DNA from: Agelas oroides
Taxonomy: Eukaryota > Porifera > Demospongiae > Agelasida > Agelasidae
Direction: 5' to 3'
Length of the DNA stretch: 64,000 bases
Assembly (NCBI GenBank): GCA_949130485.1
Contig: OX422190.1
Span: 5,680,861 to 5,744,860, forward strand
Shown here: positions 1 through 64,000 of the stretch, piece after piece
How positions within the stretch are numbered: the stretch's first letter is position 1
How the letters are laid out: each line of letters begins with the position of its first letter
Position numbers and translations under genes: made by a program
Notes under the pieces: model-generated
Databases searched by the model: none
Seen by the model: only the letters and a program-made list of their open reading frames with translations
What the model was told of the DNA's origin: nothing

Positions 1-166
1 ACTGTCCCAAAATGGCCTCAGAAACAATCTCAGAGCATCTTATTTCTAAAAAATTTCCCAGGGGAGCATGCCCCCAGACCCCCCTAGTCTTGCATGCTTA
101 TGCATACATACATACAAATCAGACATCCATGTAACCTCCCTTCTAAAAATCCTGGCTACGGGCCTG
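1..166. mobile_element. Right end of a CAGG/CCTG-ended, hAT5-like DNA transposon
   Basis: This stretch is nearly the same as 20632-20722 joined to 21010-21091: a 'tggcctcaga' start, a 'catgcccccagaccccccta' core and an end 'cctggctacgggcctg'. The full copy at 20031-21091 has CAGGCC/GGCCTG ends and a 5-bp target duplication, so this is the right-hand end of another copy whose left part lies outside the window. Assignment to the hAT5 group rests only on the 5-bp duplication and the CAGG terminus. Confidence 0.55.
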
Positions 167-1164
167 CATAAGCAACCTTGGTAATTATTAATTAACGATT
201 CAGGCTCAAGTAATTGTAATCAATAAAACCATGTCAGAAATCAATTACTACAAACCTGTTCTATACACACAGAGGTCACATAACTTGTCCAGTTGTTCTT
301 TGTTTCCCCAAGAAATTGAACACGCTCAACTGAGATGCCCTTTATAGTAGCCTCATTTCCAGTCCTCTCTTGGTTTTACCTTTTGTTTGCATTCACAATA
401 ATACATGGGAGTGGAAGACGGGCAAAAAACGGGAAAGGCCTGGGAGCATTCATCACATGAGTGAAGTCAGGTGGATGCAAGGTGGAAGTAGGGAGAAGGG
501 GTCCAACAACCACCATAACAACGCACTGGATTGTCTGTTTGAGTGCTCTACTGCAGTTTTGCACTCCAGACTTACTGAAATTACTAGTAAGAAGCTCGCT
601 TTCAAGTTTAGTGTGTACATATTTGAATATCAGCTCCTCCCCCCCTATGTCCGTGATGAATGAGCCCAGACCTTCCCATATTTTGCAGCTCTTCCGCTCC
701 CTTATTATTGTGAATGCAACTGGAAGGTAAAATCGGGGAAGGTCTGGGAATGAGGCTGTACTCCAAATTTTGCCATTTAATTGAAAACTCTGGATTGCTT
801 GAGATAGAAAATGGTGTCGTGTTCCAGAGTATTGTGCTGCTGCACATGCGCGGAATAATGTTTGGTCAGAAGCTTCCAGAAAAGATGTGGGCAGTGAACA
901 GAAGCATAAACATTTATTGGAGTGGCCTCTTAGCAAGAATAACGTAACATACTGACAGTGATATTCTTGGTTCTTGGAAGAAGAACTGGGAAGCCACAAA
1001 ATTGTACAACATGCATGGATAATCCACTATACATGGAACAATGTGTTTCAATACTGTATCAATTTTTTTTTCGGATTATGATCGTGATAGGTGGATATAT
1101 TGGCTATAAGTACACGACATAATGCAGTTTCCAATGTCACCTGCTTACCACTTAACCAATTATA
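167..1164. other. Intergenic stretch, no gene recognised
   Basis: Open frames at 370-999 on both strands overlap each other and match no family I know. There are degenerate inverted sequences around 380-440 and 650-740 ('tgcattcacaataataca' and its near reverse complement), suggesting an old foldback element. I can support no coding function here. Confidence 0.4.
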
Positions 1165-1637
1165 TTAACTGATTATACGCGAGATTAAATGGAATGCAAT
1201 TAACCCAGTTTACGGAAGACACTTACCTGCCACGTGTTGTGTGTACTGTCTTTGGCTTTGCTCATTAACTAGAAGGCATAGTTCAATATCTGTCTAGATA
1301 ATTATGAAGCCCAAGAGACGCTGTACCTCTGTAGTTAGCACTGTGCCTCTGCTTATTGGCATTGAGAAGAAAACGTGGCTAATGACTTGATCAAGGAGAT
1401 CGACAACCACCCGGGCCATTATCGCTCACTATGCTCCGGCCCTTGAGGGCTTCTGGACCAACCCACTTATAGCAGGAGGGGAAGCCCCATATCACAGACC
1501 GAATACAAAGCTTATAGCTATTCGCCCTGGGGCGAGATAACGCTTAGCCGTATCCGTGACGCCAATTGAAGTCTATCGCTTTTCGTGACTTGCATCCATA
1601 TGATGCCAATTGGCGTCTACTGCGTATAATCGGTTAA
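1165..1637. mobile_element. TTAA-flanked MITE, copy 1
   Basis: The element is bounded by TTAA at both ends (1165-1168 and 1634-1637). Just inside are inverted termini CTGATTATACGC and GCGTATAATCGG. Related copies are at 36099-36612, 39956-40548 and, more diverged, about 56690-57199. All share the core 'tgccacgtgttgtgtgtact' and an inner near-palindrome around 'gaggagatcgacaacca'. TTAA duplications are typical of piggyBac-type and some Kolobok transposons. No transposase is encoded, so it is nonautonomous. Confidence 0.75.
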
Positions 1638-2246
1638 CAACAAATCACCCATCACTTCTCTTCTGGCTAACAAATATTTGTACTTAGTGGCTTTCCAATA
1701 CCTAGTCTGTGCATGGGGTTGTCTGCGCACAGGAGAACACAAAGATGGTCATTGCTCCACCAGAACAATTGAAGTAGAGCTACACCTAACGTTCTGCTCT
1801 TTTATTTGACCGAGACACTTGCCTTCCTGTGCACTCGTCAAGTTCAGAGTTTAATGAGATTGGAGTTCAGCCAAAAGCAGGGTGTGCTCACATGAATGTT
1901 GACACAGCGGAAGTAAATGGCTTCGACCCCAGAATGTTACCAGGCACTTTCCTCAACGAGAAGGAGTCTGGGTACCCGACTATCTTGCTCCATAGTTGAC
2001 ACTCTAGATCAGATTTGTGACCTGGAATAGTGAACTACAGGGGGTACCAAGTAATGGTGTTTCAAATTCTGCTTCCCTACGTTTGCAATAATTAACACTC
2101 AGGACCAGATTGCACCTTTTGACTACACTTGTACCCAGTCTCCATCTGTTGTGGGTATTCACTACTATTTTCATGCACATATTTTAGGAACGTTACATTT
2201 TTGTGTATTGTACTATAATGCCATGTCATATGCTTCATCTCCACAG

Positions 2247-4537
2247 CATCAATTCCTGAAGAAACCACCCCTCCCCCAGCAACCACTTCTCCCCAGACTG
2301 TTGGAACAACAACCCCTCTCCAGACTGTTGGAACAACCTCTCCTCCCCAGACTGTTGGAACAACCTCTCCTCCCCAGACCATTGAAACAACCACCCCTCC
2401 CCAGACTGTTGGAACAACCTCTCCTCCCCAGACTGTTGGAACAACCTCTCCTCCCCGGACCATTGAAACAACCACCCCTCCCCAGACTGTTGGAACAAGC
2501 TCTCCTCCCAAGACTGTTGGAACAACCTCTCCTCCCAAGACTGTTGGAACAACCTCTCCTCCCCAGACTGTTGGAACAACCTCTCCTCCCCAGACTGTTG
2601 AAACAACCTCTCCTCCCCAGACTGTTGAAACAACCTCTCCTCCCCAGACTGTTGGAACAACCTCTCCTCCCCAGACTGTTGGAACAACCTCTCCTCCCCA
2701 GACTGTTGGAACAACCTCACCTCCCCAGACTGTTGGAACAACCTCTCCTCCCCAGACTGTCGGAACAACCTCTCCTCCCCAGACTGTCGGAACAACCTCT
2801 CCTTCCCAGACTGTTGGAACAACCTCTCCTCCACAGACTGTTGGAACAACCTCTCATCCCCAGACTGTTGGAACAACCTCTCCTCCCCAGACTGTTGTAT
2901 TGGTAACTACTACAACTGGAACTGTCCCAGTCAGCAGCAGCACACAACCCACCAATAATCCCCCAAGTGATGGAGCAACTACCACATCAGTCATCATAGT
3001 AGTAGCTGTTGTGATCATACTTGTTGTCGTTGTAGTTGGAGTTGTCATTCTTGTGGTCCTCCTCATGGCCAAAAAGAGGAAGCAAAGGTTAGTAATCAAC
3101 AAGCTTCAGAGTGTCAAGACAGATCTTGAAATGAAATTGAAACTGGTAAGGACCACTGAGATGGAAACCAGTTCCAGTGCTAACCAGCCACCATATGCAG
3201 AAGTACAAACAAAGGCACCACCAAAAATACCTACTAAGTCAGAAGAACTCATAGAGTATTTGAATCTAATGAGCACTCTACCTGGTGGGTATAGTGAAAT
3301 TGAACTGGAACAAGCTGATAGTAAGCATGCAAAGCTCCCCAGACATGTTAATCTCTGTGATTCCACATCTGAACAAATGCAGTTGCGCACTGTGTATCAT
3401 GATATTGACCAACACTCCAGTACTACAAATGTACCAGAAGCTGACATCTATACTGTGCCCGACACCACCAGCTCACACACAGTTGAGACCCCAAGTGAAA
3501 ACTATGAGACGGTGTATAGTGAGCCAATCCAGCCTTCACTCTTCACAGAATCTAATGCAGTTAGAACTCCTGACTCTGAAGATTTGCAGCCTTACGGCCC
3601 CATATACACAATCCCCATCAACTTGCCAAAGAGTGAGAAAGTGCTACCAAAAGTCTCTGGTAGCAATATTCGAGAGATTTGTGAGCTTGGAATGGGGAAT
3701 TTTGGCAAGGTTATCCTAGCTGAGACAGTTGGTCTGAGTGCCAAAGATCTGACGTTGAGTGAATTAGATGATGACAAGAGTAAGTCAACACTAGTGGCCG
3801 TGAAGACACTCAAATCAGGTGCTCCAAGTACCATTAAAGAAGCTTTTGAGAAAGAGGTCAATTTCATGTCAAAATTGACTGATAGAAATGTCATTCGTAT
3901 ACTTGGAGTCTGCTATGAGGACAACCCTTTCATTATGATGGAGTACATGGAGAAAGGAGACCTCAACCAGTACCTTCAAAACTTCAAAATATTGAGCACA
4001 ACTGATTCAGAACCACAGGGTCAGATTACAACCAGCACCTTGGTTCATATGACCACACAGATTGCTAGCGCTATGAAGTATCTCACATCACACAACTTTG
4101 TCCACAGAGACCTGGCAACACGAAACTGCCTTGTGGGTCCAAACTACCTGGTGAAGATATCAGATTTTGGCATGAGTAGAAGTCTATACGACTCTCACTA
4201 CTACCGCATTCATGGGCGTTGTTTCCTTCCAGTTCGTTGGATGTCTTATGAATGCTTTTACGGTAAATTCTCCCAGAAGTCTGATGTATGGGCGTTTGGT
4301 GTTACCATGTGGGAAATCTTCACTCTTGCAAAGGAACAACCTTACATTGACATGTCAGACGAACAGCTCATTGAGGATGCACTCAAAGGTAAGAATCGCA
4401 CAATAATGGCAAGACCAGACCTGTGCCCACTTGAAGTGTATATAATCATGCTAAAGTGTTGGGTACACAACTCCAAGCAGCGAGCAACATTTGAGGAACT
4501 CTTTCACTTGCTCACTTCTGCTTACCAGGATGTTTAG
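2247..4537 (+). CDS. Receptor tyrosine kinase A (RTK-A), last exon: Thr/Pro stalk, membrane segment, juxtamembrane region, DDR-like kinase
   Basis: This would be the 3' exon of a receptor tyrosine kinase. It starts after a splice acceptor (...ctccacag, 2246) in phase 1 and runs open to TAG at 4535-4537. Order: a Thr/Pro stalk of about 23 copies of TVGTTSPPQ (to about 2899); one hydrophobic membrane segment (about 2986-3066) followed by AKKRK; a juxtamembrane region with tyrosine motifs ([28 protein letters not shown]); and a kinase with glycine loop GMGNFGKV, catalytic Lys at 3803-3805 (VAVK), HRDLATRN from 4103 and DFG from 4163. The stretch FLPVRWMS...[19 protein letters not shown] resembles discoidin-domain-receptor kinases. 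All key catalytic residues are present. Upstream exons (signal peptide, Ig domains) were not found in 1-2246. Paralogs are at 17908, 21546 and 24150. Confidence 0.88.
2280..2899 (+). repeat. 27-bp coding tandem repeat (TVGTTSPPQ stalk), about 23 copies
   Basis: Tandem 27-bp units read T-V-G-T-T-S-P-P-Q in the RTK-A frame, with a few variants ([18 protein letters not shown]). The opposite strand and other frames are also open and give spurious ORFs. The Thr/Ser/Pro composition suggests a rigid, O-glycosylated stalk. The paralogs carry only about 4 (RTK-B) and 6 (RTK-C) units, so copy number is evolving quickly. Confidence 0.9.
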
Positions 4538-4654
4538 TTTTGTATAACATATAACCCCCTGATTGTAATACCCTTTAGATAGTTTCACGTATTTACCCTG
4601 TTGATATTGGGTGTTCTTGCACATGTTAATTTTTTCCTAGTAGTCGGTAATCAT

Positions 4655-4728
4655 TGGATGAACTCCAAGCAGAGAGCAACATTTGAGCAACCCTTTCAGC
4701 TGCTCATCTTCATTTGGTCTCATGAGTC
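4655..4728 (+). pseudogene. Duplicated kinase C-lobe fragment downstream of RTK-A
   Basis: The sequence around 'aactccaagcagagagcaac' followed by 'atttgagcaaccctttcagc' repeats the last coding part of the RTK-A kinase (about 4465-4525). The same duplicated tail follows the kinase pseudogene (about 22583-22650), so the small duplication is older than the gene duplication. It could be a relict terminal exon. Confidence 0.6.
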
Positions 4729-4818
4729 TCGTATTGTATCACCTATCTATCACTCTATGATGTAGCTATTGTTACTTTTTTGTATCACATTCATATTTGT
4801 GTACTTTGTTGTTTTATT

Positions 4819-4882
4819 GGGGCGAGCCTGAGCAAGCCCCACACTAGCAAGTTGAATGGTGCATTTTCATATAATATATATA
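4819..4882 (+). mobile_element. 5' end fragment of GGGGCGAGC-family element
   Basis: The terminal motif 'ttggggcgagcctgagcaag' followed by 'ccccacactag' matches the starts of copies at 10217, 11034, 11333 and 48486. No matching 3' end was seen nearby, so this is a fragment. Confidence 0.55.
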
Positions 4883-4905
4883 TATCAGAGAGTCAGTAGA
4901 CTCTC

Positions 4906-5000
4906 TAGCCTCGTTCCAAGGCACTCACCCAGCTTCCCGTCACTTGCAGTACGGTACTGCTAGTGACTGGAAGCTGGGCTGGGGCCTGAGAACTAGGCTA
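4906..5000. mobile_element. TAGCCTCG-family MITE (95 bp)
   Basis: The ends are TAGCCTCGTTCC... and ...GAACTAGGCTA. The flanks 'tagactctc' (4897-4905) and 'tagactctg' (5001-5009) make an 8/9 target duplication. Inside is the inverted pair around 'cacttgcagtacggtactgc'. This copy helps define the 9-bp duplication of the family. Confidence 0.7.
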
Positions 5001-5213
5001 TAGACTCTGTAAGTAGGGATGGTGGGGATGCGCAATATATGCAATACGCAAACCCCCAAAACAGTCGGCCACAAAGGACCTATAATAGGGGACCCAAGGA
5101 AAATCAAAGATTGAATAAACTTGACTCAAGTATGCTAAAATCCAAGAACCAAGTAACCTTGTTTGTAAACTACGGTTATAATAGTTTCTATGACCTTCGT
5201 TCTTCCGAAATTA

Positions 5214-8026
5214 TATAGGGGAGGGTCACCAACTTCCGGACACTTAAGAAATAATGCAGTGTTTTGACCTGAAAGGGCCATTATGGGTGCATAGGAATAA
5301 AGGTACACAAGTGAACTTTTGAATACTAAATAGTATTTTAGTTGACCTCTTAACAGTCAGTGAGTAAGCTGAGAAAGATGACTGTGGGTATTCTTCAACA
5401 TCAGCAGTGACCCACTCTTGGAAGAGAAAAAGAGATGAAACAGCACTGACAGCTGACAGCATGTCATGTCTACCAACTGACAGCGTTTTCATGTGCCTTT
5501 CGGTACCTGTTAACGATACATATGGTGTTCTTAAAGTGAAGCTAGTCTTGTTACAATACATCTCAAAAGTCAAGAGAAGCTACTGTCACAACACTCCCAC
5601 TCTAATTCATTGAGATTGCACTCTAGGTCTACACTCGTACAGTGAATATGGAACCAGCGATTGCAAGTGTCACAAGCAATCCAGGGATCTACTCCATTTT
5701 CTGGAAAACTACAGACAGGACATTCGTAATCACCCTTGCTGTCACCATCAGGAGAACTGCTCTCATAACTGTTTGAGCTGTCTGAGTCCACTAGTCTCCT
5801 TGTCACTGATAATCCTCTTGCTGCTCCTTGCCCCCTTCCTCGACCCCTTCCGCGACCTCTTCCTCGTCCCCTTTCTCCTCTTCCTCGTCCACTTGCTTCT
5901 GCTTTCTCTCTCCATCTGCTTCTTCTCTTCTTCACGTTACTTTTTCCTTTTTTCCCTTTCTTCCTTGCGTCTTGCTTTCTCATCTTCCTCTTTCTGTTTT
6001 TTGCAGTCTCTTGTCCTCAAGGTATGCAATGACCTGGTCACTTGATAAGTGTTTAGGCATACTAGATGTTCCTTTAGGCTTTTTTTTTGCTTGGCAGGCT
6101 CAGGGTGTGTCAGCACATCTTCAAAAACAGACGAAACTTTATGCTGCTTCTCAGGCAAGAGAGCCAAAGGATTATCTTGTCACTGGACATTGGTTCAGTT
6201 GTAGGCTTATCTTCAAGTGAAAGCTGCTTCAACTTAGACCACACTACATGTTGCTAATCAGACTCAATGTCGTACTTCTCTTTGTACCTTGTGGTGTATA
6301 TCTGCAGAGTTTCTGGCTTCATTATCTCAATAGCATCCAGTGCTGAAGAAGTAGGTTTCTGGTGTGAAGACTTAGCATTGCTCGAACACGGCAGCGATGG
6401 TGCGAGCTTTAAGTGGACATATTCCCGACTGTCTGAAAGCACTTACAGATGTTGACATCTTCACACAATCAACCCAGGTATCATTCAAAATCCTGACAAA
6501 AGTGTACTCGGTGAGTGGGATACCAAGGTTAGCGATCTTGTATTTCTCACACGCCTTTCCCCATGCAGTCTTCAGGGCACCATAAAAGCCAACATCGAGA
6601 GGTTGGACGTGTGAGGTGGGAGATGTATCCGCTGGTCTCTGCAAAACTTTGACACCTTCAAATCATGTGGGAGCTATGACCATCGACAAGAAGAACAAGA
6701 GGCCGTTCTGTGACACGCTTTGCAAAGTGATTGGCTAACCAACTGTAAAATAACTCTGTCGGAAAATCCAACCATTTGGTGACCTGCTGAAGTATGCACC
6801 ATCAACACACCCTTCCATTGGGTTTTATACCTATCACCAGAAAAAATGTGCATTAGTGGTGTTATGTCACCAGCCGCATTTGCTGCACAGAGGGTTGTTA
6901 TTTGGTGTTTCGTATCACTTGTGATGCTGTAAACACTGCGTGAATTACGAATTGCGATCACCTTCCCATTGTTAGGGCGAAGTGGGAAACAACTTTTGTC
7001 AGCATTCCAAATAAGATGAACCTAATTTTTTGAGGCCATGTGTCATAAGGGACTGATTAAAGCCTGCATACCATTCATCAAGAGCTTCTGGGGTGCAACA
7101 GCGTACTCTGGAAAGCTGAAGATGTTCAGGAGATCATAACGTAATGGAGGGATGGTGCTTCATGAAAAGTGACCACCATTTTCTTCCAGGTTTGTTGTTC
7201 TTAAAGGGTTTGGTTGGCCATCTTGTCTAGGACCACGCTTGCTGCCTACTTCTACTCGACCAGTTGCATAGTCAAACAGTGTACATTTGGCACACCATGT
7301 GCAGCACCCACAGCCCGTATTGATGTTTTCTTTTCACGGATATCTCTCAGGGCTACTTCAAGATCTTTGAGTGACCAGTGCGACATACCCTGAAGTGTCC
7401 ACAGAAATGACATTTAAAAGCATTTATCTTTAAACTTTAACATCCCTACTATGAACTCCTAACTCAATTTCCATCAGCTCCATGAGTATTTCCAAAACAA
7501 GCCTCCATCTTGAAGCCATACATAATTAATTTTTGGTGGGTGCATGTCCAGGCGCACAAGGAACATAAACACCAATTTTGAGAACCATCAGTACTGTAAC
7601 ACATGAAATACATGAAAATGTCCCAAGTCTCAACACTCCATGCATGCTGTCCAGAATTGGTGAAAAACACACCTAACAAGAGGAAGGTAAATACTCCATT
7701 CCCCTGCAGCAACCAAGATGCAAATCACATCCCAATTTCCAATTGCAGGGGCCTACTAACTGAGTAAAAATGGTAGCATTGTGTCAACTAATATCAGAAA
7801 AATAGCCCGCACAATGCAGGTCATTTCTTACACCCCTCCATTCATTCATAACGTTCATAAGCAGCAAAAGCAATCACTAAGATACAGAAGACTCATCTAA
7901 CATAGTACTGCTTACCGTTTCTAACCTTGTGTACAAAGTAGGTACTCTGGGCAATAATCGGAGTCACTAAACTGCACGTGTGTCTGGAAATTGGTGATGT
8001 CCGGCAGTCAGTGACCCTCCCCTATA
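5214..8026 (-). mobile_element. pogo/Tigger-type DNA transposon relic with PHD-finger ORF
   Basis: The element is bounded by TA and inverted termini: TAGGGGAGGGTCAC at the left (from 5216), and its complement ending at 8024. The inner part of the inverted repeat (around CCGGACA) also matches. The 2.8-kb interior carries a decayed DDE_1 transposase and a PHD finger on the minus strand. TA duplication and DDE_1 domain fit the Tc1/mariner-pogo superfamily. Confidence 0.65.
5570..7130 (-). pseudogene. Degenerate pogo-type (DDE_1) transposase with C-terminal PHD finger
   Basis: Minus-strand fragments in broken frames match CENP-B/Tigger DDE_1 transposases. About 7110-6960 reads WNADKSCFPLRP; 6961-6790 reads ITSDTKHQITTLCAANAAG; about 6780-6660 reads LVLLVDGHSSHM, the second catalytic Asp region; 6644-6372 contains SHVQPLDVGFYGALKTAW. 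Downstream, 5983-5570 is an intact frame with a basic Gly/Arg-rich tract and a PHD-type finger (CPVC, CDTCNRWFHIHC, then a W.C pair). At least two frameshifts and stops near 7030 and 6670 inactivate the transposase. A C-terminal PHD is plausible as the element's own chromatin-binding domain. The N-terminal DNA-binding domain was not recognised upstream. Confidence 0.65.
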
Positions 8027-8982
8027 GCCGAAGGTTATGTGGGATTTTTGACTTATATGGGGTTATATATGAACATACCTAGATATCCACGCAAGTGGTC
8101 CACCTATTTTTAATACTCAGGCTACCATGGTCAATTGTACTGGAACCGAATTGCGCCCAATTTATGGCACTTAACCCTTTCAAGTCCAAGACGATTTGTA
8201 GCTTTGTGGCACCAACTATTATTGCCGGTTTTTTATATATCTCAGACAGATACTTATTTCTAGCCCAACAGATTTGAAATCAGAGCACCTTCGATTTCTC
8301 CGTCGGGAGCCCTACCTATAAGCTTATCTAAGCACCCAGCCATTGTCTCTAAGACTATTAGTGGTTTTATAACAATAGAGATTCACAAAGTTGCCCCAAA
8401 GTATAGCGGAAGACAGCTAAGCACAAAAGTGTGCGGTAGCTAAACTAAAGTGCCATTTTTGTCATCACAATTTTGTTCAACCATGTTAACTCAAGAACGG
8501 TTCAAGTACTCACCATGGTTTTAGCACAGATACAATGTGTACCTCAGCATGCAGGTCTAGCAATACATAGCATCTTCAGAACTTGAAATTAACCATAGTC
8601 ATATGCCATTCATAGCACACTGCAGCTGCTGCCCATTTCGAAGGACGCCATTTTCCAACTGTGTATTCATGCACAAACATTGTTTACTTTCGTCTGAGAA
8701 GGGACTTGCGGATAATTTCTACTCTGTTATTTATCATGCACAATACTTGAACTTCAAATTTCACACATAGAATATACTATACTCCCAACTTTTATCACAA
8801 GTGTACTTGCAGCAAACCAGGAATCACACAAGAAAAAAGGGGCTGCATTAGCTGGAGCCACCAACTAAACTGTTCTCAGTGGCGTGTGATAGTATATATA
8901 CTGAAAGAGTTTGTAACCAAAAAAAAGACATAAACAAGAATAAAATTAAAAAATTTAAATATGTATAACGAAGTAGGGAGTG
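8027..8982. other. No gene recognised
   Basis: AT-rich intergenic sequence with only short unsupported open frames. I see no repeat ends or RNA genes. Confidence 0.4.
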
Positions 8983-9191
8983 CATGCCAAAAAAGTATGC
9001 AAAAACAAGTTAGAAATGATATAAAAGTGAAGGTAGTATACAAATCCTCATCCATCCCTACATCTTTTTTACTCTACAATGCACAGTAGTGTGAGAAAGA
9101 TGTAGGGATGGACAAGGTATTGTATACTACCTACACTTTTATATCATTTCTATACCTTGTATAACTTGTTTGCATCCTTTTTTGGCATGAC
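8983..9191. repeat. Foldback/MITE, about 80-bp arms
   Basis: The left arm (about 8983-9078) and right arm (about 9096-9191) are inverted, centred on 'catccctacatctt' and 'aagatgtagggatgg'. The core also occurs in the foldback at 49556-50373 and in a fragment at 17730-17825. It could form a long hairpin if transcribed. Confidence 0.65.
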
Positions 9192-10215
9192 ATCCCCATT
9201 TCGTTTTTATTCATTGAGCCTAATGCACCCCAAGTGGAAAGAAAATGGTGACTGGGGTGTAGGTGGTAACTGCATCCCAAGTGCAAAGTATCACATGTAG
9301 GTGGCCGGCCATTAGAGCACAAACTTTGACTAAGAGAAAGGTCATGGGTATGAAGGGTTTGGTAAGCAAGGGTGAAAGATCGAGAGTTAAATGAAGGCAT
9401 GGTCCTACTGACAACAAAGGGTGTGCCAACTGATGAAATGAGCCACTGAGCTGGTACAGTACATTAGCTGTTATCTAGTAACAAGTAGTTAAGTGCTAAA
9501 TGTGTTCTTCGCATGTATGGTGATATACACTACCTGCATGGTTATTAGAACTGCACATGGATCTCAGGTATGTCACTCCACTATCTATGGTCTATGATTC
9601 CAGTGGGTGCTAATTGGTATTTGAAGCCAAAGTCTTTTGAGAGTCATCAGTTAGTGTTTTAAAGAAGCGCCGTGGATGCACGGGATGTGCTGTAGTGCAG
9701 CAAGCCGGTAGCTAAGTGCGCACTTCATTGAAGTGTCAAAGTGACTTGTAGCTCAGTGTGGCTGTGCTGTATCGGTACACTGCTACCAGAAGGTTGTAGC
9801 TACTAGATCTAGCTTGTGCCTACCTTAGTTATCATACAAGGCTCCAGAGCTGCTAGTCGAGATGAAGTTGGTGTGGTCACTGAAGTGTCAACATTTTTGA
9901 TCATAACTCAGGTTAGCAGTGGTTTTAAAAAAAATCACATATCCTCATCTTTAGCAAATGTAAGTACCTTCATGTTTAGATACCTAGTTTGGCCACTGTA
10001 AAATCCTGTTGTGTCATCATAGGTCCAATTCGTTGATGGCAAATGTATGGTCCCGTGCATCAGCTCTCGACCTTGGCACTTGCACAGTAGATACTTCAAT
10101 GATAGCTGTTTCAAGCTGTGGTGTCAAACATCAGTAAGTCCTCTCAGGCTGGGAAAGAAATGCTAAAACATTGGGCAGCCATGTGCAGTTTTGTGACTTT
10201 TCATTCAGTCATTAT
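9192..10215. other. No gene recognised
   Basis: Only short open frames lacking family resemblance. Nothing else is supported. Confidence 0.35.
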
Positions 10216-10216
10216 T

Positions 10217-10974
10217 TGGGGTGAGCACAGCGAGCCCCACACTTGTGGTGAAAACAGAAAATTGTGTGTGTATATATATTATATAATATATATATATATA
10301 TTTGGGAGCGAGCCCCACACTAGTGAGTCGAATTGCAGATTATGTGTGTGGTATATTTATGTGTCGTACGTATTCCATAAGTCTTTAATATGACAGCCGC
10401 ATACAGACAAAAGTGAAATTTCCACTCAGACGAGAATGCTAGCATGTCTGCATGAGTGAAGACGCAGCTTCGTGAAACATCTAGGAGGGAAAGCTGGAGC
10501 GAAAGTATTTACTGTACGAGGACAAGCAGTTGTGTACACAAACCAGGCTACTTACAGAACACAGAAAGGGGCACTAACCCTTCTGGTGTAGCTAGTGTTT
10601 CAACATTGTGTACTTAGCATGCGTGGTGACTTTCCTCTTCTATTCTTGAAAGGACTATGCATGACAAACCCGGTTGTATTCACAGAAACAGAGGTCAGCA
10701 GGAGGCAGCCTCTTCCTGTCAGTGTGTGAACACTAAAACCCAGTGACAGCTACTTATAGGCAAGATGAATGGCTCTATTGTGTGGTACCTCTCCTTACAT
10801 GGCAAGCTATTTACTGCATTGATGACAATTTCTCTGAACTCCCACGTGTAAGAAGCTTGTGACAGAATGTGATAGTGACAAACCTTGTGATCTGATAATA
10901 CACTGGTGAAGCATTAACTTGCCAACTCACTGCATTGCTCACTCATGCTCGCCCTACATTCCCATAGTATATAT
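10217..10974. mobile_element. GGGGCGAGC-family element, about 750 bp
   Basis: It starts 'ttggggtgagcacagcgagc' and ends '...gctcgccctacattcccatag'. The interior (tcgtacgtattccat, gacagccgcat, aagctggagcg, gcagttgtgt) is shared in order with the copy at 48485-49252. A second internal start at 10302 indicates an internal duplication or nested insertion. No coding capacity was seen. Confidence 0.55.
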
Positions 10975-10982
10975 ATATGTAT

Positions 10983-11330
10983 GTTTATATACCTCACACT
11001 CGCCCCACAATGCACTGCATTCCCCTAGTTAATGGGGCGAGCGCAGCAAGCCCCGCACTTGTGGTGGATTGTTTATAATTATGTATGGTGCATGCATATT
11101 CCGTATCTTATACATTCTTCCCTATTTGTGCGCGATGCAATATTTCCATATTGCATGTTGGTTCATGTACCCACTGTTGCTCAAGAGACAGGCTACAGTT
11201 GGAGTTGGGGAAGACCTGGGAATGAGACTATTGTTATGTATGCAAGTGGGAAAAGGTAGTGCTATAAAATGCTAATGCACCATGCGATTTTGCCACTCCC
11301 TCACACTCGCCCTGCATTCCCCTAGTTTAT
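10983..11330. mobile_element. GGGGCGAGC-family: 3' end fragment followed by a short (about 300 bp) copy
   Basis: 10990-11029 is a 3' end ('cacactcgccccacaatgca' and on to 'cccctag'). It is followed by 'aatggggcgagcgcagcaag' (11031) running to another 3' end at about 11324 ('cacactcgccctgcattccc'). The adjoining copies suggest repeated insertion into the same site. Confidence 0.5.
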
Positions 11331-11440
11331 TGGGGTGAGCCTGAGCAAGCCCCATATTACCATGTTGAATGCAAGCAGTGTCTGTATGAATGTATGTATT
11401 CGTACGTTGTACCGTAAATACATTCGTATTCATTGAAGAA
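11331..11440. mobile_element. GGGGCGAGC-family 5' part
   Basis: It starts 'ttattggggtgagcctgagc'. A matching 3' end ('gctcaggctcaccccgcaat' and on to 'tgctagttta') is at 13520-13562. The retroelement relic at 11.7-12.8 kb may have inserted into this copy. Confidence 0.45.
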
Positions 11441-11719
11441 CTATAGTTGCGTTGTGAAAATTTTGAAAATACACGACGTTGTGTATTTCTTCCCAGTCTC
11501 ACAGCCATGTTCCCAACGTAAATCTAAGGGTTAGTTGATATGGAAGTATCGTGTTGTCGAAGTGAAACTTCAGGAGTAGTCGATATGGCATCATCGTGTT
11601 CTTTTTTTTACGGTGTTATGTTGTAATTAAAGAACAGAAGGGGTAAAGAGATGCAGTATGGAAAGTTTTGGAGATAGCGAAAACTTGTTCATTGTTCTTG
11701 GTGAATTGAGTGAAATAAA

Positions 11720-12799
11720 GTTAGAATTCCTGTGGCACACAGCCCTCTGAGCAAGCGAGAACTATGTCCAAGGAATCTCTGATGGCATGGTGCATGGAGG
11801 ATCTGCTCCCTCGGATGCACATGACTGCAGATCTGAGGATGACAAAAGACAGCTTGCATCTCAACCAGCCCATGAGGGTGCTGTATGGCACATCACGTTT
11901 CAGAGACAGCAAGTCGGCCAAGTGTTTGTGGAAGGCTTGTGCTTCTCTTCCCATACCACCTGAGGTTGAGAGTATAAGTGGGGTAAAGGTGCCATGTTTG
12001 ATTTCAAGTACATGCTGGTCATATGTTCTTTTCTTTTCATCTTCATGCTTCTTGTACGCGGCGGACAGACTTCTGGAGGGGTTGCTGGGAGCATTGGGGT
12101 GAGAAAACCCTCACATCAAAATAGGCATCCTGGCAAGTGTTCCAAAATCCTCTTGCGCGTACGTCAAGTCGTGCCCCATCATAATATTGGCTGATGCCAG
12201 TCTAAAGGTTTCTCCAGACAATGGTTGTAGAGGTGGTTCAATAGCCACATTAGGGCAAACTTCTGTGAGCAGGGATGCTGTTATGTCCCTTATCTCATTG
12301 TGGCGAATCATGGGGAAACCCCCCCCCCCCCCATGTGGCAAACCATTGCATGATCAATGGTGAAGGCTTTACCACAGTTACAGAGCCAGGGAGTGTTAGA
12401 GAGGGACCACCCATAACGCAGACATAAGGCATCCCTAAACTCACCCTTGTGTAAATGGAAGCCTTGTTCTGCAAGAGGCAATACGGAGGAAGCCCCACGT
12501 TCCTTGGCTAGGTCAACACAGCGTTTCAGCTGCGGCGTCAGCTGGCTATAGATGACATTAGCTTGAACCTCTCTGTGCTGACGGTTGGAAGCCCTGATCT
12601 CTTTCTTCATGATAAAGATATCATTAGGATCGATTTCACAGGTCTGATCCTGTGAGATAATGGTGGCTACTAATGGTGCTGTCAGTTTCATAGATGCCTG
12701 AAATTTGTCTGAAGTTTCCGTGGGGTGACCAGCCCCAAACCACCAAGCCTTACGGGAAGGGCAAGCAGATCTCTGGTCAATTTTGAGCGTGGTGGACAT
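11720..12799 (-). pseudogene. Decayed C-terminal part of a reverse-transcriptase-type retroelement polyprotein
   Basis: Minus-strand fragments in successive frames form one protein-like series. 12799-12308 contains LPLAEQGFHLHKGEFRDAL, CLRYGWSLSNTPWLCNCGKA and a HAMVC finger-like motif. 12341-12111 contains IRHNEIRDITASLLTEVC. 12094-11900 contains KHEDEKKRTYDQHVLEIKHG in a shifted frame. 11954-11721 contains GMGREAQAFHKHLADLLSLK, SWLRC-like and RSAVMCIRGSRSS motifs. I recognise this as the region downstream of RT in invertebrate retroelement proteins, without being sure of the clade. It has several frameshifts, and a C-run near 12308-12325 breaks the frame. No RT catalytic domain was found upstream. 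Confidence 0.5.
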
Positions 12800-13275
12800 C
12801 CTGTTAGGGGGGGGGTGAGTACTTGGTGGATGGCATCTTCTAAGGGTTGAAAAAGGTCACTAACCCCAGGTATGGTTCTGGATAGGTATGTCCAACGACT
12901 TGAGAGTCCGTGGACAAGGAAGAATAAGGAGCATGTGGCTGTGAGGTGGCAATTTCACCCAATAGGAGCACTTCCTGGGTCCATGTCTTCACTTTGTCAC
13001 CAATATATTTCTCAGTGTACTTTCTGGACCCAATGGCAGCTCCCAAATGTCGCTTTCTTTGCACAGTGATGTTGACATTCGTGTTCTCGAAGCGACCCGC
13101 AAAGGACCCCGTAAACAACGGAGGAGAAAAGGAGACATAGAATCGAACATGACTGAGCGCACCGCGCTGCTGAAACAGCTGAGCAAAAAGAACACAGACT
13201 GAGTAAGCCCAGGACAGAATATAGAGCAACGTGTGCTGCTCATGCAGCTGCTGAGGTACTCTCACAAGACTACTG

Positions 13276-13377
13276 TAGCCTCATTTCCAGGCCCCGCCCA
13301 ACTTTCCATCACTTGCAGTATGAGGCTAATACTACTCCTGAGTAGCCTCGTCCCCTCTGCAGGCCTGGGAACGAGGC
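13276..13377. mobile_element. TAGCCTCG-family MITE, degenerate
   Basis: Ends 'tagcctcatttccaggcc' and 'gcctgggaacgaggc', plus an internal second start 'tagcctcgtcccc' at about 13344. No clear target duplication remains. Confidence 0.5.
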
Positions 13378-13969
13378 GAACTGCTGAGGCACCAGAGATC
13401 AGACACGACAGATGAGTGCAAATACACGCCACATGCACATGCTCCACCTATCCCGGTTATATAAGTGCAAAAGCAATAACAAACCAGATTGTTGCTCTTC
13501 TCTCCTTCATGCTACTGCTTGCTCAGGCTCACCCCGCAATGCAACACATTCTGCTAGTTTACTACATATTCTTTTCTTTCCACTTGGGATGTAATATCTG
13601 TCGTACGTATTCCATATGCCTCTGTTTAGACTGTGATTTAAGGTATAGTTTATTCATAACGTTCAACTGCGCATGCGCACAGATGACTCTATGGACTTTG
13701 AATTGATGCAATTAGTGCTGTCGAGTATCTTTATTTTGAACCAAAAATAGCATTCAGTATCCATGGATGTAGTTACCAACATACTGTACAATGTCCTGAC
13801 GGAGCCATTTTTTAAAAATATCGTTGGCTGTTGTAATTTTACAATCTACAGAGGCGAAAAGTCATGAGGTGTGTACAGTTTTACTGAACGAGGGGCTGTT
13901 TCTCAAAAACCAAACAACATTTGCAACAAATCTCTCCGTCTGGCCCTTAGTGCATTGAAAATGGGCGTC

Positions 13970-14590
13970 TTTAATCACTGGACTGGAATATGGAATGGAA
14001 GGATGGAATGGAAAATGGAATGGAACAGTGAACGTACACAGTTGCAGCTAAGTCGTGTAACTGGCACTGCTCAATCTAGGTGTAACAACCTGTATCTCTA
14101 GGGTTGTTCTCTCTCACCGCAGAAGCTTTATGAGCAAGTACAGCATTGCTCACCGTCATGCTTCTATATCCAAGCATGGATCAGGTGCTTTGTTATTGTA
14201 GTCAGACTCTCATACGAAAGCTTAGTAGTGCTCAATCCTCAGTCTCTTCGCTTCGATCTTGGTCTGTGCACCTCGATCCTCGGTCACTCCTAGGTCTCAC
14301 AACCTTGGTAGCAGCCTTCCTTAACAGTAGTAAGCGTGGCCCCGATGCATGATACTGTAGCTATTTTCTAGGGACCCTGAGTTCTGAGCGTGACATCGTG
14401 ATACCAGACAAGGAAGAATGCTGGCAACACTAGACTTGCTCATACAGCCTCTGCAGTGAGAAAAGGGCCCTATACACATAGTAGCTAGCTCAACCTTGAA
14501 GAACAGTGCCAGTTACACGAGTTATGTACATTCACCGTTCCATTCCATTTTCCATTCCACCGTTCCATTCATGGCTGAAGTTCAACAGTT
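13970..14590. repeat. Inverted repeat pair (foldback element)
   Basis: The left arm (13980-14085; 'ggaatggaaaatggaatgg', then 'gtgtaactggcactg') is inverted relative to the right arm (14490-14580; 'cagtgccagttacac', then 'ccattccattttccattcc'). They are about 400 bp apart. Nothing coding was recognised between them. Confidence 0.55.
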
Positions 14591-14931
14591 GAAACTGTGT
14601 ACTGTTTAAATTCAGCCTTGGTATATTGCTAGCCAATAAAATTCTTTGTTGACCTTTGGCCTTTTGGGTTATTAAAAACGCTTATCCCCTTTTTCCACTG
14701 GGCCCTTCATTATTACTTCACGACCCCAATTTAGCGGACACTCGGCCTTTTCAGCAAGGTTGTCCACCATCGCTGCTGTAGTTGACATTAGATTAGTGCT
14801 TTTGCTCATAGTTGGTTCCCAATCAAGGATTAGTGAAAAGCCGCACTCAGACAGGCAAAGTGGTAATAGCTAAGAGATTCTCATTCATAGCTGCCAATAT
14901 TGCCATTTACAACTACTTGCACTATCAGCAG

Positions 14932-16388
14932 TAGAGTAAGTTAGCAATCATCGGACGACAGGTATATTCGGACACTCAAACGCGGAGGGAAAACTGCGTA
15001 AACATTCGGCGATACCACAAGACTGTAGCTGAGGTACGTGGTACCTGGTATACCAAAAATGATGCCCGCGCATTGTTTCCTGTTGGCGCTAGAAGCGATA
15101 AAATGGCCGTCCGAAAAACATCAATATTCGGAAAAGTGTATGTATTTTCAGACACTGTTGTTTGTGCCTTCTCTGAAGCTGCTTTTGGAGAGATTTTAGC
15201 ATCGATACGATGCCCCAAGACCTCCCCAGTTCGCAATATATTTTGGTAGCGGTAGAGTAAGTTAGCAATCATCGGACGACAGGTATATTCGGACACTCAA
15301 ACGTGGAGGGAAAACTGCGTAAACATTCGGCGATACCACAAGACTGTAGCTGAGGTACGTGGTACCTGGTGTACCAAAAATGACGCCCGCGCATTGTTTC
15401 CTGTTGGCGCTAGAAGCGATAAAATGGCCGTCCGAAAAACATCAATATTCGGAAAAGTGTATGTATTTTCAGACACTGTTGTTTGTGCCTTCTCTGAAGC
15501 TGCTTTTGGAGAGATTTTAGCATCGATGCGATGCCCCAAGACCTCCCCAATTCGCAATATATTTTGGTAGCGGTAGCTGCTTTGAACACTCAGGGGCGCA
15601 GCTGAACATGGACCAGTCCGATTCGATCGATATCGGACGGTGAAATTTGTCATTTCTTGCTGTGTTGTCTCCAAACAAGTTGAAGTCTCCACCATATTAG
15701 CATCAGTAGAATCTACAGGCTCTTGGCTACATGCTGGTATTTGTCCGGTGTTTGTGCGTTGAGTAGTTCTCGAGATATTGCACGATATCGTTTGAACTCA
15801 CCTATTTATGCTGCACATAAATCAACCAGCGTAATTTATGGAAAGAAACATGAAATATATTTATATCTCGAGAACTACTCAACGCACAAACTCCGGACAA
15901 GTACCAGCATGTAGCCAAGAGCCTGTAGATTCTACTGATGCTAATATGGTGGAGACTTCAACTTGTTTGGAGACAACACAGCAAGAAATGACAAATTTCA
16001 CCGTCCGATATCGATCGAATCGGACTGGTCCATGTTCAGCTGCGCCCCTGAGTGTTCAAAGCAGCTACCGCTACCAAAATATATTGCGAATTGGGGAGGT
16101 CTTGGGGCATCGTATCGATGCTAAAATCTCTCCAAAAGCAGCTTCAGAGAAGGCACAAACAACAGTGTCTGAAAATACATACACTTTTCCGAATATTGAT
16201 GTTTTTCGGACGGCCATTTTATCGCTTCTAGCGCCAACAGGAAACAATGCGCGGGCGTCATTTTTGGTATACCAGGTACCACGTACCTCAGCTACAGTCT
16301 TGTGGTATCGCCGAATGTTTACGCAGTTTTCCCTCCGCGTTTGAGTGTCCGAATATACCTGTCGTCCGATGATTGCTAACTTACTCTA
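14932..16388. mobile_element. Giant foldback element with about 525-bp arms and partial arm duplication
   Basis: The arm at 15253-15778 is almost perfectly inverted at 15864-16388, with a loop of about 85 bp (15779-15863). The outer 320 bp of the left arm also occurs once more as a direct copy at 14932-15252. The outer ends are TAGAGTAAGTTAGC and GCTAACTTACTCTA, so a TA duplication is likely. Long ORFs in both arms mirror each other and have no recognisable domain. The near-identical arms suggest a young element. A transcript could form a hairpin of about 0.5 kb. Confidence 0.8.
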
Positions 16389-17048
16389 GTATACTCACAG
16401 GCAAAATTCCACTGTTTGCATGGGATACCTATACTTTTACATAGGGAAACATGTAAACTCATTATTGAAAAGGGCAAAATTTCAAATTTCACTGTTTGTG
16501 TGGGGTGCCTATTTTCACAGCAGTATACATGAATATAGGCACCTGATGCGTATTTTTGGGGATGGTTATATTAACTTGACATGGGAATGAGTGAGGAATT
16601 GCCATTACTGCGACACTTTCCGCATGTTTCTGTATATGTGCCGCCATGTTGGATTGAAAGCGTATAATTAAGCGAAATTTGTATGGCGACACAATTCCAC
16701 GGGCTTGTTTAGAGGTATGGAACATGCGTTTAGCTTCAACTTTAGACTATGAAGAGGGCTAATGTGGAATTTTAATATAACCGTACATGAAAGGGATCTT
16801 ACTTGTACAAGCGTCGCTAGGCCGGGAAGTTCAAAGGGCTACAGCGCTAGATACAACATAAAATCCCATTGAAAACTGCCGTTTTGCCTTCCAAGATGGT
16901 GCACACACTACCCGTATGACATAATTTTATAGCCTAAAATGCCAGTCCTCTTAGCAGTTACTAGCACCTCAAACTTCGCATCCTAGTAACATTCCGGATG
17001 TACGAGTAGCTATGTTGAATGTCTACACTAGCCCCAGCACTAACTTGG

Positions 17049-17170
17049 TAGCGTCGTTCCAGGCCTCCCCCGCTTTTTGTTCTTCGGCTTGCGTTCAGTA
17101 TTATACACGTACGTGGAAGAGCTACACAAACCAAAGAACAAAAAACAGAGGAGACCTGGGAGCGAGGCTA
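17049..17170. mobile_element. TAGCCTCG-family MITE (122 bp)
   Basis: It runs from 'tagcgtcgttccaggcctcc' to '...gggagcgaggcta'. The flanks 'ctaacttgg' and 'ctagcctgg' match at 7/9. Confidence 0.55.
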
Positions 17171-17204
17171 CTAGCCTGGTGACTATCGTCCGCACTTATT
17201 CGCA

Positions 17205-17207
<3 letters not shown>

Positions 17208-17251
<44 letters not shown>
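17208..17251. repeat. (TG)n microsatellite
   Basis: About 20 TG dinucleotides in a row. Open frames here are artefacts. Confidence 0.95.
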
Positions 17252-17252
<1 letters not shown>

Positions 17253-17907
17253 ACGTTTACAATAGCCGTGGCTACTATTTGAGGGGGCATTTATTTTGCT
17301 CGTAGCTTCCTATTGTGCAGCTACTATTCGAGCTTAGCATCTATTTGAAGAAATACGTTATGTGCACAACTTATGCTGGAGTTAGGAGGGCCGGTAGTGG
17401 ATTTATTTGTGAGTTTAGTGTGTTATACCAAAAGAATTCCTAGTGTCAGGTTTGGTGATTGGCCTACAAGTCACATAACAAGTACATTATCCTACTACCC
17501 ACAACTTCTTCTGCTATGTACTGTGGCCAGCATCCCCTTGTACCTTACTCAACTCACAGGTTCTTTTATCAAAGTTATCCTTCATGTTACGAATGGAATT
17601 AAAGGGGAATGCAGAGATGCCTGCAGAAAGTGAGGCCAGTGTCTCTTGTTTACCATGTGGGACATATTTAGCCAACTCTGGGCTAGAATCAACATTAAAA
17701 TATTATTGTAAAGAAACATTAAAATGAAAAGAGATGTGGGGATGGCATGCTAAAGAATAATACAAACAAGGAAGGGAGGATAGGTTAATATACAAAGCCT
17801 TATCCATCCGTACATCCTTTCACAATAGAGTAAAGATGAGTGATGGGGCTATGTATATATTGGTGTATTGTGCTATAATGCCATGTTATATGTTTTCGTC
17901 TCCACAG

Positions 17908-18737
17908 CATCAACTCTTGAAGAAACCAACTCTCCCCCAACAACCTCTTCTCCCCAGACTGTTGGAACAACCTCTCCTCCCCAGACTGTTGGAACAACCT
18001 TTCCTCCCCAGACTGTTGGAGCAACCTCTCCTCCCCAGACTGTCGGAACAATTACCAAAAATGGAACTGCCCCAGTCAGCAGCAACATACAACCTACCAA
18101 TAATCCCCCAAGTGATGGAGCAACTACCACATCAGTCATCATAGTAGTAGCTGTTGCGATCATACTTGTTCTTGTAGTTGGAATTGTCATTCTTGTGATC
18201 CTCCTTAGGGCCAAGAAGAGGAAGGAACAGCTAGTACTTAGCCAGCTTCAGAATGTAACAGTTGAAAAGGAAGATAGTGAATTGAAATTAAAGGAAGAAA
18301 CCACTGGGAAGGAGGACAGCAAGCAGCCACTGTATGCAGTAGTGCAGAAAAAGGTACCACCAAGTATACCATGTAGGTCAGAAGATGTCAAGTATTTGAA
18401 CCAAAACTGCACTCTGAGTGAGTACAAACTGGTACCAGCTGATTGTGAGTATGCTTTCCCTACAAAGTTCCCCACAGTTGTTAGCCTCTCAAATCCCATG
18501 TTTGAAGAAATGGAGTCCAACCCTATGTATCAGAGTATGGACCGACGCCATGATCCTCCCTGTACCACAAATGTGCTGCAAGGAAATGACGTCTACACTG
18601 TGCCAGATATCATCAGCTCACATACAGTTGAGACACAAAGTGGGATCCATGAGACAGTGTACAGCAAGCCAATCACAGATGCAGCTGGAAATCCCAGTGA
18701 TTCTGAACATTTGCAGCCTTATGCACCTATTCACTGA
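17908..18737 (+). CDS. RTK-B: kinase-less receptor paralog (stalk, membrane segment, juxtamembrane tail)
   Basis: A paralog of RTK-A with the same acceptor context (...tctccacag, 17907) and the same phase-1 start, ASTLEET. Four stalk repeats lead to [22 protein letters not shown], a hydrophobic membrane segment (about 18130-18210), RAKKRKEQ, and a tail with tyrosine motifs PLYAVV, KYLNQN, NPMYQSMD, VYTVPD, VYSKP and LQPYAPI. It then ends at TGA (18735-18737). RTK-A continues at this point into its kinase. Sequence just after the stop is a remnant of the kinase C-lobe tail, so an internal deletion of about 0.85 kb relative to RTK-A is inferred. The 276-codon frame is undamaged, so it may encode a kinase-less receptor, though a pseudogene cannot be excluded. 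Upstream exons were not found. Confidence 0.7.
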
Positions 18738-18743
18738 AATGGT

Positions 18744-18797
18744 GGGCACGCAGCTGTCAAGCAAAAGTTTGAGGAACACTGTCAGCTGCTCACATTA
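18744..18797 (+). pseudogene. Kinase C-lobe tail remnant after RTK-B
   Basis: 'agtttgaggaacactgtcag' and 'ctgctcaca' match the RTK-A 3' coding end ('catttgaggaactctttcac', then 'ttgctcac'). This is the downstream edge of the inferred kinase deletion. Confidence 0.55.
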
Positions 18798-18866
18798 AAT
18801 TCCCATGGTGGATTGTCATAGTACTGCCTTAATAATTTGTGTCAATACAGATGTTGATGGTGTGCG

Positions 18867-18876
18867 TATGGTGTAT

Positions 18877-18942
<66 letters not shown>

Positions 18943-18948
18943 CGTGTG
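18867..18948. repeat. (TG)n microsatellite
   Basis: About 36 TG units with a few TGCG variants at the end. Open frames on both strands are artefacts. Confidence 0.95.
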
Positions 18949-18949
18949 T

Positions 18950-20025
18950 GCGTCCATGTAAGAGAATCCAGCACCATTGTTGGCGTGACAGCTTCTCTGC
19001 CTTCTGTTTCAAGATTCTCATCAAGGTTCAGCTGTCTGTGCAATGAAGCTACTTTTGCTTTGCCTTTTCCTTCCAACTGATATTTCTTTGTTAATTACAC
19101 CAACCCAGGACCTAGGCTGGTCGTTGCAATCAAGAAAACATTTGTTGAGCCATTACTTTGTCTCAATTGATCGCTCTTACACTTTGTGATCATTTTCTGA
19201 AGGCTTTTCATTTATGATCAACAAGCTGTGGGAGAAAATTGACCTGCTGACCTTTTGCTTTTGGGGTGTATTCATTCGACTGTTGAGGTCAAATATATTT
19301 TTGAGCTGCTTTCACTCCCTAACTTGTCATGTTTACAAATCAATCCATGCTGTCCTAGATTGATAATAATGGCAACTGTGTGGCCCACCCAACAACTGTT
19401 GAGTGGGCCAGAGTTGTGAACAGCATGCATCTCTAACTTCTGTATAATATTTATAACAACTGGCTTCTCTCTTAGACTAATTTTTATATGTTTTCCATTG
19501 GGAGTCCCAACTTGAACATTTTTTGCGAGTGCCCTGCAGCCTCACATTTCGACGTTGTAGCAGGGGCTAGGGATCGTCTTAGTTCACATAGCTCCATGAG
19601 GTTATTTCACATGGAAATTCCCTGCACCTAATGCAACCAACTCGTTATGTTTAGATCTTAACCATCTTTCTATGTAATCAACTTAGCTGAAATTCTGTAC
19701 TGCCGACTGGCATGCATTTACAGAGTATGCAGCATATCAAGGTAAACAAGTACATTAATTAGGTAAAGTAATTCTTCTCCACTGGTTACGTACATTGCTT
19801 ATTTGATTCTACTACACTTGCACTTGATATGCTAGTATGTCTGTGTCACTTGCATACACAGTCAGTCTCATACTACATGGTCAAGACTATGCCACACAAG
19901 TCTATCAATTACCTATACTCGGCTAGCTAGCATACTTATTAGCTTTGTTGCCAAGTTCCCACCCAGCTTTCTGTCAGCACTGCAAGTGATGGAGAATGAA
20001 AAGTGTCCGATTGAGGCTATACTCA
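18950..20025. other. No gene recognised
   Basis: Intergenic sequence. The only structure noted is a hairpin-prone 'ggcccacccaac' / 'gttgagtgggcc' pair at about 19382-19409. Confidence 0.4.
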
Positions 20026-20030
20026 ACTTG

Positions 20031-21091
20031 CAGGCCCGTAGGCAGGGGGTGTTCGAGGGGGTTCGCTCGAACCCCCCTTTGGGCCCCAAAAGATTTTAAA
20101 CGCCGCCCAGCTATACATTTTCAGTGCCCTGCTTGTAAGTGGTGCACTAGTTCGCTGACACTGAGAATCACCGCTGTCCACACGAGTTAACTTTGGTTGC
20201 AGCTATGCAACCCGTTTACTCATGGAGGATCAGCGCGGAACGCGCGCGAATAAGCGGTTTAGCTACGCCGCTGCGATGAAGGGACAGGCGTGCGTAAAGT
20301 CGCTATTTCAGGCACTCGAAAGTTCACCAGTTGTCCTTCCAGTGATTCACCGCCCAACAACGAAGCGGCAACTGAACAGGCTGGAGTCCAAATCATCTTT
20401 CTGAAAACGCATGGAACTGTATACTGAAAAGGAATATATTGGTAGTGATGCTCTTCTGACATATTTTCAGTATTCTCTGTATCCATCCATCACCCCACCT
20501 GCTGTTCTTCCAACCATAGTATTTTCTTTCGTGGAAATTCGATGTCAGCTGGCTTAGCAAATGCATATATGGACAGCCAAATATTAGATGCAATACTCTG
20601 CGAGCCATGTAGCTACTACGGCTCTGGTTCTGTCCCAAAATGGCCTCAGAAGCGATCACAAAGCATCTATTTTCTAAAAATCTCCTGGGGAAGCATGCCC
20701 CCAGACCCCCCTACTATTGCATGCCAGTGGCGTAGCCAGGATGAACAAGTTACGTGGGCACAGCATGGGCACACTCAGCGCGTGCGTAACTCGCATAACC
20801 TGGGGCATACACCCGCCATGAAAAATTTTAATCTGAGATCGCTTCTGAGGCCGTTTTTGGCCACAAATACCATTCTTCAGACTTACCTGTATGCTCGCTT
20901 TGCTAATAACTGATCTTTGACCGTAGCTTTCTACATTATTTTTACCCGGGCACCAGCGAATTTAACGTGGGCACAGGCCCGGGTATGCCCGGGTGTAGCT
21001 ACGCCACTGTAATGCATGCTTATACATGTATACATACACATCATGCAGACACCCATGTAACCCCCTTTCTGAAATCCTGGCTACAGGCCTG
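20031..21091. mobile_element. CAGG/CCTG-ended DNA transposon (hAT5-like), interrupted
   Basis: Inverted ends are CAGGCCCGTAGGCAGG and CCTGGCTACAGGCCTG. The flanking 5-bp duplication is acttg (20026-20030 and 21092-21096). It contains the 'catgcccccagaccccccta' core also seen at 1-166 and 54530. Another element (20723-21009) is nested in it. No transposase frame survives. CAGG ends with 5-bp duplications fit the hAT5 group. Confidence 0.65.
20723..21009. mobile_element. Nested CAGTGGCGTAG-ended MITE (287 bp)
   Basis: The ends are CAGTGGCGTAGCCAGG and CTACGCCACTG, a terminus widespread in hAT elements. The flanks 'tattgcatgc' and 'taatgcatgc' are nearly identical. It splits the surrounding element, so it inserted later. 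Confidence 0.7.
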
Positions 21092-21545
21092 ACTTGTGCT
21101 TTCAACAACAAAGCGACTACACAAATGCAGACAAGTTTTAGTGCCACTATCAAATCACCCAAAAATTGTGGACTAGTATATGTATTCCTCTCCAAACATT
21201 AGGAGATAGCTGCAAACAACAAACCTTCTAGCAACCTTCTTGGAGCCAAAGTAGACAGCTTATTTGAAGACAAAGAAGCATTCGGTGTATGTTCCAATTC
21301 TCACTTCCATGCAGCGTTAGGCATCCCATGACCTATCTGTTGCCCTGTGATCTCTATAGCTGCATGTGCTGCTGTATCTGGATGGGGCTTGCAGTTCCAT
21401 CATTTGTTCACTTTGCAACATGATAGCATTGTCAGAGGTCCGTAATTATGTATAGTCTGTTGAGTAATCTCAAAACATCATGTGAATGTATTCAGTGATT
21501 GGCCCCTTGCCTTGACTTGCCGTGCATGAATGTATATTTGTAGGG

Positions 21546-22476
21546 TCTCCATCAACCTGCCAAAGAGTAAGAAAGTGCTACTAAAAGTCTTTGGTAGCAA
21601 CATTTGAGAGATTCGTGAGCTTGGAATGGGGCATTTTGGCAAGGTTATTCTAGCTGAGACAGTTGGTCTGAGTGCAAAAGATCTGAGGTTGAAAGAATCA
21701 GATGATGACAAGAGCAAGTCAATGTTAGTAGCTGTGAAAGAGCTCAAACCCAGTGCCTAAGTACTACTAAAGAAGCTTTTGAGAAAGAGATCAATTTTAT
21801 GTCAAGATTGACTGACAAAAATGTCATTCGTATACTTGGAATCTGCTATATATGAGGACACCCCTTTCATTATGATGGAGTACATGGAGAATGGAGACCT
21901 CAACCAGTACCTTCAAAAGTTCAAAGCACTGGGCATGACTGATTCAGAACCACAAGGTCAGATTACAACCAGCACCTTGGTTCATATATCCACACAGATT
22001 GCTAGCGCTATGAAGTACCTTGCATCACACAACTTTGTACACAGAGACCTGGCAACACGAAACTGCCTGGTGGGCCCAAGCTACCTGGTGAAAATGTCAG
22101 ATTTTGGCATGAGTAGGAGTCTGTACGACTCTCACTACTACCGCATTCATGGACGTTTTGCCCTTCCAGTTTGTTGGATGGCATTTGAATGCTTTTACGG
22201 TGAAATTTCTCACAGAAGTCTGATGTGTGGGCATTTGGTGTTACCATGTGGGAAATTTTCACTCTTGCAAAGGAACAGCCGTACAGTGACATGTCAGACA
22301 AGCAGGTCATTGAGGATGCACTCAAAGGTAAGAATTGCACAATATTGGCTACACCAGACCTGTGCCCACTCGAAGTGTATAAAATCATGCTAAAATGCTG
22401 GAAACACAACTCCAAGCAGCGGGTAACATTTGAGGAACTTTTTCAGCTACTCACCTCTATTCACCAGGATATTTAG
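21546..22476 (+). pseudogene. Decayed DDR-like kinase domain, paralog of RTK-A
   Basis: Homology to RTK-A begins abruptly at the equivalent of about 3611 (ISINLPKSKK) and runs to the TAG at 22474-22476. It is broken by an in-frame stop (CGA to TGA, 21606-21608), a 1-base loss near 21757, a 4-base insertion near 21850 (ctatatatgag) and a 1-base insertion near 22208. Motifs survive in pieces: [37 protein letters not shown] and [13 protein letters not shown]. The conserved downstream C-lobe duplication follows at about 22583-22650. Its 5' edge corresponds to the point where RTK-B and RTK-C end. Confidence 0.85.
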
Positions 22477-22582
22477 TTTTGTATAACCCCATGATTGTAT
22501 CACCTTCTAGATAGTTCCTACTGTATTTACCCTCTTGATAGTTGTGTGTCCATACAGATGTTAAATTTTTATTTTCTAGTAT

Positions 22583-22650
22583 CATTGGATGAACTCCAAG
22601 CAGCAAGCAACATTTGAGCAACTCTTTCAGCTGTTCACCTCCATTTAGTC
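22583..22650 (+). pseudogene. Duplicated kinase C-lobe fragment
   Basis: 'gaactccaagcagcaagcaa' and 'catttgagcaactctttcag' repeat the kinase tail, in the same arrangement as at 4655-4728. Confidence 0.55.
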
Positions 22651-22842
22651 TTGTATTGTATTACTTATCACTCCATGATATAATGTTGCTTTTATTGTAT
22701 CACATTCATATTTCTGTGCTTTGATCTTTTATATTTTGGTAATCAACATGAACAAACATACCTGACTAGCCACCAAAATGAATGAGAATTGGCCATGTTT
22801 TGGAACCAGAGAACTTGATCTCTTAGGAACACTGCACGTATA

Positions 22843-23527
22843 CAGTAAAACCTCTGAACAAAGGACACATTGGGGACAGGCCAGTTGTCCCTTGTAGAGA
22901 GGTTGTCCTCTTCTCGGAGGTTTTCCTTTAAACCTATTGGAAATTTCTTAAACATGAAAAATAACACTTAAATGTATTATTATAATATATTCTGCTTCAT
23001 TTTGATGTTTTTTTTTTTTTTCAATAGCTATATGGCAAGAGCAACAGTACTATCATGAGAATGTTATAAACCACCGCTGCGGATCCGGAATCGATCCGTT
23101 ATAGGCATTCGGTATACTTCCGGTAGGCGTGGTAATCTGTGATGGGCTGTTGAACGCGATGAGGTCGCATTTTCGGACCTCTCGGTTGCTTTACGCTGAC
23201 GAGAATGGCTAGCACGATGAGCAATAGTGCTAATATAGTGCTCGGTCTTTGAATCCAGCGACGGTGGCGTGACGAAAGCGGTCGACAAGTGTCCGCATTA
23301 TGTGGGTGTAACTTCACTGTGAGTCAGTCCGTTTTCGGAGGTAATTTTGTATTGGCTTAGGTACGTCGGGGACTGATCAGTGTCCGTTGTTCGGAGTTGA
23401 GAGGTGTCCGCTTCTCGGAGGTTCGAAATGTATTAGTTCTATGGTAAAATCAATCGGGGGCAAGTGAGCCGTCCGCTGTACAGAGGTTGTCCGCTTTTCG
23501 GAGGGTCCGTTATTAGAGGTTTTACTG
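22843..23527. mobile_element. pogo/Tigger-type MITE (685 bp)
   Basis: The ends CAGTAAAACCTCTGA... and ...AGAGGTTTTACTG are flanked by TA on both sides (22841-22842 and 23528-23529). CAGT plus AACCTC-like ends and a TA target are typical of Tigger-type elements. Internal subterminal repeats contain 'gtccgcttttcggagg'. No transposase is present. Confidence 0.75.
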
Positions 23528-24149
23528 TAGGTCTCTCTGCATGCATTCACTTCTTACATCTGTCGTGAGATTTGTGTGGGACTCAGTGTAACAGGCATTA
23601 TATGGTGAACCCTGGCAAAGTACCTTTAGAACTCTGCATGGGTACACACGGTTGCTCACGTATGTGCTACAAGCGACCATGGCTACTTCAGATGGTGTTA
23701 GGATGGTAGTAGATTGGATTGACTTGGTTGTGCCACATACAAAGACAGAAAACAGAAATGTGAGCTGACAGAGATTAATGGTGCCATGTTTGATGTAACC
23801 TGGTCTGTCACCTTTGAAAATGTTCATATAATAAAACACTAAGTCACTTGTTGCATACACACTCATGCATGGGTAAGGGCTCTCTCTGCCTAGTTCATAA
23901 TTTTATCTCAATACTTGAGTTACTTTGAATGTTGAACTGTTTCCTTTGGGATTGAAATAGAACACACCGTACCATGTACCCAGGCTTCACCTGTTTCTCT
24001 TCACTCATTTGCACACAATTGGATAAACATTTGGGGTAAGCACATTAGTTACATCCAATTTGTGTATTAAGGTATTGTAACATCAAAATTCTGTGCTTTG
24101 TCTCTTTCTTTCCATATGAAATGCTATGTTGCACATTTTCTATCCACAG

Positions 24150-25627
24150 CATCAACCCCTGAAGAAACTTCACCACCCCAGACTGTTGGAGCAACCTCTC
24201 CTCCCCAGACCATTGGAACAACCTCTCCTCCCCAGACTCTTGGAACAACCTCTCCTCCCCAGACTGTTGAAGCAACCTCATCTCACCAGACTGTTGGAAC
24301 AACCTCACTTCCCCAGACCCTAGTTACCACAAAACACATTATATTTTTTATCGTCCCATTCTCTTTTGCAGGAATTTGATCTTATTTCTCTAAATGTTTA
24401 GGATTTTTCTCCATAAATGGCTTGGTTTGTTCAAATCTTTAGCGAAGCTGCCTAAATTTAGGCACTTTGGTCAAATTTTAAGTACATAAGGATGCCTAAA
24501 TTTAGGCAGCCATAATTTATAAGGTCTTCAGTTTCAGCTAATCTTTAGCAGTGCCTGCCTAAATTTAGGCAGCCATGCTATGGAGGTAATCTAAATGGTG
24601 CACATAAATATGCCCTGCCTAAATTTAGGCACCTGAAGTGTAATTTGTGTCTGGATGTGCCTAAATTTAGGCATCTCATCAATTTTGAAGCAAAATAATG
24701 CAAATCTACAGGCATTAATTGATAAAAGTTTGGATGACGTGCTGCCTAAATTTAGGCAGCCTGCTAAATATTTACAAGATTTTTACTTAGCTTTTTGCAC
24801 TTTGCTAAAGATTTTGCACAAAATATCAAAAATTGCGCAAAAGAGAATGGGACAGTACAAAAAATAATGTGTTACAACTGGTACTGTCCCAGTCAGTAGC
24901 AGCACACAACCCACTAATAATCCCCCAAGTGATGGAGCAACTACCACATCAGTCATCATAGTAGTAGCTGTTGTGATCATACTTGTTGTCATTGTAGTTG
25001 GAGTCGTCATTCTTGTGGTCATTTTCAGGACCAAGAGGAGGAAGCAACTGTTAGTAATCAACAAGATCCAGAACGTTACAACAGAAAATGAAGATATTGA
25101 GATGAAATTGAAACAGGTACAAAACACTGAGAGGGAGGCTAATTCAAGACCTGACCAGTCACCGTATCACATGGCAGTAGTACAAAAAAGAGGTGCTCCC
25201 AAGTGTACCTACTAAGTCAGAAGATGTAGAGTATTTGAACCAAAACAGCAATCTGAGTGAGTACAAACTGGTGCCATCTGAGAGTGAGTATGCCCTCCCC
25301 ACAAAGCCCCCCAGACTTGTTAACCTCTCAAAGTCCATGTTTGAAGAACTGGAGTCCAACCCTATGTATCAGAGTATGGACCGATGCCATGATCCTCCAA
25401 ATACCACAAATGTCTCACAAGGAAATGACATCTACACTGTGCCAGACACCACTAGCTCAACTACAATTGAGATGCAGAGTGGGATCCATGAGACAGTGTA
25501 TAGTCAAGCATCACTCTACACAGATGCATCTAGAAATCTCATGGACTCGGAATATTTGCAGCCTTATGCCCCTCAGAGCTGCAAGAATGTATGCTGCAAC
25601 GCTGGCCACACAACTCAGAGCAGCTAG
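24150..25627 (+). pseudogene. RTK-C: receptor paralog broken by an inserted element and a frameshift, kinase lost
   Basis: The acceptor (...tatccacag, 24149) and phase-1 start ASTPEET match the paralogs. About six stalk repeats are then interrupted by a 0.55-kb insertion (about 24329-24872) that introduces stops. The receptor resumes with [20 protein letters not shown], a hydrophobic membrane segment (about 24945-25028) and RTKRRKQ. A 1-base insertion near 25180-25195 shifts the frame. The second part (25193-25627) keeps EYLNQN, NPMYQSMD, IYTVPD, VYSQ and LQPYAP. It then joins directly to a degraded kinase tail and stops. The kinase is missing in the same place as in RTK-B. Confidence 0.8.
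24329..24872. mobile_element. Inserted MITE in RTK-C carrying six 16-bp perfect palindromes
   Basis: The terminal inverted repeats are about 37 bp: AACACATTATATTTTTTATC... on the left, its imperfect complement ...ATAATGTGTT on the right, with inner shared 'cccattctcttttgc'. The flanks ACAA and ACAA suggest a 4-bp duplication. The interior contains TGCCTAAATTTAGGCA, a perfect palindrome, at 24449, 24493, 24556, 24616, 24658 and 24743. The paralogous stalk sequence is continuous across this site, which proves insertion. Confidence 0.8.
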
Positions 25628-25699
25628 TGATCAATGTTTGAGGAACTGTTTTAGCTGCTCGCCTTTGTTGACATTGATCAGCAGTGTTTAATTCCCCAC

Positions 25700-26465
25700 G
25701 GTAGATTATTGCCAATACTGCCTTGTTAATTTGTGGCCATGCAGATGACTCTTTTAGTAGTTGGTAATGAAGAGCAAAACTAGCTATATACCTTACTGAA
25801 CCAAAATGAATTAGCTAAATCTCATAAGAACATTGCATGTGTTCACTAATTGCAGCTCTTCCATATGGTGTGAAGGTGTATACAATACTGTATAGTAACA
25901 TTCTCTATGGTTTGTCACATGTGAACCAAAGTGGAGATAATGCAATAGATAATGAAGTGTAGCTAGAGAATATTAGACAAAATTCGACTACTATTCTCTA
26001 CACTTCATTCTCTAATATACATAATGTAACCTAGTCAGTTGTGAATGCTATGAAGGATGATTGATTCTGGGATGGTGCAAAGAGCAGATCTCTGAGTCTA
26101 ACGCATGCATGGCATGACTTAAGCCAAGTGGGGGGTGGGTGCCAGAGGGGAAGATTAAAGTTTTTGCATTCAAAATGGCAATCCAGCCCATTGCATCAAG
26201 TGAGTGTGGCTAGTGATCAAGACAACCATTCAACAACAACTCAATGACCTCCCATGCAAATCATGTACGGCATCATAGCATCACAGTTTACTAAGGCCAT
26301 ACCAAATTAATTTTATGTTTCACGGATTGCTTAGGTCAGAAACATGACCCGGTAGGCAGGCAAAAAAATAAAAATAAAAATGACCAAACTTCTCATAAAT
26401 TTAATTAGGTACCACTCGGCCACACAGAACTCCTCGCCATCCTCCATTCTTGCCACGTGGTGAGC
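25700..26465. other. No gene recognised
   Basis: RTK-C 3' flank. A small inverted pair at about 25925-26025 ('atgaagtgtagctagagaat' and its near complement) is the only structure seen. Confidence 0.4.
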
Positions 26466-26469
26466 ACTT

Positions 26470-26562
26470 AGCCTCGTTTCCAGGCCTTCGCGCGTTCGTC
26501 GCCTGCAGTAGGAATGAATTTGTACTGCAAGTGACGAATGCACGAAGGCCCGGAACGAGGCT
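26470..26562. mobile_element. TAGCCTCG-family MITE (93 bp)
   Basis: The ends 'tagcctcgtttccaggcctt' and 'ggcccggaacgaggct' are flanked by 'gtgagcact' and 'gtgagtact', an 8/9 duplication. Confidence 0.65.
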
Positions 26563-26975
26563 GGTGAGTACTGGATTACGTGTACATATTAATCGCATTT
26601 TTACTTTTTTTTTTTCAATTTTCAAAAAAAAGACCCGGCCGGATCCGTGAAACATCAAATCAATTTGGTATGGCCTAAAGCTGTGGCGGGAATGGCCTGG
26701 GAACGAGGCTAGCTAGTCCAGGAGTGCGATTTTCGGTTTTGGGCGCACTTTATACGGAAATCCGTAAAACACCGCGTCACGCAACCCAACTATAACCCTT
26801 ATCGCATTAATTTTTTTTGACTCATCGAAGTCCGAGACCGCACTGAAAAAGTGCAAGAAGTCGACAATCTGAGACAACAAGCAACAGAGAACAAAGTACA
26901 AGTCGAAGTAAGTATGATTGGGGCAACCTTGAGTAGTTACTATGGTAGACATCTATTTAAAGGTAACGTTACTGT

Positions 26976-29900
26976 TTAACGCCTACAACTATTAATGTTG
27001 TCGGATAGACTATGTGGTTTTTTGGGCCTCTTCACAGGTAGAGGCAGGTTTTGTGTCCCAATCTTTCTTTTTTTAGGTCGTCCCTGTGGAGCCATTTTTG
27101 ATCCTCTCGGTAATCCAGCACGTCTTCTCTTGACTCCTCCTCCATTTGTCTTTATATATTGCCCCTTTCTGCCATGAGACCACACAAATCCTATAAAAAT
27201 AGATGTATGTATTAAATACAGCACTTTTTAAGCTGTTCTACTTATAACTGACTTACTATCAGGCCGTCCAAATTTGTGAAAGGCATAGGCAATTGTTGAA
27301 GTAGGTGCATGAGATGATTTTTGCATTTTTTTGTAGGCACTGATGAATTTACAGAGACCAGAGATGAAGTTGTGGTCTGCCTCCTTCACTCTCATTATTA
27401 TGTCATCTTCTATCTCCCTTAGGGAGGCATGGAAATTTTCTATCTGTTCTTCAAGTGGATCTGGCCCATCGCAGTCCAGGTTGTCTGATGTGAGCTCAAG
27501 ACTGGAACTGCGGTTTTCATGATCAGCACCACTTTCAGCATTTTGTATGATGAATTCAGATTTTTCTGTATTTCCTGCAAGTGGACTGCTGTTTGCATGA
27601 GTTGGACTTCGCAGGTCTGCATAGAAGTCTGCAGCCATAGACTTCCCCCCCATTGCCAGATCTGCGAACATCTTCCTTGCTTCTTTTGAGTAGTATGGTG
27701 CTAAGTTTACTGTACAAACATTAAATGCCTTTGCCACAGCTGCTTGGTGTTTGCAAGCGGCCCCGTTAAAACCTTTGGAACATGAGCACACTCCAATTTC
27801 CATGTCTACAATGTATTCAAGCTCACCAATTTTCTCTACATCCACTGTTACAAGGTATGTAGAATCTCGAAGTTTTTTTGTGCCTGTTATATCTTTCTGT
27901 AAATCATGGAGCTCTCTGTAACGCATAGCAATTCCAGGTCTGAATCTGCTGTGTGCCATGTCTAGTAGTCTACTCATAAAGTACTTTTCCATTGTGACAG
28001 TGACAAACTGAAACATCTGTATGAGGTTGTATGCTTTTATTCTTCCAAAAACTATTTCCTTAATGATTCTCATACCTGCCTCTGCATAGTTATTGGTATG
28101 ATTTCCCCTCATCATTTTGTCTACTCTGTAGGAGAGAGCCCACTCAGATCGACGCTCCCAAAACTGATCTAATCTTTGACAAAGGTTGGGATATTTTGTT
28201 GTATAACTGTCTGGGGTTTCTTCATGATAGCAAAATACTTTTGGTGAAAGTCTTGTTCATTTGGTGTGTATAGCATACTCTTTACCAATATCATGATTGA
28301 CTGGCGGTCTTCCTTAGCTATGCCATGCTTTGCATCCCACAACCATGACCACCAGCTCTGCAAATGATGAAAAATGCATAAAAGAAAGGTGGTACCTGGC
28401 CAGATATTTCCTAGAGCTGCCCTTTCAGCATCTGAATCATCTGTGATACATATTTCTGGCCCATTAAACCCTTTTCCATAAAAGGCATTTGTGGGTAAAA
28501 CATTTTTCAAGAATGTCATCGCTTCTGTAATGACCTCTTCACTCTCACCTGAAGTTATTACCACACCCAATGGAACACCTCCAGCTGATGTGCACGTGCT
28601 CATCACAAATGTGGGACAATTGTACCGGTCTAGACTTGAAGTTGAGTCACAGTATACTAGTTCCCCTGCTTGCCTCACTAATTTGTGAGCACGAGCCATC
28701 AGGGGAGTACATATCGCAAGCACAAGAGGCTGATCAGATGTTTTTTTCTCCCATGTAGCATTTTCAGATTGCTTTTCATACCTCTGTATGAATGCTCTTC
28801 CACCTGCTTCTCCATATTCATCGTTGTAGGTCCTTACAAGTTTTTCTAACTGTTCAAACATGTTTTCACCATTTTCTGGGCCATGTTTGTCCACTCTCCA
28901 TTTGTTATACAGATAGTAGATGTCTTTCGGGAGTGGGTTTATGGAACGGTCTGCATGTGCAATTTCAAACTCTTTTTCTCTGCCTTCATGTTCAATGGCT
29001 AAATTTATGTTGTGATGGTGGATAGCAGAGGAGGGAGAGTGACCTAGGTCAAAGTAGCTATAAAATTTCTGTTTGGTATCAGTACTAATTGGTCTAAAAC
29101 TGAGTGCATGTGCAGACTGAGTTGAGTGGTTGTGATCCCATGTAATCATTACTTCACATGGATGAGTGCTTGAATGCCAGACCTTTGGATTGTGCACCTT
29201 TATTGTAAAGTGAGCTGGGCAATCCGTCTTTTTATCTCTCTGTAGTGAATGGATCTTTTTTGGTTTATACTTAGAAGACTTTTTGCGTTTGTGCTGGCAA
29301 TGTCGGTCACTCTTATACAAAATCCTGAAGCCTTTTACACGATTTCCTCTTGTAACACGGTATGTTGTTGCAGTATATTCTTCAAGATCTTTGATCCATT
29401 TAGTTGCTCCTTCTTCTGACGTAATATTAATGAAAATGGTGGCAGAGAATGCCAGATCATTGGGGTTCTTTATGTAGTGTAACTTTTTGAATAAGTAGCT
29501 GTATCCTTTTGGGAGGACAGCTGCTAGTAGTGATGGTAGCTGGCTGCTATTATATTCAGTGTCCAGATCAATACAATCATGAAAAATGTCATGGTTGTGT
29601 ATAAGACTGTAGGAAGGTGGAGTGGGTAGTGGTGCTGTAGTAAAGTCATCATCAGAGAAATCAGATCCAGTTACAGTGCGTATAGGACTATACGAAGGTG
29701 GACTGGGTGATGGTACTGTAGTAAAGTCATCATCAGAGAAATCAGATCCAGTTACAGTGCGTATAGGACTATACGAAGGTGGACTGGGTGATGGTACTGT
29801 AGTAAAGTCATCATCAGAGAAATCAGATCCAGTTACAGTGCGTATAAGACTATACGAAGGTGGACTGGGTGATGGTACTGTAGTAAAGTCATCATCAGAG

Positions 29901-32900
29901 AAATCAGATCCAGTTACAGTGCGTATAGGACTATACGAAGGTGGACTGGGTGATGGTACTGTAGTAAAGTCATCATCAGAGAAATCAGATCCAGTTACAG
30001 TGCGTATAGGACTATACGAAGGTGGACTGGGTGATGGTACTGTAGTAAAATCATCATCAGAGAAATCAGATCCAGTTACAGTGCGTATAGGACTATACGA
30101 AGGTGGACTGGGTGATGGTACTGTAGTAAAGTCATCATCAGAGAATGTGGGTGTTAAATCAGACTCAGGTAAACTGCTATTTAGTGTGTCACGTTGCTGA
30201 GTTGTGGGGGAAGAGGATTGACAAATGGAAGAGTTAGCAGATGACTTAGGGAAATAACCAACAGGTTTCTGGGTAGCCAATGGCTTTGTGAAAGGATCAA
30301 CAGGTTTCTGAGTGGAATCAGTAGCCAATGGCTTAGAGGAATGACCGACAGGTTTCTGAGTAGGATAGGTAGCCAACGACTTTGCGGAAAGATCGACAGG
30401 TTTCTGAGTGGAATCAGTAGCCAATGACTTAGCCAATGACTTAGAGGTAGGAACAACAGGTTTCTGAGTAGTAATGTTAGGGCTAGCAGGTGGCTGATTG
30501 GGACAGGTTAGTGCTGGGTTAGCAAGTGGCTGATTGGGACAGGTTAGTGCTGGGTTAGCAAGTGGCTGATTGGGACAGGTTAGTGCTGGGTTAGCAGGTG
30601 GCTGATTGGGACAAGTTAGTGCTGGGTTAGCAGGTGGCTGATTGGGACAGGTTAGTGCTGGGTTAGCAGGTGGCTGAGTGGGACAGGTTAGTGCTGGGTT
30701 AGCAGGTGGCTGATTGGGACAGGTTAGTGCTGGGTTAGCAGGTGGCTGATTGGGACAGGTTAGTGCTGGGTTAGCAGGTGGCTGATTGGGACAAGTTAGT
30801 GCTGGGTTAGCAGGTGGCTGATTGGGACAAGTTAGTGCTGGGTTAGCAGGTGGCTGATTGGGACAGGTTAGTGCTGGGTTAGCAGGTGGCTGAGTGGGAC
30901 AGGTTAGTGCTGGGTTAGCAGGTGGCTGATTGGGACAGGTTAGTGCTGGGTTAGCAGGTAGCTGATTGGGACAGGTTAGTGCTGGGTTAGCAGGTGGCTG
31001 ATTGGGACAGGTTAGTGCTGGGTTAGCAGGTGGCTGATTGGGACAGGTTAGTGCTGGGTTAGCAGGTGGCTGATTGGGACAGGTTAGTGCTGGGTTAGCA
31101 GGTGGCTGATTGGGACAGGTTAGTGCTGGGTTAGCAGGTGGCTGATTGGGACAGGTTAGTGCTGGGTTAGCAGGTGGCTGATTGGGACAAGTTAGTGCTG
31201 GGTTAGCAGGTGGCTGAGTGGGACAGGTTAGTGCTGGGTTAGCAGGTGGCTGATTGGGACAGGTTAGTGCTGGGTTAGCAGGTGGCTGATTGGGACAGGT
31301 TAGTGCTGGGTTAGCAGGTGGCTGATTGGGACAGGTTAGTGCTGGGTTAGCAGGTGGCTGATTGGGACAAGTTAGTGCTGGGTTAGCAGGTGGCTGAGTG
31401 GGACAGGTTAGTGCTGGGTTAGCAGGTGGCTGATTGGGACAGGTTAGTGCTGGGTTAGCAGGTGGCTGAGTTGGAGGAGTGATGTGTGGCTGAGCATGTG
31501 CAATTTTTGGTAATGACATAATTTCGTCCTGGTGGAGGTGCCTGGCAATGGCAGGCTCAAGAAAGACTTGCTCGTTATAGAAGAGGGTGGCAGTACCTTT
31601 TGCTTGTTGGCTGAACAGAATTTCACGTTCGGTGTGAGACCTATTGGTATATATATATATATACTTGGTTAATTTTCATTTATAGGGTAGTACATTATGT
31701 TTGACTTACAGCAAGTGGCCATTCAGAACTTCTTCAAGCATAATTTTGCGCATTATTCCCATATCAGGCTAAATTGAAATGAGTAACATGTTGAATTGAT
31801 CACCACCTGCACAAGTGAGTCTGTTATAAACTGCATATACCTGTGTGAAATTCATGGGGTTCCCTCTCACCCTGTACAGTGCATACTGCGTAACGTATAA
31901 AAGACCATGCTATGTCATTAATGAATTAGTAGTCTAATAAAGTGTGTTTACCTGACACAAGAACACACCACAGTCCACTCCATTGGACTGCCTCGGGATA
32001 TCCTATTATTATACGTATGTACATGTATATAGCTGAATCAAAATCTATATTGAAAATCTATGAAGTTTATTTACAATGTACCTTTCTTGGTCTGTAGTGC
32101 CACTGCTTCCAGTCATTTAGTTTCTGTCCTAAGTGCCTTGCATGAGAATCTAGGAACAGACTATGAATGCAGTTGTGTTGTCATTTTAGTCTGTGCATAT
32201 GTGTACATGCAATATACAATTACTTACGTGGTAGTTTTACAGTATTGATGTTGGGGATCGTCATGAAGTAGGGAGTCATAGTACTCTATGCAATTTTCAT
32301 GCATGTCAACCACCTGGTTGAATAAAGCATGCAGAAATTCGGTGATTTGGGCACATGTTGTATGTTAAGTTGTAAATAAAAGGAACTAAGCAATCTCACC
32401 AGCATTGCCCAGTGGTTACCACCAACATTGATGAAAAATATTATATATTCCTGGTTGACAGTGTTTGTCTGTGGGGTGTGATTGACTGCATACGTTGCTA
32501 TTCAGCATTACAAATGAATGATTTCACTCTCACCTTCTGAAACCATGAGGCTACACCTTCGTAGCCTTGTTGCTGGAATTTTCGGAAGAACTGGGACCCC
32601 AAAACAAGGACTTGTTTGCCAGCCTAATATTTAATAATAAATGCATGTTTTGAATGTTACCATTTTATTATATTATGATTACCTCTGAAGCTTCTTGCTG
32701 AATTAGGTCCATGTATGTAGTAATGACCTAAAGGGTTTGTGTATTGAGGTTGTGATTATTTTATATCAATAACATGATCAGTTGTGTGTCAGGTACCTGG
32801 TCATCAAGCTGTGTTGGTCCTGAAAGCCGTCTACAGGCATGTAATGGTAGAACTATTGGCCTCTCTTCAATCAATAGATAAAAATTATATAATATTATGA

Positions 32901-34651
32901 TTTATAATCATGATTGTTATACTCACTCTCTTTTAACTCGTAGAAGAGCATGTATGGGTCTTGCTGAAGGACAGCAGCAATGCTCACTGGAATTATCTGA
33001 AATACGTACATTTAAACATAATGTTATACCATAGAGTTCCAATTGAGTACCAGCCCCTCTTTATATACCTTGGTGTCATTCAGATGGAACCACCGTGTAC
33101 TGTCTTTCAGTGAGCGACAAAAAGCAGAATAGTGTCCAGTGTTGCTGCATATCCTCGTGTACACAACAATCCCAGTCAGCTGGTAAATTCTCCTCTCATT
33201 TGGGATGCTCAGGGTTGATTTCTGTATAACATTATGAACAAACATGCAAACAAACATGTTTACATCTACTGTAAATTACGAGTTATTCCGTGTACCTGAA
33301 CTTGGACTTTAGTCAAGCCTCTCACTCTATAGTTTCATTAAAAAAAAATGTACATAACACAAAAACTTGTTATTGTGTAGCTAGTACATTGCTTACGTAT
33401 GGGGAGGTCTTCCCACATGAATGCATAGTACTTCAGGTAGTGAAGACAACTTCATTGTCTTTTCCTTGGTGACTATCTTACTGCACCTATAGTGTATTCC
33501 ATACAAGTACTAATAAACACTATTTTAGATTTTCTGTTGTAAACTGGATTACCGATCACACTCTGAAGTGACCTCTTCTTCTTCTAGCCATTCAAGCAAG
33601 AGATCTTGTACATGCACTGAACGTCTCTCCTGTAAATAGGTTAGAGAGTAAATGGTGATAAATACGTAGTGTCCAAGTAATGATACAAAGAAAGAAAGTT
33701 GTCTACTCACTCCGGCATACAATTGAAGATGTAAATCTTGTGTTCTTTGCTCAGATATTTCTCCACATTCCTTACATCTCACTGTAGAAGAGATGTGTGT
33801 TATATTAACTTTAATACATGAAATTATTTAACTACAAAATGATATACCTCTTTGTGTTGCTTCCACACAGAGCTGGCGTTGGATAGCTTTAGAGCATCTA
33901 ATCAAGAATCATTATGGCGCTTGCATTCACAATTCATAAACCATAAAGTATATATCAAGTCATTACATACTCTTACTTCACAATGCTCTTGCTCAGCAGA
34001 CTTGAAAACAGTGCTATGTAGAATTCATGAGCATCACACTGCTCGCCTCGATGAAGTAGTGGTGATATGTCTGCATGGTAAAAAAAGAAATCATCCCTAA
34101 TACAGTGATCACCACTCTGCTGTACAGGATGCATTGTTTTACCTTTCAATGCAGCCAGCATTGCAGTTGGTGAAATAGCATTGGTTGACACTGTAGAGTA
34201 TCGGTAGTCACTCCACAATGTACTAAATGCTGCAAGGCTGCATATTTGACCTAACAGTGTGACTAAGAATAAATATAGCATGCAGCAACAGCAGAGCTTG
34301 ATTCATAATTTTACCAGATATACAGCATTCCCTGTTGCAGTGACTGGGATGACTTGCAGTGAGCTGGTCAACAACAGATGTCATTTTTGGATGGTTAGAC
34401 AGGCACTGCATGATTGCACTTATGTAGCAATTGTTTGCCACGTTGGCAATCCCAGTAGGGTAGAGAATGTCTCCATTGTAGACTTCCACAAGTTTTCTAT
34501 TGCTTCTTGCAGGCGCCCTCACTGCAACGTTGGGTTTCTTCTTTGGCTGACCATTGTAGACTTCCCCTAACCTTCTACTGCCGTTTGCATGTCCTAGCGC
34601 TGCAGCATAGGACCGCTTCTGCGACCGAGACAATGACAAGCACTTCTTCAT
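26976..34651 (-). CDS. USP (C19) - Ulp1/SENP (C48) - MULE transposase polyprotein, 21 exons, one frameshift
   Basis: Exons (minus): 34651-34315, 34250-34143, 34070-33977, 33897-33848, 33781-33711, 33629-33553, 33486-33397, 33326-33296, 33221-33069, 32996-32927, 32864-32797, 32727-32683, 32623-32534, 32468-32400, 32313-32228, 32160-32082, 32002-31952, 31885-31841, 31768-31710, 31640-27257 and 27190-26976. All introns are GT-AG and every phase fits, giving about 2,090 residues. USP (about 65-357): Cys box GIANVANNCYISA (Cys codon 34429-34427), GEQCDAHEFY, a CKEC zinc pair, NTGHYSAFCR (His 33134-33132) and WFHLNDTK. Ulp1 (about 370-557): GGNHWAML (His 32414), YYDSL (Asp 32277), PRQ (Gln 31990), DCGVF (Cys 31972). 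Then two repeat blocks, a GCM/WRKY-like C-H/C-HxH zinc domain, the MULE DDE (first Asp 28648-28646), the SWIM motif CSCSKGFNGAACKH and the AT-hook GRPKKRK. A 1-base frameshift lies at about 28200-28220. The role of the proteases is unknown. Confidence 0.85.
29600..30150 (-). repeat. 81-bp coding tandem repeat, about 7 copies
   Basis: Units encode SDDDFTTVPSPSPPSYSPIR plus TVTGSDF; the last unit is degenerate. It is an acidic, Ser/Pro-rich linker upstream of the zinc domain. The plus-strand open frame here is a shadow. Confidence 0.95.
30480..31485 (-). repeat. 36-bp coding tandem repeat, about 27 copies
   Basis: Within exon 20 of the polyprotein, near-identical 36-bp units encode NQPPANPALTCP (variants TQPP, NQLP, NQPLA). 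The homogeneity of the units suggests recent expansion. The repeat probably forms a disordered linker between the Ulp1 domain and the transposase. Confidence 0.95.
31706..34651 (-). other. Double-protease module (USP plus Ulp1) of the polyprotein
   Basis: Exons 1-19 alone encode two cysteine-protease domains in tandem. USP enzymes cleave ubiquitin; Ulp1/SENP enzymes cleave SUMO or related modifiers. The C-terminal USP signature QQDPYMLFYEL (exon 10) and the C-terminal Ulp1 signature NFTQPDMGIMRKIMLEEVLN (exons 18-19) show that both domains are full length. If exon 19 is read through, TAA at 31708-31706 ends a protein of about 558 residues. If the overlapping GTAAGT donor (31709-31704) is spliced, translation continues in frame into the transposase. 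The gene could therefore make both a free protease and the fusion. Confidence 0.75.
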
Positions 34652-34800
34652 TTTGCAATTTCGCGGGAAAGTCGCAGACGCGTGTAGGGGTTAAAGTTGG
34701 AATGCATGACGCGGTGTTTTACGGATTTCCGTATAAACTGCGCCCAAAACCGAAATTCGCATAATTTTGTTTCTCCTCGTGAGGGGGTGGGGTCTAGCTC

Positions 34801-34840
34801 GTAGCCTCGTTCCCAGGCTCCCAGATTTGATTCCTAAGGC
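34801..34840. mobile_element. Single TAGCCTCG-family end
   Basis: 'tagcctcgttcccaggctcc' without a partner close by. An outward-facing partner-like end lies at 26690-26711 on the other side of the 8-kb transposon, so an older MITE copy could have been disrupted. This is uncertain. Confidence 0.4.
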
Positions 34841-34859
34841 AAAGGTGAAACTTCAGTAG

Positions 34860-34922
34860 TGTCGCGCGTAGTCTGGGCAGGCCTAGCGAAGACAGCGAGG
34901 TGGAGACGTAGCAGAAAAAGCC
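34860..34922 (+). promoter_or_regulatory. Presumed 5' UTR/promoter region of the Ig-like receptor gene
   Basis: The GC-rich stretch with 'gtcgcgcgtagtctgggcag' and a 'agcagaaaaagcc' leader immediately precedes the ATG. No TATA box was recognised. Only 162 bp separate the ATG from the end of the 8-kb transposon. Confidence 0.3.
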
Positions 34923-37900
34923 ATGGCTGTTCCTGCTAGGACTAAGGTAAGTTGGTTTCTCATACTATGCATCTAGAATTTATTTACACATGAATCAGCA
35001 CCATCGCGCATCTACGTAGTCTCGCGGAGCCAGACTCTCACTCCGCGAGACTAGCATCTAGCTACGTGCAGCGCGTACATATGGTTCAAATCCTTTATAC
35101 ATGGAGCTCATAAGGAGACTCCTTGATCGTGGTGGGTGCGTTAGCAAGCTCTCAGTCTTAGTATAAAAGTTGAAAAGGAATGTCTCATTTAGCTTTACTT
35201 AGTAAATTTTGCAAAAGAATTAACTCTGTCACCAGTTTCCTACATAAGAATGTTTTTTAGCCTTTGTACTTTTGAGCAGCTAAATTTGGATTGCTTTTGT
35301 GTAAGGCATACCCTACCAACCTCACACTAAGGCACTTGGCTGCAAAATTATGCACTAACATTCGTCACTCAATGCAATATGTCCCTGTGAACTTTGCAGG
35401 GACATGTTGCATCATTCACATTCCTGTTGCATTCATCAGTGTGTGAAATTAAAGAGCAAATAATAGGTCGCCAATGGTGGCCCCTAACCTCTAACTTCAG
35501 TAGCCAATGTAAATTTTTGATCGCTACAGCCCAAACATTTTTTTTTTTTGGTTAAACAAACTCAATGACACAAAATTTATACAAATGCTTATGCATCTTT
35601 GTGCTGCCTTGACTGTTCAGGTTTTTTTAGATCACCCTTTGACAAATTGGTTCCTATGCTCATTCATATCGAAGCGATGCCACCACTCACGGAGCATCAC
35701 GCCCATGTTTAAGCCACATGCGTCCCTCTTGCGTCCCTCCACCCAGTCGCTGTTAAATCGTCTTCTTTTGGAGGGCGGTGCTGCCAGATCCTCGCTGTTC
35801 GACGCATCACGGTCATCACTGTCTAACGGAGTGACAGCAGAGGAGGTCACGGCAGGGCACCTCACGAATCCAAATTGTTCCAGACTCATTGTTCTCTCTG
35901 CTGAGTCATCTCCACGTGTCACAATCAATGTGCGCACACCGCCCCTCCAGCCGGCTGGTAACGCTGGTGATGGCCAAGAATGGCGCCAGGAAGAGTGAAT
36001 TTAGTTGCTAGGGATGGTTTTATGTTGCCATTGGTGACGTGGCAACCATTAATTTCACACACTCCACTATCTTTTTATTGCTCCCATATTCTGGTGCATT
36101 AACCGATTGCATGTGAGATTAAATGGAATGCAATTAACCTCAAACGCAGAAATAAATTCACTTCACATGAGACAGACAAAGGGGCTTTCCAGGGTTATTC
36201 TGAACCTAGGTATGTTATATTAACTGGTTTACAGAGGACGCTTACCTGCCGCATGTTGTGTGTACCATCTTTGACTGTGCTCATTGATTAACAAGGCATA
36301 GCTCGAGATCTGTCTTGACATTTATGAAATCCAAGAGACGCTGTACCTCCGTAGTTAGCGCTGTGCCTCTACTTATTGGCATTGAGAAGAAAAAGTGGCT
36401 AATAAGTTGTTTTCTCGATTGAGGAGATCGACAACCACCCGGGCTTATACTAGTAGGGGAAGCCCCGAGCTTGTCACACACCGGATGCAAAGCTTATATG
36501 TATTTGCCTTGGGCCGTGATAACGCTTAGCCGTATCCGTGACACCAATTGGCGTCTATCGTGTTTCGTGACATATGTGCGTATGATGCCAATTGATGCCT
36601 ATAATCAGTTAACAGTTGTGTCTACCTCTAGTTAACAATGAAACAGTTGTAAATTCTGCACATTGCACTCTGAGGGAGAGGCTTAGCGGCTCTAACCTGT
36701 TAGTGAATGTGCCCAGAAATGATATCAGTGAGCTGGGCTTAGTGGAGTAGCAGTCAATTGTATATGGCTTCATGAATGAAAGGCCCTTGATTTGTTTGTT
36801 CTTGTACATGTACTTTTGTAAGTCGGGAAAGATCACTGATAGTCATGATTGCTGGTTATACAAGTTAGTTGCTTTGCAATCAGTTTTTCTCAGTCTGCAT
36901 GTTTATGTACAAGTGTCACTTAATGTTCATAACTCTCAACACTGTTGATACAACTTGTACTTGTATCTTAGTAATCTTACATGGGCTAGGGTTCGTGGTG
37001 CTTTTTAGTCCAAGATATATGGCAACTATGGAGCTCTGCCACGGGTGTCACTAATCACTGGACCTAAGTGGACTGAACTTGACTGGACTGGACTCCAAAA
37101 ATAAGTAAATGTTGTAAACCACTGGAAACAAATTTTGAGCGTATGTATAACTATAAGACCAGCAGCTGACAACAACAGATCTCACCAACAGCATTGGGCT
37201 TGTTAGATGCCGTGTAAAATCCTCACCCCAGACTTGTATCCTGTAACTGGTTGTGAGAAAACGCTTTCTCTAGCAAGTGGCTCATTAGGGTGACCCGTGT
37301 GGACTCCAAAAATAAGTAAATGTTGACCAAGTGAGTAGAGTACAATGCAAGCCCCTTGGCTTGCACACAATGTATATAACCAACCTTGTAAGCAATACCT
37401 CAGTAGAAGAACACAGACAGAAGTAACCTCGTTCCCAGGCTCTCCACACATGTGTACTGCAAGTGACAGAAAGCTGGGCGGGGTTTGGGAGCGAGGCTAG
37501 GACAGCTGCTGGTTTAGTCTAATGTAGCCGGACCGGTAGGGCTACTGTTGGTTACACGTAACAAGTAACATTCCAATCATCAGACTCCCGTTGATATAGC
37601 AGGCCAGAGATTTAGAGACACTGGTGTTCCCTTGTGCTTGATTTTCGCATGTGCTTAATTTGGCTGCTGGTGGTTTATTTACTTTATTAACTTATTTCTG
37701 ACGTTTTTGTGAGTCTGGTCCAGTCCACTCAGTCCAGTAATTAGTGAACTGGCTCAGCCACGTGTCAGTAGCACCACTACAACCTCAGGTACAGGATTCA
37801 GGGTACCCTGTGGGACTTCTATCTCCTTAGAGATTCAAGGTAGTATCTGTTGTAAAAATCCACAGTGTTTACACAGCTTCTCTGCTGACCACCTTTCCCA

Positions 37901-39591
37901 CAGGATTGTACTGCCCACCTTATCAGCCCATCTAGAAGTTACACAAAGTAGTTTCTCATCTGGGCAAGTGGAAAATACTGAAATGCAAAACCAAAGTATG
38001 GAAATGGAATTACGAAGTAAGAAGAAAAGCCACCATGCATTTTCCCCAGTGATTCATGACTGTGCGCTTTGTAGCCAAAGGGTGATTATCTCCAAGCGAT
38101 ATAAGAGCCAGGTACTGGGACCTCCTACTTCAGTGAGCACTAACACATTCCTTTAGCGTGACACACTAAGTGTAGTCTTGTCTTTGTCTCGTTATGTCAG
38201 AGACTACGGTGACTATTTATGAGTACCTCAGGAGTAGTTCTGTAACTAGTTGAGCAACTGTAAAGATTCTCAGTGAGGAACTATGACAACAGTCACATCT
38301 GTGTCACTGTCCCCAGAACATCAGGAGCATTGCCAACATACTGTTAGTCTTGGGTTGGTTCTGAAAACTTCACCGTGGCATCATGATAGTGACACTCGCT
38401 GCAGTCTGAGATCACAGGATTTGACTCTCATAACACTGGGAGACAGTCACCCTTTGCCTAGAAGGCCTCAACACACAGTGGTGAGTCAGCACTAGGCACT
38501 AGACATCAATAGGCAGCTCTTCTTCTCACTTCCGTAATCCCATTTCCATAATTCCTTTTCTGTACTTCAGTTTTCGTACTTCGGTTCCCACAGTTTAGCG
38601 TTTTCCAGTTACCTGTTTCTCACCTTCAAAATCTGTGCAGGGCAGCCACTAAAACAACAAAGCTTTGGAAACAGCAACATGCAATTGTTTATACAACAAG
38701 GTATAAACAATTGCATCTCTTTTTTTTTTTTCCGTTGAATCTAGCCAGTGTTTCAGCTTTGGATGAGGTGTGTCTTTTCTCTGTCTTGTCTTTAGTAAGC
38801 GTGGTAGCCCCTTATCAGGCTATCGTTTCTATGTTGAAATACACGCTGAATTCTCAGGCTAAATCTGTATATAAACTTGTCAAAATCGCAGCTATTTCTG
38901 CTCTAATGCATCTGCCACCACAGTTGTTAGTGTGTTTGCCAACTTCAGTGAAGAGATACTTTGTACACAAATGATACAGTAGGTGAGGTGAGAAGTACTC
39001 TTGAGAGGTAGCGGTGACCAAAAATATATTGAAAATAGATATGACAGACTCTAAATTCATGTTTTCTAGCGGAATATACCCCCATATCCTGCTAGATGGT
39101 TTTACACTTATTGCAGAAACTCTTACAAAAACGATATTCCCTTGTTGTGCCTGGGTCTCTTCAGAATCCTGGCTGTACCATTAATTTCAACATTTAGGTT
39201 AACAGCCAATTACCGGACAAAATCTATCAGGTACAATTTATAGGACATCCAGTGGAATAATGTTTTGTTTTTAGGTGTATAATAAATCATGAAAAGTAAA
39301 CAGAATGAAGTCTAAAATGAAAGAAAAACAAGTTTATACAGAAGCAATCACATGTCTAGGCTGTCCTGGTCTGTCGTAGCACTTTGTTCCCAGGTTTCTT
39401 GTGCAAGACAAAAATAAGAGAATTCGATTGTAAACCCGATGGGCATACGAAGATGCATACATACATACATACGTACATACATACATACATACGTACATAC
39501 ATACATACATACATATATACATACATACATGTATATACATACATACATACATACATATACATGTATATACATACATACATACATATATACA

Positions 39592-39623
<32 letters not shown>

Positions 39624-42600
39624 CATACAGTACATACATACACAACCTCAGACTAAGACATTCCTGCATCCACACAATTATGTGCCTCACGGTGTTCGGT
39701 AACAGATACCAGACCTTTCACATGGGTACTTGTGGCTTGGAAGGTTTATTATTATAAGTTTTCTTCCTTTTTAACTTGTTGCAGATATTGTACCTTGTGG
39801 GAGTGGGTCTGCTCCTGACCTTTGACCTTCTAGCCTGTGTTGACTCCCAAGGTATGCTATACCATAACTCTTCCATATTTTAATGCCAAAGTGTAATAGT
39901 ACTTACCGTAAGCTCTCAAAAACACACCCCCTTTGAGCAAACACCCTCTCCCCCTTTAACCAATTATACACGAGATTAAATGGAATGCGTGATGTCAGTT
40001 TTTACAAAGCTTTTTCCAAGGATTAAAGTGTCAGGGAAGTCAAAGGAAGCTCTACAGAGTGAAATAAGGGACGGACAGCGTTTTTTTTTGAACCTAGGTA
40101 TGTTTTCTGAAGTTATATGTAACTGGTTTACGGAGGACGCTTACCTGCCGCATGTTGTGTGTACTGTCTTTGGGTTTGTTCGTTAACTAACAAGGCACAG
40201 CTCGAGATCTGTATGAAGCCCAAGAGTCGCTGTACCTGTGTAGTTAGTGCTGTGCCTCTGCTTATTGGTGTTGAGAAGAAAACGTGGCTAATGAGTTGTT
40301 TTCTCGATCGAGGAGATCGACAACCACCCGGGCTGTTATCGCTCACTATGCTCCACCCCTTGAGTGCTTCTGGACCAGCCCACATGTAATAGTGAGGAAG
40401 CCCCAAGCGTATTACAGACCGGATACAAAGCTTTTAGCTATTCGCCTTGGGCCGTGATAGTGCTTAGCAGTATCCATGACTCCAATTGGCATCTATTTTG
40501 TGACATATGTACGTATGACACCAATTGGTATCTACTGCGTATAATAGGTATTTTTCCCTTGTGTAAACACCCCATAGCGAGTGTCTTCTAGGTTTGGGCA
40601 TGCTTTTAGTGAGCTTTTGGTTTAGTTCCGTTGTCGAGTGTGTCGTAAACATGTACAGATCAAGTACCACCAAGGTTTCATTGCTCGCAATACATGCTTA
40701 CCGTACCTGGGGTCATCCACTGTCACCACTAGCAATGCAAGTTGCTTTGATGCCTATTAACTTAGTGTCAACACAATCGCTGCTGATTTCCCACAGTACA
40801 TGTTCAGCAAAGCTGGTGGCCGTTCTTCCTGAAAGCTGTGGCAGTCATCGTGATTGTTGACCTCACGCATAACATCACAAGGAACCGGGACATATGGACA
40901 AGACTAAATGAATATTCGAGCTAATGCCCTCTCCCCAATTTTGCCTCAAAGTAGTGTTCAAAAAAGGAGGGCATATTTTTGGGAGTTTATGCTAATTCTA
41001 GCTTCTGCTGACTTCTGTTAGTACACAGCTACTCTTACTTGCCTGTTCTTTACTTGGCAATAAAGTTGCCTTGAACATAGTGAAACACTGATTGAAAATG
41101 AAATCCCTTTTTGTGATGCTGGACAAGACAGCCCATGCTAGCTTGAAAATGTCGGAGCACCACTAGTAGTTAATTGTTATTTGCTTTGTGGGAGATACAG
41201 ATACTCTCTCCTGCAGCCACACACTTTACTCTCCACCAACAAGGAATGTCATCTATGTAATAACATGCACTAGATGTAAAGTCCAATATGCAGGAATGAC
41301 CACACAACCCTTACACAATAGATTCAGAAACCATTTGAGAGAAATGTTCACCAAAAGACCAGCTAACTGGGTACAAACTCGCCTGTATAGACATGTCCAA
41401 CAGAACCACCACATCCCCTCTGACATCCAAGTCCAGCCAGTTGAAAGCACAGAAGATCAAAGAAGTCTGAAGAAGAGAGAAAGTGCTTGGATCAAGGCCT
41501 TAAGAACAATAGAACCCTACGGACTAAATATCATCCCATAGCCTCCCTACACCTACTGCCATTGCTCCCGTTTTGTTGTCCTTCCAGGGTTCGTTCCCTG
41601 GAGTATACCTCCCTTTTTATTTTTTGTTTGTATTGGAAGTCCCTTTAGGCCTTTCACATGCTGTATCCCTTAGGCCTTACACAGTTTACGATAGCATGCT
41701 GTTGCCATGGCAAACACGCTATCACTAGATACACGCCGTTGCTAGTTATCATACACGCTGTTACTAAGCAAACCTATATTTAAGCGCTGTTTCATTTCAT
41801 TGTACTTACCCTTGAAAAAGCTCTCCATAGATGAGCGAAACGTCGGGCCTCTAATCAGAGCCCCCCCAGACGCAGGATGACAGCATCAGCAGCATACAAG
41901 AAACACCGAACAGCCAGTTTAGGCTGGCACTCTCGGTAACCCCGTGCATGCCCCGTATAAGTAGTATAGAATCTGTTAACCATAGCCCTTCCCCCCTACT
42001 GTTTAGCCCCACACCCACCGCAAGCCCAGTCCATGCCCCTACCCCAGATTCCACCCAGGACCAACCACCTCCCCCTCCACTTAGCCCCACTAACAGTCTA
42101 ACCTCTTCCCATAGCACTAGTCCCCAGCATGAAGAATCCCTATCTGGATCCATCGAACTATTCAGCCCCACCCCCAGCATAACCCAGAACAAGTGGCCAT
42201 CACCCCCACCTCTCCCTCAACGATCCCCACGCATTAGGAGAAGACACAATTTACACAACTATGCGAGCCTTGCCTCAACAAATGGGAGCTACGATGTGCG
42301 TAGCAGTGTTGGCGCTCCCCCACCCGATACCCCAACTTCTGACAATTCAGGTACAGTGCAAGAGCCTGTCAGCCTGACAAATGGGGAACCCGCAGCATCC
42401 ACCAATGGATCCACCGACACGCACACTAGTCCCCACACGCAAGACTCAGTAAGCCCCACCCCAAATTTGGAAAGCCTCAGACAAGCATTGTCCGCCCTTA
42501 GGCTCAAACAGGAACGAGTTAGACATCACACCAAGTTTCTAAGCATACAGGCCAACCAACACTCTTTTCCGAAAGGATTTAGGATAAAATTGCCAGTCCA

Positions 42601-45600
42601 AGTGCCAGACTTTGAAAACTCAAACCTACGGAAAGAAATCTTATCCCTCCAAACCGAAATCGGTAATAGGTTACGAGACTTGGTACTCGAGCATTATAAG
42701 AGCCTAGCCAATACAATTGAATCTAAGATAGAATCGACCAAAAAGAGCATGTTTAATAAGGCAGAAGCCTCAAGTCTTTCAATCAAAGACAAACAAAGGC
42801 TCACAAAGATCATTGAAAACAAAATAACTCCCATTGAAAACCGTGCTAACAAATTAAGAAATCAACTCAGGGAGAAAAGAGAGAAGAAAGCCTCAAGAAA
42901 TAATGTTCGGATACCAAACCCTCAATCCCCACGACACCCAAACGGCAAGTGTGGGAACAAGCCGGCTTTCCCACGAAAACAAGCCGCACACCACAGGATG
43001 AGACCATATCCTCCACCACAATACCACCACATCCCAACCCAACGACACGCACACACGTGCCACAAGAAAAGACCACACACCCCACCACCACAGTACCACC
43101 ATATCCCAACCCAATCACACATGCACACACAACCCCCCCCCCCCACCCCTCATGTCACTCAAACTACCCCCACCCCCCCTCATGGCACTCATTCTTCCAC
43201 CTCTACCTCCATTCCCACTAACCAAGCCCCCACCATTAATGTCTCTCAAGCTTCCCCCACTACAGGCACACCAACTAGCCCCCAAGCCAGCCCCCCTGAG
43301 CTACGCTCAAGTGACGAAGCTGAATATCCTTTGAAAAGTAACAGTAAAGAATGCCGTAGATTTAGAAGGTATAATCATAACAATCAACATAAACAAAAAC
43401 CAAATAGAGTACAAAACAATGACCACTGTGTAAATTTGTCCTCCTGTACCCTCACCAAAGAGGAGACTTCGATACTCAGCAAAGGTTTAGGTTTTGTCCC
43501 AACCCCACCCACACCACACCCATCTGCCATTCAGAAAGATATAAACAAATTTGCCCGTACCCTTAGGCTTAAATATGAGTTTCAGCAAAATAGGCCAAAG
43601 AAAAGGAAATTTAAACCCCAAAGCAATTACATACCCCCCCCCATCAACGAATAATTGCCTAGAAGACTATATATATGCCCTCAAGATAGAAGCTACCAAG
43701 TTGAAACCACATAGGACTAGAAACAATCTAAGCCAACGCCAACGAATAGCCCTCAGAAAACTTAGAAAAAGGAAAGACATTATCATCAAAAAGGCAGACA
43801 AAGGATCCACTGTTGTAATACAAGACAGACAGGAATACATTGAAACTGGTTTAGAGCATCTTTCAGATAGAGATACGTACAATGAGCTTCAGGAAGACCA
43901 GACTAAACAAGTAGCCGAAGAAGTAACCCAAGCTGTTAGATCCATGTACCAAGAAGGACACATAGATAAACCCACTGCTGAGTACCTCCTACCTCCACGA
44001 ATGGTGAGGACACAGGAAATGTACTTCCTAAAAAAGATACATAAAAACCCACCCTCAGCTAGGCCCATAGTCTCAGGTTGTGATGGTCCAACTGAAAAGA
44101 TTTCAGCTTACTTGGACCACTGGCTTCAGCCCCTAGCGAAATCACTCCCCTCCTACATAAAAGACACAAATGAATTTGTTAAATACATAGAATCCACTAA
44201 ATTACCCAAGGACTGCATTCTTTGTACCCTGGATGTTTCCTCATTGTACACCAACATCCCGACGGAAGATGGCATTCACGCTGCGCTTCAAGCCATTGAA
44301 AACTGGGATAACAAGGACCCTCTGTGCCCTCCAACCAGTTGGCTAAAAAAGCTTTTAGAACTCATTCTTTACAAAAATGTTTTCAGATTTAACGATAATT
44401 TTTACATTCAGAAACAAGGCACAGCCATGGGTACAAAGATGGCACCTGCCTATGCTAACATTTTCATGGGTGCACTGGAATCCAGAATCCTTTCTGAAAC
44501 AAACCCCTCCCCCATACATTGGAAGAGATACATAGATGATATATTTTTAGTGTGGACTGACACGAAAGAAAGCCTGGAACAGTTCATCAAAAGCATCAAC
44601 AACCTACACCCGCGCATTAATTTTACTGCCGAGTTTTCAACAGACGAAATCACGTTCTTAGACCTATGCTTATACAAAGGGGAGAGATTTACCAAGGAAG
44701 GGATCCTGGATATCAAAACCCATATCAAGCCCACCAATACCCAACAGTATGTACGTGCCTCATCTGCCCACCCCCCTGGAACAGGCCGGGGTATCATCAA
44801 AGGAGAACTACTTAGATACCTCCGAACGAACTCAAACGAAGCTACATTCCAAACGCACAGAGAGAAGCATGTCGAAAATATGAAAAACAGAGGATATAGG
44901 CGAGAGACCATAGACGAGAGCATTAGAGGGATTAAATTCCCTGACAGACTAAAAACGCTAGCAAGCAAACCACACACTGGAAATGAACGCCTAACTTTCA
45001 CTACTACATATTCACTGCATTTACCAACACACCGCCTCAGAAGATTGCTTGTTAAACACTGGCACCTCATCGAGAAATCCCCGCTACTTTCTAGACTTTT
45101 CCCAAATAGACCCACGGTAGCCTTTAGAACCCATAAGAGCATCAGAAAACAGCTTACCCGAGCAAGACTAGAGGACTCAAAGATCGTATATAAAATTGAC
45201 CGAGACCTCACTCTCCTTTGTGAACCCCTGCCTGCCCTGAATGCACCCCCACTAATCAAAAGATGCAGTAATAACTGCTTGACATGCAGAGCCCTCGATA
45301 CCAAACCTTATATTAAGAGCACCTCCAAAGGTACATACCACAACCTCAAGATTACAAACACCATCAGCTGTAAAACAAGGAATGTCATCTATGTAATAAC
45401 ATGCACTAGATGTAAAGTCCAATATGCAGGAATGACCACACAACCCTTACACAATAGATTCAGAAACCATTTGAGAGAAATGTTCACCAAAAGACCAGCT
45501 AACTGGGTACAAACTCGCCTGTATAGACATGTCCAACAGAACCACCACATCCCCTCTGACATCCAAGTCCAGCCAGTTGAAAGCACAGAAGATCAAAGAA

Positions 45601-48600
45601 GTCTGAAGAAGAGAGAAAGTGCTTGGATCAAGGCCTTAAGAACAATAGAACCCTACGGACTAAATATCATCCCATAGCCTCCCTACACCTACTGCCATTG
45701 CTCCCGTTTTGTTGTCCTTCCAGGGTTCGTTCCCTGGAGTATACCTCCCTTTTTATTTTTTGTTTGTATTGGAAGTCCCTTTAGGCCTTTCACATGCTGT
45801 ATCCCTTAGGCCTTACACAGTTTACGATAGCATGCTGTTGCCATGGCAAACACGCTATCACTAGATACACGCCGTTGCTAGTTATCATACACGCTGTTAC
45901 TAAGCAAACCTATATTTAAGCGCTGTTTCATTTCATTGTACTTACCCTTGAAAAAGCTCTCCATAGATGAGCGAAACGTCGGGCCTCTAAGCAGAGAATA
46001 AAGTTTTGCCAATCCCCTCCTACTGTCCTCATCAATAAGCCTATACCGCAGCGCCGCAGTATGACGTCATTTTTGAAACTACTGCACTATACAACCCGTC
46101 TGAGATACGCACTTCGATCCAGAGAGATCTATACCGAGGAACCAATTACGTCCCCGGAGATACTATCAGAGCCCCCCCAGACGCAGGATGACAGCATCAG
46201 CAGCATACAAGAAACACCGAACAGCCAGTTTAGGCTGGCACTCTCGGTAACCCCGTGCATGCCCCGTATAAGTAGTATAGAATCTGTTAACCATAGCCCT
46301 TCCCCCCTACTGTTTAGCCCCACACCCACCGCAAGCCCAGTCCATGCCCCTACCCCAGATTCCACCCAGGACCAACCACCTCCCCCTCCACTTAGCCCCA
46401 CTAACAGTCTAACCTCTTCCCATAGCACTAGTCCCCAGCATGAAGAATCCCTATCTGGATCCATCGAACTATTCAGCCCCACCCCCAGCATAACCCAGAA
46501 CAAGTGGCCATCACCCCCACCTCTCCCTCAACGATCCCCACGCATTAGGAGAAGACACAATTTACACAACTATGCGAGCCTTGCCTCAACAAATGGGAGC
46601 TACGATGTGCGTAGCAGTGTTGGCGCTCCCCCACCCGATATCCCAACCCCACACACTTTGTAATGCATGCATGTACAGCACTAATAAGCCAGACAGCTAG
46701 AAACACTGTACAGTTCATAGTTTCCGTACCAACCCCTTCAAAATGTGAATGGTAAAAACGTAGTTTAAGAGTACATGGTTTATCAGAACTTGTTTACTAC
46801 CCATGGGAGCCAGTCAAAGTGCACCTTGCCACTTCAGACTGCTCCTATACACATGCAGAGGTTGAAATTACATGTGGTGATCGGTCAAATTCCGCGTGTT
46901 TTACTTACCATTACAGACCATAAATGTGGCAGTCCCGGGTAGAAATTGAACATTATTCCGTTGCGTAATTCGACCGCGTTACCGCATTCGAAGTGCTGCA
47001 GCGCAAAACTTCCATTAAGGGCGGGGCTCATACATGTGGCAGCGAAGATGCATGAATACCTGATAAGTCTATGTAGCGCGTATGAGCCCCGCCCTTAATG
47101 GAGTTTTGCGCTACAGCGCTTTGAACGCAGTAATGCGATCGAAATACACTACGGAATAATGTTCGATTCTACCCAGGACTGCCACAAATATAAGTGGTCG
47201 GTAGGCATGACTGACTGTTCCTAATCTCGCAAGCCCCACCCAACTTAGCCTCGTTCCCAGGCCTTCCCCGGCTCCAGTTTTTGATCGCTTGCAGTATGCA
47301 AAAACGGAGGGAGAAGGCCTGGTGAATCTTACCACGTGATCTGCGGCACACATGACGTCACAGGTTCTAGACACGAAGACATATTCACATTTATATCTCC
47401 AGCTACAGAGAAGCTAGAGAAACAAGACAAGTTTTAGCCGAAAGACAAGTCTTACCTCTAGAACATACCAGAGTCTGAAGCAGAACCGCTGAAGGACGGT
47501 TCCGCTACAAGCGTTGCAAATCCAAAAGCGGCTGCTTTTTCGCTACGTTAGCTAAATTTTGTCACTGCAGATATTTCACGCATGTCATTCGGCAACCCTT
47601 CGGAGCTATTCCTTCTAGCTCAGATATGTTTTTTACGCTTGATGTTGTTCTCCGTCAGCGCTTGTCTCGTCTTCGTAGCTAGTACAGAACGCAAGATCGG
47701 TCTTCTCCCAGCATGGCTATACATATAAGAGCGTGACAACTGTGACGCCTGTGCCGCGGATCACGTGGTAAGATTCACCAGGCCTTCTCCCTCCGTTTTT
47801 GCATACTGCAAGCGATCAAAAACTGGAGCTGGGGAAGGCCTGGGAACGAGGCTAACCCAACTGGCACGGATCGCTTCCAGTAAAGACAAGACGAGGCGGA
47901 CAGTACCAAGAAACTACACCTCAAATACGATACCTTTCGTAAGTGACAGTGCGAGCTCGGTCGCGCACTCAGTATGTCGTTTCATGCCTCGTTTTCATGA
48001 ATGCTGCTCAGCGTGGCATGCAAAGTCGAGTAGCTACTGGCTTTTCCACCGGCTTTGAGTAGCTACAGGCGTCTCTTCTGTACAGGCACTACCTTGTATG
48101 CGTTTGTTATCTCAATCTTGGCCAGCATGGAGCCCACATCTGATTGCCGAATTCCTTGCACTACGTCATCCACCTTTGTGTATGACATTGAGGAGAGCTC
48201 TGTTGAGATACCATCATTGACACTCATTCCTGGGATGTATGATGAGTCTACAATTAGCTGAAACTTTCCTCGCTGGTTTCAATAACGCCAAATCTGCTTA
48301 TGTGTACTGGGTACTGGATTTCATCTGGTGCAAAAGGTCCAAACATGCGCCCCTCCCTTAGCTCACTATCAATGAACTGTTGAACTATGACAGGATGGGC
48401 CTTCACTGATGGCATGTTTGCCTTGGCACACAGTCTTGGTCTGGACCAGTCATACCCAATTCTGAACTCATTCTCGAGTCCTGTTATTGGGGCGAGCGTG
48501 AGCGAGCCCCACACTAGTGTGTTCTATTGTAATTTTTCATGTATTTTCTGTCGTACGTCGTACGTCATTCCGTATCTTCTTGACGGTGTGATTTAATGCG

Positions 48601-51600
48601 ATAGCCGCGGGCCGCATGCGGAGTGTAAGTAAGATTTTCGTACAACTTGATGCTCTGGCAGCAAGCTAGTGTGAGCTTGAATGACGACAGTTATGAAAGA
48701 TAACCAGGAATGACAGCTGGAGCGTGCACATGCACCCATTGTACAAGAGATAGCAGTTGTGTTTTGGCGACAACATTCGGCATAGGCAGCTGGAGCGTAG
48801 CACCTAGTCAGTAAGTGTACAGTTGTGTAGAAAGGCTCATGCAGCTTACCAAATGCAGTAGGCGGCAGAGATTTTGCTCCATAGTTGATGTGTGGCGACT
48901 TCCCTATTTCTCAAAGATGCCTCAAGTCTTGAAGGACTATGCATGTCAGACTGTGTTCTGACTTAGCCTATAACTGCAACAACCAGAGTGGCTACGTGCT
49001 GGTAGGACAAATGGCTCTGTTGTGTGGTACTACCCCATGAAAAGCTCTTCTCTGCAACCATGACAATTTTTTGGAGCTATTGAGCACTTTTGTAGACAGT
49101 AGAGTTACAAACCTTGTTTTAGCTATATATGCCATGCATGAATGGCCTGTGTGCTGTGATACTTCACTGGTAAAGCCTTTAATAGCTACATAACAGTCAA
49201 TGCTGTAGTGCATTGCTTGGTCACACTCACCCCACAATGTTCAACATTCCCCTAGTTATAATTATATTGAGCAAACTTTTGGTCTGGGTGGTGTGTAGTA
49301 ATGTTGGGCAGTATGGTATTGGTATTTGATATGACACTAACGTCACGCTATATGCCACTTCCTGTTTGTGTAATCAGAAGTCACAGTTTATACATGTACA
49401 TCTGACACATTACACAACTTTGAACACAGGGCAGTTTCAAAGATTCTTGGATAGAAACACAAGCATGTTTAGGTTTCAGCAAAGTACGCTTCTTAGAAGC
49501 AATGTGCCGAGAGGTACTAAACAGTCTCTCTGAAGCAGAGCTGGACACATAGATACACAAACAAGTCACAAAAAAGTTTTCTGAATGAAAACAAGTACAT
49601 GTAGGGATGGAACCCTCAAAAACCAACCAAACTAGATGGGAATGACACCACAACAATTTCACACCATCCCTACATCTTGTGCCATTTTGCCAACTATGCT
49701 TTGTGTTTGTTAGTTGTGTTCATAGGAGGGTTGTGGAAGGCAGTGGGATGGGTAGTGCTGGGTGTGGAGTGCATGTTGATGTGCATGGGGGGTGAGTTAT
49801 GTTGTGGGTGGCTGTGATGTAGTTGCTATGCTGAGAATGGCAGGTATGATCTGTCTTGAATTAGTCGCAAGCCAGACCCTTTCTGCGCAGCACCGATCGC
49901 TTTCAGTATGCGGCACACAGAGGGAAGAAGTTTGATGTTTGGATTTACAATTTCACTTCAAAGCATTTATGACGATTCTTAGTGCCTTCCTCTGTGTGCC
50001 GATACTGAAAGCGATCTGCACTGTGGAACGGAAAGGGTCTGGCTTGTGAGACTAGTCTTGAACGCAGAAACTGTCGAGTGCATGAGCTGGGTCTGTTGGA
50101 GTAAGTTATGTTGTGAAATTTTATTGCTGCTGAACATGGCAGATATGGATTGTCTTTATGTAAAAGGCTGTGGAGTGAGCAGCGCTAACTACAGTTAGTA
50201 TTCATTTAGTGGGTGTGAATAGGCTAGAGAATTTATGGCAAAATGGCACAAGATGTAGGGATGGTGTGAAATTGTTGTGGTGTCATTCCCATCTAGTTTG
50301 GTTGGTTTTTGAGGGTTCCATCCCTACATGCACTTGTTTTCATTCAGAAAACTTTTTTGTGACTTGTTCCTGCTCTTTTTTTTTTTTGTATTGCTTTTTA
50401 GGAATGGTAAGAGAGAAGTGACATGGGAGGGTAGGCCGAGGGGAAGATGCATGGTGTGTACAGTATGATAGTAGAAAGAGCTAAGAATTGTCATAAATTC
50501 AAACGCTTTGAAGTGAAATCATCAATCCAAACATCAAACTTCGGGGGGTTTAGAAGTACAGTCCAAGCAAAGCCTCATAAAAACCAAGTGAAAAGCAAAT
50601 GAGTTTAATAAGGCTTTGCATGCAAGCTTATAAATCCTGTGCTCATTTCACGTGGACTACTAACGGGTTCACCGAAAAACTCTCCATAGACTGTCACCAG
50701 AGTATTGAGTCGTAAGACCCCATTACAGAACTGTTCGATGGTGAGTAGCTATAGTCTAAATCGGTTTGAAACGAACGCATAGGGGTCTGTGGAGCTGAAC
50801 AACCGCCAGTTCTGTGGCCACCTCTAGTGCAGAAGTTTGGAATGAAGCCATGCACTGTTGACTCGGTGCTACTAGAGTTTGAGTATACCAAGCTACCAAT
50901 AGGCTGCCACTTGCTTCGTTGGAGGAATATGAAGACTCAGGCACAACACAAAAGGAGGATGTTAAGAAGACACCAGCCAAAGTGCTACCATCAACTCGCA
51001 GTAAACATTGTATGTGTACTATATGCATGTAAATGACTATAACAAGCAAATTTGAAATGTGAAAGTTGACAAAATTGAATATCAGTGGCTAGTGTTCTAA
51101 GTCATATGAAGTACTTGATGGTTAAAACACTAGCTGGCATAGTACCATCTATACCACTTGAGCTTGGCTTTTGCAGCCTTCAAATTAGTCATACGAGCTG
51201 CTGCCCTTTTTTTTATCAGGGTTCCTCCAATAACTACTATGGGAGGATACGTGGGAAGCTGCCCTTCCTTTCTCAGGGTCCTCCCAATAGCGGGTATGGG
51301 AGGATACGCGGGAAGCTGCCCTTCCTTTCTCAGGGTCCTCCCAATAACGGGTATGCGAGGATGCCCTGGAAGATGCCCTTTTGGTCTCAGGGTCCTCCCA
51401 ATAACGGGTATGGAAGGACACCCTTTTTGTCTCAGGGTCCTTCCAATAACAGGCATGGGAGGACGCCCTTTTCGTCTCAGGGTCCTTCCAATAACAGGCA
51501 TGGGAATACGCCCTTCTCGTCTCAGGGTCCTTCCAATAACAGGCATGGGAGGACGCCCGGGAAGATGCACTGTGTTTCTCCGGGTCCTTCCAGTAATCGG

Positions 51601-54600
51601 GACGCTTGCCTTTTTTTTCCCTTTGTTTCGCAGGTAGTTCTGCTTGTCCTGCGCTCGTTTCTTGCGGACATTACGCATATTGCGTTCGATGTAAAGTGCA
51701 GCACAACCACGTCAACTGATCCACAAAATCAGATTTGCAAACTGCAACGCTCGAACCACGTGCTCAGTTGAACCCTGGTGACGTAATTATGAGTAATATT
51801 TAATTCGAGCAAAATGGCGTGTAGCAGCTAGCGTAAGTGTGAGATTACCTGAGAATCGCCGACAAGTTTGAGTTCTTTCTTTTAGACCGATAAGTGGCAG
51901 GTGCAATACCTAGTGATTTATCCTGTTGTTTTGCGTTTGAATCGTTGTAAAAGCTCCAGCCGTTATCGTGCTATCGCGGTGAGAGGCAGAAGAAGAAGAA
52001 GAAGAAAGAAAGTCAGAAGATAGACGATTTGTCCGTTTTGGCGACTTACCGGTCTGGTGCTTAGTGATACTTTCCAGCAAACTTAACAGTCTTTTTGCTC
52101 ATGAAAACACTCGATAATGTCTGATATGGCTCATACAGGCCTTTGACTAATCTAACGAAGACATTTCGAGTGTGTTATTTGTGTACTTTTAATGTGGCGG
52201 CCATTTTTTTTCGGGGTCATCCCTACATATGCACTGGCGTACTACCGTACGCCATGATACTTCTTCTTAGCTAGCTTTGCTAAAATAGGGTAATTAGGAG
52301 CCTGGATCTTCCACCAGTCAAGTGGGTTAGATTCCGGATCTGGTTTTACTATATTTGAGTGGTGCTCAACTTCTTCTTTGACTTTGGCTTCGGGTGTTCT
52401 TGCTGCAGAGTTTAATTGTTCTTGTTGCTGCTTTGAAGCTTTAACCGGCTACCAAGCTTCCTCCTCTTGCGAGGAGGCTCACTCTTTCAACCGGCCACCA
52501 AGCTTCCTCCTCTTGCGAGGAGGCTCACTCTTTCAACCGGCCACCAAGCTTCCTCCTCTTGCAAGAAGGCTCACTCTTTCAACCGGCCACCAAGCTTCCT
52601 CCTCTTACGAGAAGGCTCACTCTTTCAACCAGCCACCAAGCTTCCTCTTGCGAGAAGGCTCACTCTTTCAACCAGCTACCAAGCTTCCTCCTCTTGCGAG
52701 GAGGCTCACTCTTTCAACCGGCCACCAAGCTTTATGAGGCATTGTGCAGGCTTTATAAACCCCGTAGATCCCTACACTGCGGTGTCAAACCGATTTAGAC
52801 CATAGCTACTTATCACCAAAGTGTTACTGCAATCGTGTCTTACAGCTCAGTACTACACGACCTCTGTGGGGACAAAGTCTACAGAGAGTTTTCGGTGAAC
52901 CCAATAGTAGTCCATGTGAACTGGGAGCAGCTGAGCAACCGCCCATTTCAGCAGCTGCCTCCTCTAGTGCAGGAGTTTTGAATGAAGCCAATTTTAATTC
53001 GCTGCTACTAGCTGCACTAGAGCAGTTCAGGACCAAGCTGCACTAGAGCAGTTCAAGGACCAAGGTACCGATAGGCTGCTACTCTCTGCATTGGAGGGAT
53101 ATGAAGACTCAGGCACAACACAACAGGAGGATACTAAAAAGCCGCCAGCCAAAATGTCAACTAAACACTGTTTGTAACTATAACAAACAAATTTGAAATT
53201 TGAAAATGAAAAATTGAATGTAAGTGGCTAGTGTTCTAAGTATCAAGTACCTAGTATCTAGGTGAGTTACTAGTCTTGCAAGCCCGACCCACTTCCGCAA
53301 GAGAAGGGAAGGGTCTGGTGAACTGCGTGTACAAGCCATGTCCCACCGGAATGCAATTAGCTGGATGACGTAACCAGATTTCAAATAATGCACTCTTGAA
53401 TTACCTGTTTCGGAGTAAGCACGCTCCCCGAGAAGTTTAGTCGAAGTGTTTTTACAGCTTCTGCAGTAGCGGAAAAGATGCCCTAGCTCTCCTTCGCCAT
53501 TTTCAACACTGCTATTGCTACTCAAACAGTGACGTAATGCGTCATGTGACAAAATACTGCAATGTGATTGTACCGCACTGTACAATGCGGCGGGACACGG
53601 CTTGTATACGCAGTTCACCAGACCCTTCCCTTCTTTCGCGGAAGTGGGTCGGGCCTGCGAGACTAGTGAGTTACAGGTCTAGCCATTGACCAATCAGGTT
53701 CCAGAATGACTTTCAGCTATAGTCTGAACAGAAGTAGAAACTGCTGCCCTCGCTTACTACACGTGCTCAGTGTGTGGAGTCCTCACATACATTTTCATTT
53801 ACAACAGCCCTAACAATACATACCTTAAAATACTTCTCCTGGAAGTTTGCACACATCCCTTCTCTATGTTTTGTGTTGTGCCACCTGACCTTGGCTGTTG
53901 CATTCAGTCTTCACGTAGCTATATACTCTGCAGGGGCGGCGGAGCAGGGGGGGCAGGGGGGGCGAATGCCCCCCCAAAGTACAGATTGGGGGGGCAAGGC
54001 CCCCCCAATCCGAAGATGGCTACTGCTACTTGATGTGTAATAATATACAACAGTTACTATCAAAATGCCAGTGTCAACGATGCGTCGTTTACTTACCGTA
54101 CGGTATCCAGCACAAACCATCGTCGTAGTTAGTCTCGCGTAGCCGCGAGACTAGGTCGTAGTAGGTTTTCCTGTGGGTGTGACTGGATAAGTTTATTTAC
54201 TTTTAATTAGACAAACACGTGCACTGCCACTGCACTGCCCCCCCTTCAAGCTGTTAGGCGTGGTGATCACTGAACTAGTTTCAGAGTGTAGTACAAAGTA
54301 GAAACTGTTCTTGTCCAGGTCGTCAATTCGTCTATAAGATGCCCACCTCATCAGGCCCGCCACGTACGGTCGACTATAGTGACTGAAACGCCTCGTGAGA
54401 CTGACGTGTATCGTGGCGAACGGAGGTATTACTCTCGCCATGTACTCTAGTCGGACTAGTGGCATTTGGGTACAAATATGGCCTCAGAAGCGATCTCAGA
54501 GCACCTAATTTGAAAAAAATTTTCTGGGGGGGCATGCCCCCAGACCCCCCTAGCGTGTGCGTGCTTACGCACGCACAATCCTCGCTGCCCCCCCAATCTC

Positions 54601-57600
54601 AAGTACCTTCCGCCGCCCCTGCTCTGTGTCAGCTTCTGCTTCTTATCACGGTAAGCTATCTAAACACATGGTCGGTTGAGCTTCCGGGGTTGGTGGGGGC
54701 GTAGCTGATATGAATAATGTTCTAATCAGATTCTAACAAAATGGCGTATAGCAGCAAGCATAAGTGTCGGATTACCTGAGAATCGAGTTTGAGTTCTTTC
54801 TTTGAGAACGATAAGTGGTGAGTACATTACCTAGTGATTTATGCTGTTCTTTCGCGTTTCAATCGTTGTAATAGCTTCAGCCGTTGTCGTGCTATCGTGG
54901 TGGAGAAAAGAAAGAAGTCAGAAGATAGACGATTTGCCCGTTTTAGCGACTTGCCAGTCTCGTACTTGAGCGGTGCTTTCCAGCAAAGTTAACAGTCCTG
55001 TTGCCCATGGAAGTACTCGATAATGCCTGATATGGCTCATGGAGGCCGTTGACTAATCTAATGCAGACATTTCGAGCGTGTCATTTGTGCACTTTTAATG
55101 TGGCTGCAATTTTTTTCGGGGTCATCCCTACATATGGCGTACTACTGTACGCCATGATAGGAACAGATTTCCAATACACAAGAATCATCACATTGCTATC
55201 TCTTACTTTCTGGGTCCAGGTGATGTTCAGTTCTCACTCAATGGTACAACATACAAGAACAACAGTATTGTGACCCTGGAGGAGATTGGTGAACATGATG
55301 ATGCTCTGCTCTGTATAACTAACCTGACTGCTTGTTGCGGACATACAAATGGTTTTATCTCAGGGAATTGGTTCTTCCCTAATGGAACTAGAGTTCCCAG
55401 CGAGTATGCTAATAAAACATTAAGAATAAAGTGGGATTTCCACAGAGACAGAGGGAAGATGATGGTACTTCTGCATCGTAGAAGAGGTGGAGTGGATGGG
55501 ATCTACCGCTGTGATATACGTGATTCAATGAATGTTACCCAGAACTTATACATTGGAGTGTACACAGCAAGCACTGGTAAGTGACATTGTACACTTATTG
55601 TGTTACAGCTCTACTGCTACACTTATTTTGTTACAGCTCTACTGCTATGCTTATGTTACAACAAAGAAGAGATTGAATTGACAAAAGTATCACTGCAAAA
55701 ACTACTTGGTTAAAATGACCACGAGTGAAGGTTACTGCAGTTTCAGGGTTCATTGAACAGAATCAAAAACACAATTACCATCAATCAACCCCCTCGCAAC
55801 CCCCTCACAATCCATCAAAGTTCAAAAAGCTAACAGAGACACTTGTCTACTAGCCAATATTCATATGCATCCATCTGCTGGCTATTAGAACCAGATAATA
55901 GCCAGCAGGTGGATGCATATGAACTGTCTGTACTAGCTCTTTGAAGCTAGATGGAGTGATGAGGGGGATAATTGTGTTTTGGAATTCCTTTAATCATACT
56001 ACCCACCTGTTCAATGAACCTTGAAACTGCACTAACCATGCACTTGTGGTCATTTTAACCAAGTATTTTTTGCAGTGAGGTGATGTAATATGTAAGGCCT
56101 TTTTTTTGTATATTACACACATGTAAGAGCATCTACACCATCCTTATATGAAGTCCACTAGCTTCAGTGGTTACTGAGTTGCAAGACACTACTGTACAGT
56201 TGATTTGCTATTAGGGAAGTTTATTGGTGTGTCAGTACTGACAGGTCTTGTCCAACAACATTACTGGTACCGTATAGTGGGAAAGTGTGGTAGGTGCATC
56301 TTTCATATAAACCTCTCTTAATCCTTAAAATAGTTGTTGCTCTTTTTATTTATGTGTTGTAGTGCCACATTCCTGAACATCTATGTCCTTTGCAACCTTG
56401 TAGAACTATATTCTGTCAAAGCAATAAGGCTACCATCCCCATAGGGATATTGACTCTTGTTGACAGTGTGAGGATTGATCCTTTCACTGTGTCTGTGATG
56501 TGAGGTGACACTATTGTCAACTTTTTCGCTCTCCTTACACTGAAGAAAGCTTGGTCATTTCTCGTGTGGCAGACTTCAGATGTTTTTCTAAGGGATTTCA
56601 GCACAAGAGTGACTTCATGCAAATGTTTCAGCATCTACTTCACTTTAGTAGTAGCCATTAACCCTGGTTGTGGAAGTAGTTATTAGTTACGGTTTATTAA
56701 GCGGAAGTTGTTCAATATTAGCATTATCAATCTGAAGATCAAAGTGGCAAGCGTTGCTAGATAGAGTATCTGTTGCTTGCTGTGTGTATGGTCTTTGGCT
56801 TTCTTGTTGACAGCGAGATATAGCCCCGGAACTGTGAAGCCTGAGGTCCGCTATACCTCTACCTAATTTCTACCTACGTAAGTGTTTGTGAAGCACATGG
56901 CACCTGCATTTCATGGAGTGCCTATCTGTTGCTTGCTGTGTGTACAGTCTTTGGCTTTTCTCGTTCAAAGCGAAATATAGCCCCAGAACTGTCTTGATAC
57001 GTATGAAGCTTGAGGTCCGCTATACCTGTTGTGTCTCTCTTCATAATAAAATGTGGCCATTGGGTCACTTTTGCGATTGAGTCGATCGACATCTATCATG
57101 ACTTCTAACGCTTACTATGCTCCGCCCCTTGAGGGCTTCGCTCAACTGCATCTGTGACGCAATGCCACTTATTGTGCATCAATTGCGTATAATCAGCTAA
57201 GTTCCAAAGCCAGACTCTGGCTTCACAAGGCAGGAAGCAAGAAATAAAACATGTGTAGCCAAGTTTTGAGAGGATGGAATGAAAAGCATGCCATAATTTT
57301 GGGGAATTGCTGCCCCAGGAAAATTTAAAAATTCCCCCCCTAGATTGCTTCTAGTAAGCTTTTCCAACCAGCTTAAGCGAAAAAAGGTTAGATCATCTAA
57401 CAATTTCAAACTTGGATGGGAAAATGTGGTGTTTAGCTTTATGGGAATTCACCTATGACATTCATTTGATTGATAATGAGCATGTCTCCAAGTGTTTGAA
57501 TGATGCAGTTGTGCTGTTTGCATGCACATGCAGACACATTTGTATACCCGACCCCTGTGTAGTACCAAAAGGCCTATCTTGCATGTTTTGCAAGTGTACA

Positions 57601-60600
57601 AGTCGCACAAATCTGCCTACTGGAGGCAGTCATCGTCAAACACTATACACAAAACAGCTTCTTTACTTTCTTGGAAAGTAAGGAAGCTGCAAGGGTCTAA
57701 CTTACAGTTCCGTCTTCCCTAACCAAGGACAGAAAGTGAGACAGCTTCAAGGGTTTAACTTACAGCTCCGTCTTCCCTAACCAAGGACAGAAAGTGAGAC
57801 AGCTTCAAGGGTCTAACTTACAGTTCCGTCTTCCCTAACCAAGGACAGAAAGTAAGGAAGCTGCAAGGGTCTAACTTACAGTTCCGTCTTCCCTAACCAA
57901 GGACAGAAAGTATGGAAGCTGCAAGGGTCTAACTTACAGTTCCGTCTTCCCTAACCAAGGACAGAACGTAAGGAAGCTGCAAGGGTCTAACTGACAGTTC
58001 TGTCTTCCCTAACCAAGGACAGAAAGTAAGGAAGCTTCAAGGGTCTAACTTACAGTTCCGTCTTCCCTAACCAAGGACAGAAAGTAAGGAAGCTTCAAGG
58101 GTCTAACTTACAGTTCCGTCTTCCCTAATCAAAGACAGAAAGTGAGACAGCTTCAAGGGTCTAACTTACAGTTCCGTCTTCCCTAACCAAGGACAGAAAG
58201 TAGAGAAGCTGCAAGGGTCTAACTTACAGTTCCAACTTCCCTCAACAATGACACAGTTTCTGCTTGTGCACATTAAGTATAGCCGAACAGCCGGTTGACA
58301 ACATGGAAATTAAAAATTGTCAGGGATTTTAATTTGAATTTTTACCAAATCACCAAATCACCAAATTAAAACACCCACCAAAATTTCTTGCTATACGTAG
58401 TAGCTCCATATGCATGCAATAGTATTCCTGCACCTGATGAGGCCGCCCATTAAAGCCAAAACCACAGTCATGTAGTATAAAATTTGTGAACACTTCCCAT
58501 CTCTTAACCTGGTGTGGCATACAGCATGGTAGCTCTACTCTAGTGGAAATTGAAGAACCCTTCAGATTGAATGTGGTGTGCCCACTGAAAGTCCCTCGCT
58601 CAAGCGCAACAGGGATTGCATTAGCCTCGTTCCCAGGTGCTCGAAAAATCGGAGGGAGCGCCTGGTACACACTGTTCGCACATGCGCGAAGTCTCCTTGG
58701 TAACCTGCATACTATCCGTTACACTAACCATGCACTAACAAAACAGTCTATTTTAGTTTACCTGCTGATAAACCATACTGCAGAGTTATGCTCTCTGTGG
58801 GATACATTCGGGGGGTTTTAAAGTCAAAAATGCTATCGCTTTGATAGCAACGGCTTGTATCATCTCGTTCAGGGCGATCGATGAACTTCAAAGGGAAAGA
58901 TTACATCATTCACGTGCCACAGTGTTTACCTGGAATGGACAAACGGGCGAATAAATTTTGCAAGCGAAGAGCTGAGTGTTTTCATCGCTTCCTCGTCATC
59001 GTTTCGACGGAGCATGGTCAATGGCAGGCATCTTTCACACCGGAGAAATCGACTGACAAACCGAAGTTAGTGTAACGGAGTAGATTTTACGGAAGTTTCC
59101 AAGTTCCCCAGAAAAACCTTGGGAGCCGCGCATGCGCAAACAGTGTGTACCAGGCGTTCCCTCCGATTGTTCGAGCGCCTGGGAACAAGGCTAGGATTGC
59201 ATGTGTCTTGTTTTGAGTCAATGACTTTGTGGGGCTACATAACTTTAGCAAGAACTACCTTGCAAAAGCTGTGATACCTCCACTCAGTAGGCAGGCAGTC
59301 TATGGCATCAGATTGAGAGAGATTGGCAGTAAAGAGGAAGTCTCTGCTGTACATTTTGTGCTAGGCACTTGTAGAGAACTGATAGATAGTGACCTTTTTC
59401 TCTGGCCACTTCACAATACACTTGTTCAGTCTTACTCCTCTACATTGCTCATTTCATATCCCTCCTTATAGAGGGTGGTCTCACACATTTGTGGGGGCAT
59501 GCACCAACAACTGCTATTACACACACACTGTACTTAGGTCTTATGCCTATAGATCTAGTGTAATGAACGTTTATGCGGGTTTAGTTTGTACTTTGCTACT
59601 ACCCTATCACGCATTAAGAGCATGGCAGTTGCATTTCATCTTGCCACATTTAACTCTATCAATGCAGGTTCACCCAATGTAACTGGTTTAACTTTTGATG
59701 ACCAGTCCAGGACCCTCACCTGCACCTCCACTGGTGGACCTGCTACCACTGTCATCTGGAGGAGGGATGGGGTTGTGATAACTCTCAATGCTACCCACCA
59801 GCAGACCAAGAGATTAGTTGATCCTGTTAACAGTACCTACCAGACAGTGCTCACCATTGACCCATCAGTGGATCAGAGTGACATTGTAGGTACATACAAC
59901 TGCACAGTGGAGAATGACAGGGGAGAGTCTTCAGGGACAGTGATTGTACCAGGTGAGACTTAAACCCTCATACATTCCTACTCTTCATCTATACTGTTTT
60001 AGATCCACATATACCATCATACTGTTGAAAAAACGTATTGTTTGCTACTAAACAGACTATAATGGATGCTGTCACAGCGGTTTGGTTTCAAGCACTATTT
60101 TTCCATGTTACACTAACAATGTTTGTAATCTACACGCTGACTTATACTATGGAGCAGTCAGTGTGTTTGTTAAACTTGGCAATTACTAATATCATGCTAT
60201 GTACTTACTCAACCATGGTACCCTTAAAAAGTAACTCAGTTGCCATGTTTAGCAAAAGGAAGAGCACTGCTCCTCCTTAAACATATTGTTCAATTATTTG
60301 ATTCTATGACCAACTAGGGTACATGCATGCAGAAAGCCTTGTGCGCAAGGCAGAGCCTGGCCACCGTTGTCAATTGGGGCAGACACTAAATGATACACTA
60401 TACAATAGCTACCTGACAGTCCTTAGCCTCATACCTAGGCTGTTCATTGGCCTGGGTACGAGGCTAGACAGTCCTTGAACAGTAGCTGTTGAAAGGCCTT
60501 TGTGCATGGGAAAGCCAGTGCTCAGCTTTTCTTTTTCATCAGTCAGTTCAGAACTGCTGAGCGAGGGAATTCAGTTAGAGCAGACAAACAGAAAGACATT

Positions 60601-62302
60601 GCCCGTAAGAAACTGCTGAGCGATGTAGATTGAGCTGGGTGCGTACGACGAATTCACTTGCTTGTTCAGATGAAAGTTGAGCTGAAAGCTCATGCCATGC
60701 TCGCTCGCTTGTTCAGTAGTGCTATCTGCAATTGAGATCATGAGCTATGTTGAGCTATGTAAGTCGAGAGTGACGCCAAATTCGCTCATTGCTTTGTAGT
60801 GCTCTGCAGCGATGGAGATCATGTGCGCCTGTAGCTTGCAGAGGGCCCCCTGGGGGCCAAAAGCCTGACATACATTTGACATCACAAGTGGAGCCGAGAC
60901 TTGCAACATGACTGCCGAGCCTTTGAGCCTCTTACATACGTCATGCCTCCTACGATACATCACGCCTCTACACCTCCGTCACAATCACAAGCCTCACTCC
61001 ACTTCACTGCACTTGACAATTATGCCAATATTTGAGACTGTATCATCCAACACAGAACAGAAGATGATGCTTGCTCGCTACCAAATATGCTATACAAGTT
61101 GACTAGATGAAGTACAAAGCTGTGATGCCTTGCTCACATTTTGTGGTTATGCCTACTTCTGTTAGTCATGTGACCTTTACATTGTGATTATGTAAAAATT
61201 GAATCCTGTACCACCCTGAATACATGGAAACATGCTAGTGCATAATTCTTTATTTTTCTTTTGTACCGAGAATTGTGTAAAAACCTAGTCAAACTCAGTA
61301 ACCAATAAAGACAGTACCACCTGTAATAGTTGCAAGAACTAGGCATGTCATTTCTGCTCTAAGGCTGCTCTAAATTAATCTTTTAGTTTCTGGTCTTACC
61401 TTTCCTTCCTACGTACATGATGTTGGGGTGGGAGGGGAGGGGGGGGGGGGGGGGGGACTATAGGACTATGATAACCGTTGCAAAATTTCTGTTTTGTGTA
61501 TGCAATATTTTGCCCTTCGTACTCAGTATTAATTATTGGATAGCCACAGTCACTTTTGTAATTCATCACAATTGTTCACCTGTTGCTTTATGACATCGTG
61601 GTAGTAGCCACGGAGGGCGATAGAAGGTATCTGGGAGGTCTGTGGATACACAGAATTCTGTTCAGGATTATCAGGATGCATATTTGCATTGGTTATAACT
61701 TTCAGCAAACTGCACTAAGGAGTAGTTTCTCGTGTCAACTGTGCATTCACGCCCTGACTACACGTAGTTATGTAATTTGATGACATAGCTGTGTAGTCCT
61801 CTTAAATTCAATCGTGAAAACTAGACGTGGGCGGAAGACTAGAAACTAAGGATTATTTTGGAGTAGCCTAAGGCTCTCTTTAGATAGAAACAAATTCCAA
61901 TGCACTAAAATCATCACATTGCTATCTCTTACTTTCTGGGTGTAGGTGACGTTCGGTTCTCACTCAATGGTACAACGTACCAGAACAACAGTATTGTGAC
62001 CCTGGAGGACATTGGTGAAGATGATGATGCTCTGTTCTGTATAACTAACCTGACTGCTTGTTGCCGAGGTGAAGATGGTTTTCTCTCAGGGAATTGGTTC
62101 TTCCCTAATAAAACTAGAGTTCCCAGCGAGTATGCTAATGAAACATTAAGAATAGAGTGGGATTTCTATAGAACCAGAGAGAAGATGATGGTACTTCTGC
62201 ATCGTAGAAGAGGTGGAGTGGATGGGATCTACCGCTGTGAGATACCTGATTCAATGAATGTTACCCAGAACTTATACATTGGAGTGTACACAGCAAGCCC
62301 TG
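34923..62302 (+). CDS. Ig-like receptor gene (5' part): signal peptide plus three Ig-type exons, continues beyond the window
   Basis: Inferred gene: exon 1 34923-34946 (MAVPARTK, good Kozak context ccATGG, donor gtaagt), exon 2 39785-39851 ([20 protein letters not shown]..., acceptor ttgttgcag, donor gtatgc), then phase 1-1 exons 55220-55576, 59668-59952 and 61946-62302. Exons 1-2 make a typical signal peptide, with a short positive start and a hydrophobic core, and end in phase 1, matching the acceptor phase of all the Ig exons. The product would be a secreted or membrane receptor with at least three Ig-like domains. By analogy with the cluster at 2-26 kb, the rest would be a stalk, membrane segment and possibly a kinase, but none lies in the window. 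Linking exon 2 to the exon 15 kb away is inference. The intron holds the Penelope-like element and many MITEs. Confidence 0.6.
35436..36066 (-). mobile_element. Possible decayed DNA transposon with a 101-codon ORF
   Basis: 'agtgtgtgaaattaa' at the left is inverted as 'ttaatttcacacac' at the right, with further imperfect inner matching (cgccaatgg / ccattggtgacg). Between them, 35937-35632 (minus) encodes 101 residues including a [17 protein letters not shown] stretch that looks protein-like but matches no family I can name. Confidence 0.35.
36099..36612. mobile_element. TTAA-flanked MITE, copy 2
   Basis: TTAA at 36099-36102 and 36609-36612. The termini are CCGATTGCATGTG and CCTATAATCAG. It shares the internal 'gatcgacaaccacccgggc' and 'gccgtgataacgcttagc' with the other copies. 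Confidence 0.75.
37426..37499. mobile_element. TAGCCTCG-family MITE (74 bp)
   Basis: It runs from 'taacctcgttcccaggctct' to '...gggagcgaggcta', with an internal 'actgcaagtgacagaaagct' also seen in other copies. The target duplication is poor. Confidence 0.5.
37500..39456. other. Intron sequence, no exon recognised
   Basis: Intronic to the receptor gene model. Short open frames lack support. An inverted pair at 38678-38715 ('gcaattgtttataca' and 'tataaacaattgc') is a small hairpin. Confidence 0.4.
39457..39640. repeat. (ACAT)n microsatellite
   Basis: A tetranucleotide tract with interspersed 'gtatatac' variants. All six frames are open here, giving artefactual ORFs. Confidence 0.95.
39956..40548. 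mobile_element. TTAA-family MITE, copy 3
   Basis: It starts TTAA-CCAATTATACAC (39956) and ends GCGTATAATAGG at about 40548, where the 3' TTAA has been lost. It contains the clearest inner near-palindrome of the family, 'ttgttttctcgatcgaggag' and 'atcgacaa'. Confidence 0.65.
41239..41541 (+). pseudogene. Isolated GIY-YIG endonuclease end of the PLE (left partial copy)
   Basis: This repeats the last 100 codons of the main PLE ORF2, from RNVIYVITC and QYAGMT to YGLNIIP and the stop, without any RT. The upstream open frame (from 41188) is host sequence fused by chance. Confidence 0.85.
41855..43654 (+). CDS. PLE N-terminal ORF (Pro-rich, coiled-coil/basic), 5'-truncated
   Basis: The frame is open from the copy junction at 41855 to a stop at 43652-43654, with the first Met at 41948. 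Comparison with 46061-46648 shows that the true N-terminus ([20 protein letters not shown]) is missing here. The protein is Pro/Ser/Thr-rich, then has a charged helical stretch (about 42600-42900, many K/E/R), then a basic His/Pro-rich tract. The final part ([20 protein letters not shown], then [11 protein letters not shown]) is the segment that normally runs straight into PLE reverse transcriptase. A run of nine Cs at 43634-43642 ends the frame early: one C fewer would fuse it to the RT frame. Confidence 0.7.
   Translation, partial: SEPPQTQDDSISSIQETPNSQFRLALSVTPCMPRISSIESVNHSPSPLLFSPTPTASPVHAPTPDSTQDQPPPPPLSPTNSLTSSHSTSPQHEESLSGSIELFSPTPSITQNKWPSPPPLPQRSPRIRRRHNLHNYASLASTNGSYDVRSSVGAPPPDTPTSDNSGTVQEPVSLTNGEPAASTNGSTDTHTSPHTQDSVSPTPNLESLRQALSALRLKQERVRHHTKFLSIQANQHSFPKGFRIKLPVQVPDFENSNLRKEILSLQTEIGNRLRDLVLEHYKSLANTIESKIESTKKSMFNKAEASSLSIKDKQRLTKIIENKITPIENRANKLRNQLREKREKKASRNNVRIPNPQSPRHPNGKCGNKPAFPRKQAAHHRMRPYPPPQYHHIPTQRHAHTCHKKRPHTPPPQYHHIPTQSHMHTQPPPPTPHVTQTTPTPPHGTHSSTSTSIPTNQAPTINVSQASPTTGTPTSPQASPPELRSSDEAEYPLKSNSKECRRFRRYNHNNQHKQKPNRVQNNDHCVNLSSCTLTKEETSILSKGLGFVPTPPTPHPSAIQKDINKFARTLRLKYEFQQNRPKKRKFKPQSNYIPPPINE
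43551..45677 (+). CDS. PLE reverse transcriptase with C-terminal GIY-YIG endonuclease
   Basis: The 708-codon frame overlaps the previous one by 104 bases, and the real join is the C-tract frameshift. RT motifs: [42 protein letters not shown] (first catalytic Asp), [18 protein letters not shown] and the catalytic box YIDD (44529-44540), then TFLDL. A linker has paired cysteines (CSNNCLTC). The C-terminal nuclease has NVIYVITC...VQYAGMT, R in NRFRNH and a terminal E in KKRESAW. Lengths and order fit endonuclease-bearing Penelope/Poseidon-type elements. The RT frame itself is undamaged. Function would be target-primed reverse transcription of the element. Confidence 0.9.
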   Translation: MPVPLGLNMSFSKIGQRKGNLNPKAITYPPPSTNNCLEDYIYALKIEATKLKPHRTRNNLSQRQRIALRKLRKRKDIIIKKADKGSTVVIQDRQEYIETGLEHLSDRDTYNELQEDQTKQVAEEVTQAVRSMYQEGHIDKPTAEYLLPPRMVRTQEMYFLKKIHKNPPSARPIVSGCDGPTEKISAYLDHWLQPLAKSLPSYIKDTNEFVKYIESTKLPKDCILCTLDVSSLYTNIPTEDGIHAALQAIENWDNKDPLCPPTSWLKKLLELILYKNVFRFNDNFYIQKQGTAMGTKMAPAYANIFMGALESRILSETNPSPIHWKRYIDDIFLVWTDTKESLEQFIKSINNLHPRINFTAEFSTDEITFLDLCLYKGERFTKEGILDIKTHIKPTNTQQYVRASSAHPPGTGRGIIKGELLRYLRTNSNEATFQTHREKHVENMKNRGYRRETIDESIRGIKFPDRLKTLASKPHTGNERLTFTTTYSLHLPTHRLRRLLVKHWHLIEKSPLLSRLFPNRPTVAFRTHKSIRKQLTRARLEDSKIVYKIDRDLTLLCEPLPALNAPPLIKRCSNNCLTCRALDTKPYIKSTSKGTYHNLKITNTISCKTRNVIYVITCTRCKVQYAGMTTQPLHNRFRNHLREMFTKRPANWVQTRLYRHVQQNHHIPSDIQVQPVESTEDQRSLKKRESAWIKALRTIEPYGLNIIP
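45966..45980 (+). ncRNA. Hammerhead-ribozyme-like core in PLE pseudo-LTR (also 41830-41844)
   Basis: GATGAGCGAAACGTC resembles the hammerhead core (CUGAUGA...GAAA...UC). Hammerhead motifs are known in PLE pseudo-LTRs. Stem II is practically absent and the 5' CU is replaced by UA, so it may be a relic or an atypical minimal form. Confidence 0.35.
46061..46663 (+). pseudogene. PLE ORF1 N-terminal part (right partial copy)
   Basis: It begins [20 protein letters not shown] and is identical to the main copy from the [12 protein letters not shown] region on. It breaks off at about 46648 where host sequence resumes (PHTL, stop). It supplies the 5' end missing from the main copy. Confidence 0.8.
46920..47191. 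mobile_element. Foldback MITE, about 112-bp arms
   Basis: The left arm (46920-47031) and right arm (47080-47191) are inverted and share 'attaagggcggggctcata', 'gaacattattcc' and 'tgtggcagtc'. The loop is about 48 bp. Confidence 0.75.
47246..47854. mobile_element. TAGCCTCG-family element, 609 bp, about 95-bp terminal inverted repeats
   Basis: The ends TAGCCTCGTTCCCAGGCC and GGCCTGGGAACGAGGCTA are nearly perfect inverted repeats for about 95 bp (to 'accacgtgatc'). The exact 8-bp duplication acccaact is at 47238-47245 and 47855-47862. The interior of about 420 bp is noncoding. This is the best-preserved long member of the family. Confidence 0.85.
48485..49252. mobile_element. GGGGCGAGC-family element, about 770 bp
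   Basis: It starts 'ttggggcgagcgtgagcgag' and ends 'cactcaccccacaatgttca', then 'acattcccctag'. It is collinear with 10217-10974. The flanking TA-rich sequence suggests a TA-type target. No coding frame. Confidence 0.6.
49400..49575 (-). pseudogene. hAT transposase C-terminal dimerisation fragment
   Basis: The minus-strand frame contains [20 protein letters not shown] followed by RTLLKP, the conserved C-terminal block of hAT transposases (normally ...SERxFSxAGxIxxxxRxxLxP). The rest of the transposase is absent. The foldback element at 49556-50373 abuts it. Confidence 0.75.
49556..50373. mobile_element. Foldback MITE, about 130-bp arms, with nested MITE
   Basis: The left arm (49556-49690) and right arm (50238-50373) are inverted ('gatgtagggatggtgtgaaa', 'ttggttggtttttgagggtt', 'cattcagaaaac'). 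The right arm has several small differences. It contains the element at 49862-50054. Confidence 0.75.
49862..50054. mobile_element. TAGTCTYG-subfamily MITE (193 bp), nested
   Basis: The ends TAGTCGCAAGCCAGACCC and GGGTCTGGCTTGTGAGACTA are flanked by 'gtcttgaat' (49853-49861) and 'gtcttgaac' (50055-50063), an 8/9 duplication. Its arms are about 70 bp. Confidence 0.75.
51130..51678 (-). repeat. Degenerate tandem repeat with a 182-codon minus-strand ORF
   Basis: About eight units of variable length, roughly 45-60 bp, contain 'ctcagggtcctcccaataac'. On the minus strand they form a frame from [18 protein letters not shown] through repeats with VIGRTLR to a basic end. The plus strand is also open (SQGPPNN repeats). 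Which strand, if either, codes is undecidable here. The non-repeat basic ends of the minus frame look slightly more protein-like. Confidence 0.4.
51808..52262. repeat. Dispersed direct repeat, copy 1 (about 450 bp)
   Basis: About 85% similar by eye to 54722-55160, from 'aaaatggcgt' to 'tacgccatgata'. Noncoding. The second copy lies immediately upstream of the first Ig exon. Confidence 0.8.
52445..52735. repeat. 46-bp tandem repeat, about 6 copies
   Basis: The unit contains 'ccaccaagcttcctcctctt' followed by 'gcgaggaggctcactctttcaa'; one unit has a 3-bp deletion. 'cctcctcttgcgaggagg' within each unit is a strong hairpin. Open frames are artefacts of the repeat. Confidence 0.9.
53271..53665. 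mobile_element. TAGTCTYG-subfamily MITE, 395 bp, about 85-bp inverted repeats
   Basis: The ends TAGTCTTGCAAGCCCGACCC and GGGTCGGGCCTGCGAGACTA are flanked by the exact 9-bp duplication gtgagttac (53262-53270 and 53666-53674). Confidence 0.85.
53931..54621. mobile_element. CAGGGGCGGCGGA-ended DNA transposon (hAT5-like), 691 bp
   Basis: The termini CAGGGGCGGCGGA and TCCGCCGCCCCTG are flanked by the 5-bp duplication ctctg (53926-53930 and 54622-54626). Subterminal G- and C-runs and the 'catgcccccagaccccccta' core link it to 20031-21091. No transposase remains. Confidence 0.75.
54722..55160. repeat. Dispersed direct repeat, copy 2
   Basis: Copy of 51808-52262 with small indels, including loss of part of the 'agaagaagaagaag' tract. 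It ends just 60 bp before the Ig exon at 55220. Confidence 0.8.
55220..55576 (+). CDS. Ig-like exon A1 of the receptor gene
   Basis: A 357-bp exon, phase 1-1, acceptor ...tgggtccag and donor gtaagt. It encodes [20 protein letters not shown], then [30 protein letters not shown] and YIGVYTAST. The cysteine in CITNLT and that in IYRC probably form the Ig disulphide. Several NxT/S glycosylation sites are present. It is about 90% identical by eye to the exon at 61946. The type recalls sponge-specific Ig-like receptor domains. Confidence 0.85.
55690..56085. mobile_element. Foldback MITE, about 110-bp arms, with inner palindrome
   Basis: The left arm (about 55690-55795: 'cactgcaaaaactacttggt', 'aaaatgaccac') is inverted at about 55970-56085. 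The centre (55857-55925) holds a second near-perfect inverted pair, 'tatgcatccatctgctggct' and its complement. Confidence 0.75.
56690..57199. mobile_element. TTAA-family MITE, copy 4, diverged
   Basis: The 3' end GCGTATAATCAG-CTAA (57184-57199) and internal 'gtctttggctttctcgtt'-like, 'gaggtccgctatacct' and 'gattgagtcgatcgacatct' match the family. Part of the interior is duplicated (56770-56890 and 56925-57030). The 5' end is not clear. Confidence 0.5.
57677..58256. repeat. 58-bp tandem repeat, about 10 copies
   Basis: The unit contains 'aagggtctaacttacagttc' and 'cgtcttccctaaccaaggac'. Copies alternate between 'agtaaggaagctgcaag' and 'agtgagacagcttcaag' starts. Each unit holds an acceptor-like 'taacttacag' and a donor-like 'aagtaagg'. 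It lies in the intron between Ig exons. Confidence 0.95.
58622..59193. mobile_element. TAGCCTCG-family element, 572 bp
   Basis: The ends TAGCCTCGTTCCCAGGTGC and GCGCCTGGGAACAAGGCTA have inverted repeats of about 70 bp (to 'gcacatgcgcg'). The duplication ggattgcat is at 58613-58621 and 59194-59202, 9 bp exact. Interior noncoding. Confidence 0.85.
59668..59952 (+). CDS. Ig-domain exon 2 of the receptor gene
   Basis: A 285-bp exon, phase 1-1, acceptor ...tcaatgcag, donor gtgaga. It encodes a canonical Ig fold: [20 protein letters not shown] (first Cys and core Trp) and [17 protein letters not shown] (second Cys in the YxC motif). It probably packs against the preceding A-type domain. It has several N-glycosylation sites. 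Confidence 0.9.
60424..60466. mobile_element. Minimal TAGCCTCG-family element (43 bp)
   Basis: TAGCCTCATACCTAGGC...GCCTGGGTACGAGGCTA with only a few bases between the inverted ends. It is flanked by the exact 9-bp duplication gacagtcct (60415-60423 and 60467-60475). It is essentially two termini back to back. Confidence 0.8.
60476..61945. other. Intron sequence, no exon recognised
   Basis: No Ig-type or other exon was recognised. It contains an 18-G run at 61439-61456, which could form a G-quadruplex or be a slippage-prone tract. Confidence 0.45.
61946..62302 (+). CDS. Ig-like exon A2 of the receptor gene (duplicate of A1)
   Basis: 357 bp, phase 1-1, acceptor ...gggtgtag, donor gtaagt. It encodes [20 protein letters not shown], then [30 protein letters not shown] and YIGVYTASP. 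Same length and splice phase as 55220-55576, with intron flanks also similar upstream ('atcacattgctatctcttac'). This shows that exon and flank were duplicated together. It could be the next domain of the same receptor or the start of a second gene. Confidence 0.85.
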
Positions 62303-62326
62303 GTAAGTGACATTGTACACTTATTG

Positions 62327-62360
62327 TAGCCTCGTTCCCAGGCCTACCCCGTTTTTTGTT
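62327..62360. mobile_element. Single TAGCCTCG-family end
   Basis: 'tagcctcgttcccaggccta' with no confident partner. A degenerate copy follows at about 62661-62711 ('tagccttgtccccaggctct' ... 'gacgaggtta'). Confidence 0.45.
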
Positions 62361-62995
62361 AGGTTCTCGTAAAGTGCAGACAGAATGTCGCTAATAAATT
62401 ATTCATAAGTCGTTATTTTAACCCCGTAGATCCTTGTATACTTGCAACAACCTGACAGCGCTGACGGCTAAGTGTTCTACTGAACGCTCTCACATATCCA
62501 AAGGAGGTCGAGGCAAGCTCTTTCTCTCTGTGGAGGTACAGAATCTACATACATTACTGTTATAGTGGATGTTGATCCGTTTGGAAGTGTTGGTTGTGTG
62601 GCACGAGTTCCAAGTATGGCCCGGGCCGTCTTTGATAGCTCAGTCCTCCACTAATCAACTAGCCTTGTCCCCAGGCTCTCCTGTACGACCATCAGATTCT
62701 GGTGACGAGGTTAGATTTGTCTTGCATGGGAGTAGTCTTGCCTGATAGACTTTTGAGTGCTACAGTGTTGTGTGTGTAGAAGCAAAAGCAGTTTTAGATG
62801 ATACGACAAGTCTGCATGTAAGCATATCAGTGCTAGGAGAAGCCATGGTCTGGCAGGCAAGGCCAGTATTTAAGTAATGGCAAGGTTACGTTGAACTGAC
62901 AAACGTGACATAACCATTACCAAGAGTGCCAGCATGAAGTCAATGGCGGCTTGATATGCCATTAGTAATGGTCATGTGATTGGCATATTCTGGTG

Positions 62996-63292
62996 TAGTC
63001 TTGCGCCCAGCCCGCACATGCCTCCCGGCGAGAAACGGTCTGGTGAACAAAATTGAATTTCTTGGGCTTATTCAGTGGTGAGGACCAATGAGATTGCAAG
63101 GTCGATTTATTACGTAGCACTTCCCTTACAGCTTTTTATCTACTCGAGTATCCGTACCTTTTTTGAGCAGATTTGGCGTAAAATGTTGCTAGGTTACACT
63201 GTCGCAAAAGTGTGCGCTAGCCCAAGAAAATTGACTTGGTTCACCAGACCGCATTTCTCCTCGCGAGAGAGTGGGGTCTGGGGACGAGACTA
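62996..63292. mobile_element. TAGTCTYG-subfamily MITE (297 bp)
   Basis: The ends TAGTCTTGCGCCCAGCCC and GGGGTCTGGGGACGAGACTA are flanked by the exact 9-bp duplication attctggtg (62987-62995 and 63293-63301). The inner arms share 'ggtctggtgaac' and 'gttcaccagacc'. Confidence 0.8.
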
Positions 63293-63301
63293 ATTCTGGT
63301 G

Positions 63302-64000
63302 ATGCTCGGTTAGAACTAAACCTACCAACTATTTGCTGGATTTAAGTTGTACTTAAGTTCAGAAGTGTGAGCAAGTTGCAGCTTCTTGAGGGGGCATTTC
63401 TGAACTGCTATAGGAATACCAAAACCCAATTCTATATGCAGTGGTCCGCCTAGCGTAGCATAAGTGCCTTATATGGAAGGTTTTATTTGCAAGCTGAGAA
63501 GTTGTACATTGCAGGTGGAAGGACTGGAGATAAAATTTACACATTTTTTTGCAAGAAATTCTTCTCACTGTAATACCCAAAATGAATGTGGTTTTCACCA
63601 AACAAAGCACACATCTTTTCTCAAACAGAAAATGCATTTAGCGTAGACAGTGGGCATACGAATCTAACGCTATACAACAGGATATACACTTGGTACAAAT
63701 GTCTGTATGCACAGGGTAATATAAGTCGGACCACTGGATGAACAACAGTCAGTGATTCTAAGGATGAATAGTAGATGGTGACCCAGACATTATAGCATAA
63801 TTATACATTCAGGACATTGTTGCGTGCTCCTACCCTATTAGTTGCACACAGCTGTTTAACATCAGGCTAAAGAAATGTGGTTTGGAACTGCTCATGCTTG
63901 TAGAACTAGAGCATTAATATTATCCTTTTTTCATGGTCTGTTGCCTTGTGACACACAATCTTACATAATGAACTGAGTCTTACAGTATTGTAGCAAAGCA
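63302..64000. other. No gene recognised
   Basis: End of window. Open frames here lack family resemblance and no further Ig exon was seen. Confidence 0.4.

Follow-up and report, generated by a model that had tools for sequence, protein, structure and literature searches.

Does this locus of the sponge Agelas oroides hold a Mutator-like transposon whose own protein joins a ubiquitin-specific protease (USP) and a Ulp1 protease to a transposase, and if so, what would the two proteases do for the element? We analysed a 64,000-nucleotide stretch of DNA (the window, to which all positions refer). The initial annotation had placed inverted ends about 8.0 kb apart around one minus-strand gene of 21 exons, and both points held. 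Terminal inverted repeats (TIRs) of 77 nt each, 91% complementary to one another (self-BLAST E 2e-24), bound a Mutator-superfamily element at 26725-34761, and between them lies a single gene on the minus strand, its 21 exons separated by short introns of the GT-AG type. Nineteen introns measure 59-86 nt, all of them GT-AG, and the last intron of the gene is at 27256-27191. Retention would break the reading frame for 17 of the 19, by an in-frame stop in 15 and by length in two. The features of the element, with the evidence used for each, are as follows:

34685..34761, minus strand: TIR on the 5' side of the gene (self-comparison; genome matches; terminal base from other copies)
32927..34651, minus strand: exons 1-10, N-terminal tail and USP domain (C19) (gene model, Pfam, structure match)
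31640..32864, minus strand: exons 11-19 to the first base of exon 20, Ulp1/SENP-like protease domain (C48) (gene model, Pfam, structure match)
30480..31474, minus strand: linker, 27.6 copies of a 12-residue repeat (36 nt) (repeat search)
30273..30432, minus strand: linker, 3.3 copies of a 16-residue repeat (48 nt) (repeat search)
29599..30145, minus strand: linker, 6.8 copies of a 27-residue repeat (81 nt) (repeat search)
28222..29593, minus strand: transposase before the frameshift, with both catalytic Asp boxes (28651-28637, 28447-28433) (Pfam, alignment, P0001 fold)
29120..29308, minus strand: conserved Cys/His region before the catalytic core (alignment)
27257..28220, minus strand: transposase past the frameshift, with the Glu box (28094-28074) and a SWIM-type CxC...CxH motif (27854-27726) (Pfam, alignment)
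26976..27190, minus strand: exon 21, basic tail with an AT-hook-like GRPKKRK (27083-27063) (motif read by eye)
26725..26801, plus strand: TIR on the 3' side of the gene (self-comparison; genome matches; terminal base from other copies)

Copies elsewhere set the true end of the element at GCGA, one base inward of 26725 and 34761. The sequence GCCTGGGAACGAGGCTA, found on both sides, was rejected as the outer end; it is a common window repeat with 16 matches, and other copies end at GCGA. The multicopy elements that the initial annotation had proposed to look for are present. The TIR has 38 matches in the sponge's own genome, and perfect 9-bp duplications stand directly at the ends in six of 15 end pairings, some of which are alternatives for the same ends; a seventh duplication is offset by 1-2 nt. 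A match to the USP part (E 0.001) was found in 15 of the 20 TIR loci that were fetched. At one locus, L053, the USP match spans 24 residues only. Long TIRs and a 9-bp target-site duplication are both Mutator-superfamily traits, the former present in the window copy and the latter at other copies. No target-site duplication was found in the searched flanks of the window copy, where a single 9-mer with one mismatch was judged to be within chance and is not claimed as such. Its absence would fit a chance neighbourhood, in which a host USP-SENP gene lies beside a MULE or was hit by one. Against this, the start codon of the window copy lies 34 nt past the inner end of the TIR, and this TIR also precedes USP exon 1 elsewhere, both in other assemblies and at copies in the sponge's genome that have 9-bp duplications. 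Multicopy elements refute the chance neighbourhood, to which we leave hardly any probability. Its sequence identifies the element as an autonomous-type DNA transposon of the Mutator superfamily whose transposase is now frameshifted.

The USP-Ulp1 part forms an intact 607-residue frame in which the catalytic residues are kept. In Pfam, the UCH domain is complete (E 2e-35, profile positions 1-254 of 254), and the Cys, His and Asn/Asp boxes of the C19 class were located within it (Cys 75, His 316, Asn334-Asp335), together with two Cys pairs. The best solved-structure match of this part was USP36, and we predict a domain of the deubiquitinase type. Peptidase_C48 was matched over profile positions 2-206 of 217 (E 3.5e-26), and alignment to SENP2 showed the full catalytic set of His 447, Asp 464, Gln 511 and Cys 517. 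SENP2 and SENP1 were the best solved-structure matches, and this second domain is complete, SENP1/2-like and of a predicted SUMO protease type.

Downstream of the repeat linkers, the initial annotation had taken the transposase to be open throughout. This is not the case, since a one-base frameshift at about 28222 had been overlooked; it falls between the second Asp and the Glu box, and relatives such as P0001 read straight through it. The domain order proposed from the letters alone (USP, Ulp1, repeats, zinc domain, MULE, SWIM, AT-hook) was borne out by Pfam for UCH, C48 and MULE, the last by a narrow margin (E 2.9e-6; 28.0 bits, cut-off 27.6), whereas SWIM stayed below its cut-off (E 0.0075) and the AT-hook is a motif read by eye. 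In the alignment of relatives the CxC of the SWIM-type motif is invariant, and the next C and H are nearly so. The Cys/His region gave no Pfam match; its C99 and H154-N-H156 are invariant and C125 nearly so, and it may be a zinc-binding, DNA-binding domain. The IS256 model of NCBIfam matched three of three relatives, all under its cut-off. With the predicted model of P0001 (pLDDT 73), the ISCth4 transposase was the only match at E<0.001, the two folds overlapping only in part (TM 0.20-0.25 when scaled to the query and 0.37-0.46 when scaled to the target). We assign the protein to the MULE/IS256-type DDE transposases.

USP exon 1 was found in 18 database proteins, the window's own included as one. 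Two of them, P0033 and P0041, read through from the same TIR into exon 1, which is decayed in P0041. P0029 appears to be a spliced transcript, with exons 1-3 joined as in the gene model, and places the likely acceptor of exon 2 21 nt upstream of the start first modelled; P0032 has exon 1 as in P0029 but reads on into an intron. A search with the entire USP-Ulp1 part as a single query returned two USPs only, a poor yield that we attribute to the shortness of the exons. The last helix of Ulp1, sought in six further relatives, scored at chance-like levels in five and weakly in one (P0015), the scores being reached by 9, 137, 166, 204, 290 and 434 of 500 shuffles. A profile search of viral contigs and genome contigs with the transposase alignment found no relative. 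Ulp1-like readings of E60, P0013 and P0021, made from H-D-Q-C motifs by eye, were unsupported by Pfam; for P0021 a PDB search did not support it either, and its AlphaFold model was poor (mean pLDDT 54) and was discarded.

Within the genome, abundant short copies retain decayed protease exons and have lost the transposase. Those of 3.4-4.4 kb were rejected as coding elements with a USP and no transposase, their frames being broken, largely by shared indels. When the window copy was compared with five decayed copies, divergence at third codon positions exceeded that at first and second positions in four cases at p<0.05 (the fifth at 0.0506), and that of introns did so in all five. The transposases of the window and of E61, a close copy with the transposase part only, gave no clear codon-position bias.

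Genome-wide crossing of UCH, C48 and MULE hits recovered the USP-Ulp1-MULE order at six further divergent loci, which are known from domain hits alone, their ends not having been seen. A UCH hit lies at most 6 kb upstream on the same strand for seven of 119 MULE hits (shifted null 0.073, at most 2 in 1000), a count that includes the window itself and one MULE outside a short copy; at the sixth new locus the UCH-MULE spacing is 10 kb. C48 falls strictly between UCH and MULE at all six new loci (null 0.013, at most 1 in 2000), by matches that are each weak, all below the cut-off at E 0.07-0.17. The window's own Ulp1 was absent from the hits listed in that genome search for C48. Nor were the MULEs of these six loci listed by the search with the window transposase, in which 67 of 173 candidates were scored.

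The proteases are not single-copy sequences without transposase or ends, an outcome that the initial annotation had named as fatal to its reading. The other such outcome, copies lacking the proteases, was seen in part: families E59 and E62, sister to the window's clade in the tree, encode Ulp1-MULE without a USP, and E61 has the transposase part only, whereas the short copies keep decayed proteases. E59 and E62 suggest that the USP is dispensable in a sister family. In E62, a low-complexity piece scored equal to the Ulp1 Cys exon.

Could the proteases be exons captured from the host that travel as passengers and contribute nothing to transposition? Plant MULEs capture host sequence, as passages of PMC13317346 and PMC2528002 describe, and the short copies were amplified despite decayed protease exons. 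A copy served in trans thus needs no proteases of its own, which counts against the explanation favoured below. The intact frame with its catalytic residues, 19 good introns, a Cys box conserved among relatives that are 53-57% identical, the codon-position bias and the same order at six further loci, however, all argue against passengers, which we regard as improbable.

SUMO underlies part of animal transposon silencing. The explanation that we judge probable is that isopeptidases tethered to transposon DNA strip the transposase, and host proteins of silencing or repair, of their SUMO and ubiquitin. The transposase and the basic parts would bind the element ends, bringing both isopeptidases to transposon DNA, and the long flexible repeats would let the proteases reach around it; the element would stay expressed and its protein stable. 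Ulp1 may be the older partner, with the USP either a later addition or lost in sister lineages. More widely, and tentatively, we propose an old animal MULE lineage, represented in a single genome by two or more divergent groups, that uses a deubiquitinase and a deSUMOylase fused to its transposase for the targeted removal of host silencing marks.

Since the proteases stand in cis on one polypeptide with the transposase, and some relatives likewise carry repeat linkers ahead of it, they might instead act mainly on their own transposase, countering degradation or SUMO marks or tuning its amount, and not on host silencing. This leaves the need for both the ubiquitin and the SUMO pathway unexplained by itself, and we consider it rather unlikely. 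The long repeats separating the parts would also suit a polyprotein that the proteases cleave into separate USP, Ulp1 and transposase. USP and SENP enzymes cut after the Gly-Gly of a ubiquitin-like fold, however, and Pfam scans of the protease part and the transposase part listed no such fold, making self-cleavage very improbable. If functional, a transposase with a SUMO protease and a deubiquitinase would offer a DNA-targeted test of whether transposons erase silencing marks and, if both enzymes act, a naturally tethered tool for editing ubiquitin and SUMO. Sister elements with and without USP in one genome would equally lend themselves to the study of stepwise domain gain or loss.

A protein joining USP, Ulp1 and MULE was not found in the titles, abstracts and passages of the published literature searched. 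The novelty is nevertheless narrower than the initial annotation had it: PMC2836005 already covers Ulp1 in animal Mutators and a C19-transposase, and proposes a role of these enzymes in transposition. The Ulp1-encoding Mutators of hydra, lancelet and plants described there share a Mutator-type transposase with Ulp1, in animals too, and E59 and E62 are of this form; that text mentions no USP for them and gives no domain order. Trichomonas XP_001314237.1, in which Peptidase C19 is joined to transposase_11, shares with our element a C19 protease attached to a DNA transposase, but it is a protist protein with a different transposase domain and, in the same text, no mention of Ulp1. Ginger1 with a C-terminal OTU or Ulp1 (passages of PMC2836005) likewise combines a transposase with a ubiquitin- or SUMO-removing cysteine protease, but its transposase is Gypsy-integrase-like and it has a single protease at the C end. 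Kaonashi/KIU MULEs also carry a Ulp1-type protease, and KIU-carrying Vandals have been linked with escape from silencing (passages of PMC13317346 and PMC2528002). According to the same passages these are non-TIR plant elements with Ulp1 in reverse orientation or within a VANC-type gene; the sponge element falls outside the Kaonashi/KI-MULE group, having long TIRs and a Ulp1 in the same frame and direction ahead of the transposase.

As the initial annotation had proposed, inverted ends enclose one minus-strand gene of 21 exons: comparison of the two arms with each other recovered TIRs of 77 nt, and a single gene could be read between them. The relevant features are:

26725-26801, TIR arm, 77 nt (self-comparison of arms, E 2e-24)
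34685-34761, TIR arm, 77 nt (self-comparison of arms, E 2e-24)
27256-27191, minus strand, twentieth intron of the gene

The remaining 19 introns are 59-86 nt each, with GT-AG borders in 19/19, and retention would break the frame for 17 of the 19. Phase throughout the exons, as originally claimed, was found for the protease part (first 607 residues) but not for the transposase: past the second Asp and before the Glu, at ~28222, its frame shifts by one base, at a place uninterrupted in relatives. No target-site duplication was found around the window copy. Because of the frame shift and this result, the window copy is probably dead or mis-sequenced, although its gene is otherwise well kept.

Over its first 607 residues, the corrected protein matched UCH across the entire profile (2e-35) and Peptidase_C48 (3.5e-26). 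Comparison with solved structures gave USP36 as the top match of the USP part and SENP2/SENP1 as those of the Ulp1 part. The USP boxes (Cys, QDAHEF-type, GHY and ND) and the Ulp1 catalytic set H-D-Q-C were located, and at the level of sequence these data demonstrate the fusion and its catalytic residues. Of the other domains expected, MULE was detected in the C-terminal part marginally above the profile cut-off (2.9e-6), but SWIM fell below it (0.0075). For the AlphaFold model of the database relative P0001 (mean pLDDT 73), three ISCth4 transposase chains were the sole matches at E <0.001, with partial overlap (TM 0.20-0.25 by query).

The multicopy elements predicted for this family were recovered. 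The left TIR gave 38 matches in the same genome (38/38 candidates scored), and 15 end pairings were inspected, the window among them and some being alternative pairings of the same ends. Perfect 9-bp duplications stood exactly at the ends in six (L040, L041a, L042, L046, L047 and L048), L039 had one displaced 1-2 nt, and none was found in the other 8/15. Target-site duplications of 9 bp are consistent with the Mutator superfamily, and these copies demonstrate, as sequences, that the family has been mobile. Ten of the 11 paired elements, leaving out the window, are 3.4-4.4 kb long. In these short copies the USP exons and the front half of Ulp1, up to window 32099, abut the last part of the gene (from 27358), with the transposase core missing; all 13 aligned copies carry exon indels, mostly common to several, and their reading frames are broken. 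By these features, the short copies are a decayed non-autonomous subfamily.

Copies lacking the proteases, which the initial annotation had set against its own reading, exist to a degree: one copy, E61, retains the transposase part (91% DNA identity) with no proteases found upstream of it, and the related elements E59 and E62 gave USP scores under the null mean. The USP part was nevertheless matched at E 0.001 in 15 of 20 fetched TIR loci (in L053 across just 24 residues); at this threshold L044 had a Ulp1 match only, and L049, L050, L055 and L057 had no match to the USP part. The window is the only copy found bearing both halves of its subfamily. As a common repeat, the 17-mer GCCTGGGAACGAGGCTA occurs at 16 places in the window (e.g. 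26695-26711 and 34802-34818); the window element and copies L039, L045 and L048 sit within or adjoin it, and an insertion preference for this repeat is possible.

When decayed copies are compared with the window, third codon positions diverge more than first and second positions in 4/5 copies (p <0.05; the fifth, L039, p 0.0506), and introns diverge more than first and second positions in 5/5, the five having been selected out of 13 compared and being non-independent through shared history. Contrasts were weaker in L040, L043, L046 and L056 of the 13, and the window and E61 transposases showed no clear codon-position contrast.

Genome-wide, at least 119 MULE matches (150 of 194 candidates scored) were crossed with 127 UCH matches. 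Seven of the at least 119 had a same-strand UCH ≤6 kb upstream (shifted-position null: mean 0.073, maximum 2 in 1000), and in none did UCH occur downstream, or on the opposite strand, at ≤6 kb. One pair is the window, one a MULE outside a short copy and five are new; at a sixth new locus, on contig C17, 10 kb separates UCH and MULE. When 133 C48 matches were added to the comparison, a same-strand C48 fell strictly inside the UCH-MULE interval at 6/6 new loci (shifted null: mean 0.013, maximum 1 in 2000); these loci are known from profile matches, their C48 matches are individually weak (E 0.07-0.17), and the window's own Ulp1 was absent from the 133. The two loci on C4 are equally spaced and may represent duplicates of a single element. 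The C17 USP first exon matches the window's at E 3e-11 and, by eye, resembles it beyond the catalytic box too. This C17 USP (L067, C17:4448700-4450700), 10 kb upstream of its MULE and separated from it by the C48 match, is divergent, and its exon arrangement resembles that of the transposon USP. Separately, MULE matches with a same-strand downstream C48 occur in this assembly (G000) at C10:4875302 with C10:4877309, C1:2103184 with C1:2101157 and C1:23129431 with C1:23128022; in these MULEs Ulp1 is perhaps C-terminal.

E59 (span 5.8 kb, TIRs 64-65 nt, one mismatch in its 9-bp duplication) and E62 (span 6.0 kb, TIRs 59-60 nt, no target-site duplication found) are near-identical and were counted as one family. 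Both carry the Ulp1 Cys exon, only ~1.1-1.2 kb from the element end, and the transposase. In E59 Ulp1 scored 57 (null maximum 41) and in E62 52 (null maximum 47), where a low-complexity piece ties. In the tree they are sister to the window's clade (joint branch support 99/98). Since this sister lineage has Ulp1 without USP, the Ulp1-MULE combination appears to be the older one; the USP would have been either a gain on the branch leading to the window or a loss next to that branch. The related locus E60 is flanked by a 9-bp duplication that is perfect, and its Ulp1-like reading was not confirmed by Pfam. The linker before the transposase consists of differing tandem repeats in the database relatives P0007, P0019 and P0022 and in E59/E62, as if it were maintained while its sequence turns over.

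Protein database searches returned 22 relatives with the transposase and 18 proteins with USP exon 1, one being the window's own. The Cys box with CY is kept in 9/17 of the others (CH in one more), and translated TIR is read through in two exon-1 proteins, in one of which exon 1 is decayed. Exons 1-3 follow one another in P0029 as they do in the gene model, whose exon 2 was set with P0029 as guide; P0032 has the same exon 1, then runs on into the intron. The source of P0029, 'lgn', we take to be assembled sequencing reads, and this protein appears to derive from a sister element's spliced transcript. For the peptide after Ulp1 in exon 20, 0/500 shuffles reached the score in each of P0003, P0004, P0005 and P0019, the four relatives in which it had already been noticed. 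The last helix of Ulp1, sought in six other relatives, gave chance-like scores in five. The proteases belong to the transposon lineage.

Elsewhere in the window, 43545-45677 encodes a reverse transcriptase (RVT_1 5e-12) and, slightly under cut-off, a GIY-YIG-like end, which we read as a Penelope-like element; by eye, part of its upstream ORF is found again downstream, the repeats of this upstream part lying at 41855-43654 and 45971-46663. Two 526-nt arms, 99% complementary and 84 nt apart, lie at 15253-16388, each with a long open frame. A tyrosine kinase ORF with a long TTSPPQTVG repeat (2219-4537; PF07714 8e-80) is accompanied by an ORF resembling it in repeat and tail (17844-18737, by eye), a second kinase ORF (21812-22393; 3.8e-35) and Ig-domain ORFs. 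The tyrosine kinase and Ig-domain ORFs point to an animal genome.

SUMO takes part in animal transposon silencing. We infer enzyme activity of both proteases, their tethering to transposon DNA and their targets; USP and Ulp1 would then remove SUMO and ubiquitin locally at the element. We consider such local removal most likely, because self-stabilisation alone would hardly explain why a DNA-binding transposase carries isopeptidases of two kinds, and because plant KIU-type Ulp1 MULEs are linked to escape from silencing in the available text of a review, which calls the role of their Ulp1 domain unknown (PMC13317346). The initial annotation was aware of no account of USP, Ulp1 and MULE combined in an animal element. 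The triple was indeed not found in the available text of open-licence papers, a scope outside which Repbase lies, but Ulp1 itself has precedent: the accessible part of PMC2836005 reports it in hydra, lancelet and plant Mutator elements. The same text describes OTU or Ulp1 in Ginger1 and a Trichomonas protein combining C19 with transposase_11, and already proposes a role of such enzymes in transposition (PMC2836005).
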